From positions 62,001-126,000 of the forward strand of contig JAUSNO010000030.1 of assembly GCA_030645915.1 (NCBI GenBank): a stretch of DNA of 64,000 nucleotides. The letters are read 5' to 3'. Source of the stretch: Undibacterium sp. (GTDB lineage Bacteria > Pseudomonadota > Gammaproteobacteria > Burkholderiales > Burkholderiaceae_D). Positions 1 through 64,000 of this stretch are shown here, in pieces; the stretch's first letter is position 1, and every line of letters begins with the position of its first letter. Under the pieces are notes generated by a model that saw only the letters and a list, made by a program, of their open reading frames with translations, ran no database searches and was not told where the DNA came from. The translations under genes and the position numbers were made by a program.

Positions 1-987
1 CACAAGCTGCTTGCCAAAATTCTTGCCTTTGAGCAGGCCCAAAAATGCCTCTGGCGCAGCTGCCAGATTGGGCGCGACAGATTCACGGAACTTCAATTTC
101 CCGGTCGCGACCAGCATGCCCAGTTCTTTCAGGCCTTCTGGCCACAGATCGATATGTTCGGAGACGATAAAACCACGCATCGTCAGGCGCATGGTCAACA
201 AGACGCGGGTGTTTTTGATCGGCAATGGCTCGCCATCGTAACCGGCGATCATGCCGCACAAGGCAATGCGCCCGAACGGGTTCATGCGCGCCAGACTGGC
301 ATCGAATATCTCGCCACCGACGTTTTCAAAAACCGCATCGATGCCGTCAGGTGTAGCGGCGGCCAAGTCAGCTTGCAAATTGCCGGCCTTGTAATCCACG
401 CAGGCATCAAAACCAAGTTCATTGACGACATACGCGCATTTTTCTGCACCACCTGCGATACCCACCGCACGGCAGCCGCGCAATTTGGCCAATTGCCCGA
501 CCACGCTACCGACCGCGCCGCTGGCGGCAGACACGACGATGGTTTCGCCAGCTTTGGGTTGCATGATCTGCGTCAGGCCGTACCATGCCGTCATGCCGGG
601 CATGCCGACCGAACCTAAGTAAGCCGACAACGGGATATGCGTGGTATCTACCTTGCGTAACATCATACCGTCAGACACGCCCATCTCTGCCCAGCCCAGC
701 ATGCCGACGACCTTGTCGCCGACGGCAAATTTGGGATTTTTGGTCGCGACGACTTCACCTACGGTGCCGCCTATCATGGTCTCGCCTATCGCTTGCGGCG
801 CTGCATAGCTCTTGGCATCCTCCATGCGCATGCGCATGTAAGGGTCGAGTGACAAATAGTGATTGCGAATCAGGACTTCGCCGTCTTTTAGTTCAGGGAC
901 TGGCGCGGTTTCGAGGCGAAAATTATCGGCAGTAACTTCGCCTTTTGGACGAGATGCCAGAACGATGCGTTGGTAAGTGTTGGTCAT
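1..987 (-). CDS. NADP-dependent oxidoreductase, MDR family (CurA/YncB-like), 3' end cut by window
   Basis: The 329 visible codons run from an ATG at 987 off the left edge, so the C-terminus is missing; the family is about 335-345 residues, so the loss is small. The N-terminus (MTNTYQRIVLASRPKGE) and the Rossmann signature SAASGAVGSVVGQLAKLRG near residues 150-170 fit zinc-less medium-chain reductases that reduce C=C bonds of enones and aldehydes with NADPH. No zinc-ligand Cys/His cluster is seen. It heads a minus-strand group with a thioesterase, SDR, acyl-CoA dehydrogenase and thiolase, so a role beside acyl-CoA metabolism is likely, but the substrate cannot be named. Confidence 0.85.
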   Translation of the reverse strand, partial: MTNTYQRIVLASRPKGEVTADNFRLETAPVPELKDGEVLIRNHYLSLDPYMRMRMEDAKSYAAPQAIGETMIGGTVGEVVATKNPKFAVGDKVVGMLGWAEMGVSDGMMLRKVDTTHIPLSAYLGSVGMPGMTAWYGLTQIMQPKAGETIVVSAASGAVGSVVGQLAKLRGCRAVGIAGGAEKCAYVVNELGFDACVDYKAGNLQADLAAATPDGIDAVFENVGGEIFDASLARMNPFGRIALCGMIAGYDGEPLPIKNTRVLLTMRLTMRGFIVSEHIDLWPEGLKELGMLVATGKLKFRESVAPNLAAAPEAFLGLLKGKNFGKQLV

Positions 988-1029
988 TTTATTTTCCTTA
1001 AATTTGGTCACTGCCTGCTGAAAGTCTAA

Positions 1030-1491
1030 TCAATCACTGCCACATAATTTCTTCATGTTATCGCCCGATTTCAGGCGACGTAAATATTTGAATGTGCCCA
1101 TCGCCTTGGCCACCAATCTATCGCCATTCCAGATTTCACCTTCACAAAAACACATGGTGGTGGATTGGTGAAACGCCTTGCCGCGCGCTTCTATGCGGCC
1201 GCCGGCAATACCGCCCGGTTGCAAGAAACTGGTCTTCATCTCTACCGTAACCACGCCTTTTAATTCTTCACTCAGAGAGCGCCCTGCCATTGCCATCACC
1301 ACATCGAGCATGGTCATGAGCACGCCACCATGCGTGATCTGCCAGCTATTCATGTGCCTGTCAGTGAGATCCAATGCCAGCGTGGCCTGGCCATCTTTCA
1401 TCTCTAAAAATTCCACGCCCAGGTCATGCAGAAACGGATTGAGCGCCTGAGTTGGCTGAGGTATAGGCATCATTTCTGAGATAGTCATCAT
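1030..1491 (-). CDS. PaaI-family hotdog thioesterase
   Basis: The 153-residue protein has the single hotdog fold pattern. HGGVLMTMLD at about residues 54-63 is the PaaI/4HBT helix motif that carries the substrate-binding and catalytic region. The family hydrolyses acyl-CoA thioesters as homotetramers in the cytosol. Two adjacent ATG codons follow an AGGA ribosome-binding site at the 5' end, so the first residue is uncertain by one. It sits 43 nt upstream of the oxidoreductase and 14 nt downstream of an SDR gene on the same strand, which suggests one transcript for acyl-CoA turnover. The chain-length or aryl preference cannot be read from the sequence. Confidence 0.85.
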   Translation of the reverse strand: MMTISEMMPIPQPTQALNPFLHDLGVEFLEMKDGQATLALDLTDRHMNSWQITHGGVLMTMLDVVMAMAGRSLSEELKGVVTVEMKTSFLQPGGIAGGRIEARGKAFHQSTTMCFCEGEIWNGDRLVAKAMGTFKYLRRLKSGDNMKKLCGSD

Positions 1492-1504
1492 TTATCCTTG
1501 TGAA

Positions 1505-2299
1505 TCAAACAGCAGAAACACCGCCATCCACCGCCAGAGTTTGGCCGGTAATGTGCTTGCCCGCATCCGAGGCGAACAACATCGTGACACCCTTCAAATC
1601 TTCATCATCGCCGATGCGTTGCAAAGGCGATTCTTTGGACAAGCGCTCTTCGCCCAGATGTTCCAAAATGCCTTTAGTCATTTTGGATGGGAAGAAACCC
1701 GGCGCAATCGCATTGACGGTAATACCATGCTCGCCCCACTCGCCCGCCAAGGTGCGCGTGAAATTGATGACCGCCGCTTTGGAGGTGTTGTAGGCAATGG
1801 TTTTCATGGTGCCAGGTGCATTGCCGGCCAAACCAGCAATGGAAGCAATGTTGATAATGCGGCCGGATTTGCGCGGTATCATCGAGCGCTTGCCCACCGC
1901 TTGCGACATCAGAAATATACTGCGGATATTCAGGTTCATGACCTTATCCCAGGCATCGATAGGATGATCTTCCGCCGGTGCGCCCCAGGTCGCGCCGGCA
2001 TTGTTAATCAGAATATCGATATGACCAAGACGCGCCAAAGCCTCATCGACCAGCGGCGTAATGGCGCTGTCTTTGCCCAGATCGGCGGCAATCGCACTGG
2101 CGTCGATGCCGCGACTTGTAAGATGCGCGACCGCTTCATCAAGATCAGATTGCTTGCGCGATGACACGATCACTCTCGCGCCCTGCTCGCCCAGAGCCTC
2201 GGCCATTTGCAGGCCCAGGCCGCGTGAGCCGCCAGTGATTAAGGCAGTCTTGCCTGTCAGATCGAATAATTGTTTTACGCTGCGTACACTATTGCTCAT
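1505..2299 (-). CDS. SDR-family oxidoreductase
   Basis: A 264-residue classical short-chain dehydrogenase. The cofactor loop TGGSRGLGL lies at about residues 21-29, NNAGA follows, the catalytic Ser is in IASIAG and the catalytic Tyr/Lys are in YNTSK. A basic residue after the Gly-rich loop region suggests NADP(H). The C-terminal GQTLAVDGG segment is the usual family ending. It closely resembles FabG-like 3-oxoacyl reductases and gluconate 5-dehydrogenase-like SDRs. Neighbours (thioesterase, acyl-CoA dehydrogenase, thiolase) favour a 3-hydroxyacyl substrate, by inference only. Confidence 0.85.
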   Translation of the reverse strand: MSNSVRSVKQLFDLTGKTALITGGSRGLGLQMAEALGEQGARVIVSSRKQSDLDEAVAHLTSRGIDASAIAADLGKDSAITPLVDEALARLGHIDILINNAGATWGAPAEDHPIDAWDKVMNLNIRSIFLMSQAVGKRSMIPRKSGRIINIASIAGLAGNAPGTMKTIAYNTSKAAVINFTRTLAGEWGEHGITVNAIAPGFFPSKMTKGILEHLGEERLSKESPLQRIGDDEDLKGVTMLFASDAGKHITGQTLAVDGGVSAV

Positions 2300-2356
2300 G
2301 ATGTCTCCGTGTTGTTCGATTTAATATGATTATTAGGGAGTATGTTACCTATTTCA

Positions 2357-2387
2357 CCTGTAGCGCTTATGAATAGTGCGCCACAGG
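2357..2387. repeat. Imperfect hairpin between acyl-CoA dehydrogenase and SDR genes
   Basis: CCTGT-A-GCGC pairs with GCGC-C-ACAGG across an 11-nt loop. There is no T-run on either side, so it is not a canonical intrinsic terminator. It could be an mRNA-stability or attenuation structure between two codirectional genes. Confidence 0.35.
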
Positions 2388-2417
2388 CATTTCTAAATTG
2401 ATACTGGCAGGAGTATA

Positions 2418-4235
2418 TTAAAACCACGCATCCTGCATATCCAGCGTGGTGGTATCCAGGCTTGCCAGCAAATCGAGCTGCTGATGCACCTTAGGCAGCT
2501 CCCATTGATAGAAGTATTTACAGGCCTGCAGTTTGCCGGCGTAGAAATTGGCGTCATGTTGCGCTTGCTTATCAACCGACAACAAGGCCTGTTCCAGCCA
2601 GATCCAGGCGAGTACGGTGTGACCAAACGCTTCCAGATATAAAGAGGCATTGGCCAAGGTCACATTGAGATCGCCCGCCGCGTACAACTGCTGCGTCACC
2701 ACGCCGGTACGACGCAACGCCAAGGACAGCGCTTGCGCATAATCGACCAGATCAGGGTGCATGACTGCACGGGTAATCGTGGTCTGAATTTCTGCGGCCA
2801 GCGCCTGCATCGCTGCGCCATTTTGCATGATGACTTTGCGACCCAGCAAATCGAGCCCCTGTATGCCATGCGTACCTTCGTGGATAGGATTGAGTCTATT
2901 GTCGCGATAAAATTGCTCGACATTGTATTCGCGCGTATAGCCATAGCCGCCGTGGATTTGTATCGCCAGATTATTCGCTTCCAGACACCATTGCGACGGC
3001 CAGGATTTAGCAATCGGCGTCAGGATGTCGAGCAACAACAAAGCTTGTGCACGCGCTTGCGGACTCATGCCACTGCGCTCTTCATCCACCAGCCGGGCGC
3101 AATACAGATTGAGTGCGAGGCCGCCTTCCACATAGGCTTTTTGCGCCAGCAGCATGCGTTTCACATCGGTGTGCTGAATAATCGGCAACTGTGGTGTTGC
3201 CGGGTCTTTGGCCTGCGGATTGCGCCCCTGCGGGCGGTTGCGCGCGTAATCGAGCGAATGCAGATAGCCAGTATAGCCAAGCATAACAGCGCCAAGGCCG
3301 ACACCGATACGCGCCTCATTCATCATGTGGAACATATTGGCCAAGCCCTTGTGCAAGGTGCCAACCAGATAACCGATGGCGCCCGCCTTGCCCTGCGGCT
3401 TGAACTTGCCTTCGCCAAAATTGAGCAGGCAATTGGTGGTGCCGCGATAGCCCATTTTATGATTCAGGCCAGCCAGCACTACATCATTGCGTTCGCCCAA
3501 TGAGCCATCGGCATGGACCAGTTTTTTTGGCACGACAAATAAAGAGATACCTTTGACACCGGGGATCAATTTACCGTTTTCATCCGGCACCTTGGCCAGC
3601 ACCAGATGGATGATATTTTCCGACAATTCATGCTCACCAGCCGATATCCACATCTTGTTACCGGTTAGCCGATAGCTTCCGTCTGCTTGTGGCTCTGCAC
3701 GGGTGACGATATCGGATAAGCTTGATCCGGCTTGCGGCTCCGACAGGCACATGGTGCCAAAAAAACGCCCTTCCAGCATCGGCTTGGCAAACAGCTCAAT
3801 TTGTTCCGGTGTGCCGCATTTCATCAGGGTGTTGGCGTTGCCGATCGTCAGAAACGGGTAGGACGATGTCCCGACATTAGCCCCCTTGAAGTAGGCAAAG
3901 CCAGCCTTCTCGACTACGCATGGCAATTGCATGCCACCCAGTTCAAAATCCTGCCCGGCTGCCATTAAACCCGCTTCACAGAACGCGTTTAGCGCAAGCT
4001 TCACTTCGGGAATCATGTGCACAGATTCGCCATCAAAATGCGGCTCGTTCTGATCACTTTTTTTATTATGCGGGGCAAATAATTCTGTCGCTATTTGCTC
4101 ACAAGTATCGAGCGCCGCATTGAAAGTTTCACGCGTATGATCGGCAAAGCGCGGACGCTGATTCAGCGATTCGACGTTCAGCCATTCATACAACAAAAAA
4201 TCGAGATCACGGCGGGGAATGATTTTAGATTGCAT
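2418..4235 (-). CDS. Large acyl-CoA dehydrogenase (DmdC-like) with C-terminal extension
   Basis: From the ATG at 4235 the protein is 605 residues; an in-frame ATG 15 nt upstream adds only MSRFA and is less likely. The length exceeds ordinary 380-residue acyl-CoA dehydrogenases and matches the DmdC/large FadE-like group, which has an N-terminal extension and an extra C-terminal domain. MCLSEPQAGSSLSD is the FAD/substrate segment, and EGTHGIQGLDLLGRKV near residue 435 is conserved in this subgroup. It introduces the trans-2,3 double bond in an acyl-CoA using FAD and passes electrons to ETF. A thiolase gene 85 nt upstream on the same strand fits beta-oxidation. Confidence 0.88.
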   Translation of the reverse strand: MQSKIIPRRDLDFLLYEWLNVESLNQRPRFADHTRETFNAALDTCEQIATELFAPHNKKSDQNEPHFDGESVHMIPEVKLALNAFCEAGLMAAGQDFELGGMQLPCVVEKAGFAYFKGANVGTSSYPFLTIGNANTLMKCGTPEQIELFAKPMLEGRFFGTMCLSEPQAGSSLSDIVTRAEPQADGSYRLTGNKMWISAGEHELSENIIHLVLAKVPDENGKLIPGVKGISLFVVPKKLVHADGSLGERNDVVLAGLNHKMGYRGTTNCLLNFGEGKFKPQGKAGAIGYLVGTLHKGLANMFHMMNEARIGVGLGAVMLGYTGYLHSLDYARNRPQGRNPQAKDPATPQLPIIQHTDVKRMLLAQKAYVEGGLALNLYCARLVDEERSGMSPQARAQALLLLDILTPIAKSWPSQWCLEANNLAIQIHGGYGYTREYNVEQFYRDNRLNPIHEGTHGIQGLDLLGRKVIMQNGAAMQALAAEIQTTITRAVMHPDLVDYAQALSLALRRTGVVTQQLYAAGDLNVTLANASLYLEAFGHTVLAWIWLEQALLSVDKQAQHDANFYAGKLQACKYFYQWELPKVHQQLDLLASLDTTTLDMQDAWF

Positions 4236-4320
4236 AGCGAACCTGCTCAAGTAGTCATAAAAATTTGGCGCGACTCATGCGCCCTATAAAAGCGCACGAG
4301 TCCTTCATCATCCGTCGGTC

Positions 4321-5499
4321 TTAAACGACTTCGAACAAACCAGCCGCACCCTGGCCGCCGCCAATACACATCGTAACAACGACGAATTTGGCACCGCGAC
4401 GTTTACCTTCGATCAGCGCATGACCAGTCAGACGCGCACCGGAAACGCCGTAAGGATGGCCGACCGCGATCGCGCCGCCGTTGACATTGAGTTTATCCAT
4501 AGGAATGCCAAGTTTATCGGCGCAATACAACACTTGAACCGCAAAGGCTTCATTCAATTCCCATAAGCCGATATCGGATACTTTCAGGCCGGCTTTTTTT
4601 AGCAGTTTAGGAATGGCATAGACCGGGCCTATACCCATTTCATCCGGCTCGCAGCCTGCAACGGCAAATCCACGGAAAATACCTAATGGTTGCAAACCTT
4701 TTGCTTCGGCCACTTTGCTGTTCATTAAGATCGCAACCGATGCACCGTCGGAAAACTGACTGGCATTACCGGCAGAAATTACGCCGCCTGGTACAGCAGA
4801 ACGGATTTTTGATACGGCTTCTAAAGTAGTATCGGCACGGATACCTTCATCTGCGGAGATAGTGACTTCTCTGGTGATCAGCATGCCGCTTGCCTTGTCG
4901 GCTACACCCATGATGGTCGTCATCGGGACGATTTCTGCATCGAACAAACCTGCGGCCTGCGCTGCCGCTGCGCGCAATTGGCTTTGTACGCCATATTCAT
5001 CCTGACGATCGCGTGCGATGTTGTAACGCTTGGCAACCGTTTCTGCGGTCTGCAACATTGGCCAGTAAACTTCTGGTTTGTGTTGTTTTAGCCACGGATC
5101 CATCAGCATGTGGGTATTGGCTTCGTTCTGCACGCAAGAAATCGATTCGACGCCACCAGCAGCGTAAATATCGCCTTCACCGGCAATAATGCGTTGCGCC
5201 GCCAGTGCGATGGTTTGCAGGCCCGAGGAGCAAAAACGGTTGACTGTCATGCCCGCAGTAGTCACAGGACAACCAGCACGCAACGCAATCTGACGGGCGA
5301 TATTGCTGCCGGTCGCGCCTTCTGGCGTGGCGCACCCGATAATGACGTCTTCCACTTCACCGAATTCAATATTTGCACGCGTGATGGCGGCATTCAATGC
5401 ATGGCCACCCAGAGTAGCGCCATGCGTCATATTGAACGCGCCTTTCCAAGATTTGGCCAAGGCGGTACGGGCGGTAGATACGATGACTGCATCAGACAT
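4321..5499 (-). CDS. Acetyl-CoA C-acyltransferase (thiolase)
   Basis: A 392-residue thiolase with the nucleophilic Cys90 in NRFCSSGLQ, the His motif [16 protein letters not shown] and the C-terminal acid/base Cys in [10 protein letters not shown]. It cleaves 3-oxoacyl-CoA with CoA, or condenses two acyl-CoAs in the reverse direction; biosynthetic and degradative types are hard to separate by motif. Being first in a minus-strand block with an acyl-CoA dehydrogenase, SDR and thioesterase supports a degradative role. A GGAG-type ribosome-binding site precedes the ATG. Confidence 0.92.
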
Positions 5500-5853
5500 G
5501 TTTGTCTCCTAGTGGAATTGTTGAATAATTAAAATTAAGCGAAAAGCGAACCAAAATTTCTTGCCTTTCGCCTTGTTCAAATCTACATGCTTACTGAGGT
5601 TGATAAAGCAAGAAAAAAGAGAATAGCATATTTTAGTACGGTCGTTCGCAAATAATTTTTTTACAGATTTATTAGCCCATTATGCGCAAACTGGTCTCAT
5701 TCCGCACAAAACGTAAGTTTCTGTAAGTTTCAAGAAAGCATGATGTAAGTTTCACGCTGCACACTCAACTTGCATTAAAAGTAAGGCGAAAATTGAAATT
5801 GAGTTTTGGCGCGCTTTTTAAACGCAAACTTTAAAACATAATAGGAGACAAGC
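5500..5853. promoter_or_regulatory. Divergent intergenic region with three direct GTAAGTTTC repeats
   Basis: This 354-nt gene-free stretch separates the thiolase (minus) and the MHS transporter (plus), so it should hold both promoters. Three exact copies of GTAAGTTTC start at 5713, 5723 and 5745, i.e. 10 and 22 nt apart, near one and two helical turns. They resemble binding sites for a regulator touching one DNA face. A T-rich tract lies at about 5650-5663. TAGGAGAC just before the ATG at 5854 is the ribosome-binding site. No convincing sigma-70 hexamer pair was found. Confidence 0.5.
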
Positions 5854-7515
5854 ATGGCGACAGTACAAACAGCGTCACGCGGTATGACAGCAGAAGAGCG
5901 CAAAGTTATTTTTGCATCTTCTCTAGGTACCGTATTTGAATGGTACGATTTTTATCTATACGGCTCACTCGCAGCCATTATTGCTAAACAGTTCTTTGCA
6001 GGTACCGATCCAAATACGGCATTTATTTTTGCCTTGCTGGCTTTTGCTGCGGGTTTCATTGTTCGACCATTTGGCGCTCTGGTATTTGGCCGCTTGGGTG
6101 ACATGATCGGTCGTAAATATACGTTCCTGGTGACGATCGTCATTATGGGCCTTTCGACTTTTGTTGTTGGCCTGTTGCCTGGATATGCATCCATTGGTAT
6201 TGCAGCCCCTATCATTTTAGTTTCTTTGCGTATTTTGCAGGGACTGGCATTAGGTGGCGAATACGGTGGTGCGGCAACTTACGTCGCAGAACATGCTCCG
6301 CATGGCAAGCGCGGTGCTTTCACAGCGTGGATTCAGACCACTGCAACACTGGGACTTTTCTTGTCTCTGATGGTCATTCTTGGCACCCGTACAGCAATCG
6401 GCGAAGAAGCGTTTGCTGATTGGGGCTGGCGTGTTCCGTTCCTGGTATCCGTTTTCCTGCTGGCCGTATCAGTCTGGATCCGTTTGTCCATGAATGAATC
6501 TCCTGCGTTTGCAAAAATGAAGGCAGAAGGAAAAACTTCCAAGGCGCCTTTGACAGAATCTTTCGGTCAATGGAAAAACCTGAAAATCGTTATCCTGGCA
6601 TTAGTCGGTCTGACAGCTGGACAGGCAGTGGTTTGGTACACGGGTCAATTCTATGCACTGTTCTTCTTGCAGCAAACGCTAAAAGTGGACGGAGCGACTG
6701 CAAATATTTTGATCGCTGCATCTTTAGTTATCGGCACACCATTCTTCATCGTTTTCGGTAGCCTTTCTGACAAAATCGGTCGCAAACCTATCATTTTGGC
6801 CGGTTGCCTGATTGCTGCATTGACTTACTTCCCAATTTTCAGCGCACTGACTCATTATGCAAATCCTGCATTGGAAAAAGCACTGAAAGAAGCGCCAGTT
6901 GTTGTAACTGCCGATCCTGCTGATTGCCAATTCCAATTCAACCCTACCGGTACCAAGAAGTTCACTTCTTCTTGTGACATCGTCAAGGCAAAATTGGCAG
7001 CATCATCAGTCAACTATACAAATGAAATAGCGCCAGCTGGCACTATTGCATCTGTAAAAATTGGCGAAAAGGTGATTACATCTTACAACTCTGCCGGCTT
7101 ATCAAAAGATGATGCTGCTGCCAAGGCAAAAGCGTTTAATGGAGAATTTGGCGACGCGATCAAAGTGGCTGGTTATCCTGCCAAGGCTGACCCTGCCCAG
7201 ATCAACAAACCGATGGTATTGGTATTGCTGACTATCTTGGTATTGTATGTAACGATGGTATATGGACCAATTGCAGCGATGCTGGTAGAAATGTTCCCTA
7301 CTCGTATTCGCTACACTTCTATGTCCTTGCCATACCATATTGGTAACGGTTGGTTTGGCGGTTTGTTGCCAACTACAGCCTTTGCCCTGGTTGCCTTCAA
7401 AGGTGATATTTACTATGGCTTGTGGTATCCGATCGTCATCGCTTTAATGACCTTCGTCATTGGCGCTCTCTTTGTCAAAGAAACCAAAGACGTCGATATC
7501 TACGCAGATGATTAA
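5854..7515 (+). CDS. MHS-family MFS transporter with a large periplasmic insertion
   Basis: A 553-residue member of the metabolite:H+ symporter family (relatives of ProP, KgtP, ShiA). Signatures include FEWYDFYLYG in TM1, the motif A-like segment FGRLGDMIGRKY after TM2, RILQGLALGGEYGGAATYVAEH in TM4-5 and GSLSDKIGRKP in the 8-9 loop. It is longer than the usual 430-450 residues because about 115 hydrophilic residues (about 335-450), including two Cys, sit between TM9 and TM10, which is periplasmic in MFS topology. The remaining helices resume at INKPMVLVLLTILV. The substrate, probably a carboxylate or zwitterion, is not readable. It is transcribed away from the thiolase block and ends at a strong terminator. 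Confidence 0.9.
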   Translation: MATVQTASRGMTAEERKVIFASSLGTVFEWYDFYLYGSLAAIIAKQFFAGTDPNTAFIFALLAFAAGFIVRPFGALVFGRLGDMIGRKYTFLVTIVIMGLSTFVVGLLPGYASIGIAAPIILVSLRILQGLALGGEYGGAATYVAEHAPHGKRGAFTAWIQTTATLGLFLSLMVILGTRTAIGEEAFADWGWRVPFLVSVFLLAVSVWIRLSMNESPAFAKMKAEGKTSKAPLTESFGQWKNLKIVILALVGLTAGQAVVWYTGQFYALFFLQQTLKVDGATANILIAASLVIGTPFFIVFGSLSDKIGRKPIILAGCLIAALTYFPIFSALTHYANPALEKALKEAPVVVTADPADCQFQFNPTGTKKFTSSCDIVKAKLAASSVNYTNEIAPAGTIASVKIGEKVITSYNSAGLSKDDAAAKAKAFNGEFGDAIKVAGYPAKADPAQINKPMVLVLLTILVLYVTMVYGPIAAMLVEMFPTRIRYTSMSLPYHIGNGWFGGLLPTTAFALVAFKGDIYYGLWYPIVIALMTFVIGALFVKETKDVDIYADD

Positions 7516-7540
7516 TTGACTTTGCGTTAAACGAAATAAA

Positions 7541-7570
7541 AAATGCCCAATCTTTTGATTGGGCATTTTA
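7541..7570. terminator. Bidirectional intrinsic terminator
   Basis: A perfect 12-bp stem (AAATGCCCAATC / GATTGGGCATTT) with a 4-nt loop TTTT is flanked by A and T runs. It lies between the convergent ends of the MHS transporter and ldcA and can serve both strands. Confidence 0.9.
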
Positions 7571-7589
7571 TTTTCTACACTGCTAATTC

Positions 7590-8507
7590 TTAATAATGCA
7601 TTGTGAGATTGACCGATTGCGCGTCAGATACCAGATGTGCCTCGCTGCCGATAACCAAAGTCACTTTATCTTTGATGTGGCCAAACGGCAATCCTGTCAT
7701 CACAGGCACAGTAAGCGTGTCACGCAGATATTTGATCATTTCGTCAAAGTGGTAACCATTGTCAAATGATGCGAGTTTGTACGCGGAGAAGTCGCCAAAT
7801 ACAATTGCCTTTTGTTTATTTAAGACGCCCGACAAATGCAGTTGCAACATCATGCGTTCAACCCGATAAGGATGTTCTGCAATATCCTCCACAAACAAAA
7901 TACCGTTGCTAATTTCAGGGAAATACTCTGTCCCAAGCAAATGCGTCAGCATGGCAAGATTCCCCCCCCACAAGGTACCTGATACATCGACGACTGGATT
8001 ATCGAGAAATTGAAACTGAATTATGTGACGTCTATTTGTTATGCAATCGAAAAAATTATCTTGGGTAAAAACACTTAATTCTGGCCGACTAAAATCATCG
8101 CATATCATCGGGCCACAAAAACTACTTGCACCGGTTTTGGCCAGCAATGCCAGTTGCAATGCGTTGAAATCGCTATAACCGACAAAATATTTTCCGCTTT
8201 CAGACAAACGTTGATAATCTATTTTATTCAACAGGCGCGACAGACCATAACTGCCCCGTAAGGCCATGACTATCTGCACATCAGGATTATCGATAGCCGC
8301 ATTGAGTTGAGCTAACCGCGCCGTATCAGTGCCACCAAAACGCTGAAACAGCTGATCGTGCTGATAATAATTGTGAATGACAAAGCCACGCTCGCGTAAT
8401 ACTTGCAATCCACACTCAACAGCGTCGTTATCCAAAGCGCAACCACTTAGCGCAACGATAGCTATCCCTGAATTATCAGGTAAGGCTTTAAGTAAGGAAG
8501 TTTTCAT
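7590..8507 (-). CDS. ldcA: Muramoyltetrapeptide (LD-) carboxypeptidase, peptidase family S66
   Basis: About 305 residues from the ATG at 8507 (MKTSLLKAL). A longer in-frame start at 8540 would overlap tadA by 14 nt and adds MTAAKFTVRSK, which is less typical. ALRGSYGLSRLL and GYSDFNALQLA correspond to the S66 RGGYG and GxSD (nucleophile Ser) motifs. LWGGNLAMLTHLLGT and FVEDIAEHPYRVERM contain the region with the conserved Glu of the Ser-Glu-His triad. The enzyme removes the terminal D-Ala from L,D-tetrapeptides during cytoplasmic murein recycling. It is the last gene of the guaB-guaA-que-tadA run. Confidence 0.88.
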   Translation of the reverse strand: MKTSLLKALPDNSGIAIVALSGCALDNDAVECGLQVLRERGFVIHNYYQHDQLFQRFGGTDTARLAQLNAAIDNPDVQIVMALRGSYGLSRLLNKIDYQRLSESGKYFVGYSDFNALQLALLAKTGASSFCGPMICDDFSRPELSVFTQDNFFDCITNRRHIIQFQFLDNPVVDVSGTLWGGNLAMLTHLLGTEYFPEISNGILFVEDIAEHPYRVERMMLQLHLSGVLNKQKAIVFGDFSAYKLASFDNGYHFDEMIKYLRDTLTVPVMTGLPFGHIKDKVTLVIGSEAHLVSDAQSVNLTMHY

Positions 8508-8526
8508 TTTTGATCGGACAGTAAAT

Positions 8527-9030
8527 TTAGCGGCCGTCATCCGGGATGAAAACGGTAGTTAGCTTCTTTTTCTCTGACGCTGCCAACCGTCTGCTGGCAA
8601 AAAAATTCTTAAGCAAATGAGCGCAGTCATCTGCCATGACGCCCGCAAGTACGGTGGTATGGTGATTTAATTTTTCCTGCTGAAATAAATTAATAACAGA
8701 ACCACAAGCTCCCGTTTTAGGATCGCTTGCGCCGTAAACGACGCGCGCCAAGCGTGCATGCATCATTGCTCCGGCACACATGACACAGGGTTCCAGTGTT
8801 ACGAATAACTCGCAGCCAGGCAATCGGTAATTGCCCAGCAATTCAGCGGCGGCACGCAGTGCCATCACTTCTGCGTGTGCGGTAGGATCATGCGATCCAA
8901 TAGGCTGGTTAAATCCATGCGCAATCACAACACCGTCTTTAACTATGATCGCGCCAACAGGCACTTCGCCGGCGTTCCAGGCGCGTTGGGCCTGAGCATA
9001 CGCCAATGCCATAAAATCCTGATCAGTCAT
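8527..9030 (-). CDS. tadA: tRNA adenosine(34) deaminase
   Basis: A 167-residue CDA-fold deaminase with the zinc/proton-shuttle motif TAHAEVMALR and the second zinc motif PCVMCAGAMMHARL. GVVIAHGFNQPIGSHDPTAHAE matches the TadA pattern rather than cytosine or guanine deaminases. It converts A34 to inosine in tRNA-Arg(ACG), allowing wobble decoding. It follows queD by 16 nt, so two anticodon position-34 modification activities are probably cotranscribed. The length matches E. coli TadA (167). Confidence 0.95.
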   Translation of the reverse strand: MTDQDFMALAYAQAQRAWNAGEVPVGAIIVKDGVVIAHGFNQPIGSHDPTAHAEVMALRAAAELLGNYRLPGCELFVTLEPCVMCAGAMMHARLARVVYGASDPKTGACGSVINLFQQEKLNHHTTVLAGVMADDCAHLLKNFFASRRLAASEKKKLTTVFIPDDGR

Positions 9031-9046
9031 CGGATAGACTCCAGCG

Positions 9047-9490
9047 TTAACCGTCTATTTCGGCCCAGCAATTCGGCGTCTCGTACAAGGTGACTTTGGC
9101 CAGCGAAAGATGTCTTCCATAACGATCGTGGTAGACATCCTTCAGCATATCGAAAGCTATTTTGGCGAGATTCTCTACAGTCGGAACACGATCTATCACC
9201 ACTGTCTTATGATTTGGCATGCTTTCGAGGAAATCGCGAACCAGTGTATCTTTTTCATACACGATAAAAGCGTGATCCCACAAATCGACCAAGTATTGGT
9301 TGGCAAGCGCCTTGATGTCGCCAAAATCCATGATCATTCCATTATCGGATTCACCGTCTTTTTGAACGACATCACCGGTCAGGGTAATGAGCAAGGTATA
9401 ACGATGTCCATGCAGATTACGACATTGACTATTGTGATCTGGAATACGATGACCGGCATCGAATTCCACTTTTCTGGTGATGGTAAGCAT
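9047..9490 (-). CDS. queD: 6-carboxytetrahydropterin synthase
   Basis: A 147-residue PTPS/QueD-family enzyme. Zinc-binding His residues are visible in FDAGHRIPDH and NLHGHRYTL, with the catalytic Cys in SQCRNLHGHR, the arrangement of QueD. TLYETPNCWAEI holds the conserved pterin-binding Glu. It converts 7,8-dihydroneopterin triphosphate to 6-carboxytetrahydropterin, the second step from GTP to queuosine. It lies 20 nt downstream of queE, which acts next in the pathway. queC and the GTP cyclohydrolase gene are not in this window. Confidence 0.95.
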   Translation of the reverse strand: MLTITRKVEFDAGHRIPDHNSQCRNLHGHRYTLLITLTGDVVQKDGESDNGMIMDFGDIKALANQYLVDLWDHAFIVYEKDTLVRDFLESMPNHKTVVIDRVPTVENLAKIAFDMLKDVYHDRYGRHLSLAKVTLYETPNCWAEIDG

Positions 9491-9510
9491 GGGATAGCCT
9501 GATGTACAAA

Positions 9511-10146
9511 TTAGGGTATTTGAAGAAGTTTATGCGTTTGTACGCTCAGCTTCCACTTTGGATTTTCTTTACAATAAGCGATTGCAAAACGTATATTCTC
9601 ATCACGATTTGGTCCATCCATCGCTTGCACAAAATGGTGTTCAAAATCAAGCGAAGCATATTCACTCATGGGCTGACCCACTTGTGGAATCACCACCTTG
9701 ATTTCACTGCCTTTACGCACCACTAATGTGGAACCCATTTTGGGGCTGACGCAAATCCAGTCTATGCCATCAGGAACAGGTATGGTGCCATTGGTTTCTA
9801 TGGCGATTTCAAAACCGGCTGCATGCATTGCCAAGATCAGGGCTGCATCAAGTTGCAGCAACGGTTCTCCACCCGTAAAAACGACATACTTACTAGCTGG
9901 ATAAGATTTAGGCCACAAGTCGTTAATACTAGTCGCAAGCGCTTCTGCGCTCTTAAACTTTCCACCGCCGATTCCGTTAGTGCCAATAAAATCGGTATCG
10001 CAAAATTGACAGATAGCGCTTGTCCGGTCTTCCTCCCTGCCCGTCCATAGATTACAACCGGCAAAGCGACAAAATACTGCTGGTCGCCCCGCATGATTGC
10101 CCTCACCCTGAAGCGTATAAAATATTTCTTTGATGCTATATGTCAC
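9511..10146 (-). CDS. queE: 7-carboxy-7-deazaguanine synthase (radical SAM), GTG start
   Basis: A 211-residue radical SAM enzyme with the QueE-specific C-x14-C-x2-C cluster motif (Cys31, Cys46, Cys49), as in the gammaproteobacterial type, rather than the usual CX3CX2C. TLQGEGNHAGRPAVFCRFAGC and TGGEPLLQLD are family signatures. It rearranges 6-carboxytetrahydropterin to the 7-deazaguanine core. The start is GTG at 10146, supported by an AGGA ribosome-binding site. It lies 21 nt after guaA, whose product chemistry (GMP, then GTP) feeds this pathway. Confidence 0.95.
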   Translation of the reverse strand: MTYSIKEIFYTLQGEGNHAGRPAVFCRFAGCNLWTGREEDRTSAICQFCDTDFIGTNGIGGGKFKSAEALATSINDLWPKSYPASKYVVFTGGEPLLQLDAALILAMHAAGFEIAIETNGTIPVPDGIDWICVSPKMGSTLVVRKGSEIKVVIPQVGQPMSEYASLDFEHHFVQAMDGPNRDENIRFAIAYCKENPKWKLSVQTHKLLQIP

Positions 10147-10167
10147 GACTGCTTTTTCCTCACGCTT

Positions 10168-11763
10168 TTATTCCCACTCGATGGTCGCAGGTGGTTTGCC
10201 GGAAATATCATATACAACACGGTTAATGCCACGCACTTCATTGATGATACGGTTAGAGACTTTGCCGAGCAAATCATGCGGTAGATGAGCCCATTGCGCC
10301 GTCATGAAATCCAATGTTTGCACTGCACGCAAGGCAACCACGTATTCGTAAGTGCGGCCATCGCCCATCACACCTACAGATTTCACTGGCAAAAATACCG
10401 CAAAAGCCTGGCTGGTGGCATCGTACCAATTTAATTTGCCATCGCCTGCGGGAGAATCAACCAAAGTATTACGTAACTCTTCGATAAAAATGGCATCGGC
10501 ACGGCGTAGTAAATCGGCAAATTCTTTTTTCACTTCACCCAAAATGCGCACGCCCAAACCCGGTCCGGGGAAAGGATGACGATATACCATGCCATGTGGC
10601 AAGCCTAAAGCTACGCCTAATTTACGGACCTCGTCCTTGAACAGTTCGCGCAAAGGCTCTAACAATTTAAGATTCAAGGTATCTGGCAAGCCGCCGACAT
10701 TATGATGGCTCTTGATGGTATGGGTGCCCTTCTTGCCCTTGCCAGCACTCTCAATCACATCAGGATAAATTGTTCCTTGAGCCAACCATTTTGCATTACT
10801 CAATTTGGCGGATTCGACTTGAAAAACCTCGACAAATTCCCGACCAATGATCTTGCGTTTTGCTTCGGGATCAGTCACACCGACAAGATGTCCCATGAAC
10901 TGCTCTGTCGCATTAACATGAATCACTTTGACACCCAGATTTTTGGCGAACATGTCCATGACCATCTTGCCTTCATCCAGGCGCAACAGACCATGATCAA
11001 CGAAGACGCAAGTCAACTGATCGCCAATCGCACGATGAATTAATGCGGCTGCAACGCTACTGTCCACGCCACCGGAGAGGCCGAGAATTACCTCATCCGA
11101 ACCAACCTTCTCACGAATAGCGGCAACCGCTTCAGCGATGTAGTCAGGCATATTCCAGTCAGATTTACAACCGCAAATCTCATGCACAAATCGCCCGATG
11201 ATCGCTTCGCCCTGCAAGGTGTGCGTTACTTCAGGGTGAAATTGAACCGCATAGAAATGACGCTCTTCATCCGCCATCGCGGCGACAGGACAATTATCAG
11301 TCGATGCCATCAGTTTAAAACCGGGTGGCATTTCATTCACTTTGTCACCGTGGCTCATCCAGACCTTGAGCATGCCATGGCCTTCCGGTGTCACGAAATC
11401 ATTAATCCCATTGAGCAACGTTGTGTGACCACGGGCGCGTACTTCAGCATAACCAAACTCGCGTATTAAGCCAGTTTCCACCTTGCCACCAAGTTGTTGC
11501 GCCATGGTCTGCATACCATAACAAATACCGAGCACAGGCACACCCGCATCAAACACCGCCAGAGGCGCTCGCGGGGTATCTCCCTTTGTCGTACTGTTTG
11601 GACCACCTGACAAAATAATGCCAGCCGCACCATAGTTGCGGATGAATTCATCACTCACGTCATATGGAAACACTTCGGAAAACACACCCGCATCACGAAC
11701 ACGGCGTGCAATCAATTGAGTAACTTGGGAGCCAAAGTCAAGAATGAGTATTTTTGAGTGCAT
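10168..11763 (-). CDS. guaA: GMP synthase (glutamine-hydrolysing)
   Basis: 531 residues. The N-terminal class I glutamine amidotransferase has the nucleophile Cys in [15 protein letters not shown] and His-Glu in QFHPEVTHT. Next comes the ATP pyrophosphatase P-loop [17 protein letters not shown], then the C-terminal dimerisation domain ending PPATIEWE. It aminates XMP to GMP with glutamine and ATP. The gene follows the GGDEF-like gene by 3 nt and guaB further upstream, so guaB and guaA are separated only by that signalling-type gene. Length and motifs are intact. Confidence 0.98.
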
Positions 11764-11766
11764 AAG

Positions 11767-12816
11767 TCAAATAGTAATGTCAGGTTGTTCCGGCATTGCC
11801 TGAACAACACGGTTGTTTCCCGCATTCCTTGCGGAAAGCAGGGCTTTTTCGGCATAAGCAATTAATGCTTCGGGTTCAGCATCAGGAAAAATATCCGTAG
11901 ATATAATTCCAGCACTAATTGTCAAATCTATTGATTTTTCATCTATCGTATCAGGATGGCTCATGATGGATAAACGGATTCTCTCTGCAACCGCTGTTGC
12001 AACCAGATGAGAGGCGCCTGGCAATACCATGAGAAATATGTCGCTACCAAATCGTCCTAAAGCATCAAATGGTCGGATGCACGAACGAATGCGACTTACT
12101 ATATTTACCAGCACCATATCGCTGGTAGCAATACCATGGAAGTCCCTAATTGCGGCAATTTGATCCAGACTCGCAAAAAGCAAAGAAATCGGTTTTCCAG
12201 CCTTACCACACCGCTCCATCTCAATACGCAGAGAGCGGATAATCGCGGGTTTGTTCCATGTTCCTAAGATTGGGTCAATTAAAGACTCTCTCTTCAGATT
12301 ACGATTTTGTTTTATCAATTCCAACTGCGTTTGCTGCATGGCACTCAAAATCAGCTCTCGCTCTACCATTACTGCTAAATCCGCTAAGAGCAATCGATGT
12401 TCGTCATCAAACTCATGCGGCTGATAATCAATGAGATTGAGACTGCCAACAATATTTCTCGCTGAATCCACAATCGGATGTGTGGCAAAAAATCGAATAT
12501 TGGGATCTCCTGAGACCATCCTATGCGGTACAAACTCAGAATCTAGGCGGGTGTCACAAATAACCCTAATCTCATCGGGAAACGATTGACTATCACAAAA
12601 AAGGGCCTCCAGAGCGATAACAGAGTTTTCACCACGATCGAATCTCGCAGATAGATTGCCAAAACTGACCAGACAATTTGCCACCCGAAATAGGTGAATG
12701 CCCAAACGCTCAATCCGGCTGATTCTGGTTTCATAATTTTCCGAAAGCGCACCCACAAAACCTGATCTAGCCATTAGCAATGCAGAATGATTTGAACGAT
12801 CTTGATATGTAGTCAT
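11767..12816 (-). CDS. GAF plus degenerate GGDEF-domain protein inside the gua operon
   Basis: 349 residues: an N-terminal GAF-like sensor (about 30-155; FATHPIVDSARNIVGSLNLID is typical of GAF), a short helix, then a GGDEF-fold domain (about 178-340). The signature loop reads GSDIF (257-261) instead of GGDEF. The usual metal-ligand Asp at the first position of DxD is Ser216 (ASLDQI), and the DxLTGLxNR motif is degraded to DPILGTWNK. By family knowledge this combination should abolish diguanylate cyclase activity, leaving a possible GTP-binding or sensory role. It lies 51 nt after guaB and 3 nt before guaA on the same strand, so cotranscription is very likely. No transmembrane segment is seen. 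Confidence 0.9.
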   Translation of the reverse strand: MTTYQDRSNHSALLMARSGFVGALSENYETRISRIERLGIHLFRVANCLVSFGNLSARFDRGENSVIALEALFCDSQSFPDEIRVICDTRLDSEFVPHRMVSGDPNIRFFATHPIVDSARNIVGSLNLIDYQPHEFDDEHRLLLADLAVMVERELILSAMQQTQLELIKQNRNLKRESLIDPILGTWNKPAIIRSLRIEMERCGKAGKPISLLFASLDQIAAIRDFHGIATSDMVLVNIVSRIRSCIRPFDALGRFGSDIFLMVLPGASHLVATAVAERIRLSIMSHPDTIDEKSIDLTISAGIISTDIFPDAEPEALIAYAEKALLSARNAGNNRVVQAMPEQPDITI

Positions 12817-12867
12817 GCCACGCTCCGCTTCAAATCTTCAACAACTTCTGCCTATCGAGAATCACAA

Positions 12868-14383
<1,516 letters not shown>

Positions 14384-14442
14384 CATCTGTGTAAAACTCC
14401 GAATAAAACAACTGTCAGTAGCGAGACTTTTCAAGGAATTTT

Positions 14443-14958
14443 ATGTCAAAGCACATATCAACAATTATCTCGATTGCAATATCAGGTTTCTTATTTTCGA
14501 CGTCCAGTTTTGCTCAGTACGTATGGCTTGACGAAAAAGGAACAAAACAATTCTCGGATTTACCCCCACCAATATCAACGCCAAAGAATCGGATACTAAA
14601 AACACCTTTTAAAACACCATCAGCTACGACGTCAAAGAATTCGATTGAAGAAGTGGCAAGCGGTGCAGTTTCGGAAAATGAAAAACTTCAAAAACCGGTA
14701 ACAACGGCAAGTAAAAATGAAGATTTCATGAAACGGAAATTGGAGCAAGAAGAAAAAGATAAAAAAGCTGCTACTGAAAAACAAGCTGCCGAAGCAAAAT
14801 CTAAGAACTGTGAGCGCATTCGTTCATATCAACAATCCCTTGCGTCTGGTATAAGAATTAGCAATACGGACAAAAATGGTGAGAGAAGTTTCATGACAGA
14901 CGCACAGCGGGCGCAAGAATTGGCGGATGCACAGCGTTCGCTAGGCGAATGTAAATAA
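14443..14958 (+). CDS. DUF4124-domain exported protein
   Basis: 171 residues with a signal peptide (about 1-24, ending SSFAQ) followed by YVWLDEKGTKQFSDLPPP, the DUF4124 pattern found at the start of many betaproteobacterial periplasmic proteins of unknown role. The middle is low-complexity Ser/Thr/Lys, then a charged helix rich in Lys/Glu/Ala (about 90-125), and a C-terminal segment with MTDAQRAQELADAQRSL. The start has an AAGGAATTTT ribosome-binding region. It is divergent from guaB and convergent with rnfH. No function can be given. Confidence 0.8.
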   Translation: MSKHISTIISIAISGFLFSTSSFAQYVWLDEKGTKQFSDLPPPISTPKNRILKTPFKTPSATTSKNSIEEVASGAVSENEKLQKPVTTASKNEDFMKRKLEQEEKDKKAATEKQAAEAKSKNCERIRSYQQSLASGIRISNTDKNGERSFMTDAQRAQELADAQRSLGECK

Positions 14959-14968
14959 ACAAAGTTCG

Positions 14969-15289
14969 TTACGTTTTTGTTTTTTTAACGGCTCGCCGTC
15001 TCCGTGCTTCCATCGGATCGGCATTGAGCGGTCGATATATTTCAACTCTGTCACCTTGATGCAGGATTGTATTGAGCGCTCTTATTTTCCCAAAAATACC
15101 CACCTTACATTCAACGATATCTATTTCATGACACTTATTTAATATTTGACTATACTCAATGGCGTCTTGAATGGTCGAATCTTGTTTTAAATTAATATCC
15201 AACATTATTATGTTTTGGCTTTTAGCATAACAAACGACAACATCAATCGTGTTTGTATGAGTAACATTAATTGAGTGAGAGTCAACCAT
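14969..15289 (-). CDS. rnfH: RnfH-family ubiquitin-like protein
   Basis: About 106 residues from the ATG at 15289 (MVDSHSINVTHTN). This start overlaps the ratA stop by 8 nt; a longer frame upstream lies wholly inside ratA and is rejected. DVVVCYAKSQNIIMLDINL and EIDIVECKVGIFGKI fit the beta-grasp RnfH (former UPF0125) fold, and VEIYRPLNADPMEARRRRA is its signature C-terminal segment. The family usually sits beside ratA and smpB, as here. Its biochemical role is unsettled despite the Rnf-derived name. Confidence 0.9.
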   Translation of the reverse strand: MVDSHSINVTHTNTIDVVVCYAKSQNIIMLDINLKQDSTIQDAIEYSQILNKCHEIDIVECKVGIFGKIRALNTILHQGDRVEIYRPLNADPMEARRRRAVKKTKT

Positions 15290-15713
15290 ATAATTTTTCA
15301 GCTCGGGCGCAAAAAGAGTCGACAAAACTATTGGCAATCTTACTGAAGACGGGACCAATCAGGTGCTCCAAAAGCTTACTTGAGAATTCATAATTTAAAT
15401 CAAACTCGATTTTGCATGCATCAGATCTCAGTTCAGAAAACTTCCAGCAACCCAATAATTGCCTGAATGGCCCATCGACCAAACTCATTTCCATTAAGTT
15501 TGGTGGAAAATTAGAATTTTTCGTGGTAAATCGTTGTTTAATACCGTGATAATTGATAGATAATGTCGCGGTCAAGTGTTGTTCATTTCTCTCGCCGACC
15601 TCTACACCTCCACACCAAGGCAAGAAGTCAGGGTAATCCTCAACTCTTTCAACTAGTGCAAACATTTGTTCGGCGCTATATGAAACAAAAACTGTTTTAT
15701 GTACGACTGCCAT
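15282..15713 (-). CDS. ratA: RatA/COQ10-family START-domain protein
   Basis: About 143 residues from the ATG at 15713 (MAVVHKTVFVSYSAEQMF); the longer frame adds a non-conserved hydrophobic leader. VEDYPDFLPWCGGVEV is the family signature of the polyketide-cyclase/START fold shared with mitochondrial Coq10. E. coli RatA was described as blocking 70S ribosome association, but homologues bind ubiquinone-like lipids, so the toxin label is doubtful. It is translationally coupled to rnfH and divergent from smpB, the common proteobacterial order. Confidence 0.9.
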   Translation of the reverse strand: MAVVHKTVFVSYSAEQMFALVERVEDYPDFLPWCGGVEVGERNEQHLTATLSINYHGIKQRFTTKNSNFPPNLMEMSLVDGPFRQLLGCWKFSELRSDACKIEFDLNYEFSSKLLEHLIGPVFSKIANSFVDSFCARAEKLYG

Positions 15714-15831
15714 CAATAAGAACCATTTGGTAAAATAAGATACCAAATTTTAACCGACTCACCTTGTTTCTCGTGCAAAAAGCAGATAAAGCTTTTTACA
15801 AAATCTGAAACTGAACAAAATTTAAAATTGC

Positions 15832-16281
15832 ATGAGTATTGCTGATAACAAAAAAGCTTTTCACGATTACTTTATCGAAGAACAATTCGAAGCAGGAATT
15901 GTATTGCAAGGGTGGGAAGTAAAATCCATACGAGCTGGACGGGTACAGCTAAAGGAAGCCTACGTCCTGGTGCGCAACGGTGAAATTGTGTTGTTTGGCG
16001 CACATATCGGTGCATTGCCAACTGCATCCACACATATTCATCCAGATTCGGTACGAACACGAAAACTGTTGCTGAACGCCTCAGAAATAAGCAAATTAAT
16101 TGCAAAAGTAGAAAGAGCTGGTTACACGATGGTCCCGTTGAACATGCATTACAGCAACGGGAGAATCAAAGTTCAAATAGGTCTTGCAAAAGGAAAGAAG
16201 CAACACGACAAGCGCGAGACAGAGAAAGAGCGTGATTGGGGTCGGGAGCAGCAGCAAATTATGAAACAAAATCGCCGCTAA
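15832..16281 (+). CDS. smpB: SsrA-binding protein
   Basis: 149 residues with the OB-fold core: [21 protein letters not shown] (split here across the conserved glycine), [17 protein letters not shown] and [19 protein letters not shown]. The basic C-terminal tail [16 protein letters not shown] inserts in the ribosome A-site path. It binds tmRNA to rescue stalled ribosomes. The tmRNA gene itself was not found in this window. The start is close to an AAAATTTAAAATTGC region without a strong ribosome-binding site. Confidence 0.97.
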
Positions 16282-16311
16282 ACATAAGACAAGGCAATAA
16301 CTTATTATTGC

Positions 16312-16674
16312 TTACTTAGGTGGGACATATAGATCATTGCCAACATCGTGAATTTGTCGACGTAACGCGCGTCGTTCATCGGGGGTCATACGATTTTTCT
16401 TTAACGGAGCATTTGAATTTTCAGGGCTTTGCTTAATCGACTCATTATTTACTGCTTGGTCAACAAATCGAGCTCGTTTTTCGTTGTTACGACCAGTCGC
16501 TTTAATCGTTTGCCTCTCACGCACCAACTCCTTGCGTGAAACTTCGCCTCCGTCTATATTATTTTTTCCGAAACTCAACAAACCGCCTCCGAAGCGACCA
16601 GAGTCCGCAGAAGCAAAATCTCCTTGCAGGGACAACGTTAAAAGAACAAGAAATTTAATATACGCTTTATTCAT
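16312..16674 (-). CDS. Small exported protein of unknown function
   Basis: 120 residues with a cleavable-looking signal peptide (about 1-23, ending FASAD), a Gly/Phe-rich patch SGRFGGGLLSFGKNN and a hydrophilic, Arg/Lys/Asn-rich remainder. The C-terminal TPDERRALRRQIHDVG segment resembles a motif recurring at the ends of small betaproteobacterial exported proteins. It is convergent with smpB. A 7-bp hairpin without T-run lies at 16294-16311, between the two stops. Function unknown. Confidence 0.7.
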   Translation of the reverse strand: MNKAYIKFLVLLTLSLQGDFASADSGRFGGGLLSFGKNNIDGGEVSRKELVRERQTIKATGRNNEKRARFVDQAVNNESIKQSPENSNAPLKKNRMTPDERRALRRQIHDVGNDLYVPPK

Positions 16675-16927
16675 TCAATAATCCGCGACAAGGCGAAATG
16701 CTCATTTTGACTCAATAGATTGCAAAAAATAGATGTTAACGAGTGAAAAACACTAGTCATTCCTCAGATTATATATTTTATGCTTAAATCAAACTCGAAG
16801 CATTGTTATAGTTAGTGTATGTCCGCCTATTGCAAAAAAATAATCGCGATCCGTAAAGTATGTAACAGTTTGTAATGAGTTAAGTCAAAATGAACTTCAT
16901 TTTTATTTCTGCCATTAATATCTCTCT

Positions 16928-17689
16928 ATGAATAATGTAAATCAAACTCTAGATAACACCAACAACAATGGCCATAAAGCAAAAATTTTGGTGGTCGACG
17001 ATGATGTGCGTTTACGCGATCTGTTACGCCGCTACTTAACCGAGCAAGGTTTCAATGTGGTCAGTGCAGAAAATGCACAAGCGATGAATAAACTCTGGGT
17101 TCGAGAACGCTATGACATGCTTGTACTCGATTTGATGTTGCCGGGCGAAGATGGCTTGGCCATTTGTCGCCGCCTGCGCGGAGCAGGAGACCAGACCCCA
17201 ATTATTATGTTGACGGCAAAGGGTGAAGAAGTTGATCGCATTATCGGACTGGAAATGGGCGCAGACGATTACTTGCCAAAACCGTTCAGTCCGCGAGAAC
17301 TTGTTGCACGCATCAATGCTGTATTACGTCGTAAAGTTCCGGGTGAATTGCCAGGCGCACCTTCAGATGGACCGCAATCGTTTGAATTTGGTGAATTTGT
17401 GCTCGATCTTGCAACGCGTACTTTGAAAAAAAATGGCGAAAATATTAGTTTAACAACGGGTGAATTTTCTGTACTCAAAGTCTTCGCACGCCATGCAAGG
17501 CAACCACTGTCACGTGAAAAATTAATGGAGCTAGCGCGTGGTCGAGAATATGAAGTTTTTGACCGTAGTCTGGACGTACAAATTTCGCGCTTGCGCAAAT
17601 TGGTTGAACCCGACCCAACCAATCCACTGTATATACAAACTGTCTGGGGATTAGGATACGTCTTCATTCCAGACGGGCAATCGAGATAA
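16928..17689 (+). CDS. ompR: OmpR-family response regulator
   Basis: 253 residues. The receiver domain has the acidic pocket VVDDD (23-26), phosphoacceptor Asp68 in VLDLMLPG, Thr in MLTAKG and Lys in PKPF. The winged-helix output domain (about 150-245) has the OmpR-like RSLDVQISRLRKLVE recognition helix and the TVWGLGYVF wing. An unusual Asn-rich N-terminal tail of about 17 residues precedes the receiver; the ATG is the only one with room. Sixteen nt separate it from the sensor kinase gene, so the two form an operon. Similarity to E. coli OmpR is high, but the regulon here is unknown. Confidence 0.92.
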   Translation: MNNVNQTLDNTNNNGHKAKILVVDDDVRLRDLLRRYLTEQGFNVVSAENAQAMNKLWVRERYDMLVLDLMLPGEDGLAICRRLRGAGDQTPIIMLTAKGEEVDRIIGLEMGADDYLPKPFSPRELVARINAVLRRKVPGELPGAPSDGPQSFEFGEFVLDLATRTLKKNGENISLTTGEFSVLKVFARHARQPLSREKLMELARGREYEVFDRSLDVQISRLRKLVEPDPTNPLYIQTVWGLGYVFIPDGQSR

Positions 17690-17704
17690 TCAACACACTT
17701 TCTG

Positions 17705-19048
17705 ATGCGCTCTTACGTCAATAGCCTGGACTGGCTCAAAAGCGGACTTTTTTGGCGTACATTTTTTTTTCTGGCGCTATTGGTCATGGCCAGTATGGTT
17801 GCTTGGTTTGGCAGCTTTAAAATTGTTGAACGTACACCAAAAGCGCAGCAACTTGCGGCACAAATCGTGTCCGTTGTTACCATCACCCGCGCAGCATTAA
17901 CCCATTCTGCCCCAGACAAACGTCGCGAACTGCTGTTTGACTTGGCAAGTAACGAAGGTATTCGCGTTTATCTTTTAGAAGATAGCGATAAAGTCGAGCT
18001 TCCCGAATCAACAGCCAGTTTTAGCGAGTTACAAACAGTGATCCAGAGTACTCTGGGCAAGGAAACACAATTTGCCGCCAAGGTCAACGATGTTGCTGGA
18101 TTCTGGATTAGCTTCAATATCGAGGACGATCAATATTGGCTGAGACTGGATCAAGATCGAGTGACCCCGGCAAACGGATGGCAATTTTTGGGTTGGGCTG
18201 CAATCTCGCTATTTTTGACTTTGGTTGGAGCCGTTTTTATCTCCAAGTTAATCAATGATCCATTATCGCGATTAAGTAATGCGGCTCGCATGCTCGCCAA
18301 AGGGAAGCAGCCATTGCCACTACCAGAAAAAGGTCCCAGTGAAATACGCGAAACGAATGCCAGCTTCAATCAAATGGTCGATGACCTCACCAGAATTGAA
18401 TCAGATCGCGCCGTGATTCTTGCAGGTATTTCACATGATTTGCGAACGCCATTGGCACGTATGCAACTCGAAGTGGAAATGGCAAATTTAACACACGATG
18501 CACGGCAAGGAATGCAATTTGATCTAGCTCAGATGGACGTCATTATTGGACAGTTTCTCGACTACGCAAAACCACTGGAGTCGGTCACCTTTGAAATCGT
18601 CAATGTTAGCGAATTACTCGAAGGCATTATTGACGAAAGTGCGCGTCTTCCGGACATAGTAATCCGTTCTGCGATTGCCAAAGATATTCAAATGTTAGGT
18701 AATCGAGTTGAGCTATACCGACTATTCAATAATCTCATCGAAAATGGCAAACGTTACGGAAGATCACCTGGCTCACAAACCGTGAAGATGGACATCCAGT
18801 GTCATTATAAGAACGAGGAAAAAAGACAAGGCGTCTTGATCAGTGTACGAGATTATGGTGTAGGCGTTCCACAAGAAGATATAACCCGCCTGCTTCGGCC
18901 ATTTACAAGAGTCGATATCTCGCGCAGCCAAGCCAATGGTTCTGGTCTCGGTTTAGCTATTGTCGACAGAATAGTAAAGCGACACGAAGGCCGGATTCGC
19001 ATCTCGAATCACGCTACTGGCGGTTTTTTAGTCGTAATCGCTTTTTAA
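17705..19048 (+). CDS. envZ: EnvZ-like sensor histidine kinase
   Basis: 447 residues: TM1 (about 17-38), a periplasmic domain of about 115 residues, TM2 (about 160-182), HAMP (about 183-235), dimerisation domain with the H-box GISHDLRTPLARM, and HATPase with N-box NLIENGKRYG, G1 DYGVGVP and G2 GSGLGLAIVDR. It should phosphorylate and dephosphorylate the OmpR-type partner. The periplasmic region has a short extra hydrophilic loop; no ligand is predicted. The stop codon lies inside an 11-bp tandem repeat, so repeat-length changes could alter the last residues. Confidence 0.92.
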   Translation: MRSYVNSLDWLKSGLFWRTFFFLALLVMASMVAWFGSFKIVERTPKAQQLAAQIVSVVTITRAALTHSAPDKRRELLFDLASNEGIRVYLLEDSDKVELPESTASFSELQTVIQSTLGKETQFAAKVNDVAGFWISFNIEDDQYWLRLDQDRVTPANGWQFLGWAAISLFLTLVGAVFISKLINDPLSRLSNAARMLAKGKQPLPLPEKGPSEIRETNASFNQMVDDLTRIESDRAVILAGISHDLRTPLARMQLEVEMANLTHDARQGMQFDLAQMDVIIGQFLDYAKPLESVTFEIVNVSELLEGIIDESARLPDIVIRSAIAKDIQMLGNRVELYRLFNNLIENGKRYGRSPGSQTVKMDIQCHYKNEEKRQGVLISVRDYGVGVPQEDITRLLRPFTRVDISRSQANGSGLGLAIVDRIVKRHEGRIRISNHATGGFLVVIAF

Positions 19049-19076
19049 TCGCTTTTTAATCGCTTTTTAATCGTTT
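19035..19076 (+). repeat. 11-bp tandem repeat overlapping the envZ-like stop codon
   Basis: Three exact copies of TAATCGCTTTT plus a partial fourth (TAATCG). The envZ-like TAA at 19046-19048 is the first three bases of the second copy. The 11-nt unit is not a multiple of three, so copy-number change shifts frame within the repeat, but each copy supplies a TAA. Confidence 0.9.
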
Positions 19077-19092
19077 GATAACATATCGTTAT

Positions 19093-22000
19093 TTATTTGC
19101 CTGGCTTTACGTCATTCAATGCAATTTGCGTTACTGCTTTAGTGCTGGCACCTGTCGAAGTTTCACTAACGCCTCCAAGCTCGTAGCTCATATGCAGCTT
19201 CATTTCATGTTCTTTTGTTGATATAACCGGGGACATACTGTTTTTCGATACATGAAATGCCTGAGTTTTACCGGATGAATTCAAGATTGTCCAGCTTGCG
19301 GCTCCGGCAAATCCCGCACAAATAAACAAACCTAACATCGCAGAAGAGCGCAAGCGCGAACCAGTTTTTGACTTGCTCAATACAGGAAGATCAACAGACA
19401 CCGGCGACTCTTTCAACATTTGCAAAGCAAGACCGCACCAAGTTTGATTCTGTGCGTAACTTTGAGTCAGTTTGGAAATCAATTCAGTTGTTAACACTTC
19501 GGCCTGTGCATGCTCTTGTTGTAATTTCTGCCGTGCAGCTTCAGCTTTTTCACGCGCTTGCAGACTGCGCTCTTGATGTTGCTGACATAAAACTTGTGCG
19601 TCATTAAGGGCATGTTCTTCTTGAGTCGCAGTGCTTGCCGCAATGAGAAGCGCCTCAGTTTCTTCATCAATCCGTTGTTGAAGCAAAGTGCTTGCTTTTT
19701 TTTCCTCACAGAGACGTTGCGCTAACTTCTCGGTCAATTCCTTTTCTTTTTCCTGTTGTAATTGCAAGCTGGCTTGCAAAGTTTGCTGGGCGTTGAAACG
19801 CGCATCTTCCAGCATAGCCAGTTCTTCCTGTTCTTTCATTGCTTTTGCTGATTCGAGCGCAGTGTCCTTTTGTTTTTGCAGCAATGTATTTGCTGCCGCG
19901 ATCAGTTGAGATTCTTCTGCTAATTTCTGGTCAACCGCCATGCGTGCGGTGCTTTCCAGGATCAATCGTTCTTGCGCTTTACGTGTAATTTCCTTCTCAG
20001 AAAATAGACGTTTTTCTGATTCTTCGAGAATCAGTTTTTCCGCGTCCATCTTCAACTCTATCTCTTGCACGGTAGCCTGACGCAGAGCAGCAGTTTCTTG
20101 TTGCAGCACAGTTTGTGCCTGGATGCGTATTATTTCTTCATTCTCAAATAATGCGCGCTGCATTTCTGCACGTTGCAAATTAAGTAATTCTTCTGCGCGT
20201 ATTTGCGCGATAACAGCCAATTCGTTTTCTTGCGCTACTTGTTGATGAGCCAATTCGCGTGCTTCGCTCTCTATTTGAATACGTTCTTGCAAAGCGATCT
20301 TTGCGTCTTGTTCAGCAGCCATGCGCAGTTCGCATTGCGCCAAGTATTCTTGCTCAGCTGCTAAACGTTGCACAATTTCATCCGAAATTTGTCTCTCGTC
20401 AATTAACTTCTGTTGGATCGCACTTAAAGTTTCGAGTTCTATACTGGCGCGCAGATTCTCCAGACGGTTCAATTCAACTGCTTCCTGCAATTTCGCCTCA
20501 ACGGCTTCATTTGCGATCCGCTGGGTCTCTGCATGCTCTGTCGATTTGATAAATAAAGCTTGTTCAGCGGCGTGTATTTGGTGCATGTAAACAAGGGCTA
20601 GCTGCTCTTGTTCTGTCCGTTGACATGACACATCACCTAACTGACGCTCTACTTCCAGTCGCGCTTGAATCGCGTTATGCGCCAATTGATCATTATCAAG
20701 TTTCTTTTGCAGTTCTTGACTCAATTGTTTCTCAGATAATTTACGCGCCTGCTCAACTTTTGATGAGTCCAACAACAAGCGTGTTTTTTCTTCCAGTGCT
20801 TGTGCAGCTAAACGCTTATTCAATGACTCTTCAATAGAAGCTTCCAAATATTGTTTTTCAGCCCGATTAAATCTATCAAGCTCTGTTTGTAACACGTCCA
20901 TTTGTTGCTGACGTTGATAAACAAGATTTAGTTTCTCTTGCTCGGCAGCCTGCACCGCGGTAGAGGCGGCAACGGCCAATTGTTCATTGGCTTTGCATTG
21001 CTCTAAGCTCACAAGAGTTGATTGCTCTTGTTGAATTCGTTCATTTTGCCATTGCAACAAATCTTGTTCGTGCTGTAAACGCTGCTGCGTCAGATTGGCG
21101 ATAAGCTTCTCAGCATCTGCACTGGCGGCGATTTCCTGATACAGCGCCTGCTGTGTCGCCAGCTGCAGTTCACTGATGACTCTTGCCTGACGATAGGTTT
21201 CATTTTGTGCTTCAGCATATTGCAAGCTGGTTTTTTCAGTTTCCAGTTTTAAAATTAATTCTTCTTGTGCAGATTGTTCAACTTGCAGCTTCAATTCAGT
21301 AACTGTATACAGTTCACCTTCAGTTTGCATGCGTTGACTGATGACATCTTCCAACTCCGCTATTTTTTGAATTTTCCTGATAGAAAGTTGTTGCACATTT
21401 TTTTGCATTTCGGCAAAGGCATGTGCTTTTTCGTGCAGAGTTCTCTCAACGAGGACGTTCTTTTCTGCATCGAGTCTGGCCTGCTGTTCCGCTTGCGCAC
21501 GTTCGTTGGCTAGTTTTGCGTGTTCTTCTTCAAGCAATGCACGAGACTTTGCTTCGTCCATTACTGCTTTTTGCAGCGCCAATTTTTGCTGATGTGCCTC
21601 TGCCTCTTGTTTTACGGATTGTTCGCTCGCGCTCTTCAATTGATCAATGGCAGTATTGAAATTATTCAACTCCGCCAATCGACGCTGCTCCAATTCTTCC
21701 GTAATCCGTTGCTGTTCAAGCTTTGCTTGCTCGATAGCGGCGAGCAAAGTCTGCTCTGTATTTAAGTGTTGATTTTTTAATGCGCTTAATTCCTGCGCTT
21801 GCTTTAAACGACTTTGCTTTGTTTCCGCAATTAATTTCTCTGCGTCTGCGCTAGCTGCCAATTCTTGATATAGCGCTTTTTCAGTTAACAGGATTTTTTC
21901 AGCGTTAATTTTTGCCTGACGTTCGGCCAATTCATTTGCCTGACCATACTGCAATGCGATTTGTTCTGCTTCCAGTTTTGCTTTTGCTGCCTCGCTGGCC

Positions 22001-25000
22001 AATTGTTCAAGCTGAATTTTCTCTGCGATAGCGACAGATAAGGCGGTATCCGTTTCCAGACGCAATCGTGAAACATTTTCAAGTTCGGCGACTCGTTGCA
22101 CTTTTTGAACGGTAAGCTCATGCGTTTTGTGCTGAAGATCAGCATATGTACGTACTTTTTCGTGCAGCGCTTTTTCTGCTAAGACATTTTCTTCTGCACT
22201 TACTCGCGCTTCCAGCTCGGCCTTCGCTCTTTCATCGGCCAATTTTGCGTGCTCCTGCTCTAGCTGAGCGCGGCTCTTTGCCTCTTCATTGGCTATTTGT
22301 TCTTTCAGTAATTTCTCTTGCGCCGCCTGTGCTTCGATTTTCGCAACTTCGGTTCTTTCCTGCTCGAGAAGTTGCGTCTGCGTTAACGAATCCAGTGCGA
22401 TCTGTTGCGCTTGTGCTTTTCTTTTTTCCAAATCGGCCAAGTCTACCGCCACCTTCAGTCGCGCTTCGGTCGACAATTTTGCCTGTTGCTCAGCTCTTAC
22501 TTTTTCTCTGCATTGATCCAACAGATTTTTTTCTGTCAGAGTTTTTTCCTCCAGCACTTGACGAATTTCCTGTTCTTCCTTCAAGCGATTATTAAATACA
22601 GTAATGTGTTCTTGCTCAATGAACGACTTCGCTTCCAATTCCTGCAGCAATTGTTTTTCAGAGGATATTTTATGCTGCACCAGATCAAGCGCCCTCTGCT
22701 CCTCGGCAGCACGTTTCTTTAGAATAGTATTAAATTGAACTGATTCTTCTGCCTTGATTTGTGAAACTTGCGCAATCTGGCGTTGTAGATGCACATGCTC
22801 AGTCATTTTTTCAAGACGCAACTGTTCGGCAGCAAGCAAAGCCTGACGAGTTTCTTTCGCTTCCTGTTCTTTTTGCTTGCGTTCTGCAAGCACGGCAATA
22901 TGCGCAAGATCGCCATGTGCTTTTGCAAGAATCTGCTCAGCAGCGTCTTTCTCTGCCTCAAGCTTTTGCTGATTGACATGCGCGGCATCGCGCTCCGCCT
23001 CCAGACGCAATTGTTCGACTTTGGTCATCTCGACCATTTGCCTTGCCTTAAGCAAGGCAAAAGTTGCCGCTTTATGTTGCAATTGGGATTGCAGTTGAAC
23101 TTGCTCTAGCGCTTCCTGCTCCGCAAATAGGGTATTTTCAAGCGACTGTCTTTGCTCACGTTCTAGTTGCCCTTTTGCCAGAGCCAGTTCTTTCGCTTCT
23201 TGTTCAGCGTTTAATCTCGCTTCGGCTTCAGCTTGGGCGACCTGCTCGGAATCCAACTTTTCCTTCGTTGCATTGAGCACCAGTTGTATTGAGTCTGCAC
23301 GTTTACGTTCTGCTGCCAACTTTTCTTGTATCAGTGCCAGAGCCGCAGTTTCATCTTCTGTACGTCGCTGCTGGATTTGCAATAAGCGGCTTGATTCCTC
23401 ATTCTTTTGAACCGCAATTTGGGCGCATTGCTGCTCCAACTTTGCTTGCGCCATCGCATTATCGAGTACGCGTTTCTCTGCAATACATTTTGTCTCATTG
23501 GCAGTTCTGGCGACCAAATCGGCTTGTTGCTGCATTTGCAATAATGCTACATGCGTCTGCTCGGTTTTCGCGAGCGCCTCTGCCTCTATGGCGTTTTGCT
23601 CTTCCATGAGAGATTTTGCCTTAATGACATCGGCGACTTTTTGTTCGGCGTCGGCTCTGCGTTGCTCGGCTTTGGCTAACTCAAGAACATTATTTTCCTT
23701 GTTTGCAGCAGCAACATTGGCTTTATTTAATAATTCTGTCTGAATTGCCACGGCATTGAGCGCTTGTTGCTCAGCATCAGCGAGTTCTCGGGCTTTTTTT
23801 GCCGCCTCGCGCTCCATGATGATTAATTCTTTGCTGATTTGCATCGCGCGCTGCTCTTCAACGGCACGCTGTTTTGCGAATTTAATCGCCTCTTGATCTG
23901 CCTGACGTCGAGCCTGCGCTTCTGCTGCAGCGATAGACTCTGCTTCAAAACGCGCGCGGGCATTGACATCGGCATGCTGTTCAGTTTCAACGCGCAACAT
24001 CGCTGCGGTTTGCAATTCTCTTTCTGCCTTGATTCTGGACTCAGTCACGCCACGAATCTTCTCTTCCGCATCGCGTCTGGCCTGCGCTGCTGCCGTTGCG
24101 ACGGCTTCAGCCAATTCGCGCTTATTGGCCGCGATATGTAACTCTTGCTCAGCCTGCATACGTAACTGAATGGCTTCTCCTGCCCGTTTTTCAGATTCGG
24201 CGCGCGCTTGTGCAATCGCCTCATATTCTTGCTCCAGACTTACCCGTGCCAGTGCGTCTTCACGCGCTCTGGCTTCGACCGGCGCACGATTTATCGCAAA
24301 TTCCAGAGCCATCGCTTCAGCCTGATCGCGCTCTCGATTGACTTGTTGTGATTCATTTCTTACTTTTGCGAGCATTTCTGCTGTCTCACGCGCCTCTTTA
24401 TCTCTGCGTTCTCTTTCTCTTGCCAGTTCAGCGATACGTGCATCTACCCTTGCCCGTTCTTCCGCTTCCTGTATGGCGGCATTCGATGCGGCCTCACGTT
24501 CGGCCGCCCAACGACGGGCATTTTGTGTCTCTTTTGCTAAACTTTCCGCTGCTATTTTTGCTTTTTTTGAAATTTCGCTTTCAGCTTTGAGTTGCTCTGC
24601 GGCCCTTTGTTTGGCTTTTTTTTCAAATTCAACACGTTGCTCTGCTTGCTCTCTTGCTTGAGTCTCAAGCAGCGCCCTTTCGTTCAACTCTTCAGTTTCC
24701 TGGCTATTGGCGGCGATTCTCGCTTCACTTGCTGCACTTGATTGGCGATCAGCTTCTTGCCTTGCGCGGCTGCTAACGATTACTTTTTCTTCCAGATCCA
24801 CTTTTCTCTGCGCTAAGGCTGCTGCATCGACATCGGTCTGAGCCCGCTCTTCAGCCAGACTTCTTGCTCTGGCTTCTGTCTGTGCGCGATGTTCTGCGGC
24901 GACTGTCGCACGTGCTTCCGCTTCAACTCTGGCGATCGCAGCGCGAATGCCTTTAACATCGATGCGCGACTGTGACTCAAGAGATGCCTCGGACGTCATA

Positions 25001-25083
25001 TATTCATCGCTTTTATCCGCACGGCCATCCAGGGCATATGCCCCCATGGATAGTCTGTCTAACAATGTCTTATTCGCGTCCAT
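19093..25083 (-). CDS. Giant tail-anchored coiled-coil protein (1996 aa)
   Basis: No known domain is recognisable. After about 40 non-repetitive residues the chain is almost pure Ala/Glu/Gln/Arg/Lys/Leu. From residue 252 to 917 a motif [R/K]-x-x-A-E recurs every 14 residues without loss of heptad phase (47 steps of 14 plus one of 7). Residues about 914-1130 are repeated at +243. There is no proline between 268 and 1894. A TM helix (about 1914-1934, LGLFICAGFAGAASW) with Arg on its N-side leaves a 62-residue C-terminal tail, probably periplasmic. The ATG has an AGAGGTGA ribosome-binding site. It is convergent with the kinase gene and divergent from upp. A rod, spacer or filament role is inferred from shape alone; crescentin/FilP-type and TolA-like proteins are analogues of form, not shown homologues. 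Confidence 0.9.
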   Translation of the reverse strand: MDANKTLLDRLSMGAYALDGRADKSDEYMTSEASLESQSRIDVKGIRAAIARVEAEARATVAAEHRAQTEARARSLAEERAQTDVDAAALAQRKVDLEEKVIVSSRARQEADRQSSAASEARIAANSQETEELNERALLETQAREQAEQRVEFEKKAKQRAAEQLKAESEISKKAKIAAESLAKETQNARRWAAEREAASNAAIQEAEERARVDARIAELARERERRDKEARETAEMLAKVRNESQQVNRERDQAEAMALEFAINRAPVEARAREDALARVSLEQEYEAIAQARAESEKRAGEAIQLRMQAEQELHIAANKRELAEAVATAAAQARRDAEEKIRGVTESRIKAERELQTAAMLRVETEQHADVNARARFEAESIAAAEAQARRQADQEAIKFAKQRAVEEQRAMQISKELIIMEREAAKKARELADAEQQALNAVAIQTELLNKANVAAANKENNVLELAKAEQRRADAEQKVADVIKAKSLMEEQNAIEAEALAKTEQTHVALLQMQQQADLVARTANETKCIAEKRVLDNAMAQAKLEQQCAQIAVQKNEESSRLLQIQQRRTEDETAALALIQEKLAAERKRADSIQLVLNATKEKLDSEQVAQAEAEARLNAEQEAKELALAKGQLEREQRQSLENTLFAEQEALEQVQLQSQLQHKAATFALLKARQMVEMTKVEQLRLEAERDAAHVNQQKLEAEKDAAEQILAKAHGDLAHIAVLAERKQKEQEAKETRQALLAAEQLRLEKMTEHVHLQRQIAQVSQIKAEESVQFNTILKKRAAEEQRALDLVQHKISSEKQLLQELEAKSFIEQEHITVFNNRLKEEQEIRQVLEEKTLTEKNLLDQCREKVRAEQQAKLSTEARLKVAVDLADLEKRKAQAQQIALDSLTQTQLLEQERTEVAKIEAQAAQEKLLKEQIANEEAKSRAQLEQEHAKLADERAKAELEARVSAEENVLAEKALHEKVRTYADLQHKTHELTVQKVQRVAELENVSRLRLETDTALSVAIAEKIQLEQLASEAAKAKLEAEQIALQYGQANELAERQAKINAEKILLTEKALYQELAASADAEKLIAETKQSRLKQAQELSALKNQHLNTEQTLLAAIEQAKLEQQRITEELEQRRLAELNNFNTAIDQLKSASEQSVKQEAEAHQQKLALQKAVMDEAKSRALLEEEHAKLANERAQAEQQARLDAEKNVLVERTLHEKAHAFAEMQKNVQQLSIRKIQKIAELEDVISQRMQTEGELYTVTELKLQVEQSAQEELILKLETEKTSLQYAEAQNETYRQARVISELQLATQQALYQEIAASADAEKLIANLTQQRLQHEQDLLQWQNERIQQEQSTLVSLEQCKANEQLAVAASTAVQAAEQEKLNLVYQRQQQMDVLQTELDRFNRAEKQYLEASIEESLNKRLAAQALEEKTRLLLDSSKVEQARKLSEKQLSQELQKKLDNDQLAHNAIQARLEVERQLGDVSCQRTEQEQLALVYMHQIHAAEQALFIKSTEHAETQRIANEAVEAKLQEAVELNRLENLRASIELETLSAIQQKLIDERQISDEIVQRLAAEQEYLAQCELRMAAEQDAKIALQERIQIESEARELAHQQVAQENELAVIAQIRAEELLNLQRAEMQRALFENEEIIRIQAQTVLQQETAALRQATVQEIELKMDAEKLILEESEKRLFSEKEITRKAQERLILESTARMAVDQKLAEESQLIAAANTLLQKQKDTALESAKAMKEQEELAMLEDARFNAQQTLQASLQLQQEKEKELTEKLAQRLCEEKKASTLLQQRIDEETEALLIAASTATQEEHALNDAQVLCQQHQERSLQAREKAEAARQKLQQEHAQAEVLTTELISKLTQSYAQNQTWCGLALQMLKESPVSVDLPVLSKSKTGSRLRSSAMLGLFICAGFAGAASWTILNSSGKTQAFHVSKNSMSPVISTKEHEMKLHMSYELGGVSETSTGASTKAVTQIALNDVKPGK
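20959..22344 (-). repeat. Internal duplication of 243 codons in the giant coiled-coil gene
   Basis: Residues about 914-1130 align to about 1157-1375 with a constant offset of 243 residues. EEAKSRAQLEQEHAKLADER (933) matches DEAKSRALLEEEHAKLANER (1176), and AASADAEKLIA is identical at 1076 and 1319. The copies are diverged outside these blocks, so the duplication is old. Confidence 0.85.
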
Positions 25084-25387
25084 TCTTCACCTCTGGTCAA
25101 TGGTCACTCCCTGTTCATATTCAAGATACTTATGGGAGTTTCATAACTTGGATTATCACTGAACAAAAAACAAACAATGGCTGAATAAGAATAAGAAAAC
25201 GCCTTCATTTCATCACTATGAAATTGATTGGAGATAAAGATTACTCTTTGGACAAAAAAATTAAAGTATCGTAAAAGTGGAATTTACTTTTAAAACATGA
25301 CAATCTGCTCTCGGAGTCACCATTCGCGCCCTGAGGGACGTAAAATAATGGCTGGCAAATTTTGCATAACTCTTACGGAGAATTATC
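25084..25387. promoter_or_regulatory. Divergent intergenic region between the giant coiled-coil gene and upp
   Basis: 304 nt without a gene. It must hold the promoters of both flanking genes. The ends carry clear ribosome-binding sites: AGAGGTGA for the giant gene and ACGGAG for upp. Several A/T-rich tracts (about 25160-25290) are present, but I see no clear promoter hexamer pair, hairpin or repeat. Confidence 0.4.
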
Positions 25388-26020
25388 TTGGCAGAATCAG
25401 TTACCGAAATCAGACATCCCCTGATGCAACACAAATTGAGCCTGATGCGTAGCAAGGACACCCCGACGGATAACTTCCGCCGTCTCTTGCGCGAGATCAG
25501 TCAAATGCTAGCCTATGAAGTAACTCGCGACTTACCTTTGGAAAATGTCGAAATTGAAACACCGATTGCGACTATCGCGGCGCCTACCATTAGCGGCAAG
25601 AAACTCTGCGTTATTTCAGTATTAAGGGCTGGCAACGGTATTTTGGATGGCATGCTCGATTTATTGCCAAATGCGCGCGTTGGCCACATTGGCCTGTATC
25701 GCGACCCCGTAACTTTGGAACCCGTTGAATATTATTTCAAGGTGCCTGAGGATATTGCCGAGCGCCTGGTGATAGTGGTAGACCCTATGCTGGCAACCGG
25801 CAATTCGGCCGCGGCTGCCATCACCCGCTTGAAACTGCGCGGAGCGGTAAGCATCAAGTTTGTTTGCCTGCTGGCAGCACCCGAGGGCATCAAGGTAATG
25901 CAGGAAGCGCATCCGGATGTATCAATTCTGACTGCATCGATTGATCAATGCCTTAACGAACACGGCTATATTGTTCCTGGCTTGGGTGATGCTGGTGATA
26001 GATTGTTTGGTACCAAATAA
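25388..26020 (+). CDS. upp: Uracil phosphoribosyltransferase, TTG start
   Basis: 210 residues. [16 protein letters not shown] is the PRPP-binding loop, MLASG-like as in Upp, and the uracil-binding C-terminus reads [17 protein letters not shown]. It salvages uracil to UMP with PRPP. The start is TTG at 25388: GGAG lies 7 nt upstream and no ATG fits the conserved N-terminus ([19 protein letters not shown]-like). Length and motifs match the family (about 208-210). Confidence 0.97.
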
Positions 26021-26040
26021 CAGTTTATTAGAAATCAAAA

Positions 26041-26124
26041 GTGCATACGTCCAAGACGCACTGTTCATGCGGGCTGCAGAGCAGATAGGCTGAAAACCCG
26101 CATGGATAGTGCGTCTTGGCGCAC
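26041..26124 (+). repeat. Dispersed palindromic element, copy 1
   Basis: An imperfect inverted repeat of about 84 bp: arms CCAAGACGCACT and AGTGCGTCTTGG pair perfectly, then CATGCGGG pairs with CCCGCATG around a central region holding AGATAGGCTG. A T-rich stretch follows, so it may also terminate upp. A second copy, reverse-oriented, lies at 46616-46693. Confidence 0.8.
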
Positions 26125-26154
26125 TCTATTTTTAATTTTTTATTGATTTTGACT

Positions 26155-26191
26155 AAAAAAACCCGGCTAAGCTCGTTAGCCACTCTTTTTT
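26155..26191. terminator. Bidirectional intrinsic terminator
   Basis: A 6-bp stem GGCTAA/TTAGCC with a 5-nt loop is flanked by A7 and T6 tracts. It sits between the converging upp and the small exported-protein gene and would serve the latter, and upp as a backup. Confidence 0.7.
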
Positions 26192-26200
26192 GCTCAATTA

Positions 26201-26620
26201 TTAAGATGTTTTCTTTTCCTTGAGTTTTTCGTCAAGCTCTTCGATGTGTTGCTTACGTTGCAGCGCTTTCGCCTCAACCGTAATGCGCTGCAAAATATCG
26301 TTGTTGTTACGGCGGATCAATTTGATACCGTTCAAACAATACGTGACGAAAAATTTTTCGTAACACGCCAGTTCAGATTGCACATACCATTTTTGCAAAG
26401 TGATTTTGGCGTTCTCCGTCTCGGTTAACGCTTGTTCCGCCATCGTCAGCGTCTGTATCGAACCCGCGGCATAGGCCTTGTCAAGCGAGGTGATGGTCCT
26501 GTTTAATTGTGGCAGCGCGGCTTTATCCTGTTCATCCATGGCATTAGCGGTTTGAAAAAACATGGAGAGACTAAATGCGGCAAGACCAAATACCGATGTA
26601 GAACGAAAAGCGAACTTCAT
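26201..26620 (-). CDS. Small exported protein of unknown function
   Basis: About 139 residues from the ATG at 26620 (MKFAFRSTSVFGLAAF), supported by an AAGG ribosome-binding site; the upstream extension lies in the zapE end. Signal peptide about 1-27 (ending TANAM). The mature part is helical and charged with two Cys (ELACYEKFFVTYCLNG) that could form a disulfide, and a Lys/Glu-rich C-terminus KLKEKKTS. It follows zapE by 25 nt on the same strand. No family is recognised beyond conserved betaproteobacterial hypotheticals found beside zapE. Confidence 0.75.
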   Translation of the reverse strand: MKFAFRSTSVFGLAAFSLSMFFQTANAMDEQDKAALPQLNRTITSLDKAYAAGSIQTLTMAEQALTETENAKITLQKWYVQSELACYEKFFVTYCLNGIKLIRRNNNDILQRITVEAKALQRKQHIEELDEKLKEKKTS

Positions 26621-26645
26621 AGTAAAACCTTTTTCAATAAATGGC

Positions 26646-27743
26646 TCATGCAATCGACGTAGCGACTTGCCGCTGGTCAGCATCCATGTATTCACGCGAC
26701 TGCATCTCGATAATGCGTGACACGGTACGATGGAACTCATTTGATAAAGTACCTTGGGTATAAAGCTCTTCCGGTATCACTTCAGCAGACATGATCAGCT
26801 TTACTTTATTATCATAAAATACATCAATTAACCAGGTAAAGCGACGTGCTTCAGATGACATTGCCGCTGACATCGCAGGTATCGACGACAAAATCACAGT
26901 ATGAAAACGGCTGGCGATTTCCAGATAATCATTTTGAGAACGCGGACCACCGCATAACGTTGAAAAATCAAACCAAATGACACTGCCGGCACGACGTAAC
27001 GCCCGCAGCTCACGCCCTTCAATGTTGACGTGCGCATCCTCATCACTCGTTTCAGCAATACGTAAAAACGTATCACGCAAGCGTTGATCTGTGACGGCAG
27101 AGAGGGGCGTCAAATAGGCGTCCACCTGCTCCAAGGCGCGCTTGCGATAATCATTGCCGGAATCGACATTAAGTACGTCCAGTTTTTCTTTAAGTAAGGC
27201 AATGGTGGGCAACATCCGATCGCGATGCAGTCCATCCGGATACAAAGTGTCTGGCTGATAATTAGAGGTCATGACAAACGACACCCCGTTTTCAAACAAC
27301 GCTTTTAGTAAGTTATATAGCAGCATGGCATCTGCCACATCTGAAACATGAAACTCATCAAAACATATCAGACGGTACTTCTTGGCGATACGACGCGCGA
27401 CTTCATCCAAAGGATCTGCCACGCCTTTTAGTTCATCTAACTGGCGATGCACAGCGCGCATAAATTCATGAAAATGTAATCTTGTCTTACGAACTACCGG
27501 CACCACAGAATAAAAACTATCCATCAAAAAAGACTTGCCACGCCCTACCCCGCCCCACATGTACACGCCTCGCGGAACTTCTGGGCGGGTGATCAGGCGT
27601 GTAAGCTTATTTGAGCGCTTTGTTTTATACAGTACCCATTCTTCATAAGCCTGCTGAAGACGATCAACCGCAAGTTGTTGCGCGGCATCTGACTGAAAGC
27701 CGCGTTTGGTCAATGCATCTTGGTAAAACTCGGAAACGTTCAT
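26646..27743 (-). CDS. zapE: Cell division protein ZapE (AFG1-like ATPase)
   Basis: 365 residues of the AFG1/ZapE P-loop family. Walker A GGVGRGKSFLMD at about residue 65, Walker B LICFDEFHVSDVADAM, sensor TSNYQPDTLYPDGLHRD, and the C-terminal IDVFYDNKVKLIMSAE are diagnostic. In E. coli ZapE destabilises FtsZ bundles late in constriction and under stress or low oxygen. It follows lpdA after a 168-nt gap that contains a perfect hairpin and an 8-bp tandem repeat, so it may have its own promoter there. Confidence 0.95.
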   Translation of the reverse strand: MNVSEFYQDALTKRGFQSDAAQQLAVDRLQQAYEEWVLYKTKRSNKLTRLITRPEVPRGVYMWGGVGRGKSFLMDSFYSVVPVVRKTRLHFHEFMRAVHRQLDELKGVADPLDEVARRIAKKYRLICFDEFHVSDVADAMLLYNLLKALFENGVSFVMTSNYQPDTLYPDGLHRDRMLPTIALLKEKLDVLNVDSGNDYRKRALEQVDAYLTPLSAVTDQRLRDTFLRIAETSDEDAHVNIEGRELRALRRAGSVIWFDFSTLCGGPRSQNDYLEIASRFHTVILSSIPAMSAAMSSEARRFTWLIDVFYDNKVKLIMSAEVIPEELYTQGTLSNEFHRTVSRIIEMQSREYMDADQRQVATSIA

Positions 27744-27785
27744 GCGTTTTTCTGGAGGGGGAAATTTTGAGGGGAATTTAATTCA

Positions 27786-27815
27786 ACGCCGCTGATAATG
27801 TTTTATCAGCGGCGT
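27786..27815. repeat. Perfect 12-bp hairpin between lpdA and zapE
   Basis: ACGCCGCTGATA pairs exactly with TATCAGCGGCGT over a 6-nt loop. No T-run follows on the minus strand, so it is not a textbook terminator; it may protect or terminate the lpdA mRNA in a factor-dependent way. Confidence 0.7.
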
Positions 27816-27848
27816 AAGTACTACACGCAGGTACTACAAATGATTGCT

Positions 27849-27904
27849 ACTGACCTACTGACCTACTGACCTACTGACCTATTGGCCTATTGGCCTATTG
27901 ACCT
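27849..27904. repeat. Octanucleotide tandem repeat (seven copies) after lpdA
   Basis: Four exact ACTGACCT units, then ATTGGCCT twice and ATTGACCT once. It ends 7 nt from the lpdA stop, in its 3' untranslated region. The gradient from one variant to another is typical of a slippage-derived array. Confidence 0.9.
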
Positions 27905-27911
27905 ATTGAAT

Positions 27912-29339
27912 TTAGAAATTCAATGACCGCTTATCAACCGCGAGTGCTGCTTCTTTGGTTGCTTCGGACAGGGAAGGATGGGCGTGACAGATACGTGCGA
28001 TGTCTTCCGCAGAAGCGCGGAATTCCATCGCGACCACAGCCTCAGCAATCAGTTCAGATGCCATAGGACCGACGATGTGCACACCGAGGATTTCATCGGT
28101 AGTAGCATCAGCGAGGAACTTGACCATCCCCGAAGTATCACCCAAGGCACGTGCCCGGCCATTTGCCATGAATGGGAAAGTACCGGCTTTATATGCTACG
28201 CCGTCAGCCTTCAATTGCTGCTCGGTACGGCCAACCCAAGCGATTTCTGGCGATGTGTAGATAACCCAGGGAATCGTGTTGAAATTCACGTGACCATGCT
28301 GACCAGCGATACGTTCTGCTACTGCAACGCCCTCTTCCTCTGCTTTGTGCGCCAGCATTGGGCCGCGAACCACATCGCCCACCGCCCAGACATTCGGCAG
28401 ATTGGTTTTGCAGTCTGCGTCTACTGCGATAAAGCCACGTTCGTCCAATTGCAAGCTGACGCCTTCGGCATTGAGACCATTGGTATTTGGCGTACGGCCA
28501 ATCGAGATGATCAATTTATCAAATACGGCTTTGTGTTCTGCACCTTTGTCATCGGTGTAATTCACGGTAACATCTTTCTTGCCTTTGACAATCTCGCCAA
28601 TCTTGACGCCAAGATTAATCGACAGACCTTGTTTAACGAAAAGCTTGTGCGCTTCTTTGGCGATCTGTTCATCGACCGCACCCAGGAAAGCAGGCAAAGC
28701 TTCCAGCACAGTCACTTCTGCGCCGCAACGGCGCCAGACACTACCCATTTCCAGTCCGATGACACCAGCGCCAATCACACCTAATTTTTTAGGTACCGCA
28801 GCGATAGTCAAGGCGCCATCATTCGACAAGATCATTTCTTCATCAAATGGAGCACCCGGCAAGGCGCGTGCATTTGAGCCAGTCGCGATAACGATGTGCT
28901 TACCGCTGATACTTTCCTCAGTCTTGCCTGCTACTTTAATTTCGTAGACACCATCGGCAGCCTTAACGAAAGAGCCGTGACCGTGGAAAAACGTTACCTT
29001 GTTCTTTTTAAACAGATACACGATACCGTCATTGTTTTGCTTCACAATGGTATTTTTACGCGCCAGCATCTGCGCCACATTCAACGCCAGACCTTTAACT
29101 TCAATGCCATGATCGGCAAACGCATGGCCTGCATGTTCATAATGTTCTGACGATTGCAGCAATGCCTTGGAGGGAATGCAACCTACATTGGTACAGGTAC
29201 CACCCAGTGCAGGACCGCCTTTATCGTTGCTCCACGCATCGATACAAGCGACTGAAAAACCTAGTTGTGCAGCACGAATCGCCGCTATATAACCGCCGGG
29301 ACCACCACCGATAACGACGACATCAAATTGTTTGCTCAT
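27912..29339 (-). CDS. lpdA: Dihydrolipoyl dehydrogenase (E3)
   Basis: About 475 residues from the ATG at 29339 ([20 protein letters not shown]); the upstream frame is not conserved. It has the FAD motif GGGPGG, redox-active disulfide [19 protein letters not shown] motif [13 protein letters not shown] and dimer-interface His-Glu in [14 protein letters not shown]. It reoxidises dihydrolipoamide of 2-oxoacid dehydrogenases to NADH. It belongs with odhA and odhB upstream; a PspC/SHOCT gene is inserted between odhB and lpdA. Confidence 0.98.
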
Positions 29340-29406
29340 GGATTTACCCTGATTGTGCGCGCTATAAAAAACGCTGATTTCACTATTTACTAATTTCAAA
29401 AATGGC

Positions 29407-29772
29407 TTACTCTTCTTCCGGCACGAAGATCCAGGCAAGGACATAGGCAACCAGGCCGAAACCGAAATAGAAAGTAAACAAGACGAAAAGCAAACGCCAG
29501 ATCCAAGACTCCAGTCCTGTGAATTTGCCCAAGCCGCCGCAAATGCCTCCTAACCACTGATCATGCCTGGATCGTCGAAAACGATTGAGCTGACTCAGCG
29601 TCTGATCGAAGTCATTGGATTCAGAGCGGTTAGCGTTCCCGGAATTAGAAATCCCGCCATTTGATTCCGGCGAAGTTAATAATTTTGTCTTGGCTTGCGC
29701 GAACTCTGCATCAGTCAGTGCGCCCGACTGATGCAAATCGTGCAGACGTTGAATTTCGTCAGCGATATTCAT
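29407..29772 (-). CDS. SHOCT + PspC-domain small membrane protein
   Basis: 121 residues. Residues about 1-33 ([22 protein letters not shown]) are a SHOCT motif, often an oligomerisation helix pair. A Ser/Asn-rich linker follows, then the PspC domain (about 65-119): [19 protein letters not shown] and a hydrophobic run [23 protein letters not shown] with an acidic end PEEE. PspC domains occur in membrane-stress and phage-shock proteins. It lies 13 nt after odhB and 67 nt before lpdA, on the same strand, so it is probably cotranscribed with the 2-oxoglutarate dehydrogenase genes. No enzymatic role is expected. Confidence 0.85.
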
Positions 29773-29785
29773 ATCGAATATCTGA

Positions 29786-31042
29786 TTACAGATCCAACAG
29801 CAAACGGGCTGGATCTTCCAGTGCTTCCTTCATGGCTACCAGGCCCAATACCGCTTCGCGACCATCAATGATGCGGTGATCGTAAGACATGGCTAAGTAG
29901 TTCATAGGGCGAATGACGATCTGACCGTTTTCAACCACAGCGCGGTCTTTGGTCGCATGCACACCCAGAATTGCTGATTGCGGAGGATTGATAATTGGCG
30001 TGGATAACATAGAACCAAAAGTACCGCCGTTGGAAATAGAGAAAGTACCGCCGGTCAAATCATCGAGAGTTAACTTGCCATCTTTAGCTTTGGCACCAAA
30101 TTCGCCAATTTTCTTTTCGATATCGGCGATAGACATTTGATCCGCATTGCGCAGGATAGGTACAACCAGACCACGTGGCGAACCGACTGCGATACCGATG
30201 TCGAAATAACCGTGATAAACGATATCGTTACCGTCAACTGACGCGTTAATGACAGGGTATTTTTTCAATGCAGCCACTGCGGCTTTGACAAAGAAGGACA
30301 TGAAACCCAGTTTGACGCCATGTTCTTTTTCGAACTTGTCTTTGTACTTGTTACGTAGCTCCATGACTGGCGCCATGTTCACTTCATTAAATGTCGTGAG
30401 GATGGCGTTAGTCGATTGCGACTGTACCAGACGCTCTGCGATACGGGCACGCAGGCGGCTCATAGGAACACGCTCTTCTGGACGATCGCCCAACTTTGGT
30501 GCTGGCATGGCGACTTGTTGCAATGCAGGCTTGGCAGCCTGGACCGCTACTGGAGCAACTGCCGGCACTGCAGACTTGGCAGCAACCGTAACCAAGGCAT
30601 CACCCTTGGTAACGCGACCATCTTTGCCCGAACCATCGATTGCGTTAGCGGATAAATTATTTTCAGCCAAAATTTTTGCTGCAGCAGGCATTGCAACTCC
30701 TGCGGAGGACTTGACGTTTGAACTGTCAATTGTTGCTGCGACTGATGGTTCTGTTGCAGCTGGTACAGCAGAAACCTGGATAGGACTAACTTTCGCAGAA
30801 GCGTCGGTATCCAACAATGCAATCACTTCACCAGCGACAACAGTGCTGCCATCACCCTTGAGGACCTGTGTAATCACGCCATCATTTGGCGCAGGCAATT
30901 CCATCACGACTTTATCGGTCTCGACATCGACCAAATTTTCGTCACGGGTAACGGACTCTCCCACTTTTTTATGCCACACCAACAATGTCGCTTCAGCGAC
31001 GGATTCAGATAACTGAGGTACTTTTACTTCGATAATTGCCAT
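29786..31042 (-). CDS. odhB: 2-oxoglutarate dehydrogenase E2, dihydrolipoamide succinyltransferase
   Basis: 418 residues: lipoyl domain (about 1-78; lipoyl Lys in [13 protein letters not shown]), Ala/Pro-rich linker, peripheral-subunit-binding domain (about 115-155; [20 protein letters not shown]) and CAT domain (about 190-418) with the catalytic [25 protein letters not shown] is typical of the succinyl-transferring type. It passes succinyl groups to CoA. It is 59 nt downstream of odhA. Confidence 0.98.
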
Positions 31043-31101
31043 GTTGTTTCTCCGTTTCGGATAGCTATAGGGCGCAACAGTTTCTGTCGCGCCACATTTT
31101 A

Positions 31102-33966
31102 TTATTTGGTCAGGATGTAGCCCTTGAGCTTGGAAAATGCCGTATCCAGCAATGCTTTCTGTTGCGCATAGTGCTTATCGTAATAACCGACAGCTGGCGA
31201 TGCACTCGCTGGACGACCGGCATAAGCGAGCTTTTGCCCTTCTTCCAGACTTTCGAAAATATTGTGCTGAATCTGGAACCAAGGTCCCTGATTTTGCGGC
31301 TCATCCTGCGCCCAGACTAATTCCGCCAAATTAGGATATTTTTTCAATTCGGCAGCAAAGCTCTTATGCGGGAACGGATACAACTGTTCAACACGAATAA
31401 TCGCCGTATCTGTCTGAGCCCGCTCTTTACGAGAATTCACCAAATCGTAATAAACCTTACCGGAACAGGCAATCACACGTTTTACTTTCTTCGCATCGAT
31501 CTTTTCATCCACTTCACCAATCACAGTATGGAAACTGCTCTTGGCCAATTCGGACAATGATGAACCTGCATCTTTATTGCGCAACAAGGATTTAGGCGTC
31601 AAGATAACCAGTGGCTTACGGAACATGCGTATCATCTGACGACGCAACAGATGGAAGATCTGCGCTGCCGTTGTCGGCTGAACCACTTGCATATTATTGT
31701 CTGCGCAGAGCTGCAAGAAACGTTCAGGACGAGCGGAAGAATGCTCAGGCCCCTGACCTTCATATCCATGCGGCAACATCAGAACAAGACCAGATGCACG
31801 GCCCCACTTTACTTCGCCGGAGCTAATAAACTGATCGATGACCACTTGCGCGCCATTGGCGAAATCGCCGAACTGCGCTTCCCAGATGGTTAAGGTGTTT
31901 GGTTCCGCACTCGAATAGCCGTATTCAAAAGCCAATACCGCCTCTTCAGACAAGACAGAATCGATCACCGTAAATGGTGCTTGCTTATCCGAAATATTTT
32001 GCAAAGGAATGTAAGTACCGGCATCCCACTTCTCACGTTTTTGATCGTGCAGAACTGCGTGACGATGTACAAAAGTACCGCGACCAGCATCTTGTCCAGT
32101 AAGACGAATAGCATAGCCAGAAGCGACCAGAGAAGCGTAAGCCAGATGCTCGCCCATGCCCCAGTCAAGGTTCATTTCACCCCGCCCCATTGTGGCGCGA
32201 TCACCCAAGACTTTTTCTACCAGGCTGTGCGGCTTAAAACCTTCAGGAATGCTCGTAATGCGCTCAGCCAAACGTTTCAGTTCAGTCATTGGCACAGCGG
32301 TATCAGCAGCATCAGTCCATTTACGATTGAGGAAAGGTATCCAGTCAACTGCGTATTTGTTCTTGAAATTTGAGATGACAGGGTCAATGGTGTGCTTGCC
32401 TGCATCCATCGCGTCACGGAATGCTTTTACCATTTGGTCGCCAGTTTCGGCAGAAATTGTGCCTTGCGCAGCCAGTTTGTCCGCATACATTTTGCGGGTA
32501 CCTGGGTGTTGGCCAATTTTCTTGTACATCAGCGGCTGAGTCAGCGCAGGAGTATCTTGCTCATTATGACCAAGCTTGCGATAACAAATGATATCGACTA
32601 CTACGTCTTTCTTGAACTCCAAACGGTAATCCAATGCGATTTGCGTCGCCAGAACTACCGCTTCCGGGTCATCACCATTGACATGCAATACAGGTGCCTC
32701 AATCATCTTCACAACGTCAGAGCAATACAAGGTCGAGCGTGAGTCACGCGGATCAGAGGTTGTGAAACCGATCTGATTATTAATGACAATGTGCACAGTA
32801 CCACCGGTGCCATAACCACGGGTTTGCGCCAGATTTAACGTTTCCATGACGACGCCTTGACCAGCAAACGCTGCGTCACCATGTACCAGAATCGGCAAAA
32901 CTTGTGAACCGTCTTTATCTCCACGACGTTCCATCCGTGCTTTGACAGACCCCTCAACCACTGGATTAACGATTTCCAGATGGGATGGATTAAATGCCAA
33001 AGACAAATGGACAGGACCGCCTGGTGTTGAAATATCAGATGAGAATCCTTGATGGTACTTTACATCGCCAGATGGCAAATCATCACCGTGTTTACCTTCG
33101 AATTCGGCGAACAAATCTTGCGGCATTTTTCCTAGTGTATTCACAAGGACATTTAAACGGCCCCGATGTGCCATACCGATAACGATTTCTTCGACTCCAC
33201 GCTCACCGGCACGCTGTATGGTCTCGTCCATGGAAGCGATGAAACTTTCACTACCTTCCAGTGAAAAGCGTTTCTGGCCTACATATCTGGTGTGTAAATA
33301 ACGCTCCAGGCCTTCGGCAGCAGTCAAACGATCAAGGATATGTTTTTTCTTATCAGCGGAGAAACTTGGGGTCGAACGGATCGATTCCAGTTTTTGTTGC
33401 AACCAGCGTTTTTCGGCCGGATCGCTAATATACATAAACTCCGCACCGATGGAACGGCAATAGGTATCGCGCAGTGAATTGAGCAAGTCACGCAAGGATG
33501 CTGTTTCGGTACCAAAATAGGTATTGCTGATATTGAACTGGATGTCCATATCCGCATCACTAAAACCATAAAAACTTGGCTCTAATTCTGGAATGCTAGG
33601 ACGTTCCTGGCGTTGCAAGGGATCTAAATTCGCCCAGTGGCTACCAAGGAAACGATAGGCAGCGATCAATTGCTGAGCAGCAACGCGCTTACGCCCCATC
33701 TCGGCGTCTGCTGTTGCGTTCACGGTACGGATTGGACCTTGCTTGGCACGTTCAGCAAATGAAGCAATTACCGGGGCGTGGGCGACGTCAGGTTTTGCAG
33801 ATCCGTCGACAGCAGGGACATTTTGCATGGCGTCAAAATAAGCGCGCCAATTTTCTGGAACAGAACCAGGATTATTAAGATACGCCTCATAAAGTTCTTC
33901 GACATACGGGGCGTTACCGCCGAACAAATACGAGTTAGCGTTCAGTTGTTGCATCATCTTGCTCAC
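31102..33966 (-). CDS. odhA: 2-oxoglutarate dehydrogenase E1
   Basis: 954 residues, the usual length. The N-terminal extension ([21 protein letters not shown]) binds the E2/E3 partners. The thiamine diphosphate site shows [11 protein letters not shown] and [10 protein letters not shown], and [11 protein letters not shown] is a conserved substrate-region motif. It decarboxylates 2-oxoglutarate and succinylates the E2 lipoyl. It is the first gene of odhA-odhB-pspC-like-lpdA; 279 nt with a terminator separate it from gltA, so it probably has its own promoter. Confidence 0.98.
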
Positions 33967-34180
33967 CTTTCTTCGCGTTTTGCGAGATTAGCGGGTTAAT
34001 CTAACCTTCCGCGACACGGCCTGACCGGTTAGCGGATTGCACATCAAGTGTGGGGAAGGGCTTGTTTCAAACGCATTCCATCTACACTTCAATGAGTACG
34101 TACAAAAAAACTCAGAGAAGCGAGAGCGAATATTAATCTAAAATTCACTTTCGGCATGAAGCATAGCATCATTATTCAAT

Positions 34181-34213
34181 AAAAAAAAGCGAGTCATTAA
34201 GACTCGCTTTTTA
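34181..34213. terminator. Intrinsic terminator after gltA
   Basis: A perfect 12-bp stem (AAAAAGCGAGTC / GACTCGCTTTTT) with 5-nt loop ATTAA, 33 nt past the gltA stop. The A/T flanks allow function on either strand; on the minus strand it ends the sdh-gltA transcript before odhA. Confidence 0.9.
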
Positions 34214-34245
34214 AAAACATTAAATACCTTAACAACTAACAATAA

Positions 34246-35550
34246 TTAACGCTTATTCATCGGTGGAACATCGCGTTTTGGCGAACCAACAAATAACTGA
34301 CGCGGACGGCCAATTTTCTGCTCTGGATCAGAGATCATCTCTTTCCATTGAGCAATCCAACCTACTGTACGTGCCAAAGCGAAAATCCCGGTAAATAGTG
34401 CCGTTGGAATTCCCAATGCTCTCTGCACGATGCCCGAATAAAAATCTACGTTCGGATACAGTTTCCGTGAAACGAAGTATTCGTCTTCCAACGCGATTTT
34501 CTCAAGAGCCATAGCAAGCTTGAACAACGGATCATCTTGCAAGCCGAGTTCTTGCAATACTTCATAACATGTTTCACGCATCAATTTAGCGCGTGGATCG
34601 TAGTTTTTATAAACACGATGACCAAAACCCATCAACTTCACGCCAGAATTTTTATCTTTCACCTGTCTGATGAATTCCGGGATGTTATCCACAGTACCGA
34701 TCTCTTCCAGCATACTCAATGCAGCCTCATTCGCGCCACCATGCGCAGGGCCCCAGAGACAAGCAATACCCGCAGCAATACAGGCAAATGGGTTCGCGCC
34801 AGAAGAACCGGCGAGACGCACTGTAGAAGTCGACGCATTTTGTTCGTGATCGGCATGCAAAATCAGAATTCGGTCCAATGCACGAACCAACACTTCATTG
34901 GTTTTATAAGGTGCGCATGGTGTTGAAAACATCATGTGCATGAAATTGGCGCTATATGACAGATCATTGCGTGGATACACAAACGGCTGTCCGACTGAAT
35001 ACTTGTACGCCATGGCAACAAGCGTAGGCATTTTTGCGATCAACCGGATTGCTGACACTTCACGGTGATGTGGGTCGTTGATATCAAGCGAATCATGATA
35101 GAACGACGCCAACGCACCAACTGTACCAACCAAAACTGACATTGGATGAGCATCGCGACGGAAACCGCGAAAGAAAAATTGCATCTGCTCATGAACCATC
35201 GTGTGATTGGTTACAGTCGCTACAAACTTATCTTTGTCCGCTTCATTTGGCAATTCACCATTCAACAACAGATAGCAAGTTTCCAGAAAATCGCCGCCAT
35301 TCACTGCCAGTTGCTCAATAGGATAGCCACGATAAAGCAACTCACCTTTATCGCCATCAATATAGGTAATTGATGAGTTACAAGCTGCAGTTGACATGAA
35401 GCCCGGGTCATAAGTAAACATCCCCGTAGTGCCGTACAATTTACGAATATCGATAACATCAGGTCCAACAGAACCTTTGTAAATTGGCATTTCCAATGGT
35501 GGTGAACCATCAGAAAAAGAAAGTGTTGCTTTTATTTCAGAGTTAGTCAT
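34246..35550 (-). CDS. gltA: Citrate synthase (type II)
   Basis: 434 residues, typical of hexameric NADH-sensitive Gram-negative citrate synthases. Catalytic residues sit in the usual places: His in [15 protein letters not shown], His in [14 protein letters not shown] and Asp in [22 protein letters not shown]. It condenses oxaloacetate and acetyl-CoA. It follows sdhE by 63 nt in the sdhCDAB-sdhE-gltA operon and is closed by a strong hairpin. Confidence 0.98.
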
Positions 35551-35613
35551 GGCTCTTCCTTCGATAGAGGTGAGTCGTTAATCAAAAAAACACGAGAGAA
35601 AATTCGTTAAAAA

Positions 35614-35910
35614 TCAGGCATTTTGCAAGCGCAACAACAAAGCTCGCACGTGCGGAAAATCAATTTCAGCTTCAGGCTGCTTCTTTGCCATTAGCAAATC
35701 CATCAAAGTATTATCAGACAATTCCATCAAGCGGCTGAATGCATCAACCTCTTCATCCGATAATGATTCTTCATGCGCATCCAAAAAACGAGTCAATATA
35801 AGGTCGTTTTCGAGCAGGCCACGTCGTGCGCGCCATCTGAGGCGCGCACGATTGATAGGATCACTTTGATGAGATGTTATTAGATCTGGCATATCTACTT
35901 TCAATTTCAT
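35614..35910 (-). CDS. sdhE: FAD assembly factor SdhE
   Basis: 98 residues. RARLRWRARRGLLENDLIL contains the conserved RGxxE motif required for covalent flavinylation of SdhA, and LSDEEVDAFSRLMELSDNTLMDLL is the helical remainder. It is placed between sdhB (84 nt upstream) and gltA, as expected for a factor maturing the same complex. Confidence 0.95.
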   Translation of the reverse strand: MKLKVDMPDLITSHQSDPINRARLRWRARRGLLENDLILTRFLDAHEESLSDEEVDAFSRLMELSDNTLMDLLMAKKQPEAEIDFPHVRALLLRLQNA

Positions 35911-35994
35911 TGCATCCTATTTCATGCACTTCTTACGTTGCCAAAAAACTGCATGAGATAAGGGCGGCACCAAGAACCGTGCCGCCTTCAACAT

Positions 35995-36705
35995 TTATAC
36001 GGCGCGACGCACCATTAATTCCTTGATCTTGCCTATCGCTCGCGTTGGATTCAATCCTTTTGGACAAACATCCACGCAATTCATAATCGTGTGGCAACGG
36101 AACAAACGATAAGGATCTTCAAGATTATCCAAGCGATCACCGGTTGCTTGATCTCGTGAATCGGCAATAAAACGATATGCTTGAAGCAATCCGGCTGGAC
36201 CTACGAACTTATCCGGATTCCACCAGAAGGATGGGCAAGAAGTCGAGCAGCATGCGCACAAGATACATTCATACAGACCATCCAACTCCTCACGTTCCGT
36301 TGGAGACTGCAGCCGCTCCTTTTCAGGAGGAATAGTGTCATTCATCAAGTAAGGCTTGATCGAATTATATTGCTTGAAAAATTGCGTCATATCGACGATC
36401 AAATCACGAATGACTGGCAGACCCGGCAAAGGACGCAAAATAATAGGCTCAGTTAATTCATTCAAATTTGTCGTGCAAGCCAAGCCGTTCTTACCATTGA
36501 TGTTCATTGCGTCGGAACCACAAACACCTTCACGACATGAACGGCGTAAAGCCAGCGAGTCATCAACGTCGGCCTTGATGCGTTGCAGCGCATCAAGCAA
36601 CATCTTATCGGTGTCTTGCAACTCGACAGTCAGATCCTGCATGTAAGGCTTTGCATCCTTGTCCGGATCGTAGCGATAGATTTTAAATTGTAGTGTGCGT
36701 GCCAT
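35995..36705 (-). CDS. sdhB: Succinate dehydrogenase iron-sulfur subunit
   Basis: 236 residues. [2Fe-2S] ligands lie in SCREGVCGSDAM with NGLAC. The [4Fe-4S] and [3Fe-4S] ligands are in CILCACCSTSCPSFWWN and CHTIMNCVDVCPKGLNP. It conducts electrons from FAD to ubiquinone at the inner membrane. It lies 12 nt after sdhA. Confidence 0.98.
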   Translation of the reverse strand: MARTLQFKIYRYDPDKDAKPYMQDLTVELQDTDKMLLDALQRIKADVDDSLALRRSCREGVCGSDAMNINGKNGLACTTNLNELTEPIILRPLPGLPVIRDLIVDMTQFFKQYNSIKPYLMNDTIPPEKERLQSPTEREELDGLYECILCACCSTSCPSFWWNPDKFVGPAGLLQAYRFIADSRDQATGDRLDNLEDPYRLFRCHTIMNCVDVCPKGLNPTRAIGKIKELMVRRAV

Positions 36706-36717
36706 AGTAGTATCTCT

Positions 36718-38493
36718 TTAAAAAGTGCGAGCTTTAGGCTTAAAAGTTTCGACTGTAAGCGGCTTGGTGACGACTGGCTTGTAGTCCAGACGATTGCCTT
36801 CGGAATACCACAATGTGTGCTTCATCCAGTTTTCATCATCGCGTTTTTCGTAATCACGATGCGCATGAGCGCCGCGGGATTCTTTACGTGCATTGGCAGA
36901 TGTAATGGTTGCTTTTGCAGTCTCGATCAGATTGTCCAGTTCCAGCGCCTCAACACGAGCCGTGTTAAACACTTTGGACTTATCTTTGAATGAGACATGC
37001 TTGCGACGCTCATCAAGCACCATGATTTCTTTGTAACCAGCTTGCAACAACTCATCCGTACGGAATACACCACAATATTTTTGCATGGTGCCGCGAATCG
37101 CATTTGCCACATCCTGAACACGTTCAGTACCTGTACTGGTTTCAAGTTTTGCCAGACGAGACAATGCCAAATCTGCCGCATCAGCTGGAAGATCCTTATT
37201 ACTGCGTTCTTTAAGCTTACTAGCAACGACATGATTTCCCGCTGCACGGCCAAATACCAACAAATCAAGCAAAGAATTTGTTCCTAGGCGGTTTGCACCG
37301 TGTACCGACACGCAAGCACATTCACCAATCGCATATAACCCGTTGACAATTTCACTACTGCCATTTTTTGGAGCGACAACTTGGCCATGAATATTCGTTG
37401 GAATACCGCCCATCTGGTAATGGATAGTAGGAACAACCGGAATCGGTTCTTTAGTGGCGTCAACGTTGGCAAATTTATGGCCAATTTCCAAAATCGACGG
37501 CAATCGTTTCTGGATCGTATCAGCGCCAATGTGACGCAGATCGAGCATGACATGATCCTTGTTTGGACCACAACCACGCCCCTCTTTAATTTCTTGATCC
37601 ATAGAACGCGAGACGAAATCTCTCGGCGCCAGATCTTTTAACGTCGGCGCGTAACGCTCCATGAAGCGTTCGCCTTGGCTATTCACCAGAATACCGCCTT
37701 CGCCGCGCACGCCTTCAGTAATCAAGACACCAGCTCCGGCAACACCAGTCGGGTGAAATTGCCAGAATTCCATGTCCTGCAACGGCAATCCAGCACGGGC
37801 AGCCATACCCATGCCATCACCAGTATTAATAAAAGCATTGGTCGAAGCAGCAAAAATACGTCCTGCACCGCCAGTGGCAAAAATGGTAGTTTTGGCTTCG
37901 AGCATCATCACTTCGCCAGTTTCCATTTCTAATGCAACCACACCCAACACATCACCGGCTGCGTCACGAATCAGATCTATGGCCATCCACTCAACATAGA
38001 AATGAGTACGGGCACGCACATTACGCTGATACAAAGTATGCAGCAAAGCATGGCCAGTACGATCAGCAGCTGCACAAGCACGCTGAACAGGTTTTTCACC
38101 AAAATTTGCGGTATGCCCGCCGAAAGGACGTTGATAAATAGTCCCATCGGCATTGCGGTCAAATGGCATGCCAAAGTGTTCCAACTCATAAACCACTTTT
38201 GGTGCTTCGCGACACATGAATTCAATGGCGTCCTGGTCACCAAGATAATCGCCACCTTTTACTGTGTCAAACATATGCCAGAACCAATTATCTTCTGACA
38301 TATTACCCAGCGACGCTCCGATGCCACCTTGGGCGGCAACTGTGTGTGAACGGGTAGGAAAAACTTTTGACAGAACTGCGACGTTCAAGCCAGCCTCAGC
38401 TAACTGCAAGGACGCACGCATACCGGAGCCACCGGCGCCAATAATCACCGCATCAAAACGGCGAGAAGGAATGGCGGATTTAATTGCTGCCAC
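36718..38493 (-). CDS. sdhA: Succinate dehydrogenase flavoprotein subunit, GTG start
   Basis: 591 residues from the GTG at 38493, chosen because a GGAG ribosome-binding site lies 9 nt upstream, the sdhD stop is 2 nt before, and the length is the family norm; the longer frame runs back through sdhD. FAD motif [17 protein letters not shown], covalent-FAD His in [16 protein letters not shown], catalytic [15 protein letters not shown] and REEGG-like [10 protein letters not shown] are intact. It oxidises succinate to fumarate. Confidence 0.98.
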
Positions 38494-38495
38494 AG

Positions 38496-38864
38496 TTACA
38501 CTCTCCACAAAATTTGTGCCGCATAGCCGACACAAGCAATCAACCACAGAATAGTGGCGACTTGAAATACCAAACGCAAAACAACTGAATGCGTCACATA
38601 ATCCATCCACACATCACGCATGCCGACCCAAGCGTGAAAAAACATTGCGACAAATACTGTAAAAGTCAGCAACTTGAACCATTGCATCGAAAATATGCTG
38701 GCCCAAGCATCATAGGAAAAATTATTTCCTGTTAAAAACAAGGCCAAAAGAACAATGGTATACAACGCCATAACGATAGCCGTCACACGCTGCGCCAACC
38801 AATCACGCCAACCATACCCAGCACCCACGACTATGCGGTTCGCACCAATATTATTATTTGCCAT
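38496..38864 (-). CDS. sdhD: Succinate dehydrogenase membrane anchor subunit
   Basis: 122 residues from the ATG at 38864, whose first base is the last base of the sdhC stop. Three TM helices (about 24-46, 55-80, 92-115). The heme/quinone region [15 protein letters not shown] is diagnostic, and [14 protein letters not shown] is the conserved cytosolic N-terminal helix. It anchors SdhAB with SdhC. Confidence 0.95.
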
Positions 38865-39277
38865 CAAAATACCCCAAACAGTTTTAATGCAATGACAAGC
38901 GTCAAGGCGATACTGACGATCAAAACACATACCGCCGATTTGCGAGCAGAATCCTTGTCGAGACCAAAATGTAAGTCCATAAATAAGTGACGAATTCCCG
39001 CGCAAAAATGATGCAAATAAGCCCAAACCAAGGCGAGAATCACCAACTTAACAAAAACACCGGATGTAAATTTTTGAAAAACAGCAAAAGAAATTTCAGA
39101 AGTCAAACTTTTGTCTAGTAAATACAAAATAAATGGCAGCAACGCAAACATCAACATTCCACTGATGCGATGCAGAATGGAGACAAAGCCAGCAAGCGGC
39201 AATCTATATCCACCAAACGCAGCATCACTCAAACTCATCACGCCAAAGCGCGGTTTTTTTCTTACTACCTCAGACAT
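38864..39277 (-). CDS. sdhC: Succinate dehydrogenase cytochrome b556 subunit
   Basis: 137 residues with three TM helices. SILHRISGMLMFALLPF is the quinone-site signature and HHFCAGIRHLFMDLHFG carries the heme-ligand His. It is the first gene of the sdhCDAB-sdhE-gltA operon; about 150 nt of AT-rich DNA separates it from the GntR regulator upstream, which is read on the same strand. Confidence 0.96.
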   Translation of the reverse strand: MSEVVRKKPRFGVMSLSDAAFGGYRLPLAGFVSILHRISGMLMFALLPFILYLLDKSLTSEISFAVFQKFTSGVFVKLVILALVWAYLHHFCAGIRHLFMDLHFGLDKDSARKSAVCVLIVSIALTLVIALKLFGVF

Positions 39278-39427
39278 AAAAAATCTCCCAATTAACTAGT
39301 CCGTATATGAATATTACAATTTTCGCCTATTTTGATGCATTGCACCAATAGATTTGACGATTCTTTGCAAAACAATTCCATTTTAACGCCAAAAAAATAA
39401 ATCCCACTTTTCGCCAAGCCTATCGAA

Positions 39428-40249
39428 TTAACTCAACTCATTTCTATAATGGTGCGCGGAAGTCAAATACAGACCGCGACGAAGTTCAACCGGCCGATCT
39501 CCATAAGTAAATGAAATTCGCTCTACATTTAAAAGTGGAACGCCCACGCTTACATTAAGCAATTGAGCGACAAATTCGTCAGCACATACTGCACGAATTT
39601 CTTCTGATGCGCGGATCATGTGCGTGCCGAATTCCGATTCAAACAAGCCATACATTGGCCCCTTATATTCATTCAATCGCTCGGCGGTTAATCCTTTAAA
39701 AATTGCACCGGGCAACCACAGCTCATCTAAAATGGTAGGGACGCCAGAGAAAGACTGAACCCGTCGAAGAAATACAACAGAATCGCCGGTTTTAATATCA
39801 AGCAAGCGAGCTACTTCTGCCGGAGCGCGCATCTTCTTCACCTCAATGATTTTATTTTCCGGATAACGCTGAACACCCTCGTCAGGCACCAAACGTAAAA
39901 ATCTGAACTGAGACCTTGCTTCATGATGCGTTGCAACGAAAGTTCCCTTCCCCTGACGCCTAACCACGACATTTTCTGATGACAGCTCATCAATCGCTTT
40001 GCGCACTGTCCCCTGACTCACCTTAAATCGAGCAGCCAACTCCATCTCGCTTGGTATTAACTCACCGGGTTTCCATTCCCCCGATTGCAAGCTTTGCGTA
40101 ATCAGGGTTTTAATCTGCTGGTACAAAGGGCTAAAAGTAGGCGATGTACCTGGCGGCGAATTGGCAACACCCGCACCTTGAGTTGAAGTGCTGGTATTTT
40201 GAGTATTTAATGTCGACGCAGTAGAATTCATAACCTGCGATTTCACCAC
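39428..40249 (-). CDS. GntR-family (HutC subfamily, UTRA) transcriptional regulator
   Basis: 273 residues. An unusual Ser/Thr/Asn-rich leader of about 40 residues comes first, then the GntR winged helix (about 42-110: LYQQIKTLITQSLQSGEWKP, SQGTVRKAIDELSSE, RRQGKGTFVA) and a UTRA effector domain (about 130-268: LDELWLPGAIFKGL, VPLLNVERISFTYGDRPVE). UTRA domains bind small metabolites and alter operator affinity. Being located between the sdh operon and divergent mdh suggests control of TCA genes, an inference from position. An inverted AT-rich site lies 41 nt upstream of its start. Confidence 0.9.
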   Translation of the reverse strand: MVKSQVMNSTASTLNTQNTSTSTQGAGVANSPPGTSPTFSPLYQQIKTLITQSLQSGEWKPGELIPSEMELAARFKVSQGTVRKAIDELSSENVVVRRQGKGTFVATHHEARSQFRFLRLVPDEGVQRYPENKIIEVKKMRAPAEVARLLDIKTGDSVVFLRRVQSFSGVPTILDELWLPGAIFKGLTAERLNEYKGPMYGLFESEFGTHMIRASEEIRAVCADEFVAQLLNVSVGVPLLNVERISFTYGDRPVELRRGLYLTSAHHYRNELS

Positions 40250-40612
40250 AAAAAGGGCAACTTCGTCCAGAACAAAATAGCAAGTGATATGTCTTATATA
40301 AGATATAAGATATTAATTGACACATCTTTCAAGTCAACCTAAAATTCCACAATATTTATTCACTATCTGCGTTATCAAACACTATAGTGACAACAAAATT
40401 AAAGTAAAGTTAAAAGGCAATTTTTCTTAGCGCAAACAAATCCAGATCAAGAACCGCTTCCATATGTTCGTTTTTGCTAATTGAAATTGACTGACTTGAC
40501 CTGTTTTCATCGGTATCATAATAAGTTTACCCGCTTCGTTATTCAAAGCGTCACGCTTGAATCTCAGAAGTAAAGATTGAATATCATTTTCACACCACCT
40601 CGGAGATGCATC
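40250..40612. promoter_or_regulatory. GntR-mdh divergent region with candidate operators
   Basis: 363 nt without a supported gene. TGTC-N25-GACA (40290-40322) encloses the perfect palindrome CTTATATAAG (40293-40302) and a near copy, AGATATAAGATA; it is a plausible GntR/HutC operator. A second perfect palindrome, CACTATAGTG, lies at 40380-40389. CGGAG at 40601-40605 is the mdh ribosome-binding site. A 77-codon minus-strand frame at 40427-40660 overlaps the mdh start and is not believed. Confidence 0.5.
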
Positions 40613-41602
40613 ATGGCGAAGTCCCCTATGCGCGTAGCAATCACAGGCGCAGCTGGCCAAATCGGCTATTCCCTACTATTCCGTATTGCCAATGGCGATA
40701 TGTTAGGCAAAGATCAACCAGTGATTTTGCAGTTGCTGGAAATTCCTGACGAAAAAGCGCAAAAGGCGCTAAAAGGCGTCATGATGGAAATCGATGATTG
40801 CGCATTTCCTTTGTTGGTCGGCATGACAGCTCATAGTGACCCGATGACTGCGTTCAAAGACATTGACGTCGCGTTATTGGTCGGCGCTCGTCCACGTGGC
40901 CCAGGAATGGAACGCAAAGATTTGCTAGAAGCCAATGCACAGATCTTTACCGTGCAAGGAAAAGCCTTGGATGCGGTAGCATCGCGCAATGTCAAAATAT
41001 TGGTTGTTGGCAATCCAGCCAATACCAATGCTTACATAGCAATGAAATCAGCACCAAGTTTGCCAGCTAAAAACTTTACTGCGATGTTGCGTTTAGATCA
41101 CAATCGCGCTTTGTCGCAAGTTGCTGCAAAAATCGGAAAACCTGTCACTGCAATCGAAAAACTATGTGTCTGGGGCAATCACTCTCCGACAATGTATGCC
41201 GATTACCGTTTCGCTACAGCAGATGGTCAAGCGGTCAAAGATCTGATCAATGATCAAGTGTGGAATAAAGACGTATTTTTGCCAACAGTCGGCAAGCGTG
41301 GCGCGGCAATTATTGAGGCACGTGGTTTGTCATCCGCAGCGTCTGCTGCAAATGCAGCGATTGACCATGTACGTGATTGGGTACTGGGCACAAATGGCAA
41401 ATGGACGACGATGGGAATTCCTTCCGATGGTTCTTATGGTATTCCGGAAGGAACGATGTTCGGCTTCCCGGTCACTACTGCGGACGGTGAGTACACTATC
41501 GTTCAAGGCTTGGAAATTGATGAATTTTCCCGTGAACGCATCAACATTACGCTTAAAGAGCTGCAAGAAGAGCGCGATGGCGTAAAGCATTTGGTTGGCT
41601 AA
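40613..41602 (+). CDS. mdh: Malate dehydrogenase
   Basis: 329 residues from the ATG at 40613, chosen by the CGGAG site and the conserved start [23 protein letters not shown]-binding GAAGQIGY, substrate Arg in [37 protein letters not shown] and the catalytic His in WGNHSPTMY mark the dimeric cytosolic-type MDH common in betaproteobacteria. It oxidises malate to oxaloacetate. It ends in a clear terminator, separating it from the lyase gene. Confidence 0.98.
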
Positions 41603-41612
41603 TAACACCAAC

Positions 41613-41655
41613 AACAGGTTTGATGCATCAACACATCAAACCTGTTTTCATTTTT
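41613..41655 (+). terminator. Intrinsic terminator after mdh
   Basis: A perfect 13-bp stem (AACAGGTTTGATG / CATCAAACCTGTT) with an 8-nt loop, followed by TTTTCATTTTT. Confidence 0.85.
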
Positions 41656-41683
41656 GCCAATTTCATCTTAAACATCACCACTG

Positions 41684-42655
41684 ATGCATCCTTCCCAAGT
41701 ATTATTTCAAGATCAGATATCACCGGTTTTTCTTCCGGTTTGTGACCATTACGCTGGTTCTGAAAAACTCATGCATAAGTCAATGGCACTCCAAAACGAA
41801 CTGGGGGCTATTTTTGATATTACATTCGACTGCGAAGATGGTGCTGCTGCTGGAAGCGAAGCTGCGCATGCAAACCTTGTGGGAAAACTGCTGGCGTCAG
41901 AAGAAAATCGCCTGCAACGTATCGGCGCCCGAATTCACGACATTCACAGCGATTTTTTTGAGCAAGATATTGAAATAATTTTAAGTGCCGCCGCAAGCAA
42001 ACTCTCTTATCTAGTCATACCCAAGGTCGATAGTGCCGAGCAAATTAGTGCCGCGATAGAACATATTAATGTAGTTGCCAAGAAATACGGTCGTGAACAG
42101 CTTCCTGTTCATGTATTAATCGAGACGCATAACGCGCTGGCAAATGTTGACCAAATCGCTGCACTTCCTCAAGTTGAATGCCTGTCTTTTGGCGTAATGG
42201 ATTTTGTATCCTCGCATTATGGCGCGATACCATCCAACGCAATGCGATCACCCGGACAATTTTCTCATCCGCTGGTCATGCGCGCAAAACTGGAAATTGC
42301 TGCCGCGTGTCATCGATATGGCAAAACGCCTTCGCACAATGTGACGACAGAAATCAAGGACACCGCCATCGTTGCTGGAGATGCGACTCGTGCGATACTG
42401 GAGTGTGGCTACACAAGGATGTGGAGCATTCACCCAGATCAGATCAAACCGATTGTGAAGGCGATGTCTCCACGAAGTTCTGAAATTAATGAAGCGGTCA
42501 CGATTTTAAGCACGGCGCAGCAGGAACAATGGGGCCCTATCCAAGTCAATGGACGATTGCATGACAGAGCCAGTTATCGTTATTATTGGATGCTGCTTAA
42601 AAAAGCACAAATGAGTCAAGTAACCTTGCCAGAAAACGCACAAAATTTTTTATAG
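41684..42655 (+). CDS. HpcH/HpaI aldolase / CitE-like CoA-ester lyase
   Basis: 323 residues of the CitE/malyl-CoA lyase superfamily. FDCEDGAAAGSEA carries the metal-ligand acidic cluster, VLIETHNALANVDQIA a second Glu, and WSIHPDQIKPI the C-terminal signature. The family cleaves citryl-CoA, malyl-CoA or citramalyl-CoA with Mg2+. Located between mdh and acnA on the same strand, it probably acts on a C4-C6 acid near the TCA/2-methylcitrate or glyoxylate steps; the exact substrate is open. It is longer than many stand-alone CitE proteins (about 290), mainly at the C-terminus. Confidence 0.85.
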   Translation: MHPSQVLFQDQISPVFLPVCDHYAGSEKLMHKSMALQNELGAIFDITFDCEDGAAAGSEAAHANLVGKLLASEENRLQRIGARIHDIHSDFFEQDIEIILSAAASKLSYLVIPKVDSAEQISAAIEHINVVAKKYGREQLPVHVLIETHNALANVDQIAALPQVECLSFGVMDFVSSHYGAIPSNAMRSPGQFSHPLVMRAKLEIAAACHRYGKTPSHNVTTEIKDTAIVAGDATRAILECGYTRMWSIHPDQIKPIVKAMSPRSSEINEAVTILSTAQQEQWGPIQVNGRLHDRASYRYYWMLLKKAQMSQVTLPENAQNFL

Positions 42656-42695
42656 TACTTGGCGGGTAAAAACACCGCGCCACATGGAGAATAAA

Positions 42696-43181
42696 ATGAA
42701 AAAAATTATTAAAATAATCAGCTTAGTCACACTAATGTCTGGTATTTTCGGCCTGCCATTGCTTGTACACGCAAGCACGACTGTCAGTAAAACAAAATCT
42801 ACGGCAAAAACAAACAAAGTTGCACCAGCCGCCCAGGTTATTGATGAAGATGATGCAGAACCAAACGTTAAGCAAAGTAAAAATTTCGATTACAAATGTG
42901 AGCTGGGTAACTCCCTGACTATGTATACCAATGCTGAAGATAATCAGCACGTGGCGATGCGATGGAAAAATCGGATTTATAGAATGACTAGAATCGAAAC
43001 TTCGACCGGGGCAAATAGGTTTGAGAATCGCAAGGCGGGTTTCATTTTTATCGGCATTCCTGCTAAAGGCTTACTACTTGACTCTCATAAAGGCAAGCAA
43101 CTTGCCAATGAATGCAAGACAACAGAACCAGTCTTGGCAGAAGCCGAGACACTAATTGATCCGCTAACACTCACAAAATAA
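42696..43181 (+). CDS. Small exported protein of unknown function
   Basis: About 161 residues from the ATG at 42696 (GGAG upstream; a second ATG 12 nt earlier overlaps this site). Signal peptide about 1-28 (KKIIKIISLVTLMSGIFGLP, ending HASTT), a Thr/Lys/Ser linker, then a compact domain about 60-160 with two Cys (YKCELGNSL, NECKTTEP) and NRIYRMTRIETSTGANRFENR. This pattern resembles conserved betaproteobacterial periplasmic proteins without an assigned role. It lies between the CitE-like gene and acnA; 173 nt separates it from acnA. Confidence 0.75.
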   Translation: MKKIIKIISLVTLMSGIFGLPLLVHASTTVSKTKSTAKTNKVAPAAQVIDEDDAEPNVKQSKNFDYKCELGNSLTMYTNAEDNQHVAMRWKNRIYRMTRIETSTGANRFENRKAGFIFIGIPAKGLLLDSHKGKQLANECKTTEPVLAEAETLIDPLTLTK

Positions 43182-43354
43182 TCGACTATTTGGATTCCAT
43201 TAATTTGGTCCAAACGGAGTTTATAAATATAAATATTTTTCAGGATAAGAAACTTTCTGCAATGTGAAGCATCGCGAATGATCTAAAACTGAAATAATAG
43301 TAAGCATGTTTTTTGACCATTGATTTTCATTGATTTTGTATATAAGGAACCGCC

Positions 43355-46090
43355 ATGAGCCAAGTTGCGTATAAAGATGCATTCAAAACCCTGAAAGATT
43401 TTAAGATTTCAGATACTAAGAAAGGCAAATTCTTCTCCTTGCCTGCGTTAGAAAAAAATCTGGGCGTCAATCTTTCGCGTCTTCCAGTATCTGTTCGTAT
43501 CGTTCTTGAATCCGTGTTGCGTAACTGCGACGGTAAAAAGGTAACGGCAGAACACGTTAAACAACTGGCTAACTGGGGCGCAACGGCAAACCGCGTGGAC
43601 GAAATTCCTTTCGTCGTGTCACGCGTAGTTCTGCAAGATTTTACTGGCGTTCCTCTTCTGGCAGATTTGGCAGCGATGCGTAACGTCGCAGCTAAATTCG
43701 GCAAAAATCCAAAAAATATTGAGCCTCTGGTTCCTGTTGATCTGGTTGTTGATCACTCGGTACAAATCGATCATTTCCGCGAAAAGAAAGCGCTTGATCT
43801 GAACATGAAGCTGGAATTCTCTCGCAATAACGAGCGTTATCAGTTCATGAAATGGGGCATGCAAGCCTTTGATACTTTCGGCGTAGTTCCTCCGGGCTTC
43901 GGTATCGTGCATCAAGTTAACCTTGAATATCTGGCGCGCGGTGTGCACAAGGCACAAGACGCCAAGAAAAATGATGTTTATTATCCAGACACTTTGGTTG
44001 GCACGGATTCACACACGACCATGATCAACGGTATCGGCGTGGTCGGCTGGGGCGTGGGCGGAATTGAAGCAGAAGCGGGCATGCTCGGTCAACCAGTCTA
44101 CTTTCTGACACCTGACGTAGTTGGTGTAAATCTGACCAACGCATTGCGCGAAGGTTGCACCGCCACTGATCTGGTCCTGACAATTACTGAAATGCTGCGT
44201 AAAGCTAAAGTTGTCGGCAAGTTTGTTGAATTTTTCGGTGAAGGTACACGCTCACTGTCACTGACAGACCGCGCAACTATCGCCAACATGGCACCAGAAT
44301 ACGGCGCAACCATGGGTTTCTTCCCTGTCGATGAAGTCACTATTGACTACTTCAAAGGAACTGGACGTACCAAAGCAGAAATCGCTGCATTTGAAGGCTA
44401 TTTCAAAGCGCAGAAAATGTTCGGCATTCCTAAACAAGGTGATATCGACTACACCAACGAACTGTCTTTGGATTTGTCTACTGTTGCACCGTCCCTTGCG
44501 GGTCCTAAGCGCCCACAAGATCGTATCGAGATCGGCAACGTCAGATCCACTTTTGCCGATCTGTTCAGCAAGCCAGTTTCTGACAATGGTTTTAACAAAA
44601 AAGCGGAAGATCTGGATGCGGTTTACACCAATGCAGACGGCGTCAAAGTTAAAAATGGCGATATTCTGATTGCAGCGATCACTTCTTGCACCAACACCTC
44701 CAATCCTAGCGTTTTACTGGCTGCTGGTTTACTGGCTAAGAAAGCAGTTGAGGCAGGCTTGAAAGTTGCACCGCACATCAAAACATCCCTGGCTCCTGGC
44801 TCACGTGTAGTCACCAAGTATCTGGAAGCCGCTGGTCTATTGCCATATCTCGAAAAACTTGGCTTTGGCGTGACTGCCTACGGTTGCACTACGTGTATCG
44901 GTAACGCCGGTGATCTGACTCCTGCGATGAACGAGACGATTGCTGCCAACGACATCGTAGCGTCTGCGATCTTGTCAGGTAACCGCAACTTTGAGGCGCG
45001 GATTCATCCGAACATTCGCTCCAACTTCCTGGCCTCCCCTCCGTTGGTCGTGGCTTACGCCATCGCCGGCAATATGACTAAAGACTTGATGACAGAGCCA
45101 GTCGGTCGCGCTAAGGGCAAAGACATCTTCCTAGGTGACATCTGGCCAACTAGTGCAGAAATCAACAAGTTGATGAAGTTTGCGATGAACTCCAAAACGT
45201 TCAAAGACAATTATGCGGACGTTAAAGGTGCACCAGGCAAACTATGGGAAGGCATCAAAGGCGTGGCGGAAGGCGAAGTCTACAACTGGCCAACCTCCAC
45301 TTACATCGCCGAACCGCCATTCTTTGCTGACTTTACGATGGAACCAAAAGCTGCCGCCAAAGGCATCAGCGGTGCGCGCGCACTGGGTGTCTTCGGTGAC
45401 TCCATCACAACAGATCACATCTCACCTGCTGGCTCCATCAAAGAATCTAGCCCTGCTGGTAAATGGCTGAAAGAAAACGGCGTATTGAAAGCTGATTTCA
45501 ATTCCTACGGTTCACGTCGCGGCAATCACGAAATCATGATGCGCGGCACTTTTGCCAACGTTCGTATTAAGAACCTGATGATCCCGTTGACAGCAGATGG
45601 CACGCGCGTTGAAGGTGGTGAAACACTGTTCCAACCATCTGGCGAACAGATGGCCATCTACGATGCAGCGATGAAATACGTTGATGCTGGCATACCAACC
45701 ATGATCTTCGGCGGCGAAGAATACGGTACAGGTTCTTCACGTGACTGGGCAGCTAAAGGTACGCAATTGCTGGGTGTCAAAGCTGTCATTGCCCGCTCGT
45801 TTGAACGTATCCACCGCTCGAATCTGGTCGGCATGGGCGTATTGCCACTGCAATTTATCGGTAACGATAGTGTTGATACTTTGGGCATTACAGGAAATGA
45901 AAGTTTCGACCTGAAAGGCATCGAAAACGACATCAAACCGCAACAGCAAGTGACGCTAGTCATTCATCGTGCTAACGGCGACAAGCAAGAAGTCAAAGTC
46001 TTGCTGCGTATTGATACACCAATAGAAGTTGATTACTACAAGCATGGCGGCATCTTGCCATTTGTATTGCGTCAACTATTAGCGGCTTAA
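43355..46090 (+). CDS. acnA: Aconitate hydratase A
   Basis: 911 residues of the AcnA/IRP1 type. [4Fe-4S] Cys ligands lie in [14 protein letters not shown] and [13 protein letters not shown]. The substrate and swivel-domain signatures are [57 protein letters not shown] and [16 protein letters not shown]. It isomerises citrate and isocitrate. AAGGAACCGCC before the ATG is the ribosome-binding site. A strong hairpin follows the stop. Confidence 0.98.
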
Positions 46091-46145
46091 ATGACAGATA
46101 GAAAATAGGGTGATGATGTAGATCCTATTTTCGTCAAGCTTATTA

Positions 46146-46181
46146 AAAAAGGGGTGGATTTACTAAATCCATCCCTTTTTC
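46146..46181 (+). terminator. Intrinsic terminator after acnA
   Basis: A 16-bp stem (AAAAAGGGGTGGATTT / AAATCCATCCCTTTTT, one G-T wobble) with 3-nt loop ACT, then CTCTTT. Confidence 0.9.
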
Positions 46182-46304
46182 TCTTTGCATTGTCACTGCA
46201 AGGAAGCTGTAAGCCTTTTGGATCACCATGTATTCCATTCTGAATGCAGAACACAATTCTTCTGTTGTATAAAAAACTGTTTTTTAATCTTTAAGGAAAT
46301 GACC

Positions 46305-46502
46305 ATGTGGAAAATATTAGTTGCCTTCATTATCTTCGCGGGTGCTGCGCTGTTCTTCATTTTTAAAGCTGGCGACAAAATCGATATGCAGGGCGAAGCT
46401 GCCGGACACAATCCAACTGAAGTACATTCTAGCCAAGCAGAAACTCCGTCATCAACGCCTGCACCAACCGTTGATTCGGCAGCTAGCAGCGCAAGTAAAT
46501 AA
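46305..46502 (+). CDS. Small single-pass membrane protein
   Basis: 65 residues from the second ATG at 46305 (MWKILVAFIIFAGAALFFIF), because AAGGA lies 7 nt before it and only about 2 nt before the first ATG at 46299. One N-terminal TM helix (about 4-21), then a hydrophilic, Ser/Ala/Pro/Thr-rich tail of about 40 residues. It resembles small betaproteobacterial membrane proteins found beside acnA. Function unknown. Confidence 0.65.
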   Translation: MWKILVAFIIFAGAALFFIFKAGDKIDMQGEAAGHNPTEVHSSQAETPSSTPAPTVDSAASSASK

Positions 46503-46615
46503 GCCGAGAACCAAGGCAATTTGAGTGCATCCAATGGCGAGGATGCATTCGTTCAATCCGTCCCTGTGTTACGTGGCTAACTACAGTCATCACTTATAAC
46601 AATTCAAAATAGGGT

Positions 46616-46693
46616 GGCCTGTAACGCACTATCCATGTGCCTCTCCAGCCTATCTCGGCTGTAACCCGCATGAACAGTGCGTGTTGGCAGGCC
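46616..46693 (-). repeat. Dispersed palindromic element, copy 2 (inverted relative to copy 1)
   Basis: Reverse-complemented, this reads ACGCACTGTTCATGCGGG, then AGATAGGCTG, then CATGGATAGTGCGT, as in copy 1 at 26041-26124. GGCCTG..CAGGCC forms the outer stem pair. The rest of 46503-46780 (278 nt) holds no gene that I can support. Confidence 0.8.
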
Positions 46694-46780
46694 GTCTATT
46701 TAAAATTCCATAAACATTGGATTTGAACAAGCGTTTACAATACCGCTTCAGCTTCTGGCTTCCCTCTTTACTTCTTTTAT

Positions 46781-47683
46781 TTGCTTATTTTGCTAGTCCG
46801 CTTCCGCTCGCCCCTCCGTCTTTTACTTGCTAGCCTACTGCTGTCAATCATCGCTCTCGCCGCCCCTTCATGTGAGGCTGATGAGGCAGATGATTCCGCA
46901 ACAACACCAGCGCCTATCCGTTTTCTTATTTCGTTTGATGATGGCCCCAGTGGGGCCGATTATGCCAACCCTACCGCACAAGTACTGCGGACATTGGCAC
47001 AGAATGAGGTTCAAGCGGGTATCAAGGCTATTTTTTTCACCCAGACCAGAGCGATCAATGGTGGTGGCTCAATCAACGGCAAAGCATTGCTCAAGCGTGA
47101 ACACGATGAGGGGCATCTCCTGGCTTTTCATACAGCGACGCCTCGCCACTCGAATCATCGATACCTCACTGAAGAAGAGTTTGACCTATCTCTAAAAAAT
47201 GGCATTGCCGATATCACCGCGATCACAGGCACCGCGCCGAAGTTAGTACGACCACCATTCTGGAATTACGACGGCCGCACTTTAGCTGCCTATCACAAAT
47301 ACGGAATGCAACTTCTGCTCACCGATCTGAACGCCAATGACGGGAAAATTTGGGGCGTCAATTTCAGCCTGACCAAGCGGCGCAATATGCTCAAGCAGTT
47401 AACGACAATGCAAGCTCGCTGGCAGAGCGCAAGCCTGCCTGCCATTGATGGAGCGACACCTATCATCGTTACTTTTCATGATATCAACAACTACACAGCT
47501 CGCCATGTTGAAGAGTATTTGCTCATACTGTTGGAAGTAGCCCACGAATTGAACATGACCGTAGCAAGTAAAGCGTTTTACGATGACCGAGGAGAAATCG
47601 AACGTGCGGCTCTCGCCAAGACAATCCGCGATATGGAGGTCAAACCGCCTTTACCTGGATTTTGGAATTGGCTGTGGCAATAG
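46781..47683 (+). CDS. Polysaccharide deacetylase-family exported protein, TTG start likely
   Basis: About 300 residues with a signal peptide (RFRSPLRLLLASLLLSIIAL, ending near APSCEAD) and a NodB-type domain: ISFDDGPSG (catalytic/metal Asp pair), FHTATPRH (metal His), LVRPPFWNYDGR and late VTFHDINN (catalytic His). Family members remove N- or O-acetyl groups from chitin-like or peptidoglycan glycans. No in-frame ATG precedes the domain; TTG at 46781 or 46790 is the best start, without a clear ribosome-binding site, so the N-terminus is uncertain. A Cys near the signal end (PSCEAD) is not in a good lipobox. It is convergent with the pigment cluster. Confidence 0.8.
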   Translation: MLILLVRFRSPLRLLLASLLLSIIALAAPSCEADEADDSATTPAPIRFLISFDDGPSGADYANPTAQVLRTLAQNEVQAGIKAIFFTQTRAINGGGSINGKALLKREHDEGHLLAFHTATPRHSNHRYLTEEEFDLSLKNGIADITAITGTAPKLVRPPFWNYDGRTLAAYHKYGMQLLLTDLNANDGKIWGVNFSLTKRRNMLKQLTTMQARWQSASLPAIDGATPIIVTFHDINNYTARHVEEYLLILLEVAHELNMTVASKAFYDDRGEIERAALAKTIRDMEVKPPLPGFWNWLWQ

Positions 47684-47731
47684 GTCTCCAGCATGGACCA
47701 TAAAATTGCATCAGCCTTTATGATTTTTTGT

Positions 47732-48364
47732 CTATTCTGACGCATCAGATCGAATGATCTGCGGGATCGCAAGCAATGCGTGGGAGCTACACAATATGAT
47801 GGAGAGATCTGTCTGAGATAAGTCAATGCAACTGGCCTGCGTACTGATCTCATTCACAGAGTTTGCGTTAGATGCGAGCTTAAACTTGGCTTCCTTGGTA
47901 CTCCAGAGTAGATAGAACGCCTTTAATTGATCGTCACTATCTAGCTTGCCAAACCGGGCGAACTCATCCGGATCAAAAGCCTGCTCAGCGAGTGCGATCA
48001 AGTCCCTGGCTGGATTGATCACTTCTATATCAAGCCCTAACGCCGTGTCAAGACTGACTGCACAAGCCACCCATGATCCGCTGTGCGACAAGCTGAAATA
48101 AGGCGCTGCTCCGGACCAATTCAAACGCGGCGCATGATTACTTTGCCCGGTCAAGGAAATGCGTTCTGCAGGCAATTCCAGCAACTTTCCCAAGGCAATC
48201 CGCAGCAGAATACGTCCGATCAAAAACTGCCGTTGCCGCTGAGGTCTTAGAAAAGCGTCGTAACGCAGGCGCTCTTCGGCACTGAGCCAAAGGAACCCTC
48301 GTTGCAGCTCAATCTCGCCAACGATGCGACTGTCTACCAGCCACACCGTTGCTGCTGAAGTCAC
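47732..48364 (-). CDS. 4'-phosphopantetheinyl transferase (Sfp-type), GTG start
   Basis: About 210 residues from the GTG at 48364, which begins one base after the upstream gene stop; a longer ATG frame from 48463 would overlap that gene by about 100 nt. SLSHSGSWVACAV, LGLDIEVINPARD and LLWSTKEAKFKL are the three Sfp/AcpT motifs (CoA and Mg2+ binding, catalytic Glu/Lys). It converts apo-ACP to holo-ACP, required for polyene synthesis by the neighbouring ketosynthases. It is the last gene of the cluster. Confidence 0.9.
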   Translation of the reverse strand: MTSAATVWLVDSRIVGEIELQRGFLWLSAEERLRYDAFLRPQRQRQFLIGRILLRIALGKLLELPAERISLTGQSNHAPRLNWSGAAPYFSLSHSGSWVACAVSLDTALGLDIEVINPARDLIALAEQAFDPDEFARFGKLDSDDQLKAFYLLWSTKEAKFKLASNANSVNEISTQASCIDLSQTDLSIILCSSHALLAIPQIIRSDASE

Positions 48365-48365
48365 A

Positions 48366-48809
48366 TTACTTTTCAGCGATGGTAACAAAGTCAGCCTTGA
48401 AGGCGACACCTGCCATGATGGCGCCAACGTGGCATTCGAATTCGGTTTCACTTGAATTTTCAACGTGATTGTAATTGCTTACGATATTGATGACGGCATT
48501 TGCACCTAATTCCTTAGCGCGTTTTTGCAAAGAAAGCATGTCGGAAAGAAATACCCAATTGCAGGCTTTTTCATTGGATTTACCGAACGCATTTGTCTTT
48601 TGACTGGTCGTATCACTGCCAAGTTTTTTTAACACTTTGGGTGTGGCCTGCTTACCAAAATAAAACTTTACCGAATCGCCAAGTCGCGATTGCGCATCAT
48701 TCGCTGCCATCGCTGCATCAATTGGCATCATCAATTTATTGTCCGCCGCTTGCGCAGGCATCGCTAAAATTGCACCCATAGTTGCTATCATAGAAATTAC
48801 TTTTTTCAT
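48366..48809 (-). CDS. Secreted protein of unknown function in the polyene cluster
   Basis: 147 residues with a signal peptide (about 1-22, ending MPAQAAD). The mature part has two Cys (EKACNWVFLS, FECHVGAI) and a region SLQKRAKELGANAVINIVSNY that recalls the YbjQ/heavy-metal-binding-like fold seen in proteins wrongly labelled excinuclease subunit. It lies between the terminal ketosynthase and the phosphopantetheinyl transferase on the same strand, and its stop nearly touches the latter's start. A role in pigment handling in the envelope is possible but unsupported. Confidence 0.8.
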   Translation of the reverse strand: MKKVISMIATMGAILAMPAQAADNKLMMPIDAAMAANDAQSRLGDSVKFYFGKQATPKVLKKLGSDTTSQKTNAFGKSNEKACNWVFLSDMLSLQKRAKELGANAVINIVSNYNHVENSSETEFECHVGAIMAGVAFKADFVTIAEK

Positions 48810-48844
48810 CTTCTTTCCCTATAAAAACTACTTTACCCGCTCGA

Positions 48845-50074
48845 TTAGCGGTATCTCTTAAAAATAAGTGAGGTATTGATTCCACCAAAGGCAAAATTAT
48901 TCGACATCACGTACTCACATTGCAGTACCCTGCCCTCGCCCATGATGTAATCGAGTTCGGCACATTGCGCATCTACTTTTTCAAGATTGATGGTTGGCGC
49001 AAACCAGCCTTCGCGCATCATTTCTATACTGATCCACGCCTCCAGCGCGCCGCACGCACCCAGCGTGTGCCCCATATAACTTTTCAGTGAGCTGATCGGC
49101 ACGTGTTTGCCGAACACCTGGGCTGTGGCATGCGATTCGGCAATGTCGCCCTGCTGAGTACCAGTGCCGTGCGCATTGATATAGCCGATGTCGGATGCCT
49201 GCAAACCCGCATCTTCCAAGGCCAGCAGCATCGCCAGTTTCATGGTCTCGGCATTTGGCTGAGTGACGTGGCAGCCATCGCTATTAGTGCCAAAACCAAC
49301 CAGCTCGGCATGAATGGTCGCGTTACGCGTCAGGGCATGCTCCATGTCTTCCAGAATCAGGCAACCTGCGCCCTCACCGATGACCAGACCATCACGCCCG
49401 GCATCGAATGGTCTGGGCGTAGTGCCAGGCGCATCATTTTTCACACTGGTCGCAAACAAGGTGTCAAACACGGCCGCTTCGGTCGCACACAATTCTTCGG
49501 CACCACCGGCAATCATGGCTTTTTGTTTGCCTGTCTTGATCGCTTCATAGGCGTAACCTATGCCCTGACTACCCGAAGTGCAGGCACTTGATGTCGTGAT
49601 TACCCTGCCCGTCACACCAAAGAAGACACCAATATTCACCGGAGCCGTGTGTGCCATCATCTTGATATAGGTGGTGGCATTAATACCTTTGGTGGTGCGC
49701 TCTTCCATCATGCGGCCAAAATCGCCGATAGCGCTTGGGGTGCCCGCCGACGAGCCAAAAGAGACGCCCATTTGGCCGCTCTTGACGAATGGATCATCGA
49801 GTAAACCCGCATGGATCAGCGCCAACTCGCTGGCACGCGTCGCCATCAGCGCAATCCGTCCCATGCTGCGCATGGTTTTACGGTTAAATTTATCAGACAA
49901 CTCGAACGGCGCAGCTGGTGCACCAAGCTGAGTATTCAAGCCCTCATAGTCGGCCCATTCCGGCATACGTGTCACCGCATTTTTATATTCGCCGAGACGC
50001 GTACGTATGGTGCTCCAATCGTTGCCAACCGGGCTGATGCCGGCCATGCCGGTCACGACGACGCGATGTTTCAT
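48845..50074 (-). CDS. Beta-ketoacyl-ACP synthase (FabF-like; ApeR-position)
   Basis: About 409 residues from the ATG at 50074 (MKHRVVVTGMAGISPVG; GGAATAAG upstream). Thiolase-fold KS with the full triad: Cys165 in SSACTSG, His in NAHGTGTQQGD and His in SLKSYMGHTLGACGA. It condenses malonyl-ACP with the growing chain, or, by analogy to the E. coli aryl-polyene cluster, starts or supports chain elongation. The KS-DH-KR-KS gene order 52492 to 48845 matches that cluster. Confidence 0.93.
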   Translation of the reverse strand: MKHRVVVTGMAGISPVGNDWSTIRTRLGEYKNAVTRMPEWADYEGLNTQLGAPAAPFELSDKFNRKTMRSMGRIALMATRASELALIHAGLLDDPFVKSGQMGVSFGSSAGTPSAIGDFGRMMEERTTKGINATTYIKMMAHTAPVNIGVFFGVTGRVITTSSACTSGSQGIGYAYEAIKTGKQKAMIAGGAEELCATEAAVFDTLFATSVKNDAPGTTPRPFDAGRDGLVIGEGAGCLILEDMEHALTRNATIHAELVGFGTNSDGCHVTQPNAETMKLAMLLALEDAGLQASDIGYINAHGTGTQQGDIAESHATAQVFGKHVPISSLKSYMGHTLGACGALEAWISIEMMREGWFAPTINLEKVDAQCAELDYIMGEGRVLQCEYVMSNNFAFGGINTSLIFKRYR

Positions 50075-50084
50075 CTTATTCCTT

Positions 50085-50840
50085 TCATGCCATGCCACCA
50101 TTGACTGAAATCACCTGGCGCGTGACATAGGCCGCATCTTCACTCAGCAAAAAACTAACGACAGCGGCAACTTCCTCAGGCTTGCCGACACGTCGTGCCG
50201 GTATCATTTTAAGCGCTTCTTCCATAGGGACATCGCTGATCATATCGGTTTCAATCAGGCCGGGGGCGACGCAGTTAACCGTAATCTCACGCTTTGCCAA
50301 CTCTAAGGCGAGTGCCTTGGTCGCGCCGATAATGCCTGCTTTGGCAGCGCTGTAGTTGACCTGGCCACGGTTACCGATCAAGCCAGAGACTGATGCCAGC
50401 GTCACGATACGACCTGGTTTGCGTCGCCGTACCATAGGCATGGTCAGAGGATTGAGGACATTAAAAAATCCGTCCAGATTGGTCTGTAGAACGATATCCC
50501 AATCCTCGCCCGACATCGCCGGAAACGCATTGTCGCGCGCCACGCCGGCATTGCAGATAATCCCGTAGTAACAGCCATGCTGCTCGACATCGGCCAATAA
50601 AATGTCAGACGCTATTTCTCGCTTACCAATATCGAATTGCAAAACACGCGCTGACCGCCCCATCTCCACGATGGTCTGTGCAACAGCATCGGCCTCAGCA
50701 CGTTGGCTGCGACAATGCAAGACGATGTCATAGCCATCACGCGCCAGGCGCAATGCGATCGCCTTACCAATACCACGTGAAGATCCCGTCACCAGCACAC
50801 TCTTATTTAACCCGTTGTTCTGACTCTCACTAACTTGCAT
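50085..50840 (-). CDS. 3-oxoacyl-ACP reductase (FabG-like)
   Basis: 251-residue SDR: TGSSRGIGKAI cofactor loop, NAGVARDNAF, catalytic Ser in LASVSGLIGNRGQ and YSAAK. It has the FabG ending YVTRQVISVNGGMA. Within the ketosynthase-dehydratase-ketoreductase set it should reduce the 3-oxo intermediate each cycle, using NADPH. Ten nt separate its stop from the next ketosynthase start. Confidence 0.93.
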   Translation of the reverse strand: MQVSESQNNGLNKSVLVTGSSRGIGKAIALRLARDGYDIVLHCRSQRAEADAVAQTIVEMGRSARVLQFDIGKREIASDILLADVEQHGCYYGIICNAGVARDNAFPAMSGEDWDIVLQTNLDGFFNVLNPLTMPMVRRRKPGRIVTLASVSGLIGNRGQVNYSAAKAGIIGATKALALELAKREITVNCVAPGLIETDMISDVPMEEALKMIPARRVGKPEEVAAVVSFLLSEDAAYVTRQVISVNGGMA

Positions 50841-50855
50841 ACTGCGCTTTCATCT

Positions 50856-51314
50856 CTATAGTCCCTGCAAAAAATCATTCACATTCTCTGGCTGAAAAAC
50901 GGTAATGGTAGCGGTTGCCGCACTCACTTCGTTTGCCTCATTCACAACGTTAATGTGGCATTCAAAGGCCCCCAAACCATTCTCACTTTGCAACATACGT
51001 TTCACATGCACATGCAATACATTTCCCAGTGCAAAACTGGATCGGCTACATTCATAACGCCTCGCGCCTAGTAAAAATCCAACCTTTACCGAATCACCGC
51101 GTAAATTGGCTATATAGCCAGCGTGCGCTGCGATGGCCTGTGCCATATATTCAACACCGACCCAAGTCCCCACACCATGTTCATTAAGGAACAAGGTATC
51201 GGGCCCTATCGTCACCTCGGCACATAAGGTTTCGTCATCTGCAGCGATCACCCGATCGAGCAACACCATCGCACCGGAGTGCGGCACCAGGCTGCGAATA
51301 TCGGGGAAGCTCAT
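50856..51314 (-). CDS. Hotdog 3-hydroxyacyl-ACP dehydratase (ApeP-like)
   Basis: 152 residues of hotdog fold, related to FabZ/FabA-like dehydratases: SLVPHSGAMVLLDRV (conserved His), then VGVEYMAQAIAAHAGY and a final beta-sheet region. It should remove water without isomerisation so that conjugated double bonds accumulate. Its start overlaps the ketosynthase stop by 4 nt (ATGA). A second dehydratase domain is fused to the AMP-ligase (62035-63765), so two dehydratases serve the cluster. Confidence 0.85.
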   Translation of the reverse strand: MSFPDIRSLVPHSGAMVLLDRVIAADDETLCAEVTIGPDTLFLNEHGVGTWVGVEYMAQAIAAHAGYIANLRGDSVKVGFLLGARRYECSRSSFALGNVLHVHVKRMLQSENGLGAFECHINVVNEANEVSAATATITVFQPENVNDFLQGL

Positions 51315-52492
51315 CGGCCTCTTCCAAACACCAATGTGGCATTCGAACCGCCAAAGGCAAAAGAGTTACTTAATGTCCATTGCAACGGTCGTCCCAAGCA
51401 AGTACCCGGTGCCACAAGCTTGAGTGCCGGAAGCGCAGGATCAGAAACGCCATCCCATAAATGCGGCGGCATGTGACCGGCAGCGTTATCATCCTGCATT
51501 GCCAGCCAGCATAAAGCGGCCTCTATCGCTGCTGCTGCACCTAGTGTATGGCCAGTAAATGGCTTGGTCGAACTCACATAGATATCCGGCCCAAAAAGGT
51601 CGTGAACTACACGCGATTCCATCGCATCATTTTGTATCGTTGCCGTACCGTGCAGGTTAATGTAATCGATTTGCGATGCCTGAATACCCGCACGCTGCAA
51701 GGCCTGCGTTATCGACAGGCGAGCGCCACCGCCTGCGGGGTCAGGGGCAGACATATGATGCCCGTCAGATGACTCGCCCCAGCCACACAAAGCAACGCTA
51801 GACGGCTCGCGCGTCATCAAAAACAAGGCTGCGCCTTCACCGATATTGATACCATTTCGATTGGCGCTAAGTGGATTGCATTGTGTAGTACTGACCGATT
51901 CAAGCGCAGAAAAACCGGCAACCGTGAACGCACACAAGGTATCAACGCCTCCGGTCAACACCGCATCACACAAGCCCATATTGATCAGGCGCGCAGCACT
52001 GGCAAGCGCCTTTGCACTCGACGAGCACGCACTGGAATGCGTCAATGCCGGACCGATTATGCCAAGTTCAGTCGCGAGCATGCTGGCTGGAGAGCCCATT
52101 TCCTGCTGTGCATAATGGAAGTCTTCGGGAAGCGTGCCATCAGCGACATACTGGCGTAATGCGACTTCAGTGCCGGCAATACCGGAGGTGCTAGTGCCGA
52201 CAACGACACCTACGCGATCGATACCATAGCGGGCAATCGCCTCATTCACAGGCAGGCGGATTTGCTCCAAAGCAGCGAGTGCCATCTGGTTATTGCGGCT
52301 GCGCTGTTGCACTGGCCAAGCAAGCATTGAAGGCAAATCAGTATCCGCCTGTCCAAGCGGCAGCAAGCGGCCAGCGGACCATGCTTCTGTCAATGCCAGG
52401 CCGCTCTGAACCTGGTCAAACAGGCGCGACTTGATCGTTTCATGCGTATCGCCTAACGCGCATACGATTCCACATTCATTCAGATACAACAT
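51311..52492 (-). CDS. Beta-ketoacyl synthase (ApeO-position)
   Basis: 393-residue KS with a complete Cys-His-His triad: Cys156 in SSACSSSAKA, His in NLHGTATIQND and His in STKPFTGHTLGAAAA. It therefore looks like an active condensing enzyme, not a chain-length-factor partner, which would lack Cys. It differs from the other KS by a shorter N-terminal half and a variable 30-60 region. It is coupled to the dehydratase by an ATGA overlap. Confidence 0.9.
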   Translation of the reverse strand: MLYLNECGIVCALGDTHETIKSRLFDQVQSGLALTEAWSAGRLLPLGQADTDLPSMLAWPVQQRSRNNQMALAALEQIRLPVNEAIARYGIDRVGVVVGTSTSGIAGTEVALRQYVADGTLPEDFHYAQQEMGSPASMLATELGIIGPALTHSSACSSSAKALASAARLINMGLCDAVLTGGVDTLCAFTVAGFSALESVSTTQCNPLSANRNGINIGEGAALFLMTREPSSVALCGWGESSDGHHMSAPDPAGGGARLSITQALQRAGIQASQIDYINLHGTATIQNDAMESRVVHDLFGPDIYVSSTKPFTGHTLGAAAAIEAALCWLAMQDDNAAGHMPPHLWDGVSDPALPALKLVAPGTCLGRPLQWTLSNSFAFGGSNATLVFGRGR

Positions 52493-52532
52493 AATTTCCC
52501 GTATTTCATTGACCGTATTTCATTAAAGTATT

Positions 52533-53105
52533 TCACTGAGACCCGCTGACGACCGACTGAATACTAAGCCGGTAACCGTAGCGTAAATTATCCAGTGTAA
52601 CGGTACCGCTCCAACGCGGCAAAGCGGCATAATTAATAACAGCAACAACGGTGTCGCCCTTAGACAGGGTGCGACGCAAGCCTTCCTCTTCAATGTGCCA
52701 TCCAGCTGGCAACGCTTTCCTGATGCTCGCGAGCGGCCACAAGGTGAGTTGCATGTCTTCAAGCACATCTTCCGCACGCACCTGAGATGGCAACATCACA
52801 TGCCGCCATGACTGTAATGTTTTACCGTCGTAATGCAGACTCAACACACGCTGGCCAAACGCCAAACCCACGAGCTCCAGATGCTCACTATCGATCTCCA
52901 ATGCAGCATCAAGCTCATCTATTCGTCCGTTACGCTCGACCTTCAAGTGCTGCTGCAATGCAAGCGATTCGCCCAGATCTGCTGGCGCCAGCGCCAGACC
53001 CAGCCTGGCCAAAGGCGCGACTGGTTGCGTGACGCAAGCGGCCAATAATAAGGGTAAAACCAAGGATAAAACCAAGGCAAAAAAGGAGCTTACTCTGGTG
53101 TACAT
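52533..53105 (-). CDS. DUF3261 lipoprotein
   Basis: 190 residues with a lipoprotein signal (LLLAAC, lipid Cys24) and the DUF3261 pattern: LVGLAFGQRVLSLHYDG and VLEDMQLTLWPLASIRKALP. In aryl-polyene clusters a DUF3261 protein of unknown function sits next to the exporter and LolA-like genes, suggesting outer-membrane delivery of the pigment lipid. Its start overlaps the upstream flavoenzyme by 16 nt. Confidence 0.88.
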   Translation of the reverse strand: MYTRVSSFFALVLSLVLPLLLAACVTQPVAPLARLGLALAPADLGESLALQQHLKVERNGRIDELDAALEIDSEHLELVGLAFGQRVLSLHYDGKTLQSWRHVMLPSQVRAEDVLEDMQLTLWPLASIRKALPAGWHIEEEGLRRTLSKGDTVVAVINYAALPRWSGTVTLDNLRYGYRLSIQSVVSGSQ

Positions 53106-54331
53106 AAAGCCTCAAGTGCCGCAAGCCTGCGTGTAGTCTCTTTAACGAATGGATTGCTTTGATCCCAGACATAGCCCGCCAAGATAGACGAAATCATGCG
53201 ACGAATTGCTGGCTGCTGTGCGTCATGAAAAATGATTTTCTGAAATCCGCCTGCATACCATGACTCAACAAAAACGCGGAAAGTATCGACCCCTTTGCGC
53301 AAGGGCATGCCGTATTCATTTTGCCAGTCAACAGTCTCTCCCGCAAACTGCCGTTGCAATAGAGCAGCAGCCAGGCTTGCCGATTTAAAGGCAATCGTCA
53401 CGCCGGAAGAAAATACCGGATCAAGGAATTCTCCTGCATTACCCAATAAGGCATAACCCTTACCCCATAAGCTGGCAACATTAGCAGAATAGCCAACGAT
53501 ATGGCGCGCTGGTGTGTCCCACTTTGCATTGGACAACAACTCTTGTAGGGAAGGATCTTCTGCAACAATTGCTTGCAAACGCTCGGTATCGTTGCCTTTG
53601 TATTTATCTAAAAAACTCGTCTCGGCCACGACACCCAACGAGCATCGGCCACCAGCAAATGGAATAGTCCAAAACCAGACATCGCAATGTTGCGGATGTA
53701 CCGTCACACGAATTTTATTGCGGTCGAAACCATGCGAAATGCCGTCTTCGATGTGCGTAAATATGGCACCGCGCACAGGAAAATTAGATGGAGTTTCGAG
53801 TTTCAGCAGTCGCGGCAATATGCGGCCAAATCCACTGGCATCAAGAATAAATCCTGCTTCAATTTGATACGAATTTCCATCCGGATGTTTCACCGTCACC
53901 AATGGCTTATCGCCGTCGAGATCGACATTTGCTACTTCATGGCGATAACGTATCTGCGCACCGAAACGTTCTGCCTCCTTGGCCAGGATGTGATCAAACT
54001 GGCCGCGTTGCACCTGGTAAGTCGAGCCCCATCCGTCAGAATGTTTATCGCGAAAATCAAAATCCGTATAGCGGCCATTGTGCATAAAGGCGGCACCATT
54101 CTTGAACTGAAAACCGGCTTCAACTACGGCGCGTAGCATGCCTGCCTGCTCCAGATATTCCATACTCTGCGGCAGCAGGCTTTCTCCTATCGAAAAACGT
54201 GGAAACTCTTCACGCTCAATCACGACCACTTCACGCCCTTGCTGGCGCAACAAGGCCGCCGCCACTGAGCCGGCAGGGCCAGCACCAACAATCAATATTT
54301 CAACCGATTCAATTTTCTGCGTTTGTGTCAT
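53090..54331 (-). CDS. FAD-dependent oxidoreductase with halogenase-like motifs
   Basis: About 413 residues from the ATG at 54331 (MTQTQKIESVEILIVG). FAD motif GAGPAG (16-21), the GESLLPQS segment shared with geranylgeranyl-reductase and halogenase enzymes, Lys77 in GFQFKNGA at the position of the halogenase catalytic Lys, and W-F-W-T-I-P (219-224), the WxWxIP signature of flavin-dependent halogenases. Family members without proven halogenation exist, so activity is uncertain. The gene overlaps the exporter by 23 nt. Brominated or chlorinated aryl polyenes are known in Xanthomonas (xanthomonadin), so a halogenated product is conceivable. Confidence 0.8.
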   Translation of the reverse strand: MTQTQKIESVEILIVGAGPAGSVAAALLRQQGREVVVIEREEFPRFSIGESLLPQSMEYLEQAGMLRAVVEAGFQFKNGAAFMHNGRYTDFDFRDKHSDGWGSTYQVQRGQFDHILAKEAERFGAQIRYRHEVANVDLDGDKPLVTVKHPDGNSYQIEAGFILDASGFGRILPRLLKLETPSNFPVRGAIFTHIEDGISHGFDRNKIRVTVHPQHCDVWFWTIPFAGGRCSLGVVAETSFLDKYKGNDTERLQAIVAEDPSLQELLSNAKWDTPARHIVGYSANVASLWGKGYALLGNAGEFLDPVFSSGVTIAFKSASLAAALLQRQFAGETVDWQNEYGMPLRKGVDTFRVFVESWYAGGFQKIIFHDAQQPAIRRMISSILAGYVWDQSNPFVKETTRRLAALEALCTPE

Positions 54332-56669
54332 TTGTATATTTTTTTCCAAAACAAGGAACGATTACCCAGACTAGGGCGATGCCGATCAACATGGTCAAAC
54401 CAAAAGCCTGTAATGCAGGGGTCTTGCTCAAACCCAGCAAACCAAAAGAGAGAATAGTGCTGGTCGCAGACAAAACGACGGTCAGCCATTGTGTGGCGTC
54501 GCGTCGATTTGGGTGTTCTTGCATAAAAATGCCATAGTCCACCCCTACACCCAGCAATAGCATCAATGCCAATACATGAAAAAGCTGCAAATTTTGTGAT
54601 GCAAATCCGAGGATCGCCAATGTAGCAAGACTGGCTGCTGCGGTTGGTGCCAGCACACGCCAGGCATTGGCACGATAGCGAGGGAGCATGATGATAAAGA
54701 CGACCAGGTAAGAGAACAGTACAACCCACCCCATGTATTGACGATACTTGCCTAATATTGAAGAAATCTCTCCAACTTTATCTACCCATTGGACACCAGC
54801 AAGCCCGGCACCAACTTGCTGCAATGTCGGCAGCACTGCACTTGTCATGCCACGCAAAGCAACGATACTGGCGTATTCGCCCTCGATTTTCCCTAGCCAA
54901 AGATGTCGCCAGGGTTCGCTTGCTGGCGTCTTTAAAAATTCTTCGATGGTCAGTAACTTAGCCGATTCAAGCAAATGCGTGCGTGCGCTCGCGACCCAAG
55001 TACCATCCTCCCCGAGTTGAGCGCCCAATTGCACCAGCGGGCCTCGTTCCTGGAGCAATTTTTGTTCAATTAAAGTACGACGAATATTCTGCGTTTGCGC
55101 GGATGGCACCCAATTCGACAACGCCTGATAGCCTGAAATTTTATGCTGGGCAATCAAGGGATCCAGGCGTTTTTTTAGCAGTTCCTCCGTCTGCAAGACA
55201 ATGTCAGCAGAACTACCTCGAACCAAAAAATACTGTACGGGCGTTGGCGCATCGAGCAATTGACTCAATTTAATCTGCTCTTTGATCAATTGTTTTGGCG
55301 GATTCTGCAAGAGTCGGATGTCATCATTGACACCAAGGCGCGAACATCCGAGCACAACGAAAATAAGGAACAAAATTCCGTAAACAAGACTCATTTTATT
55401 CAACTGCAATACTGGCCAACGCTGTAAAACAGATCCATTCATACGTGCCAGGTTGCCGCTCTTAAGGGTATCAGCACTCACCAGTATGGGGAACCAAAGC
55501 ACCACAGTCAGCCAGGCAAATACCAGCCCCAATGCGGAGAACAGTGCCATCTGGCGCAATCCGGGAAAAGGTGTCAGAGCCAAGCCCATATAACCGATCA
55601 CCGTGGTAAGCAAAGTCAGGATCAAGCCCGGGATCAGACGTTTGAGTAAGGCCGAGGAATCAAGACTGGCATCAGCATTGAGGCGGTTGCAAAGAAAATA
55701 TAAACCATAATCCTGAGCCACACCGATCAAGCTGGCACCAAACACGAGGGTCAGCAAATGTATCCGGTCAAACAATAGCCAGCAGATAGACAAGGACCCA
55801 AGACAGCCGATCCCTATCGAAAGCAAGATCAAAGCGATGGGTTTGAACGAACGGAATGTTAACCACATCAGCACGACGATGCCAAGCAGGGAGCCAAGCC
55901 CTATCGTTGAGACTTCACTACTGGCTTGCTCACCCGCAGCTGCAGCGTGCAAAATCACGCCAGCTGAGATAACTTCAGAGTGCGGCACCGACTTTTGCGC
56001 TGCGTTGCGCGCTTGTTCCAGCAACGGTACGACCACCTGCTGTGCACTGATAGAAAATGCGGGCACATTCAATGTCAGTGGCAGCAATACATATTGTTTC
56101 TCGGCATTCGCCACAAACAAATGCCCATCACGCGGACGTACCGGCGTCTCCTGAGCACGCTCCTGCACCCACCCACTAAACAAACCAAACGGATCATCAC
56201 GCCAGGCACCGAGCTTGGGGCCTGCAAATGGACTATACAATTTACTTAGGGCGGCATCCAACCAGAATTGCGATGATTGTGTACTGAGCAGCGCCTCCTG
56301 TTCGGATGTCAGCAGTATCAGGCTATGTTGCTGAAATTTCGCCAGCCAGTCAGCTTGCTGCTGATCCCCTATTTGGGTACGCTGCAACAATTCCGGTCTG
56401 CTCAATAGTACGGCAGCATAGGCATCGGCGGCTCGTTTTGCATCACCCCAATCGGCAGCGCCAATCAGCACAATCACACGTTGTTGTGCCGAATCCACCA
56501 TGTGCGTAAATGATTGCTGCAAGACAGGATCGCGTTCTTGCAATGGTAACAAGGCAAGAATATCGGTATCCGGCACAATACGTTTATCTAGCCATAAATA
56601 AGCGTTATGGCCAAGCAACAAACAAACCACAAGCGCCCATACAGCGGCGAATACGCGTCGATTCATCAA
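54309..56669 (-). CDS. MMPL/RND-superfamily exporter
   Basis: 786 residues arranged as two halves, each with one TM helix (first at about 6-24), a large periplasmic loop and about five TM helices. Signatures include GVAQDYGLYFLCNRL and LLGVGVDYGIFMQEH (TM4-type motifs with conserved Asp-Tyr). It resembles the predicted exporter of aryl-polyene clusters (COG4258). It probably extracts the lipid pigment from the inner membrane together with the LolA-like protein, whose gene is coupled by an ATGA overlap upstream. Confidence 0.92.
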   Translation of the reverse strand: MMNRRVFAAVWALVVCLLLGHNAYLWLDKRIVPDTDILALLPLQERDPVLQQSFTHMVDSAQQRVIVLIGAADWGDAKRAADAYAAVLLSRPELLQRTQIGDQQQADWLAKFQQHSLILLTSEQEALLSTQSSQFWLDAALSKLYSPFAGPKLGAWRDDPFGLFSGWVQERAQETPVRPRDGHLFVANAEKQYVLLPLTLNVPAFSISAQQVVVPLLEQARNAAQKSVPHSEVISAGVILHAAAAGEQASSEVSTIGLGSLLGIVVLMWLTFRSFKPIALILLSIGIGCLGSLSICWLLFDRIHLLTLVFGASLIGVAQDYGLYFLCNRLNADASLDSSALLKRLIPGLILTLLTTVIGYMGLALTPFPGLRQMALFSALGLVFAWLTVVLWFPILVSADTLKSGNLARMNGSVLQRWPVLQLNKMSLVYGILFLIFVVLGCSRLGVNDDIRLLQNPPKQLIKEQIKLSQLLDAPTPVQYFLVRGSSADIVLQTEELLKKRLDPLIAQHKISGYQALSNWVPSAQTQNIRRTLIEQKLLQERGPLVQLGAQLGEDGTWVASARTHLLESAKLLTIEEFLKTPASEPWRHLWLGKIEGEYASIVALRGMTSAVLPTLQQVGAGLAGVQWVDKVGEISSILGKYRQYMGWVVLFSYLVVFIIMLPRYRANAWRVLAPTAAASLATLAILGFASQNLQLFHVLALMLLLGVGVDYGIFMQEHPNRRDATQWLTVVLSATSTILSFGLLGLSKTPALQAFGLTMLIGIALVWVIVPCFGKKYTNDTNAEN

Positions 56670-57268
56670 AATAAGGCCGCCTCTTCCGCCAACATCGCGG
56701 TTTCGCCAGTCTGAATTTTTGAAAAAACGATAACTGTGCGATCACCGCTGGCTTCATTGATCAGGATATTCTTAACATAGGCACCACCATCTAGCTCGAT
56801 AGCGCCAATCGCTTTGGCGAGTGCAGGCTCACGTGCCTTAAGCGCAACGCGCCAGTTGCTGGCATCAACGCTGCCATCGACTTCGAACAAGGTGTCAAGT
56901 TGGGCGAGGTCTCCCGACAGCAGGGAAAACAATACGCTGTTAATCATGCGCACTGTAGGTTCTTGTTTAGCATCCAAACGCATCGCCACACGTTCGCCCT
57001 GGAAATGAACAATCTCGTCGCGCGTCAACCGCAATGTATTCGGGAATGGCTGCAAGGTGCGCCATAACACACCTTTTCCTGCCACCACACAAAACCTGCC
57101 ATGGGAGGCCAGTGGCTTTTTCATGCCGCTTAATTGCTTAGTTTGATCGAAGCGACCACAGAGGATATTCGGTTTCGCCAGGAGGGATTGAATTTTTGCG
57201 ACAGGCACAGCGGCTTGCGCACCAGCCACACATACAACAAGACAGAGTCCTAAAAAAATACGTTTCAT
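56666..57268 (-). CDS. LolA-like outer-membrane lipoprotein carrier protein
   Basis: 200 residues with signal peptide MKRIFLGLCLVVCVAGAQAA. The mature part follows LolA/LolB-fold beta-strands: GRFDQTKQLSGMKKPLASHG, RTLQPFPNTLRLTRDEI and a C-terminal LDGGAYVKNILINEASGDRT. It probably shuttles a hydrophobic cargo across the periplasm. It starts inside the thioesterase stop (ATGA overlap). Confidence 0.85.
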   Translation of the reverse strand: MKRIFLGLCLVVCVAGAQAAVPVAKIQSLLAKPNILCGRFDQTKQLSGMKKPLASHGRFCVVAGKGVLWRTLQPFPNTLRLTRDEIVHFQGERVAMRLDAKQEPTVRMINSVLFSLLSGDLAQLDTLFEVDGSVDASNWRVALKAREPALAKAIGAIELDGGAYVKNILINEASGDRTVIVFSKIQTGETAMLAEEAALF

Positions 57269-57699
57269 TCCAATTCAACTCCTAATTTTTGAAGCAATGC
57301 AGGCGGCGACACAAAACACATCTCGCCGGTCGCGATATCCACCGCGACCTGCGTCGTACTGGCGCGGTTGATTCGTTTCCCGGTCAGGGCGTCAGAGATT
57401 AAATAATTAATCTTCAGACGATTTTCCCACTCAACGATTTCGGCACGCAATCTCAGGCTTTGTCCAAAAATGGCAGGGCCCACGTAGCGCAATTGCATGT
57501 CAATGATAGGCCAGGCATAGCCTGAGTTTTTCATCTCGATATAGTTATAGGAAATCTTATCGAGTAAGGCACATCGTGCGACTTCAAGGTACTTGACATA
57601 GTTACCGTGCCAGACGATTTCCATCGGGTCCAAATCAAAGAACTGAACCTGAATGTCAATTTCTGCCCACCAGTTACCCGGCTCTTTTTTCTTATGCAT
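57265..57699 (-). CDS. Acyl-CoA/ACP thioesterase (4HBT hotdog)
   Basis: 144 residues of the YbgC/FadM-like hotdog group: VQFFDLDPMEIVWHGNYVKY contains the active Asp and the DPxxxVxHxNY signature. It could release an aryl-polyenoyl chain or an aberrant acyl group from an ACP. It overlaps the ammonia-lyase gene by 8 nt and the LolA-like gene by 4 nt. Confidence 0.88.
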   Translation of the reverse strand: MHKKKEPGNWWAEIDIQVQFFDLDPMEIVWHGNYVKYLEVARCALLDKISYNYIEMKNSGYAWPIIDMQLRYVGPAIFGQSLRLRAEIVEWENRLKINYLISDALTGKRINRASTTQVAVDIATGEMCFVSPPALLQKLGVELE

Positions 57700-59248
57700 A
57701 CATGACCCAGGACTTGCTACGAATACGCTCCAGCAACATACGCAGATCGGGTTCCAGCCTGCGATCTTCCGCTATCGCTGCCACATCTGCGCCCAAGCTT
57801 TCCATCATTTGCATCAATGACGCCTCCGGCAAAACCGCAGGATTGAGGCGGCAACGCAACCATACCCCTTGACGAACGGTGATTAACAGTGCAGCAACCA
57901 CCTGTTCAGTTAGCTCCAGCACGCGCAAGCAATCACGTGCGGCGATGGTACCCATACTGACTTTATCCTGGTTATGACACTCCGTTGAACGCGAAAAAAC
58001 CGAGGCCGGCATGGTCAGTTTTAACGCTTCTGCGGTCCATGCCGATGCGCTGATTTGCAGTGCTTTCAGACCGTGATTAATGGCTGCGCGTGGTCCCTCT
58101 GCCCCGGACAAATTGGCTGGCAAGCCATGGTTATACCGGCTATCGACCAGCAATGCCATCTGCCGGTCCAATAAATCGGCCAGATTGGCTACCGCATTTT
58201 TCATGCCATCCATCGCAAAGGCAATATGCCCGCCGTAGAAATGTCCGCCATGCAAAACACGCTCGCCTTCCGCATCAATAATAGGATTGTCATTGGCGCT
58301 ATTCAGTTCGTTTTCAATCGATGAACGGAAAAACGGCAAGGCGTCCGCCAATACACCAATGACATGCGGTGCACAGCGTATCGAATAACGGTCTTGCAGA
58401 CGTTTGCCGTTACGCTCGGTCTCCTGGCATTGCAGATCCTGGCGTAACCAGCTAGCGACCTGTTGCATTCCAGTATGCGGCTTTACTGAGAACAGGGTTT
58501 CATCAAAATGATGCGCATTACCATCGAGTGCAAAAGACGCCATCGCGGTAATGCGAGTCGTGAGCTTGGTGAGATATTCAGCGCGATCGTAGGCCATACA
58601 TGCGAGTGCTGTCATCGCTGCAGTCCCGTTCATGATCGCCAAACCTTCTTTTGGGCGTAAACGCAAAGGCATGATTCCGGCTTCTCGCAATGCATCTCCT
58701 GCCTGCACTTGTACACCATTGCGCAACACTTCACGTTCACCGCACAGCACCGCAGCCAGATAAGACAAGGGGGTTAGGTCGCCACTGGCACCGACTGAAC
58801 CTTCGGATGGAATCATTGGCAACAAATCTGCATCAAGTAATTTGACAATTTGCTCCAGCAATTCAACAGATACCCCCGAAAAACCCTTGCATAAAGATGC
58901 CAGTCGCACTGCCATGATGGCGCGGGTTTGCGCTGGTGTGAAATACGTTCCAAGGCCGCAGCCATGATAGGTGTAAAGATGATGCGGCAATTCAGCAACC
59001 AATTCGGGCGGAACGGTCACCGTGCATGAGTCGCCATAGCCAGTGGTGACACCATAAATGATGCCATCTTCGCGCAGCAGGCGATCAAGAAAATCTGCGC
59101 CACGCGCAATCGCCGCGCGGAACGCCGGGTCGCGTGACAATATCGCGCTGGCCGATTGTGCAGCAATATCAACAACATCTTCAATCCGCAAACGACTTTG
59201 ATCGAAGCAAACAGGGCGTTTTATGTTTCCAAGTTCAGCGTGGTGCAT
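57692..59248 (-). CDS. MIO-type aromatic amino acid ammonia-lyase (HAL/TAL family)
   Basis: 518 residues from the ATG at 59248. The MIO-forming triad is Ala154-Ser155-Gly156 in SVGASGDLTPLSYL, the catalytic Tyr is Tyr65 in IIYGVTTGYG, and NSANDNPIID and HNQDKVSMGT complete the active site. At the substrate-selectivity pair this enzyme has Tyr94-His95 (LYTYHGCG), where histidine lyases have Ser-His and many tyrosine lyases His-Leu. In polyene clusters the enzyme is thought to provide coumarate- or cinnamate-type starters from Tyr or Phe. It overlaps the acyltransferase by 14 nt. Confidence 0.9.
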   Translation of the reverse strand: MHHAELGNIKRPVCFDQSRLRIEDVVDIAAQSASAILSRDPAFRAAIARGADFLDRLLREDGIIYGVTTGYGDSCTVTVPPELVAELPHHLYTYHGCGLGTYFTPAQTRAIMAVRLASLCKGFSGVSVELLEQIVKLLDADLLPMIPSEGSVGASGDLTPLSYLAAVLCGEREVLRNGVQVQAGDALREAGIMPLRLRPKEGLAIMNGTAAMTALACMAYDRAEYLTKLTTRITAMASFALDGNAHHFDETLFSVKPHTGMQQVASWLRQDLQCQETERNGKRLQDRYSIRCAPHVIGVLADALPFFRSSIENELNSANDNPIIDAEGERVLHGGHFYGGHIAFAMDGMKNAVANLADLLDRQMALLVDSRYNHGLPANLSGAEGPRAAINHGLKALQISASAWTAEALKLTMPASVFSRSTECHNQDKVSMGTIAARDCLRVLELTEQVVAALLITVRQGVWLRCRLNPAVLPEASLMQMMESLGADVAAIAEDRRLEPDLRMLLERIRSKSWVMYA

Positions 59249-60194
59249 CAGAATTATCCAATTGGGGTAAGTGCCAAAAATCGTAAAAATTAAACCATTG
59301 AAGTGGCGCGCGCAGGCAGTGATGCTCCAAACGAGCCGCATAATCGGCAACTATCGATGCCAGCGCTTCGTCACGCCCTTTGCGCGGCACGCGTACTAAC
59401 TCCCGCAACAATTCAAAATGTATCTCGGGGTGCCCGTCAACCTGTAGCGAAAACAATAGATAAATGGGGCATTGCAAAATACTCGCGAGAATATAAGGGC
59501 CGACTGGAAAAGCGGCCGGTGCACCGAGAAATCTCGTGATCGCCACCCGTGGATTTGCAGCCACGGGAATACGATCACCGGCAATGACAACAAACTCGCC
59601 CTGATCAATTTTTTCGGATAGTAGCATGGCAGTTGCAGGCGTAATTTCGGTCACCTGCATCAGATTGAGCTGACTATCCGGGTCGAGCGCGCCCAGCATC
59701 TTATTAAATGCCTGTGCATGTTTGGTGTGAACCAATACAGTCATTCGAACATTCTTGCGCCTGCGCGATAACACACGAGAAAGCTCTAAGTTTCCCAGGT
59801 GAGAACAAATCAGCAAGGCGCCGCGTTTTTCTATTACGCACTTATCCATTTGCTCTACACCGAAAAATTTTACTGTCGAGGTTTTATACAGCCCGCCCCA
59901 GAGCAGCATTTTATCCAGTATCGTTTCTGCAAAAGCAGCGAAATGTTTTACTACCCCATTCGTATTTGGTTTCAAGCCGGTTTTATTATTTCCATAGCTG
60001 ACCACCCGGTTCAAATAGTCAGATGAAACGCGTCGCGACGCTGGTTTAGTCACCACATACCAAAGCAGTACGGGATACAGCACAATACGAAATGGCCAAC
60101 GGCCAAACACCCGGCAAATCCAGAACATCAGACGCATACCGGCTACGAAGCCCACTTCGTTAATCGAGGCCCAATGTCTTCCACTCGCTTTCAT
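59235..60194 (-). CDS. LpxL/HtrB-like acyltransferase
   Basis: About 319 residues from the ATG at 60194, chosen because it gives an ATGA overlap with the glycosyltransferase stop; another ATG 12 nt upstream is possible. N-terminal hydrophobic helix, then the HxxxxE-type acyltransferase site: LICSHLGNLELSRVL (His, Glu). VIAGDRIPVAANPRVA is the second conserved block. It likely transfers the polyene acyl group to a glycerol- or sugar-like carrier at the inner membrane. Confidence 0.88.
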   Translation of the reverse strand: MKASGRHWASINEVGFVAGMRLMFWICRVFGRWPFRIVLYPVLLWYVVTKPASRRVSSDYLNRVVSYGNNKTGLKPNTNGVVKHFAAFAETILDKMLLWGGLYKTSTVKFFGVEQMDKCVIEKRGALLICSHLGNLELSRVLSRRRKNVRMTVLVHTKHAQAFNKMLGALDPDSQLNLMQVTEITPATAMLLSEKIDQGEFVVIAGDRIPVAANPRVAITRFLGAPAAFPVGPYILASILQCPIYLLFSLQVDGHPEIHFELLRELVRVPRKGRDEALASIVADYAARLEHHCLRAPLQWFNFYDFWHLPQLDNSDAPR

Positions 60195-60934
60195 CGATGT
60201 GACCATTTACGCGCCAGTAAACGCGGAAGACGAAGCAGCATTCCAAAGAACAGTGTTGTGTGCATACTTGTAATGAGAACGTTATCTAGCCAAATACGGA
60301 AATGCGATACGCCATCTGACGGATACGCGACACGGGTCGGCATATTAATTACCTCAAGCCCAGCCCAATAGAGGCGTACTAATATTTCGGTATCGAAATT
60401 CATCCGCTCGCCAATTTTTTGTCTCTTGGCTAGAGTTATCACAGATGCCACTGGATACACGCGAAATCCACACATGGAGTCCTTGATTTGCAGAGACAAG
60501 GTGTTAATCCAGACCCAGACATGCGTCAGATATCGGCCATAAAAGCGTAATGCGGGGACTGACTCGTCGTAGATCGGGTATCCGACAATAATCGCATTCG
60601 GATAACGTTCGGCAGCAGCTAAAAACTGAGGAATATCGGCAATGCAATGCTGACCGTCTGAATCTATCTGCAATGCATGAGAATACCCGACAGCATGCGC
60701 ATGCGCGATACCCGTCAATACTGCTGCACCTTTTCCACGGTTAACTGCATGGCGTAACAAACTGAGGTAATCTGGGAATGCCGACACTAACGAATCAAGT
60801 ACCTGTGCGCACTCAGGCGAACTTCCGTCATCAACCAAAATACAGGGCAACCTCTGCTGCACAATGGCATCAACCACGGCACCAATTGCCCGCTCGTGAT
60901 TGTAAACTGGGATCACGATACAAGGCTTAAACAA
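60191..60934 (-). CDS. Family 2 glycosyltransferase
   Basis: About 247 residues from a TTG at 60934 with GGAG 6 nt upstream, overlapping the methyltransferase stop by 8 nt; an ATG at 60979 would overlap it by 53 nt. GT-A fold: FKPCIVIPVYNHERAIGAV, LVDDGSSPECAQV, AVNRGKGAAVLTGIAHA, the metal-binding LQIDSDGQH, and DSMCGFRVYPV. A hydrophobic C-terminal region (NVLITSMHTTLFFGMLL) may touch the membrane. Dolichol-phosphate-mannose-synthase-like enzymes of this type occur in polyene clusters. Confidence 0.9.
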   Translation of the reverse strand: MFKPCIVIPVYNHERAIGAVVDAIVQQRLPCILVDDGSSPECAQVLDSLVSAFPDYLSLLRHAVNRGKGAAVLTGIAHAHAVGYSHALQIDSDGQHCIADIPQFLAAAERYPNAIIVGYPIYDESVPALRFYGRYLTHVWVWINTLSLQIKDSMCGFRVYPVASVITLAKRQKIGERMNFDTEILVRLYWAGLEVINMPTRVAYPSDGVSHFRIWLDNVLITSMHTTLFFGMLLRLPRLLARKWSHR

Positions 60935-62006
60935 GAGCCGCTCCAAAGCGCAGCAACGAATGGCAATATCCAATATCATCGCGGACAGTAAGCAGTGTCA
61001 ATCCAGCGGCTTCCGCCAAACGAATATAGTCGCTGCTTTCATAAATTTTGCTGTTGCCGCTGGCCATGGCTGTGAAATACGGCGAAGTATTGATCAGACA
61101 ATAAGCTGCAATATCGTAGCGCTGTCTATCCCAAAAGGTGTCCATGATCAGGACCTGCCCTTTTGGTGCCAAAGCGTCAGCTACGCGTTTCAGAATACTT
61201 GCAATCGCAGGCTCGCTAAAGCAGCTTAAAAACTGGCTCATCCAGATGATGTCCATGTCAGGTGCGAGACACAACTCTGGCGCCAGCAGATCGGTTGGAT
61301 ACAAGTGCGCCCGATCGCTTACACCAGCCTCTTGCAGTGCAGTCTCCGCCACCGCCAATTGACGTGGCAAATCCACCAGATGCAATTGCACTGACGGATG
61401 GTATGCGAGCGCGGCACAGCTGAATTTCCCGGTATTGGCACCAATGTCCATGACGTTTTGTGGTGCGGTGGCAAATACGTCTGGCAATATGGCAGGAAAG
61501 GATGTATCAGAATAAAAATGATCAAATGCAAACCAGCTTGACTTGGCCGGTTCAGGCAATGCGGATAGACCTTGATAAAGCGTAGTCCAATCACCCAAAG
61601 TCTTTAATCCTATTGGCTGCTCGAGATCTATTGATTCATCGAGTTTGAACAAACCCTGATAACAGACATCATGATTAAAATCGAGATTAATTTGCGTGAT
61701 TTTGTCCGTCAGAATGCAAAAACCAGATTTATCCAGTACGTAGCAACCATCGCGCAAATACACCACACCCGCCGACAAACAAGTTTCCAACACCAGCTTT
61801 AATGCGTATTCAGTCCATTGTTTGGTCGCCGCCATATTAACCAGCGTGAGACCATGATTACCCGCATCAGCCAAGGCCTGCAGCATGCCCCGCTTCCATG
61901 CATAGCGCACGCATTGAAACACCACAGGTCCGAAAGCAATTTTTTGTGCTTCAAAGCGCGCCGCAAAAGCGCTTTGCCCTTTGGGAGAAAAATTTTTATC
62001 TAACAT
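60927..62006 (-). CDS. SAM-dependent methyltransferase (class I, O-methyltransferase-like)
   Basis: 359 residues: an N-terminal helical dimerisation-type region (about 1-130) followed by the SAM-binding fold with motif I VMDIGANTGKFSCAA, LVDLPRQLAVAE and MDTFWDRQRYD. This two-part design resembles plant/bacterial COMT-like O-methyltransferases. Methylation of an aromatic head group is known in E. coli-type aryl polyenes, so that is the likely role. The ATG at 62006 lies 28 nt after the ligase gene. Confidence 0.85.
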   Translation of the reverse strand: MLDKNFSPKGQSAFAARFEAQKIAFGPVVFQCVRYAWKRGMLQALADAGNHGLTLVNMAATKQWTEYALKLVLETCLSAGVVYLRDGCYVLDKSGFCILTDKITQINLDFNHDVCYQGLFKLDESIDLEQPIGLKTLGDWTTLYQGLSALPEPAKSSWFAFDHFYSDTSFPAILPDVFATAPQNVMDIGANTGKFSCAALAYHPSVQLHLVDLPRQLAVAETALQEAGVSDRAHLYPTDLLAPELCLAPDMDIIWMSQFLSCFSEPAIASILKRVADALAPKGQVLIMDTFWDRQRYDIAAYCLINTSPYFTAMASGNSKIYESSDYIRLAEAAGLTLLTVRDDIGYCHSLLRFGAALV

Positions 62007-62034
62007 CCGGGATATTTATTTGGTAACGACGACA

Positions 62035-63765
62035 TCATATTGATTCCTCACGTGCTTCGATGGCGAATAATATACGTCCGCTTGAGTGTTGTTCGGTTGA
62101 AAAAAATCGAAAATTCAGGCAGCCCTTTTGCAAATCATAATTTAGCTCCAGCGATACAGGCGAATCTGGCCGAATGACCTGCTGAAATTTAAGGGAATGG
62201 ATCGCACGAAAATGTTTTGGCAAATTAAAATAATCACGTCCATACTGCATCGCCCAGTCTATCTGCACCACGCCGGGCAAGACTGGTGCTTCGGAAAAAT
62301 GGCCATCGAAATAAAATAAATTCTCTGGCGCAATCAATTCAAACAGTACACGCTGATCATCACGCTCAAGTACGCACACGTGCGGCAATCGTGGTCGAGT
62401 TTCAAGTAAACCTAGCAATAGCGCCTGAGGTGTTTTGCCTTGTGAGTTAACCGGCATCTGATCCAGATACCGCCATCGGCGCGGAAAGGCAATTGGTTCG
62501 ATCGCACCTGTCAATGATTCGATCAGGTGCCTGTTCATACTCAACTTACCTTCAGTTTCCAGTAGATGCCGCCCCTGATCAGATGTGACGATGAACGCCG
62601 CGAGACGCTGGCGCTGGCCGGGTAGTTGATCACACAACAGTATCCGCGCAGCCAGAACCAAAGGCGATGTCATTAACTGCCGTTCAATGACGTCGAGCGA
62701 GATGCGTTTTTCTTCAATTTTTACAATGCGGTCGCTACGGCCATTGAGCAAGAATCGTCCATTGAGGTTTTCCTGTACACGATCGGCAAGTCGTAACCAG
62801 CAATCATCTGCGAGATGCGGCGAACGCACTTCGAGCAAGTTTTCTTCAGTAGCGATACGCCATTCAACATGCGGCAGTGGCTGCCACGATTCATCTGCAT
62901 CTGCGGTTCGTTGGCGCCACGCGATGCCGCCGGTTTCTGAGCTTCCGTAAACCTCGACCGGAATCTGTCCCAGCCATATGCCTATGTTGCGAGCGACATC
63001 TGCCTCCAACGGGCCACCTGACGAGAAAACCGCACGCAATCTTCCAGCGGCACTTGACCAATCCAGATGGTCGGGCAAGCGCTTCAGATGTGCCGGGCTG
63101 GAAATCAACGCACATGAGCCACCTGCTAGCAATTGCGCCAATTCTTCAGGAAAATTCTGGCTTTGCGCATGTATGGCGCGACCAGCCATTAATGGCCAAA
63201 GCACCTTGAACAATAAACCGTAAATGTGATGGTGTGAAACCGTCGCTATGATGACGGCATCCGTAAGTTTTCTGCCAAACATGGTTTCCAGCGTGGCGAC
63301 TTCACGGGACAATTGAGCAAGACACTTTGGTATAGCCTGGGCAACACCCGTCGTGCCTGAAGTGTGCACCACAAGTGCCTTAAAATCGTTACACATCGCT
63401 GTATAGGCATCGCAATTTTCATCATCAGCACTAGGTACCAATGGAGTAAATTCGGCTGGAAACTCGCCGAGAAATCCGTCAACTGATCGCTGCAGTGATC
63501 GACAATTGAGATCCAGGGTATCGGCCGTCAGCCATATGGTTTTTCCGGCATACCATGCGCCAAACAGAGCCGCCGCGAACTCGATACTGTCATCATGATA
63601 AAGCGCGAAATTCTTTCCATTGAGCCGACTTAACAGCGCACGCCAATCACTCACTCGCTTCAAAAACGCTGCATTATGTATTGCGTGACCACGGCGCCAG
63701 CCAACCACATGCTCTGCGGGGCGTGCTGCCATTACTTGATATACATTAAGCAGAGTATCAGACAT
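62035..63765 (-). CDS. AMP-dependent acyl-ligase fused to ApeI-like dehydratase
   Basis: 576 residues from the ATG at 63765 (MSDTLLNVYQVM), 8 nt inside the upstream gene. Residues about 1-450 are an ANL adenylation domain: ALVVHTSGTTGVAQA P-loop, VYGSSETGGIAWR, LLNGRSDRIVKI and the catalytic Lys444 in NSQGKTPQAL. Residues about 460-576 are a hotdog dehydratase: YFDGHFSEAPVLPGVVQIDWA with catalytic His489. In E. coli the corresponding ligase and dehydratase are separate proteins. The fused enzyme would load the aryl starter on ACP and dehydrate hydroxyacyl intermediates. Confidence 0.9.
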   Translation of the reverse strand: MSDTLLNVYQVMAARPAEHVVGWRRGHAIHNAAFLKRVSDWRALLSRLNGKNFALYHDDSIEFAAALFGAWYAGKTIWLTADTLDLNCRSLQRSVDGFLGEFPAEFTPLVPSADDENCDAYTAMCNDFKALVVHTSGTTGVAQAIPKCLAQLSREVATLETMFGRKLTDAVIIATVSHHHIYGLLFKVLWPLMAGRAIHAQSQNFPEELAQLLAGGSCALISSPAHLKRLPDHLDWSSAAGRLRAVFSSGGPLEADVARNIGIWLGQIPVEVYGSSETGGIAWRQRTADADESWQPLPHVEWRIATEENLLEVRSPHLADDCWLRLADRVQENLNGRFLLNGRSDRIVKIEEKRISLDVIERQLMTSPLVLAARILLCDQLPGQRQRLAAFIVTSDQGRHLLETEGKLSMNRHLIESLTGAIEPIAFPRRWRYLDQMPVNSQGKTPQALLLGLLETRPRLPHVCVLERDDQRVLFELIAPENLFYFDGHFSEAPVLPGVVQIDWAMQYGRDYFNLPKHFRAIHSLKFQQVIRPDSPVSLELNYDLQKGCLNFRFFSTEQHSSGRILFAIEAREESI

Positions 63766-64000
63766 GATGCCGGCGTTTAAAACGTAATCGAAACAGGAAC
63801 TCGATGCCAAATAACAAGCCCATGAGAAGGTAAGAAACAACACCGGTGTAGATCGACCAAATCGCGTCCGAGGCCCACATAGCAGTAACAAATGCAATCG
63901 CGCCATTAACTACGAAAAATGCGCACCAGATCTGCGTCACACGCCGGGTATAGGCAATCGCCACGTCAGGTAAATTGGGTTCGCGCATGCGTGCAAACCG
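63758..64000 (-). CDS. COG4648-like inner-membrane protein, 5' end beyond window
   Basis: The frame is open through the right edge, so only the C-terminal 80 codons are seen. Two TM helices (VTQIWCAFFVVNGAIAFVTA and IYTGVVSYLLMGLLFGIEFLF) end in a basic tail RLRFKRRHH. LPDVAIAYTRRVTQIW is characteristic of the COG4648 proteins of aryl-polyene clusters (about 190 residues). It overlaps the ligase start by 8 nt, so it is cotranscribed. Confidence 0.75.
   Translation of the reverse strand, partial: RFARMREPNLPDVAIAYTRRVTQIWCAFFVVNGAIAFVTAMWASDAIWSIYTGVVSYLLMGLLFGIEFLFRLRFKRRHHV

Follow-up and report, generated by a model that had tools for sequence, protein, structure and literature searches.

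The 64,000-nucleotide stretch of Undibacterium sp. DNA analysed here (the window) encodes a 1996-aa coiled-coil protein, which is a member of an Oxalobacteraceae-wide family that has no Pfam or NCBIfam name. The protein very probably consists of a long rod plus a membrane anchor, and a role as a tether or scaffold is rather probable. The complete reading that we favour, i.e. a predicted cytoplasmic rod with a C-terminal membrane anchor, acting as a tether to the envelope, is proposed with some reserve, as a leading candidate held at slightly less than even confidence.

The gene and its neighbourhood

The initial annotation of this region described a single 6-kb gene of 1996 residues with a ribosome-binding site, located between an EnvZ-like kinase and upp, and our analysis bears out each of these points. 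One intact, uninterrupted ORF occupies positions 19093–25083 of the minus strand, starting with an ATG at 25083, while the plus-strand reading of the same interval contains many stops. The sequence AGAGGTG (25088–25094, minus strand), which resembles a Shine-Dalgarno site, ends 4 bases upstream of the ATG. Pfam and NCBIfam identified the neighbours on one side as an ompR/risS two-component pair (16928–19048, plus strand), with the domains RisS_PPD, HAMP, HisKA and HATPase_c in RisS; upp (25388–26020, plus strand) is placed on the other. Among the 35 Undibacterium loci fetched, the gene is adjoined by risS in 27 and by upp in 24. A promoter/terminator scan detected sites no more numerous than in shuffled sequences. 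Absent from the initial annotation were the coding strand, the family, the conservation of the N-terminal block and of P268, the transmembrane helix with its tail, the repeat of 14/98 residues and the duplication of 243 residues. All parts of the protein are given below with their window positions on the minus strand.

Distribution of the family and selection

Database searches with the 1996-aa protein revealed no family match in Pfam and NCBIfam (E≤0.01), no match in PHROGs and, by sequence, 0 matches in the PDB. In the protein database the full protein had no match among the best ~7990 candidates by shared words, and a related N-terminus had one (857 aa, nameless) among the best ~7990 word-sharing candidates, a selection which low-complexity words can swamp in both cases. 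Among the papers found on Undibacterium, Oxalobacteraceae or Janthinobacterium and coiled coils (subscription journals being mostly outside the search), none seems to deal with such a protein.

A first contig scan of genomes using 200 residues of the window protein gave no match, and a scan with alignment A3 gave 163, of which 80 were kept. The 135 proteins fetched were reduced to 98 unique rows, among which the window rod is the longest, by removing identical copies as well as L033, L050, L108, L117, L155, L175 and L192, which were cut or truncated or lacked the motif; no gene was obtained from L194. Relatives were detected in all 35 good Undibacterium genomes and, family-wide, in 185 of 294 genomes and 22 of 42 genera (absent from 109 genomes). 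The search for homologues suggested in the initial annotation has yielded a family, albeit one without a Pfam or NCBIfam name. The dN/dS values of relatives (0.03–0.13 in 8 of 8 close pairs) point to a selected protein gene, and strong purifying selection is evident at the sequence level.

One clade, comprising Massilia, Duganella and Janthinobacterium, has lost the anchor and tail; its members retain the N-terminal block, and their rod is shorter. The anchor motif was not found as a separate frame within 1500 bases downstream in any of the 15 anchor-less members inspected. A conserved W lies within the last 45 residues of 15 of 33 anchor-less proteins, and many of them end elsewhere.

The two ends of the protein

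The N-terminal tip (residues 1–42; 24958–25083), delimited by an AlphaFold2 model of residues 1–218 and by alignment A1, is composed of a short helix (4–12, LLxRLS) followed by a low-confidence, probably disordered segment. It borders the conserved N-terminal block (residues 40–66, RIDVKGIRAAIARVEAEARATVAAEHR; 24886–24966), defined by invariant columns in alignments A1 (21 rows), A3 (25 rows) and A5 (25 rows). The N-terminal arm, recognized from the model and the alignment, spans residues 43–267 (24283–24957); its residues 43–217 were modelled as a helix, mostly with pLDDT over 90, and across residues 49–470 the alignment is gapless for 16 of the 17 sequences that represent other genera. The arm leads up to Pro268 (24280–24282), a possible hinge. 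In the alignment of representatives of other genera, a proline occupies this position in 10 of 12 anchored proteins and in 0 of 5 that are anchor-less; in addition, 33 of 34 Undibacterium rows contain a proline 140–235 residues after the motif.

At the opposite end, a juxtamembrane motif W...A..ML...PV (residues 1882–1896; 19396–19440) contains a W that is invariant in alignment A4 (28 rows) and nearly invariant in A2 (22 rows). A predicted transmembrane helix follows (residues 1911–1934; 19282–19353), located by hydropathy (maximum 1.79 at 1916–1934), AlphaFold2 (helical, with a low pLDDT of about 54–64) and charge counts. This is the single predicted span, near the C-terminus, and no hydrophobic segment is present at the N-terminus. 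The predicted periplasmic tail (residues 1935–1996; 19096–19281), defined by the alignment and AlphaFold2, is of low model confidence and probably disordered. It carries the motif LHMSYEL (L.MSY.L; residues 1963–1969; 19177–19197), whose strict pattern occurs in 57 of 65 anchored rows and 0 of 33 anchor-less rows (a looser pattern in 63 of 65 anchored). K+R residues are more numerous before the helix than after it in 56 of 65 anchored rows and equal in 8 (means 3.48 versus 1.37), which indicates a cytoplasmic rod and a periplasmic tail, i.e. a predicted N-in/C-out topology.

Modelling of fragments, proposed in the initial annotation, covered the two ends of the protein: AlphaFold2 gave helices at both, with the tip and tail at low confidence. 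The earlier description "no recognisable domain" holds with respect to Pfam and NCBIfam, but has to be qualified by the conserved ends, the predicted anchor and tail, and the regular repeat.

Repeat structure and length of the rod

The shaft (residues 269–1892; 19408–24279) is characterized by a 14-residue repeat, a 98-residue super-period and a heptad register. The earlier claims of a giant, helix-forming and proline-free sequence were confirmed. Prolines occur only at 268, 1894, 1900, 1952 and 1994, so that 269–1893 is devoid of them, and the power at periods 3.5/7.0 (20.6–26.1 for four residue classes) exceeds the shuffle maxima (12.0–13.9, 200 shuffles each); residues 1758–1892 were modelled as a helix by AlphaFold2. 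Judged by the 7/3.5 period and by 7- and 14-state models, the rod is a coiled coil, as in crescentin and FilP. A 14-state cyclic model gained 0.240 nats per residue and a 7-state model 0.143. Hendecad and other periods were rejected, since models with 11 (0.028), 15 (0.035) and 18 states (0.071 nats per residue) fell far below that with 14. If straight, the rod is predicted to reach up to ~270 nm; this length is an extrapolation, the AlphaFold2 models covering 218 + 240 of the 1996 residues, at the two ends.

Among lags of 14–629 residues, 98 was the highest (mean over 23 proteins). Gaps of 98 or 196 residues were found in 8 of 11 chosen pairs, two of which reach 98 only when split gaps are summed; the pairs were picked after the lengths were known and are not independent, and 3 of the 11 lack the 98-residue step. 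The sequences show that a difference of exactly 98 residues is frequent between the rods of different genera. The anchor distance is spread across several classes modulo 7. Modulo 98, clustering is confined to some of the 29 rows from outside Undibacterium: six share the remainder 95 and five the remainder 22, the latter all with a distance of 1100 (three named Herminiimonas).

Over its first 1360 residues, the window rod departs from those of its congeners only by an internal duplication. This 243-residue insertion (residues ~1061–1303, edges inexact; 21175–21903) was recognized from the similarity of the protein to itself, with 48% identity across 120 residues at an offset of 243. It is the sole rod gap relative to relative L031, and the rod gaps within residues 50–1360 sum to exactly 243 in 6 of 6 congener comparisons. 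Between close relatives, nine small gaps were observed over 35 pairs, with lengths of 1, 2 and 3 residues. Indels of whole heptads were not supported in these pairs, and with such gaps the register is not absolute. The window protein contains two register breaks, at 171 and 1155 (the latter inside the insertion). After residue 220, breaks are missing in 11 of 20 rods and at least one is present in 8 of 20, in addition to the window protein; the method detected 18 of 18 test deletions.

Candidate periplasmic partners

Outside Undibacterium, 15 of 25 anchored loci carry a gene for a TPR protein and/or a Csd6-like enzyme right beside the rod gene and on its strand (both in 12). The adjacent gene of Herminiimonas and Noviherbaspirillum encodes YkuD plus an NTF2-like domain (Cds6_C) and matches PDB entries 4xzz and 6xj6; in one adjacent partner, Cds6_C is combined with TPR in place of YkuD. 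In Undibacterium, the neighbours of the rod gene are risS and upp, and some 100 kb of the same contig separate it from the enzyme pair. The Csd6-like enzyme of the window's own genome is built of YkuD and Cds6_C and matches 4xzz, 6xj6 and 6xj7.

Outside the anchor-less genera, the enzyme was detected in 77 of 79 genomes with the rod; the corresponding counts are 18 of 106 for the anchor-less genera and 55 of 109 for genomes without the rod. The anchored state was computed on 65 rows, a set distinct from the 79 genomes of this count, and leaves aside G176 and G058, two long frames from anchor-less genera. In a hand-picked first sample, 0 of 10 anchor-less genomes carried the enzyme. The full draw weakened the idea of a co-loss of anchor and enzyme: in genus g38, 18 of 29 genomes retain the enzyme, and all eight of those checked have anchor-less rods, so that the two losses do not go together. 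The 18 anchor-less relatives that keep the enzyme weaken the link to the wall. The TPR partner was present in 24 of 24 genomes with an anchored rod and 0 of 10 anchor-less ones (34 genomes, with the g38 enzyme-keepers outside the set). Partnership of the rod with the wall-trimming enzyme is possible, but doubtful. In the accessible part of one report (PMC7922066), slight curvature is noted for a species of Janthinobacterium, one of the anchor-less genera, which argues against a simple curvature link of the rod.

Comparison with known systems and alternative explanations

According to the available portion of a review (PMC4707255), giantin, golgin-84 and CASP possess a long coiled coil projecting into the cytoplasm and a C-terminal transmembrane anchor, an arrangement shared, by prediction, with the rod. 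The rod may work like a tail-anchored golgin, the likeness being one of architecture, with no kinship claimed. Golgins are eukaryotic proteins of the Golgi, whose coiled coils are frequently broken in the same account (PMC4707255), whereas breaks are few in the Undibacterium rod, which also, unlike golgins, has a conserved tail beyond the membrane. At the far N-terminus, where a tether of the golgin type captures its partner, the protein has the conserved N-terminal block. Csd6/Pgp2 peptidoglycan LD-carboxypeptidases resemble the candidate partner enzyme (YkuD + Cds6_C), not the rod. With TolA and other envelope-spanning helical proteins, the protein shares a long Ala/Lys/Glu-rich helix attached to the inner membrane; TolA, whose anchor is N-terminal and whose rod is periplasmic, was rejected because of the C-terminal anchor, the predicted cytoplasmic rod and the missing Pfam match. 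An SMC/MukB-type ATPase (no head domain by Pfam, with a short tip at one end of the protein and the membrane tail at the other) and a phage tail tape-measure protein (no PHROGs match, housekeeping neighbours) were likewise rejected.

Bacteria use coiled coils as cytoskeleton and as polar scaffolds. An intermediate filament (IF)-like cytoskeletal protein, whose rods would lie side by side in membrane-attached filaments and stiffen or shape the cell, as crescentin or FilP, is unlikely, but is the strongest of the rival explanations. The rod is a long cytoplasmic coiled coil, its regular repeat could offer repeated lateral contacts, the anchor-less relatives retain it, and IF-like proteins do shape bacteria (PMC2680258, part of the text). 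On the other hand, that published description, in its accessible part, presents segmented rods assembling into filaments and mentions no C-terminal membrane helix, whereas register-break analysis did not find such segmentation, 11 of 20 rods being unbroken after residue 220. Nor do the rods display a charge pattern for bundling. At offsets of 97–99 residues, like charges face each other (mean z about −2.1 to −2.6), and the antiparallel arrangement gave no clear signal (best mean z 0.6; 24 proteins, 60 block shuffles each). The stagger of myosin is close to 98 residues, and myosin-like lateral packing was rejected on the same charge data. Of the roles inferred in the initial annotation (scaffold, spacer or filament), scaffold or spacer fits, while for this anchored version a tether fixed in the membrane is more likely than a free filament.

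Still less probable is a polar or division-site hub that gathers chemotaxis, motility or signalling complexes. HubP and FimV are also large inner-membrane proteins with a single span and a long cytoplasmic part, and signalling genes do occur near the rod gene of some relatives: an MCP and CheZ at L147, hybrid kinases at L142, and flhD/flhC-like genes (assigned by eye, without Pfam) beside L101 and L105. These signalling neighbours, however, are not conserved across genera. In HubP/FimV, as outlined in the available part of the source (PMC12918733), a LysM-like domain lies in the periplasm and an acidic region in the cytoplasm, and the C-terminus is a FimV TPR domain. Their topology is opposite to that predicted here, and no LysM-like or FimV-type domain was matched in the 1996-aa protein by Pfam/NCBIfam at E≤0.01. 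The idea of a low-constraint repetitive protein that has no specific role, persists by chance and lengthens through repeat slippage seems highly improbable: internal duplications and the 109 of 294 family genomes lacking the gene are in its favour, but they are opposed by the low dN/dS in all pairs, the relative in every good genome of the genus, the near-absence of rod indels among congeners and the conservation of both ends.

Proposed model and its meaning

In the membrane-anchored tether that we favour, several chains would wind into the rod, which the inner membrane would hold via the C-terminal helix, making it a long link between cytoplasm and envelope. At the far end of the rod, the conserved N-terminal block would bind a partner in the cytoplasm, and the L.MSY.L tail would hold the base of the rod to one in the periplasm, the best candidates for the latter being the Csd6-like peptidoglycan enzyme and the TPR protein. 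In this way the rod would place, or report on, wall trimming. A more speculative extension, which we consider improbable as it stands, would make the protein the bacterial equivalent of a tail-anchored golgin, a modular ruler built in 14.6-nm (98-residue) steps that would join a cytoplasmic structure at its tip, across the inner membrane, to Csd6-like trimming of peptidoglycan.

If true, the length of the rod would set the distance from the wall at which the cell puts this structure or senses its shape. A membrane-anchored rod of such predicted reach, bearing conserved hooks at either side of the membrane and varying in exact 98-residue steps, would offer a clean natural system for the study of how bacteria measure or bridge intracellular distances. 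The clade that dropped the anchor and tail, while keeping the N-terminal block and a rod of reduced length, provides a natural experiment.

Gene, product and distribution

The rod gene occupies positions 19093–25083 of the window (minus strand), as an ORF of 1996 aa with its ATG at 25083 and AGAGGTG 4 bases ahead, which confirms the single 6-kb gene with a ribosome-binding site described in the initial annotation. The proline-free stretch reported there, between residues 268 and 1894, is likewise borne out, since the only prolines are 268, 1894, 1900, 1952 and 1994. The product is rich in Ala (16.9%), Glu (14.8%), Leu and Gln (11.5% each), and its power at periods 3.5/7.0 was 20.6–26.1 for four residue classes (maximum of 200 shuffles, 12.0–13.9).

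Searches revealed no family in Pfam and NCBIfam (E≤0.01) or PHROGs (E≤0.001) and no PDB sequence (E≤0.01), and word searches of open-access papers turned up none describing a protein of this kind from these bacteria. The rod protein is named by no family model. The earlier view of a protein with no recognised family or domain thus holds for these databases, but has to be amended in view of its conserved ends, regular repeat and family-wide relatives.

The gene is present in one copy in its own genome, and matches were found in 40 of the 43 genomes of the genus (35/35 of the good ones). The homologue search proposed initially, performed with the N-terminal alignment of congeners (A1), detected relatives in 185 of the 294 genomes of the family, i.e. 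in 22 of its 42 genera; 20 family genomes without a match, re-searched with alignment A5 of the same region at E≤0.1, gave none (0/20). Among the 80 of 163 loci kept, the names include Herminiimonas, Noviherbaspirillum, Janthinobacterium, Massilia, Duganella, Pseudoduganella, Rugamonas, Telluria, Solimicrobium and Sapientia. Within the order, 26/399 genomes matched at 1e-6, 15 of them from other families; two of these 15 matches were strong, and the remainder (E 1e-15 to 7e-7) may reflect chance coiled-coil similarity. The strong N-terminal matches (G399:C42:5843-6310 and G386:C83:173519-173995) could be candidates for transfer or misplaced contigs.

In the 35 fetched Undibacterium loci the gene adjoins risS in 27, upp in 24 and both in 21. 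The gene is under strong selection, with dN/dS values of 0.03–0.13 in 8/8 close pairs. Lengths among the 98 unique members run from 724 to 1996 aa, the upper value being that of the window protein. At locus L033 (5046-9476) the frame stops early (1476 aa), lacking the anchor, in a normal neighbourhood.

Several other observations were made in the window. Positions 19035-19073 contain 3.5 perfect copies of TAATCGCTTTT, across the risS stop codon. A 179-aa protein without a Pfam match (26201-26740, minus strand) stays beside zapE in many Undibacterium loci. A fatty-acid-type run of ketosynthase, dehydratase-like, ammonia-lyase-like, acyltransferase and exporter-like genes (47732-63906, minus strand), recognised by eye, looks like an aryl-polyene pigment cluster.

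Conserved ends

Across 21 congeners the N-terminal block R40-I-D-V-K-G-I..AIARVEAEA shows no or almost no variation, and conservation of this end reaches across genera (mean column identity 66% over 160 columns, 25 rows). Residues 49–470 are gap-free in the alignment of 16/17 representatives of other genera, of which 10/12 anchored and 0/5 anchor-less ones (lacking the predicted C-terminal transmembrane helix and the tail beyond it) retain Pro268.

Fragment prediction, also proposed initially, gave long helices when AlphaFold2 was applied to both ends. For residues 1–218 it predicted a short helix (4–12), a low-confidence segment (14–38) and a single helix (43–217, mostly pLDDT >90); for residues 1757–1996, a helix to 1892, a second at 1911–1934 and a low-confidence tail. 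The second helix coincides with the hydropathy peak, its pLDDT being only about 54–64. In the 20 residues flanking the hydrophobic stretch, K+R were more numerous before than after it in 56/65 anchored rows and equal in 8 (means 3.48 and 1.37), which predicts a rod in the cytoplasm and a tail in the periplasm. A strict form of the tail motif L.MSY.L occurs in 57/65 anchored rows, a looser one in 63/65.

In a quick-search tree built from the N-terminal halves of 98 proteins (334 columns), a single branch (SH-aLRT 100) separates all 33 anchor-less members (Massilia, Duganella, Pseudoduganella, Rugamonas, Telluria, Janthinobacterium) from the rest, so that loss of the anchor amounts to one change. 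The protein of L151, a MAG named Janthinobacterium, is anchored and lies outside this group. No separate downstream anchor frame was found in the 15/15 anchor-less members inspected.

Repeat structure of the rod

A cyclic 14-state model fitted 20 rods far better than one of 7 states; 11, 15 and 18 states were worse. Position 3 of the 14-mer is K/R in 70% and position 7 D/E in 69%, with Ala/Leu at 0, 4, 10, 11 and 13 and Ala at 6, a pattern that forms an Ala-rich wide face, unlike a plain leucine zipper. Mean self-similarity (23 proteins) peaks at lag 98 among lags 14–629; this lag is missing from the top lags in 2/3 anchor-less representatives of the set. In 8 of 11 chosen, not random, pairs of other genera, the rods were separated by gaps of 98 or 196 residues, two of these pairs showing only split gaps that total 98.

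When the window protein is compared with six congeners, its gaps within residues 50–1360 add up to exactly 243 in 6/6. The source of these extra residues is an internal duplication (48% identity over 120 residues); 243 is not divisible by 7, and the register of this protein breaks near residue 1155. No break past residue 220 was detected in 11/20 rods, while eight others had late breaks; the break finder detected 18/18 test deletions, and two shuffled rods yielded 19 and 9 breaks. Just nine small gaps (1–3 residues) were found between residues 70 and 1500 in 35 close congener pairs.

Neighbouring genes

In 15 of 25 anchored loci outside Undibacterium (from the 80 of 163 loci kept), the rod gene is followed on the same strand by a TPR and/or a YkuD gene, by both in 12. 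The two proteins share a Cds6_C NTF2-like domain. In the own genome the same pair lies side by side ~100 kb from the rod gene, and the YkuD protein encoded there has Csd6 (4xzz) and Pgp2 (6xj6, 6xj7) as PDB matches. Both of these enzymes are reported to trim the peptides of peptidoglycan and to determine helical cell shape in Helicobacter and Campylobacter (PMC4599014, PMC8038945), and an Aeromonas YkuD protein with homology to HP0518 modulates cell length (PMC4398505).

By manual count across the same 294 genomes, the Csd6-like enzyme is present in 77/79 rod-bearing genomes outside the anchor-less genera, 18/106 inside them and 55/109 without the rod. A joint loss of anchor and enzyme was considered and rejected as an early sampling effect: all 18 enzyme-bearing genomes of anchor-less genera belong to one genus, g38 (18/29), whose rods with the enzyme are anchor-less in 8/8 cases checked. 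The rod–enzyme link is thus an association rather than strict dependence. The g38 enzymes form two identity groups (about 57–59% and 52–55%), with several from the second group lying close to the end of a contig; transfer is possible.

In Herminiimonas and relatives (L142, 2394-9667), the rod gene is immediately preceded by two genes, one for a ~1700-aa kinase/AAA/GAF/HATPase protein and the other for a 702-aa response-regulator/DUF3369 kinase. At L101 (4758-5677) and L105 it adjoins flhD/flhC-like genes, recognised by eye.

Possible role

At the level of sequence, the protein is conserved and under selection, is built from repeats and has both ends conserved; helix, anchor and topology are predicted. 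A charge-stagger test counts against myosin-type filaments. The cells of one Janthinobacterium, from an anchor-less genus, are described as slightly curved (PMC7922066), which argues against a simple role in cell curvature. The architecture resembles that of tail-anchored golgins (PMC4707255), with no kinship claimed, and differs from known bacterial coiled-coil scaffolds in its tail anchor, conserved periplasmic motif and 98-residue length steps. The rod protein would act as a tether or scaffold, its base held at the envelope and its tip at a cytoplasmic partner, and the best candidate for a partner on the periplasmic side may be the wall-trimming TPR/Csd6-like pair.
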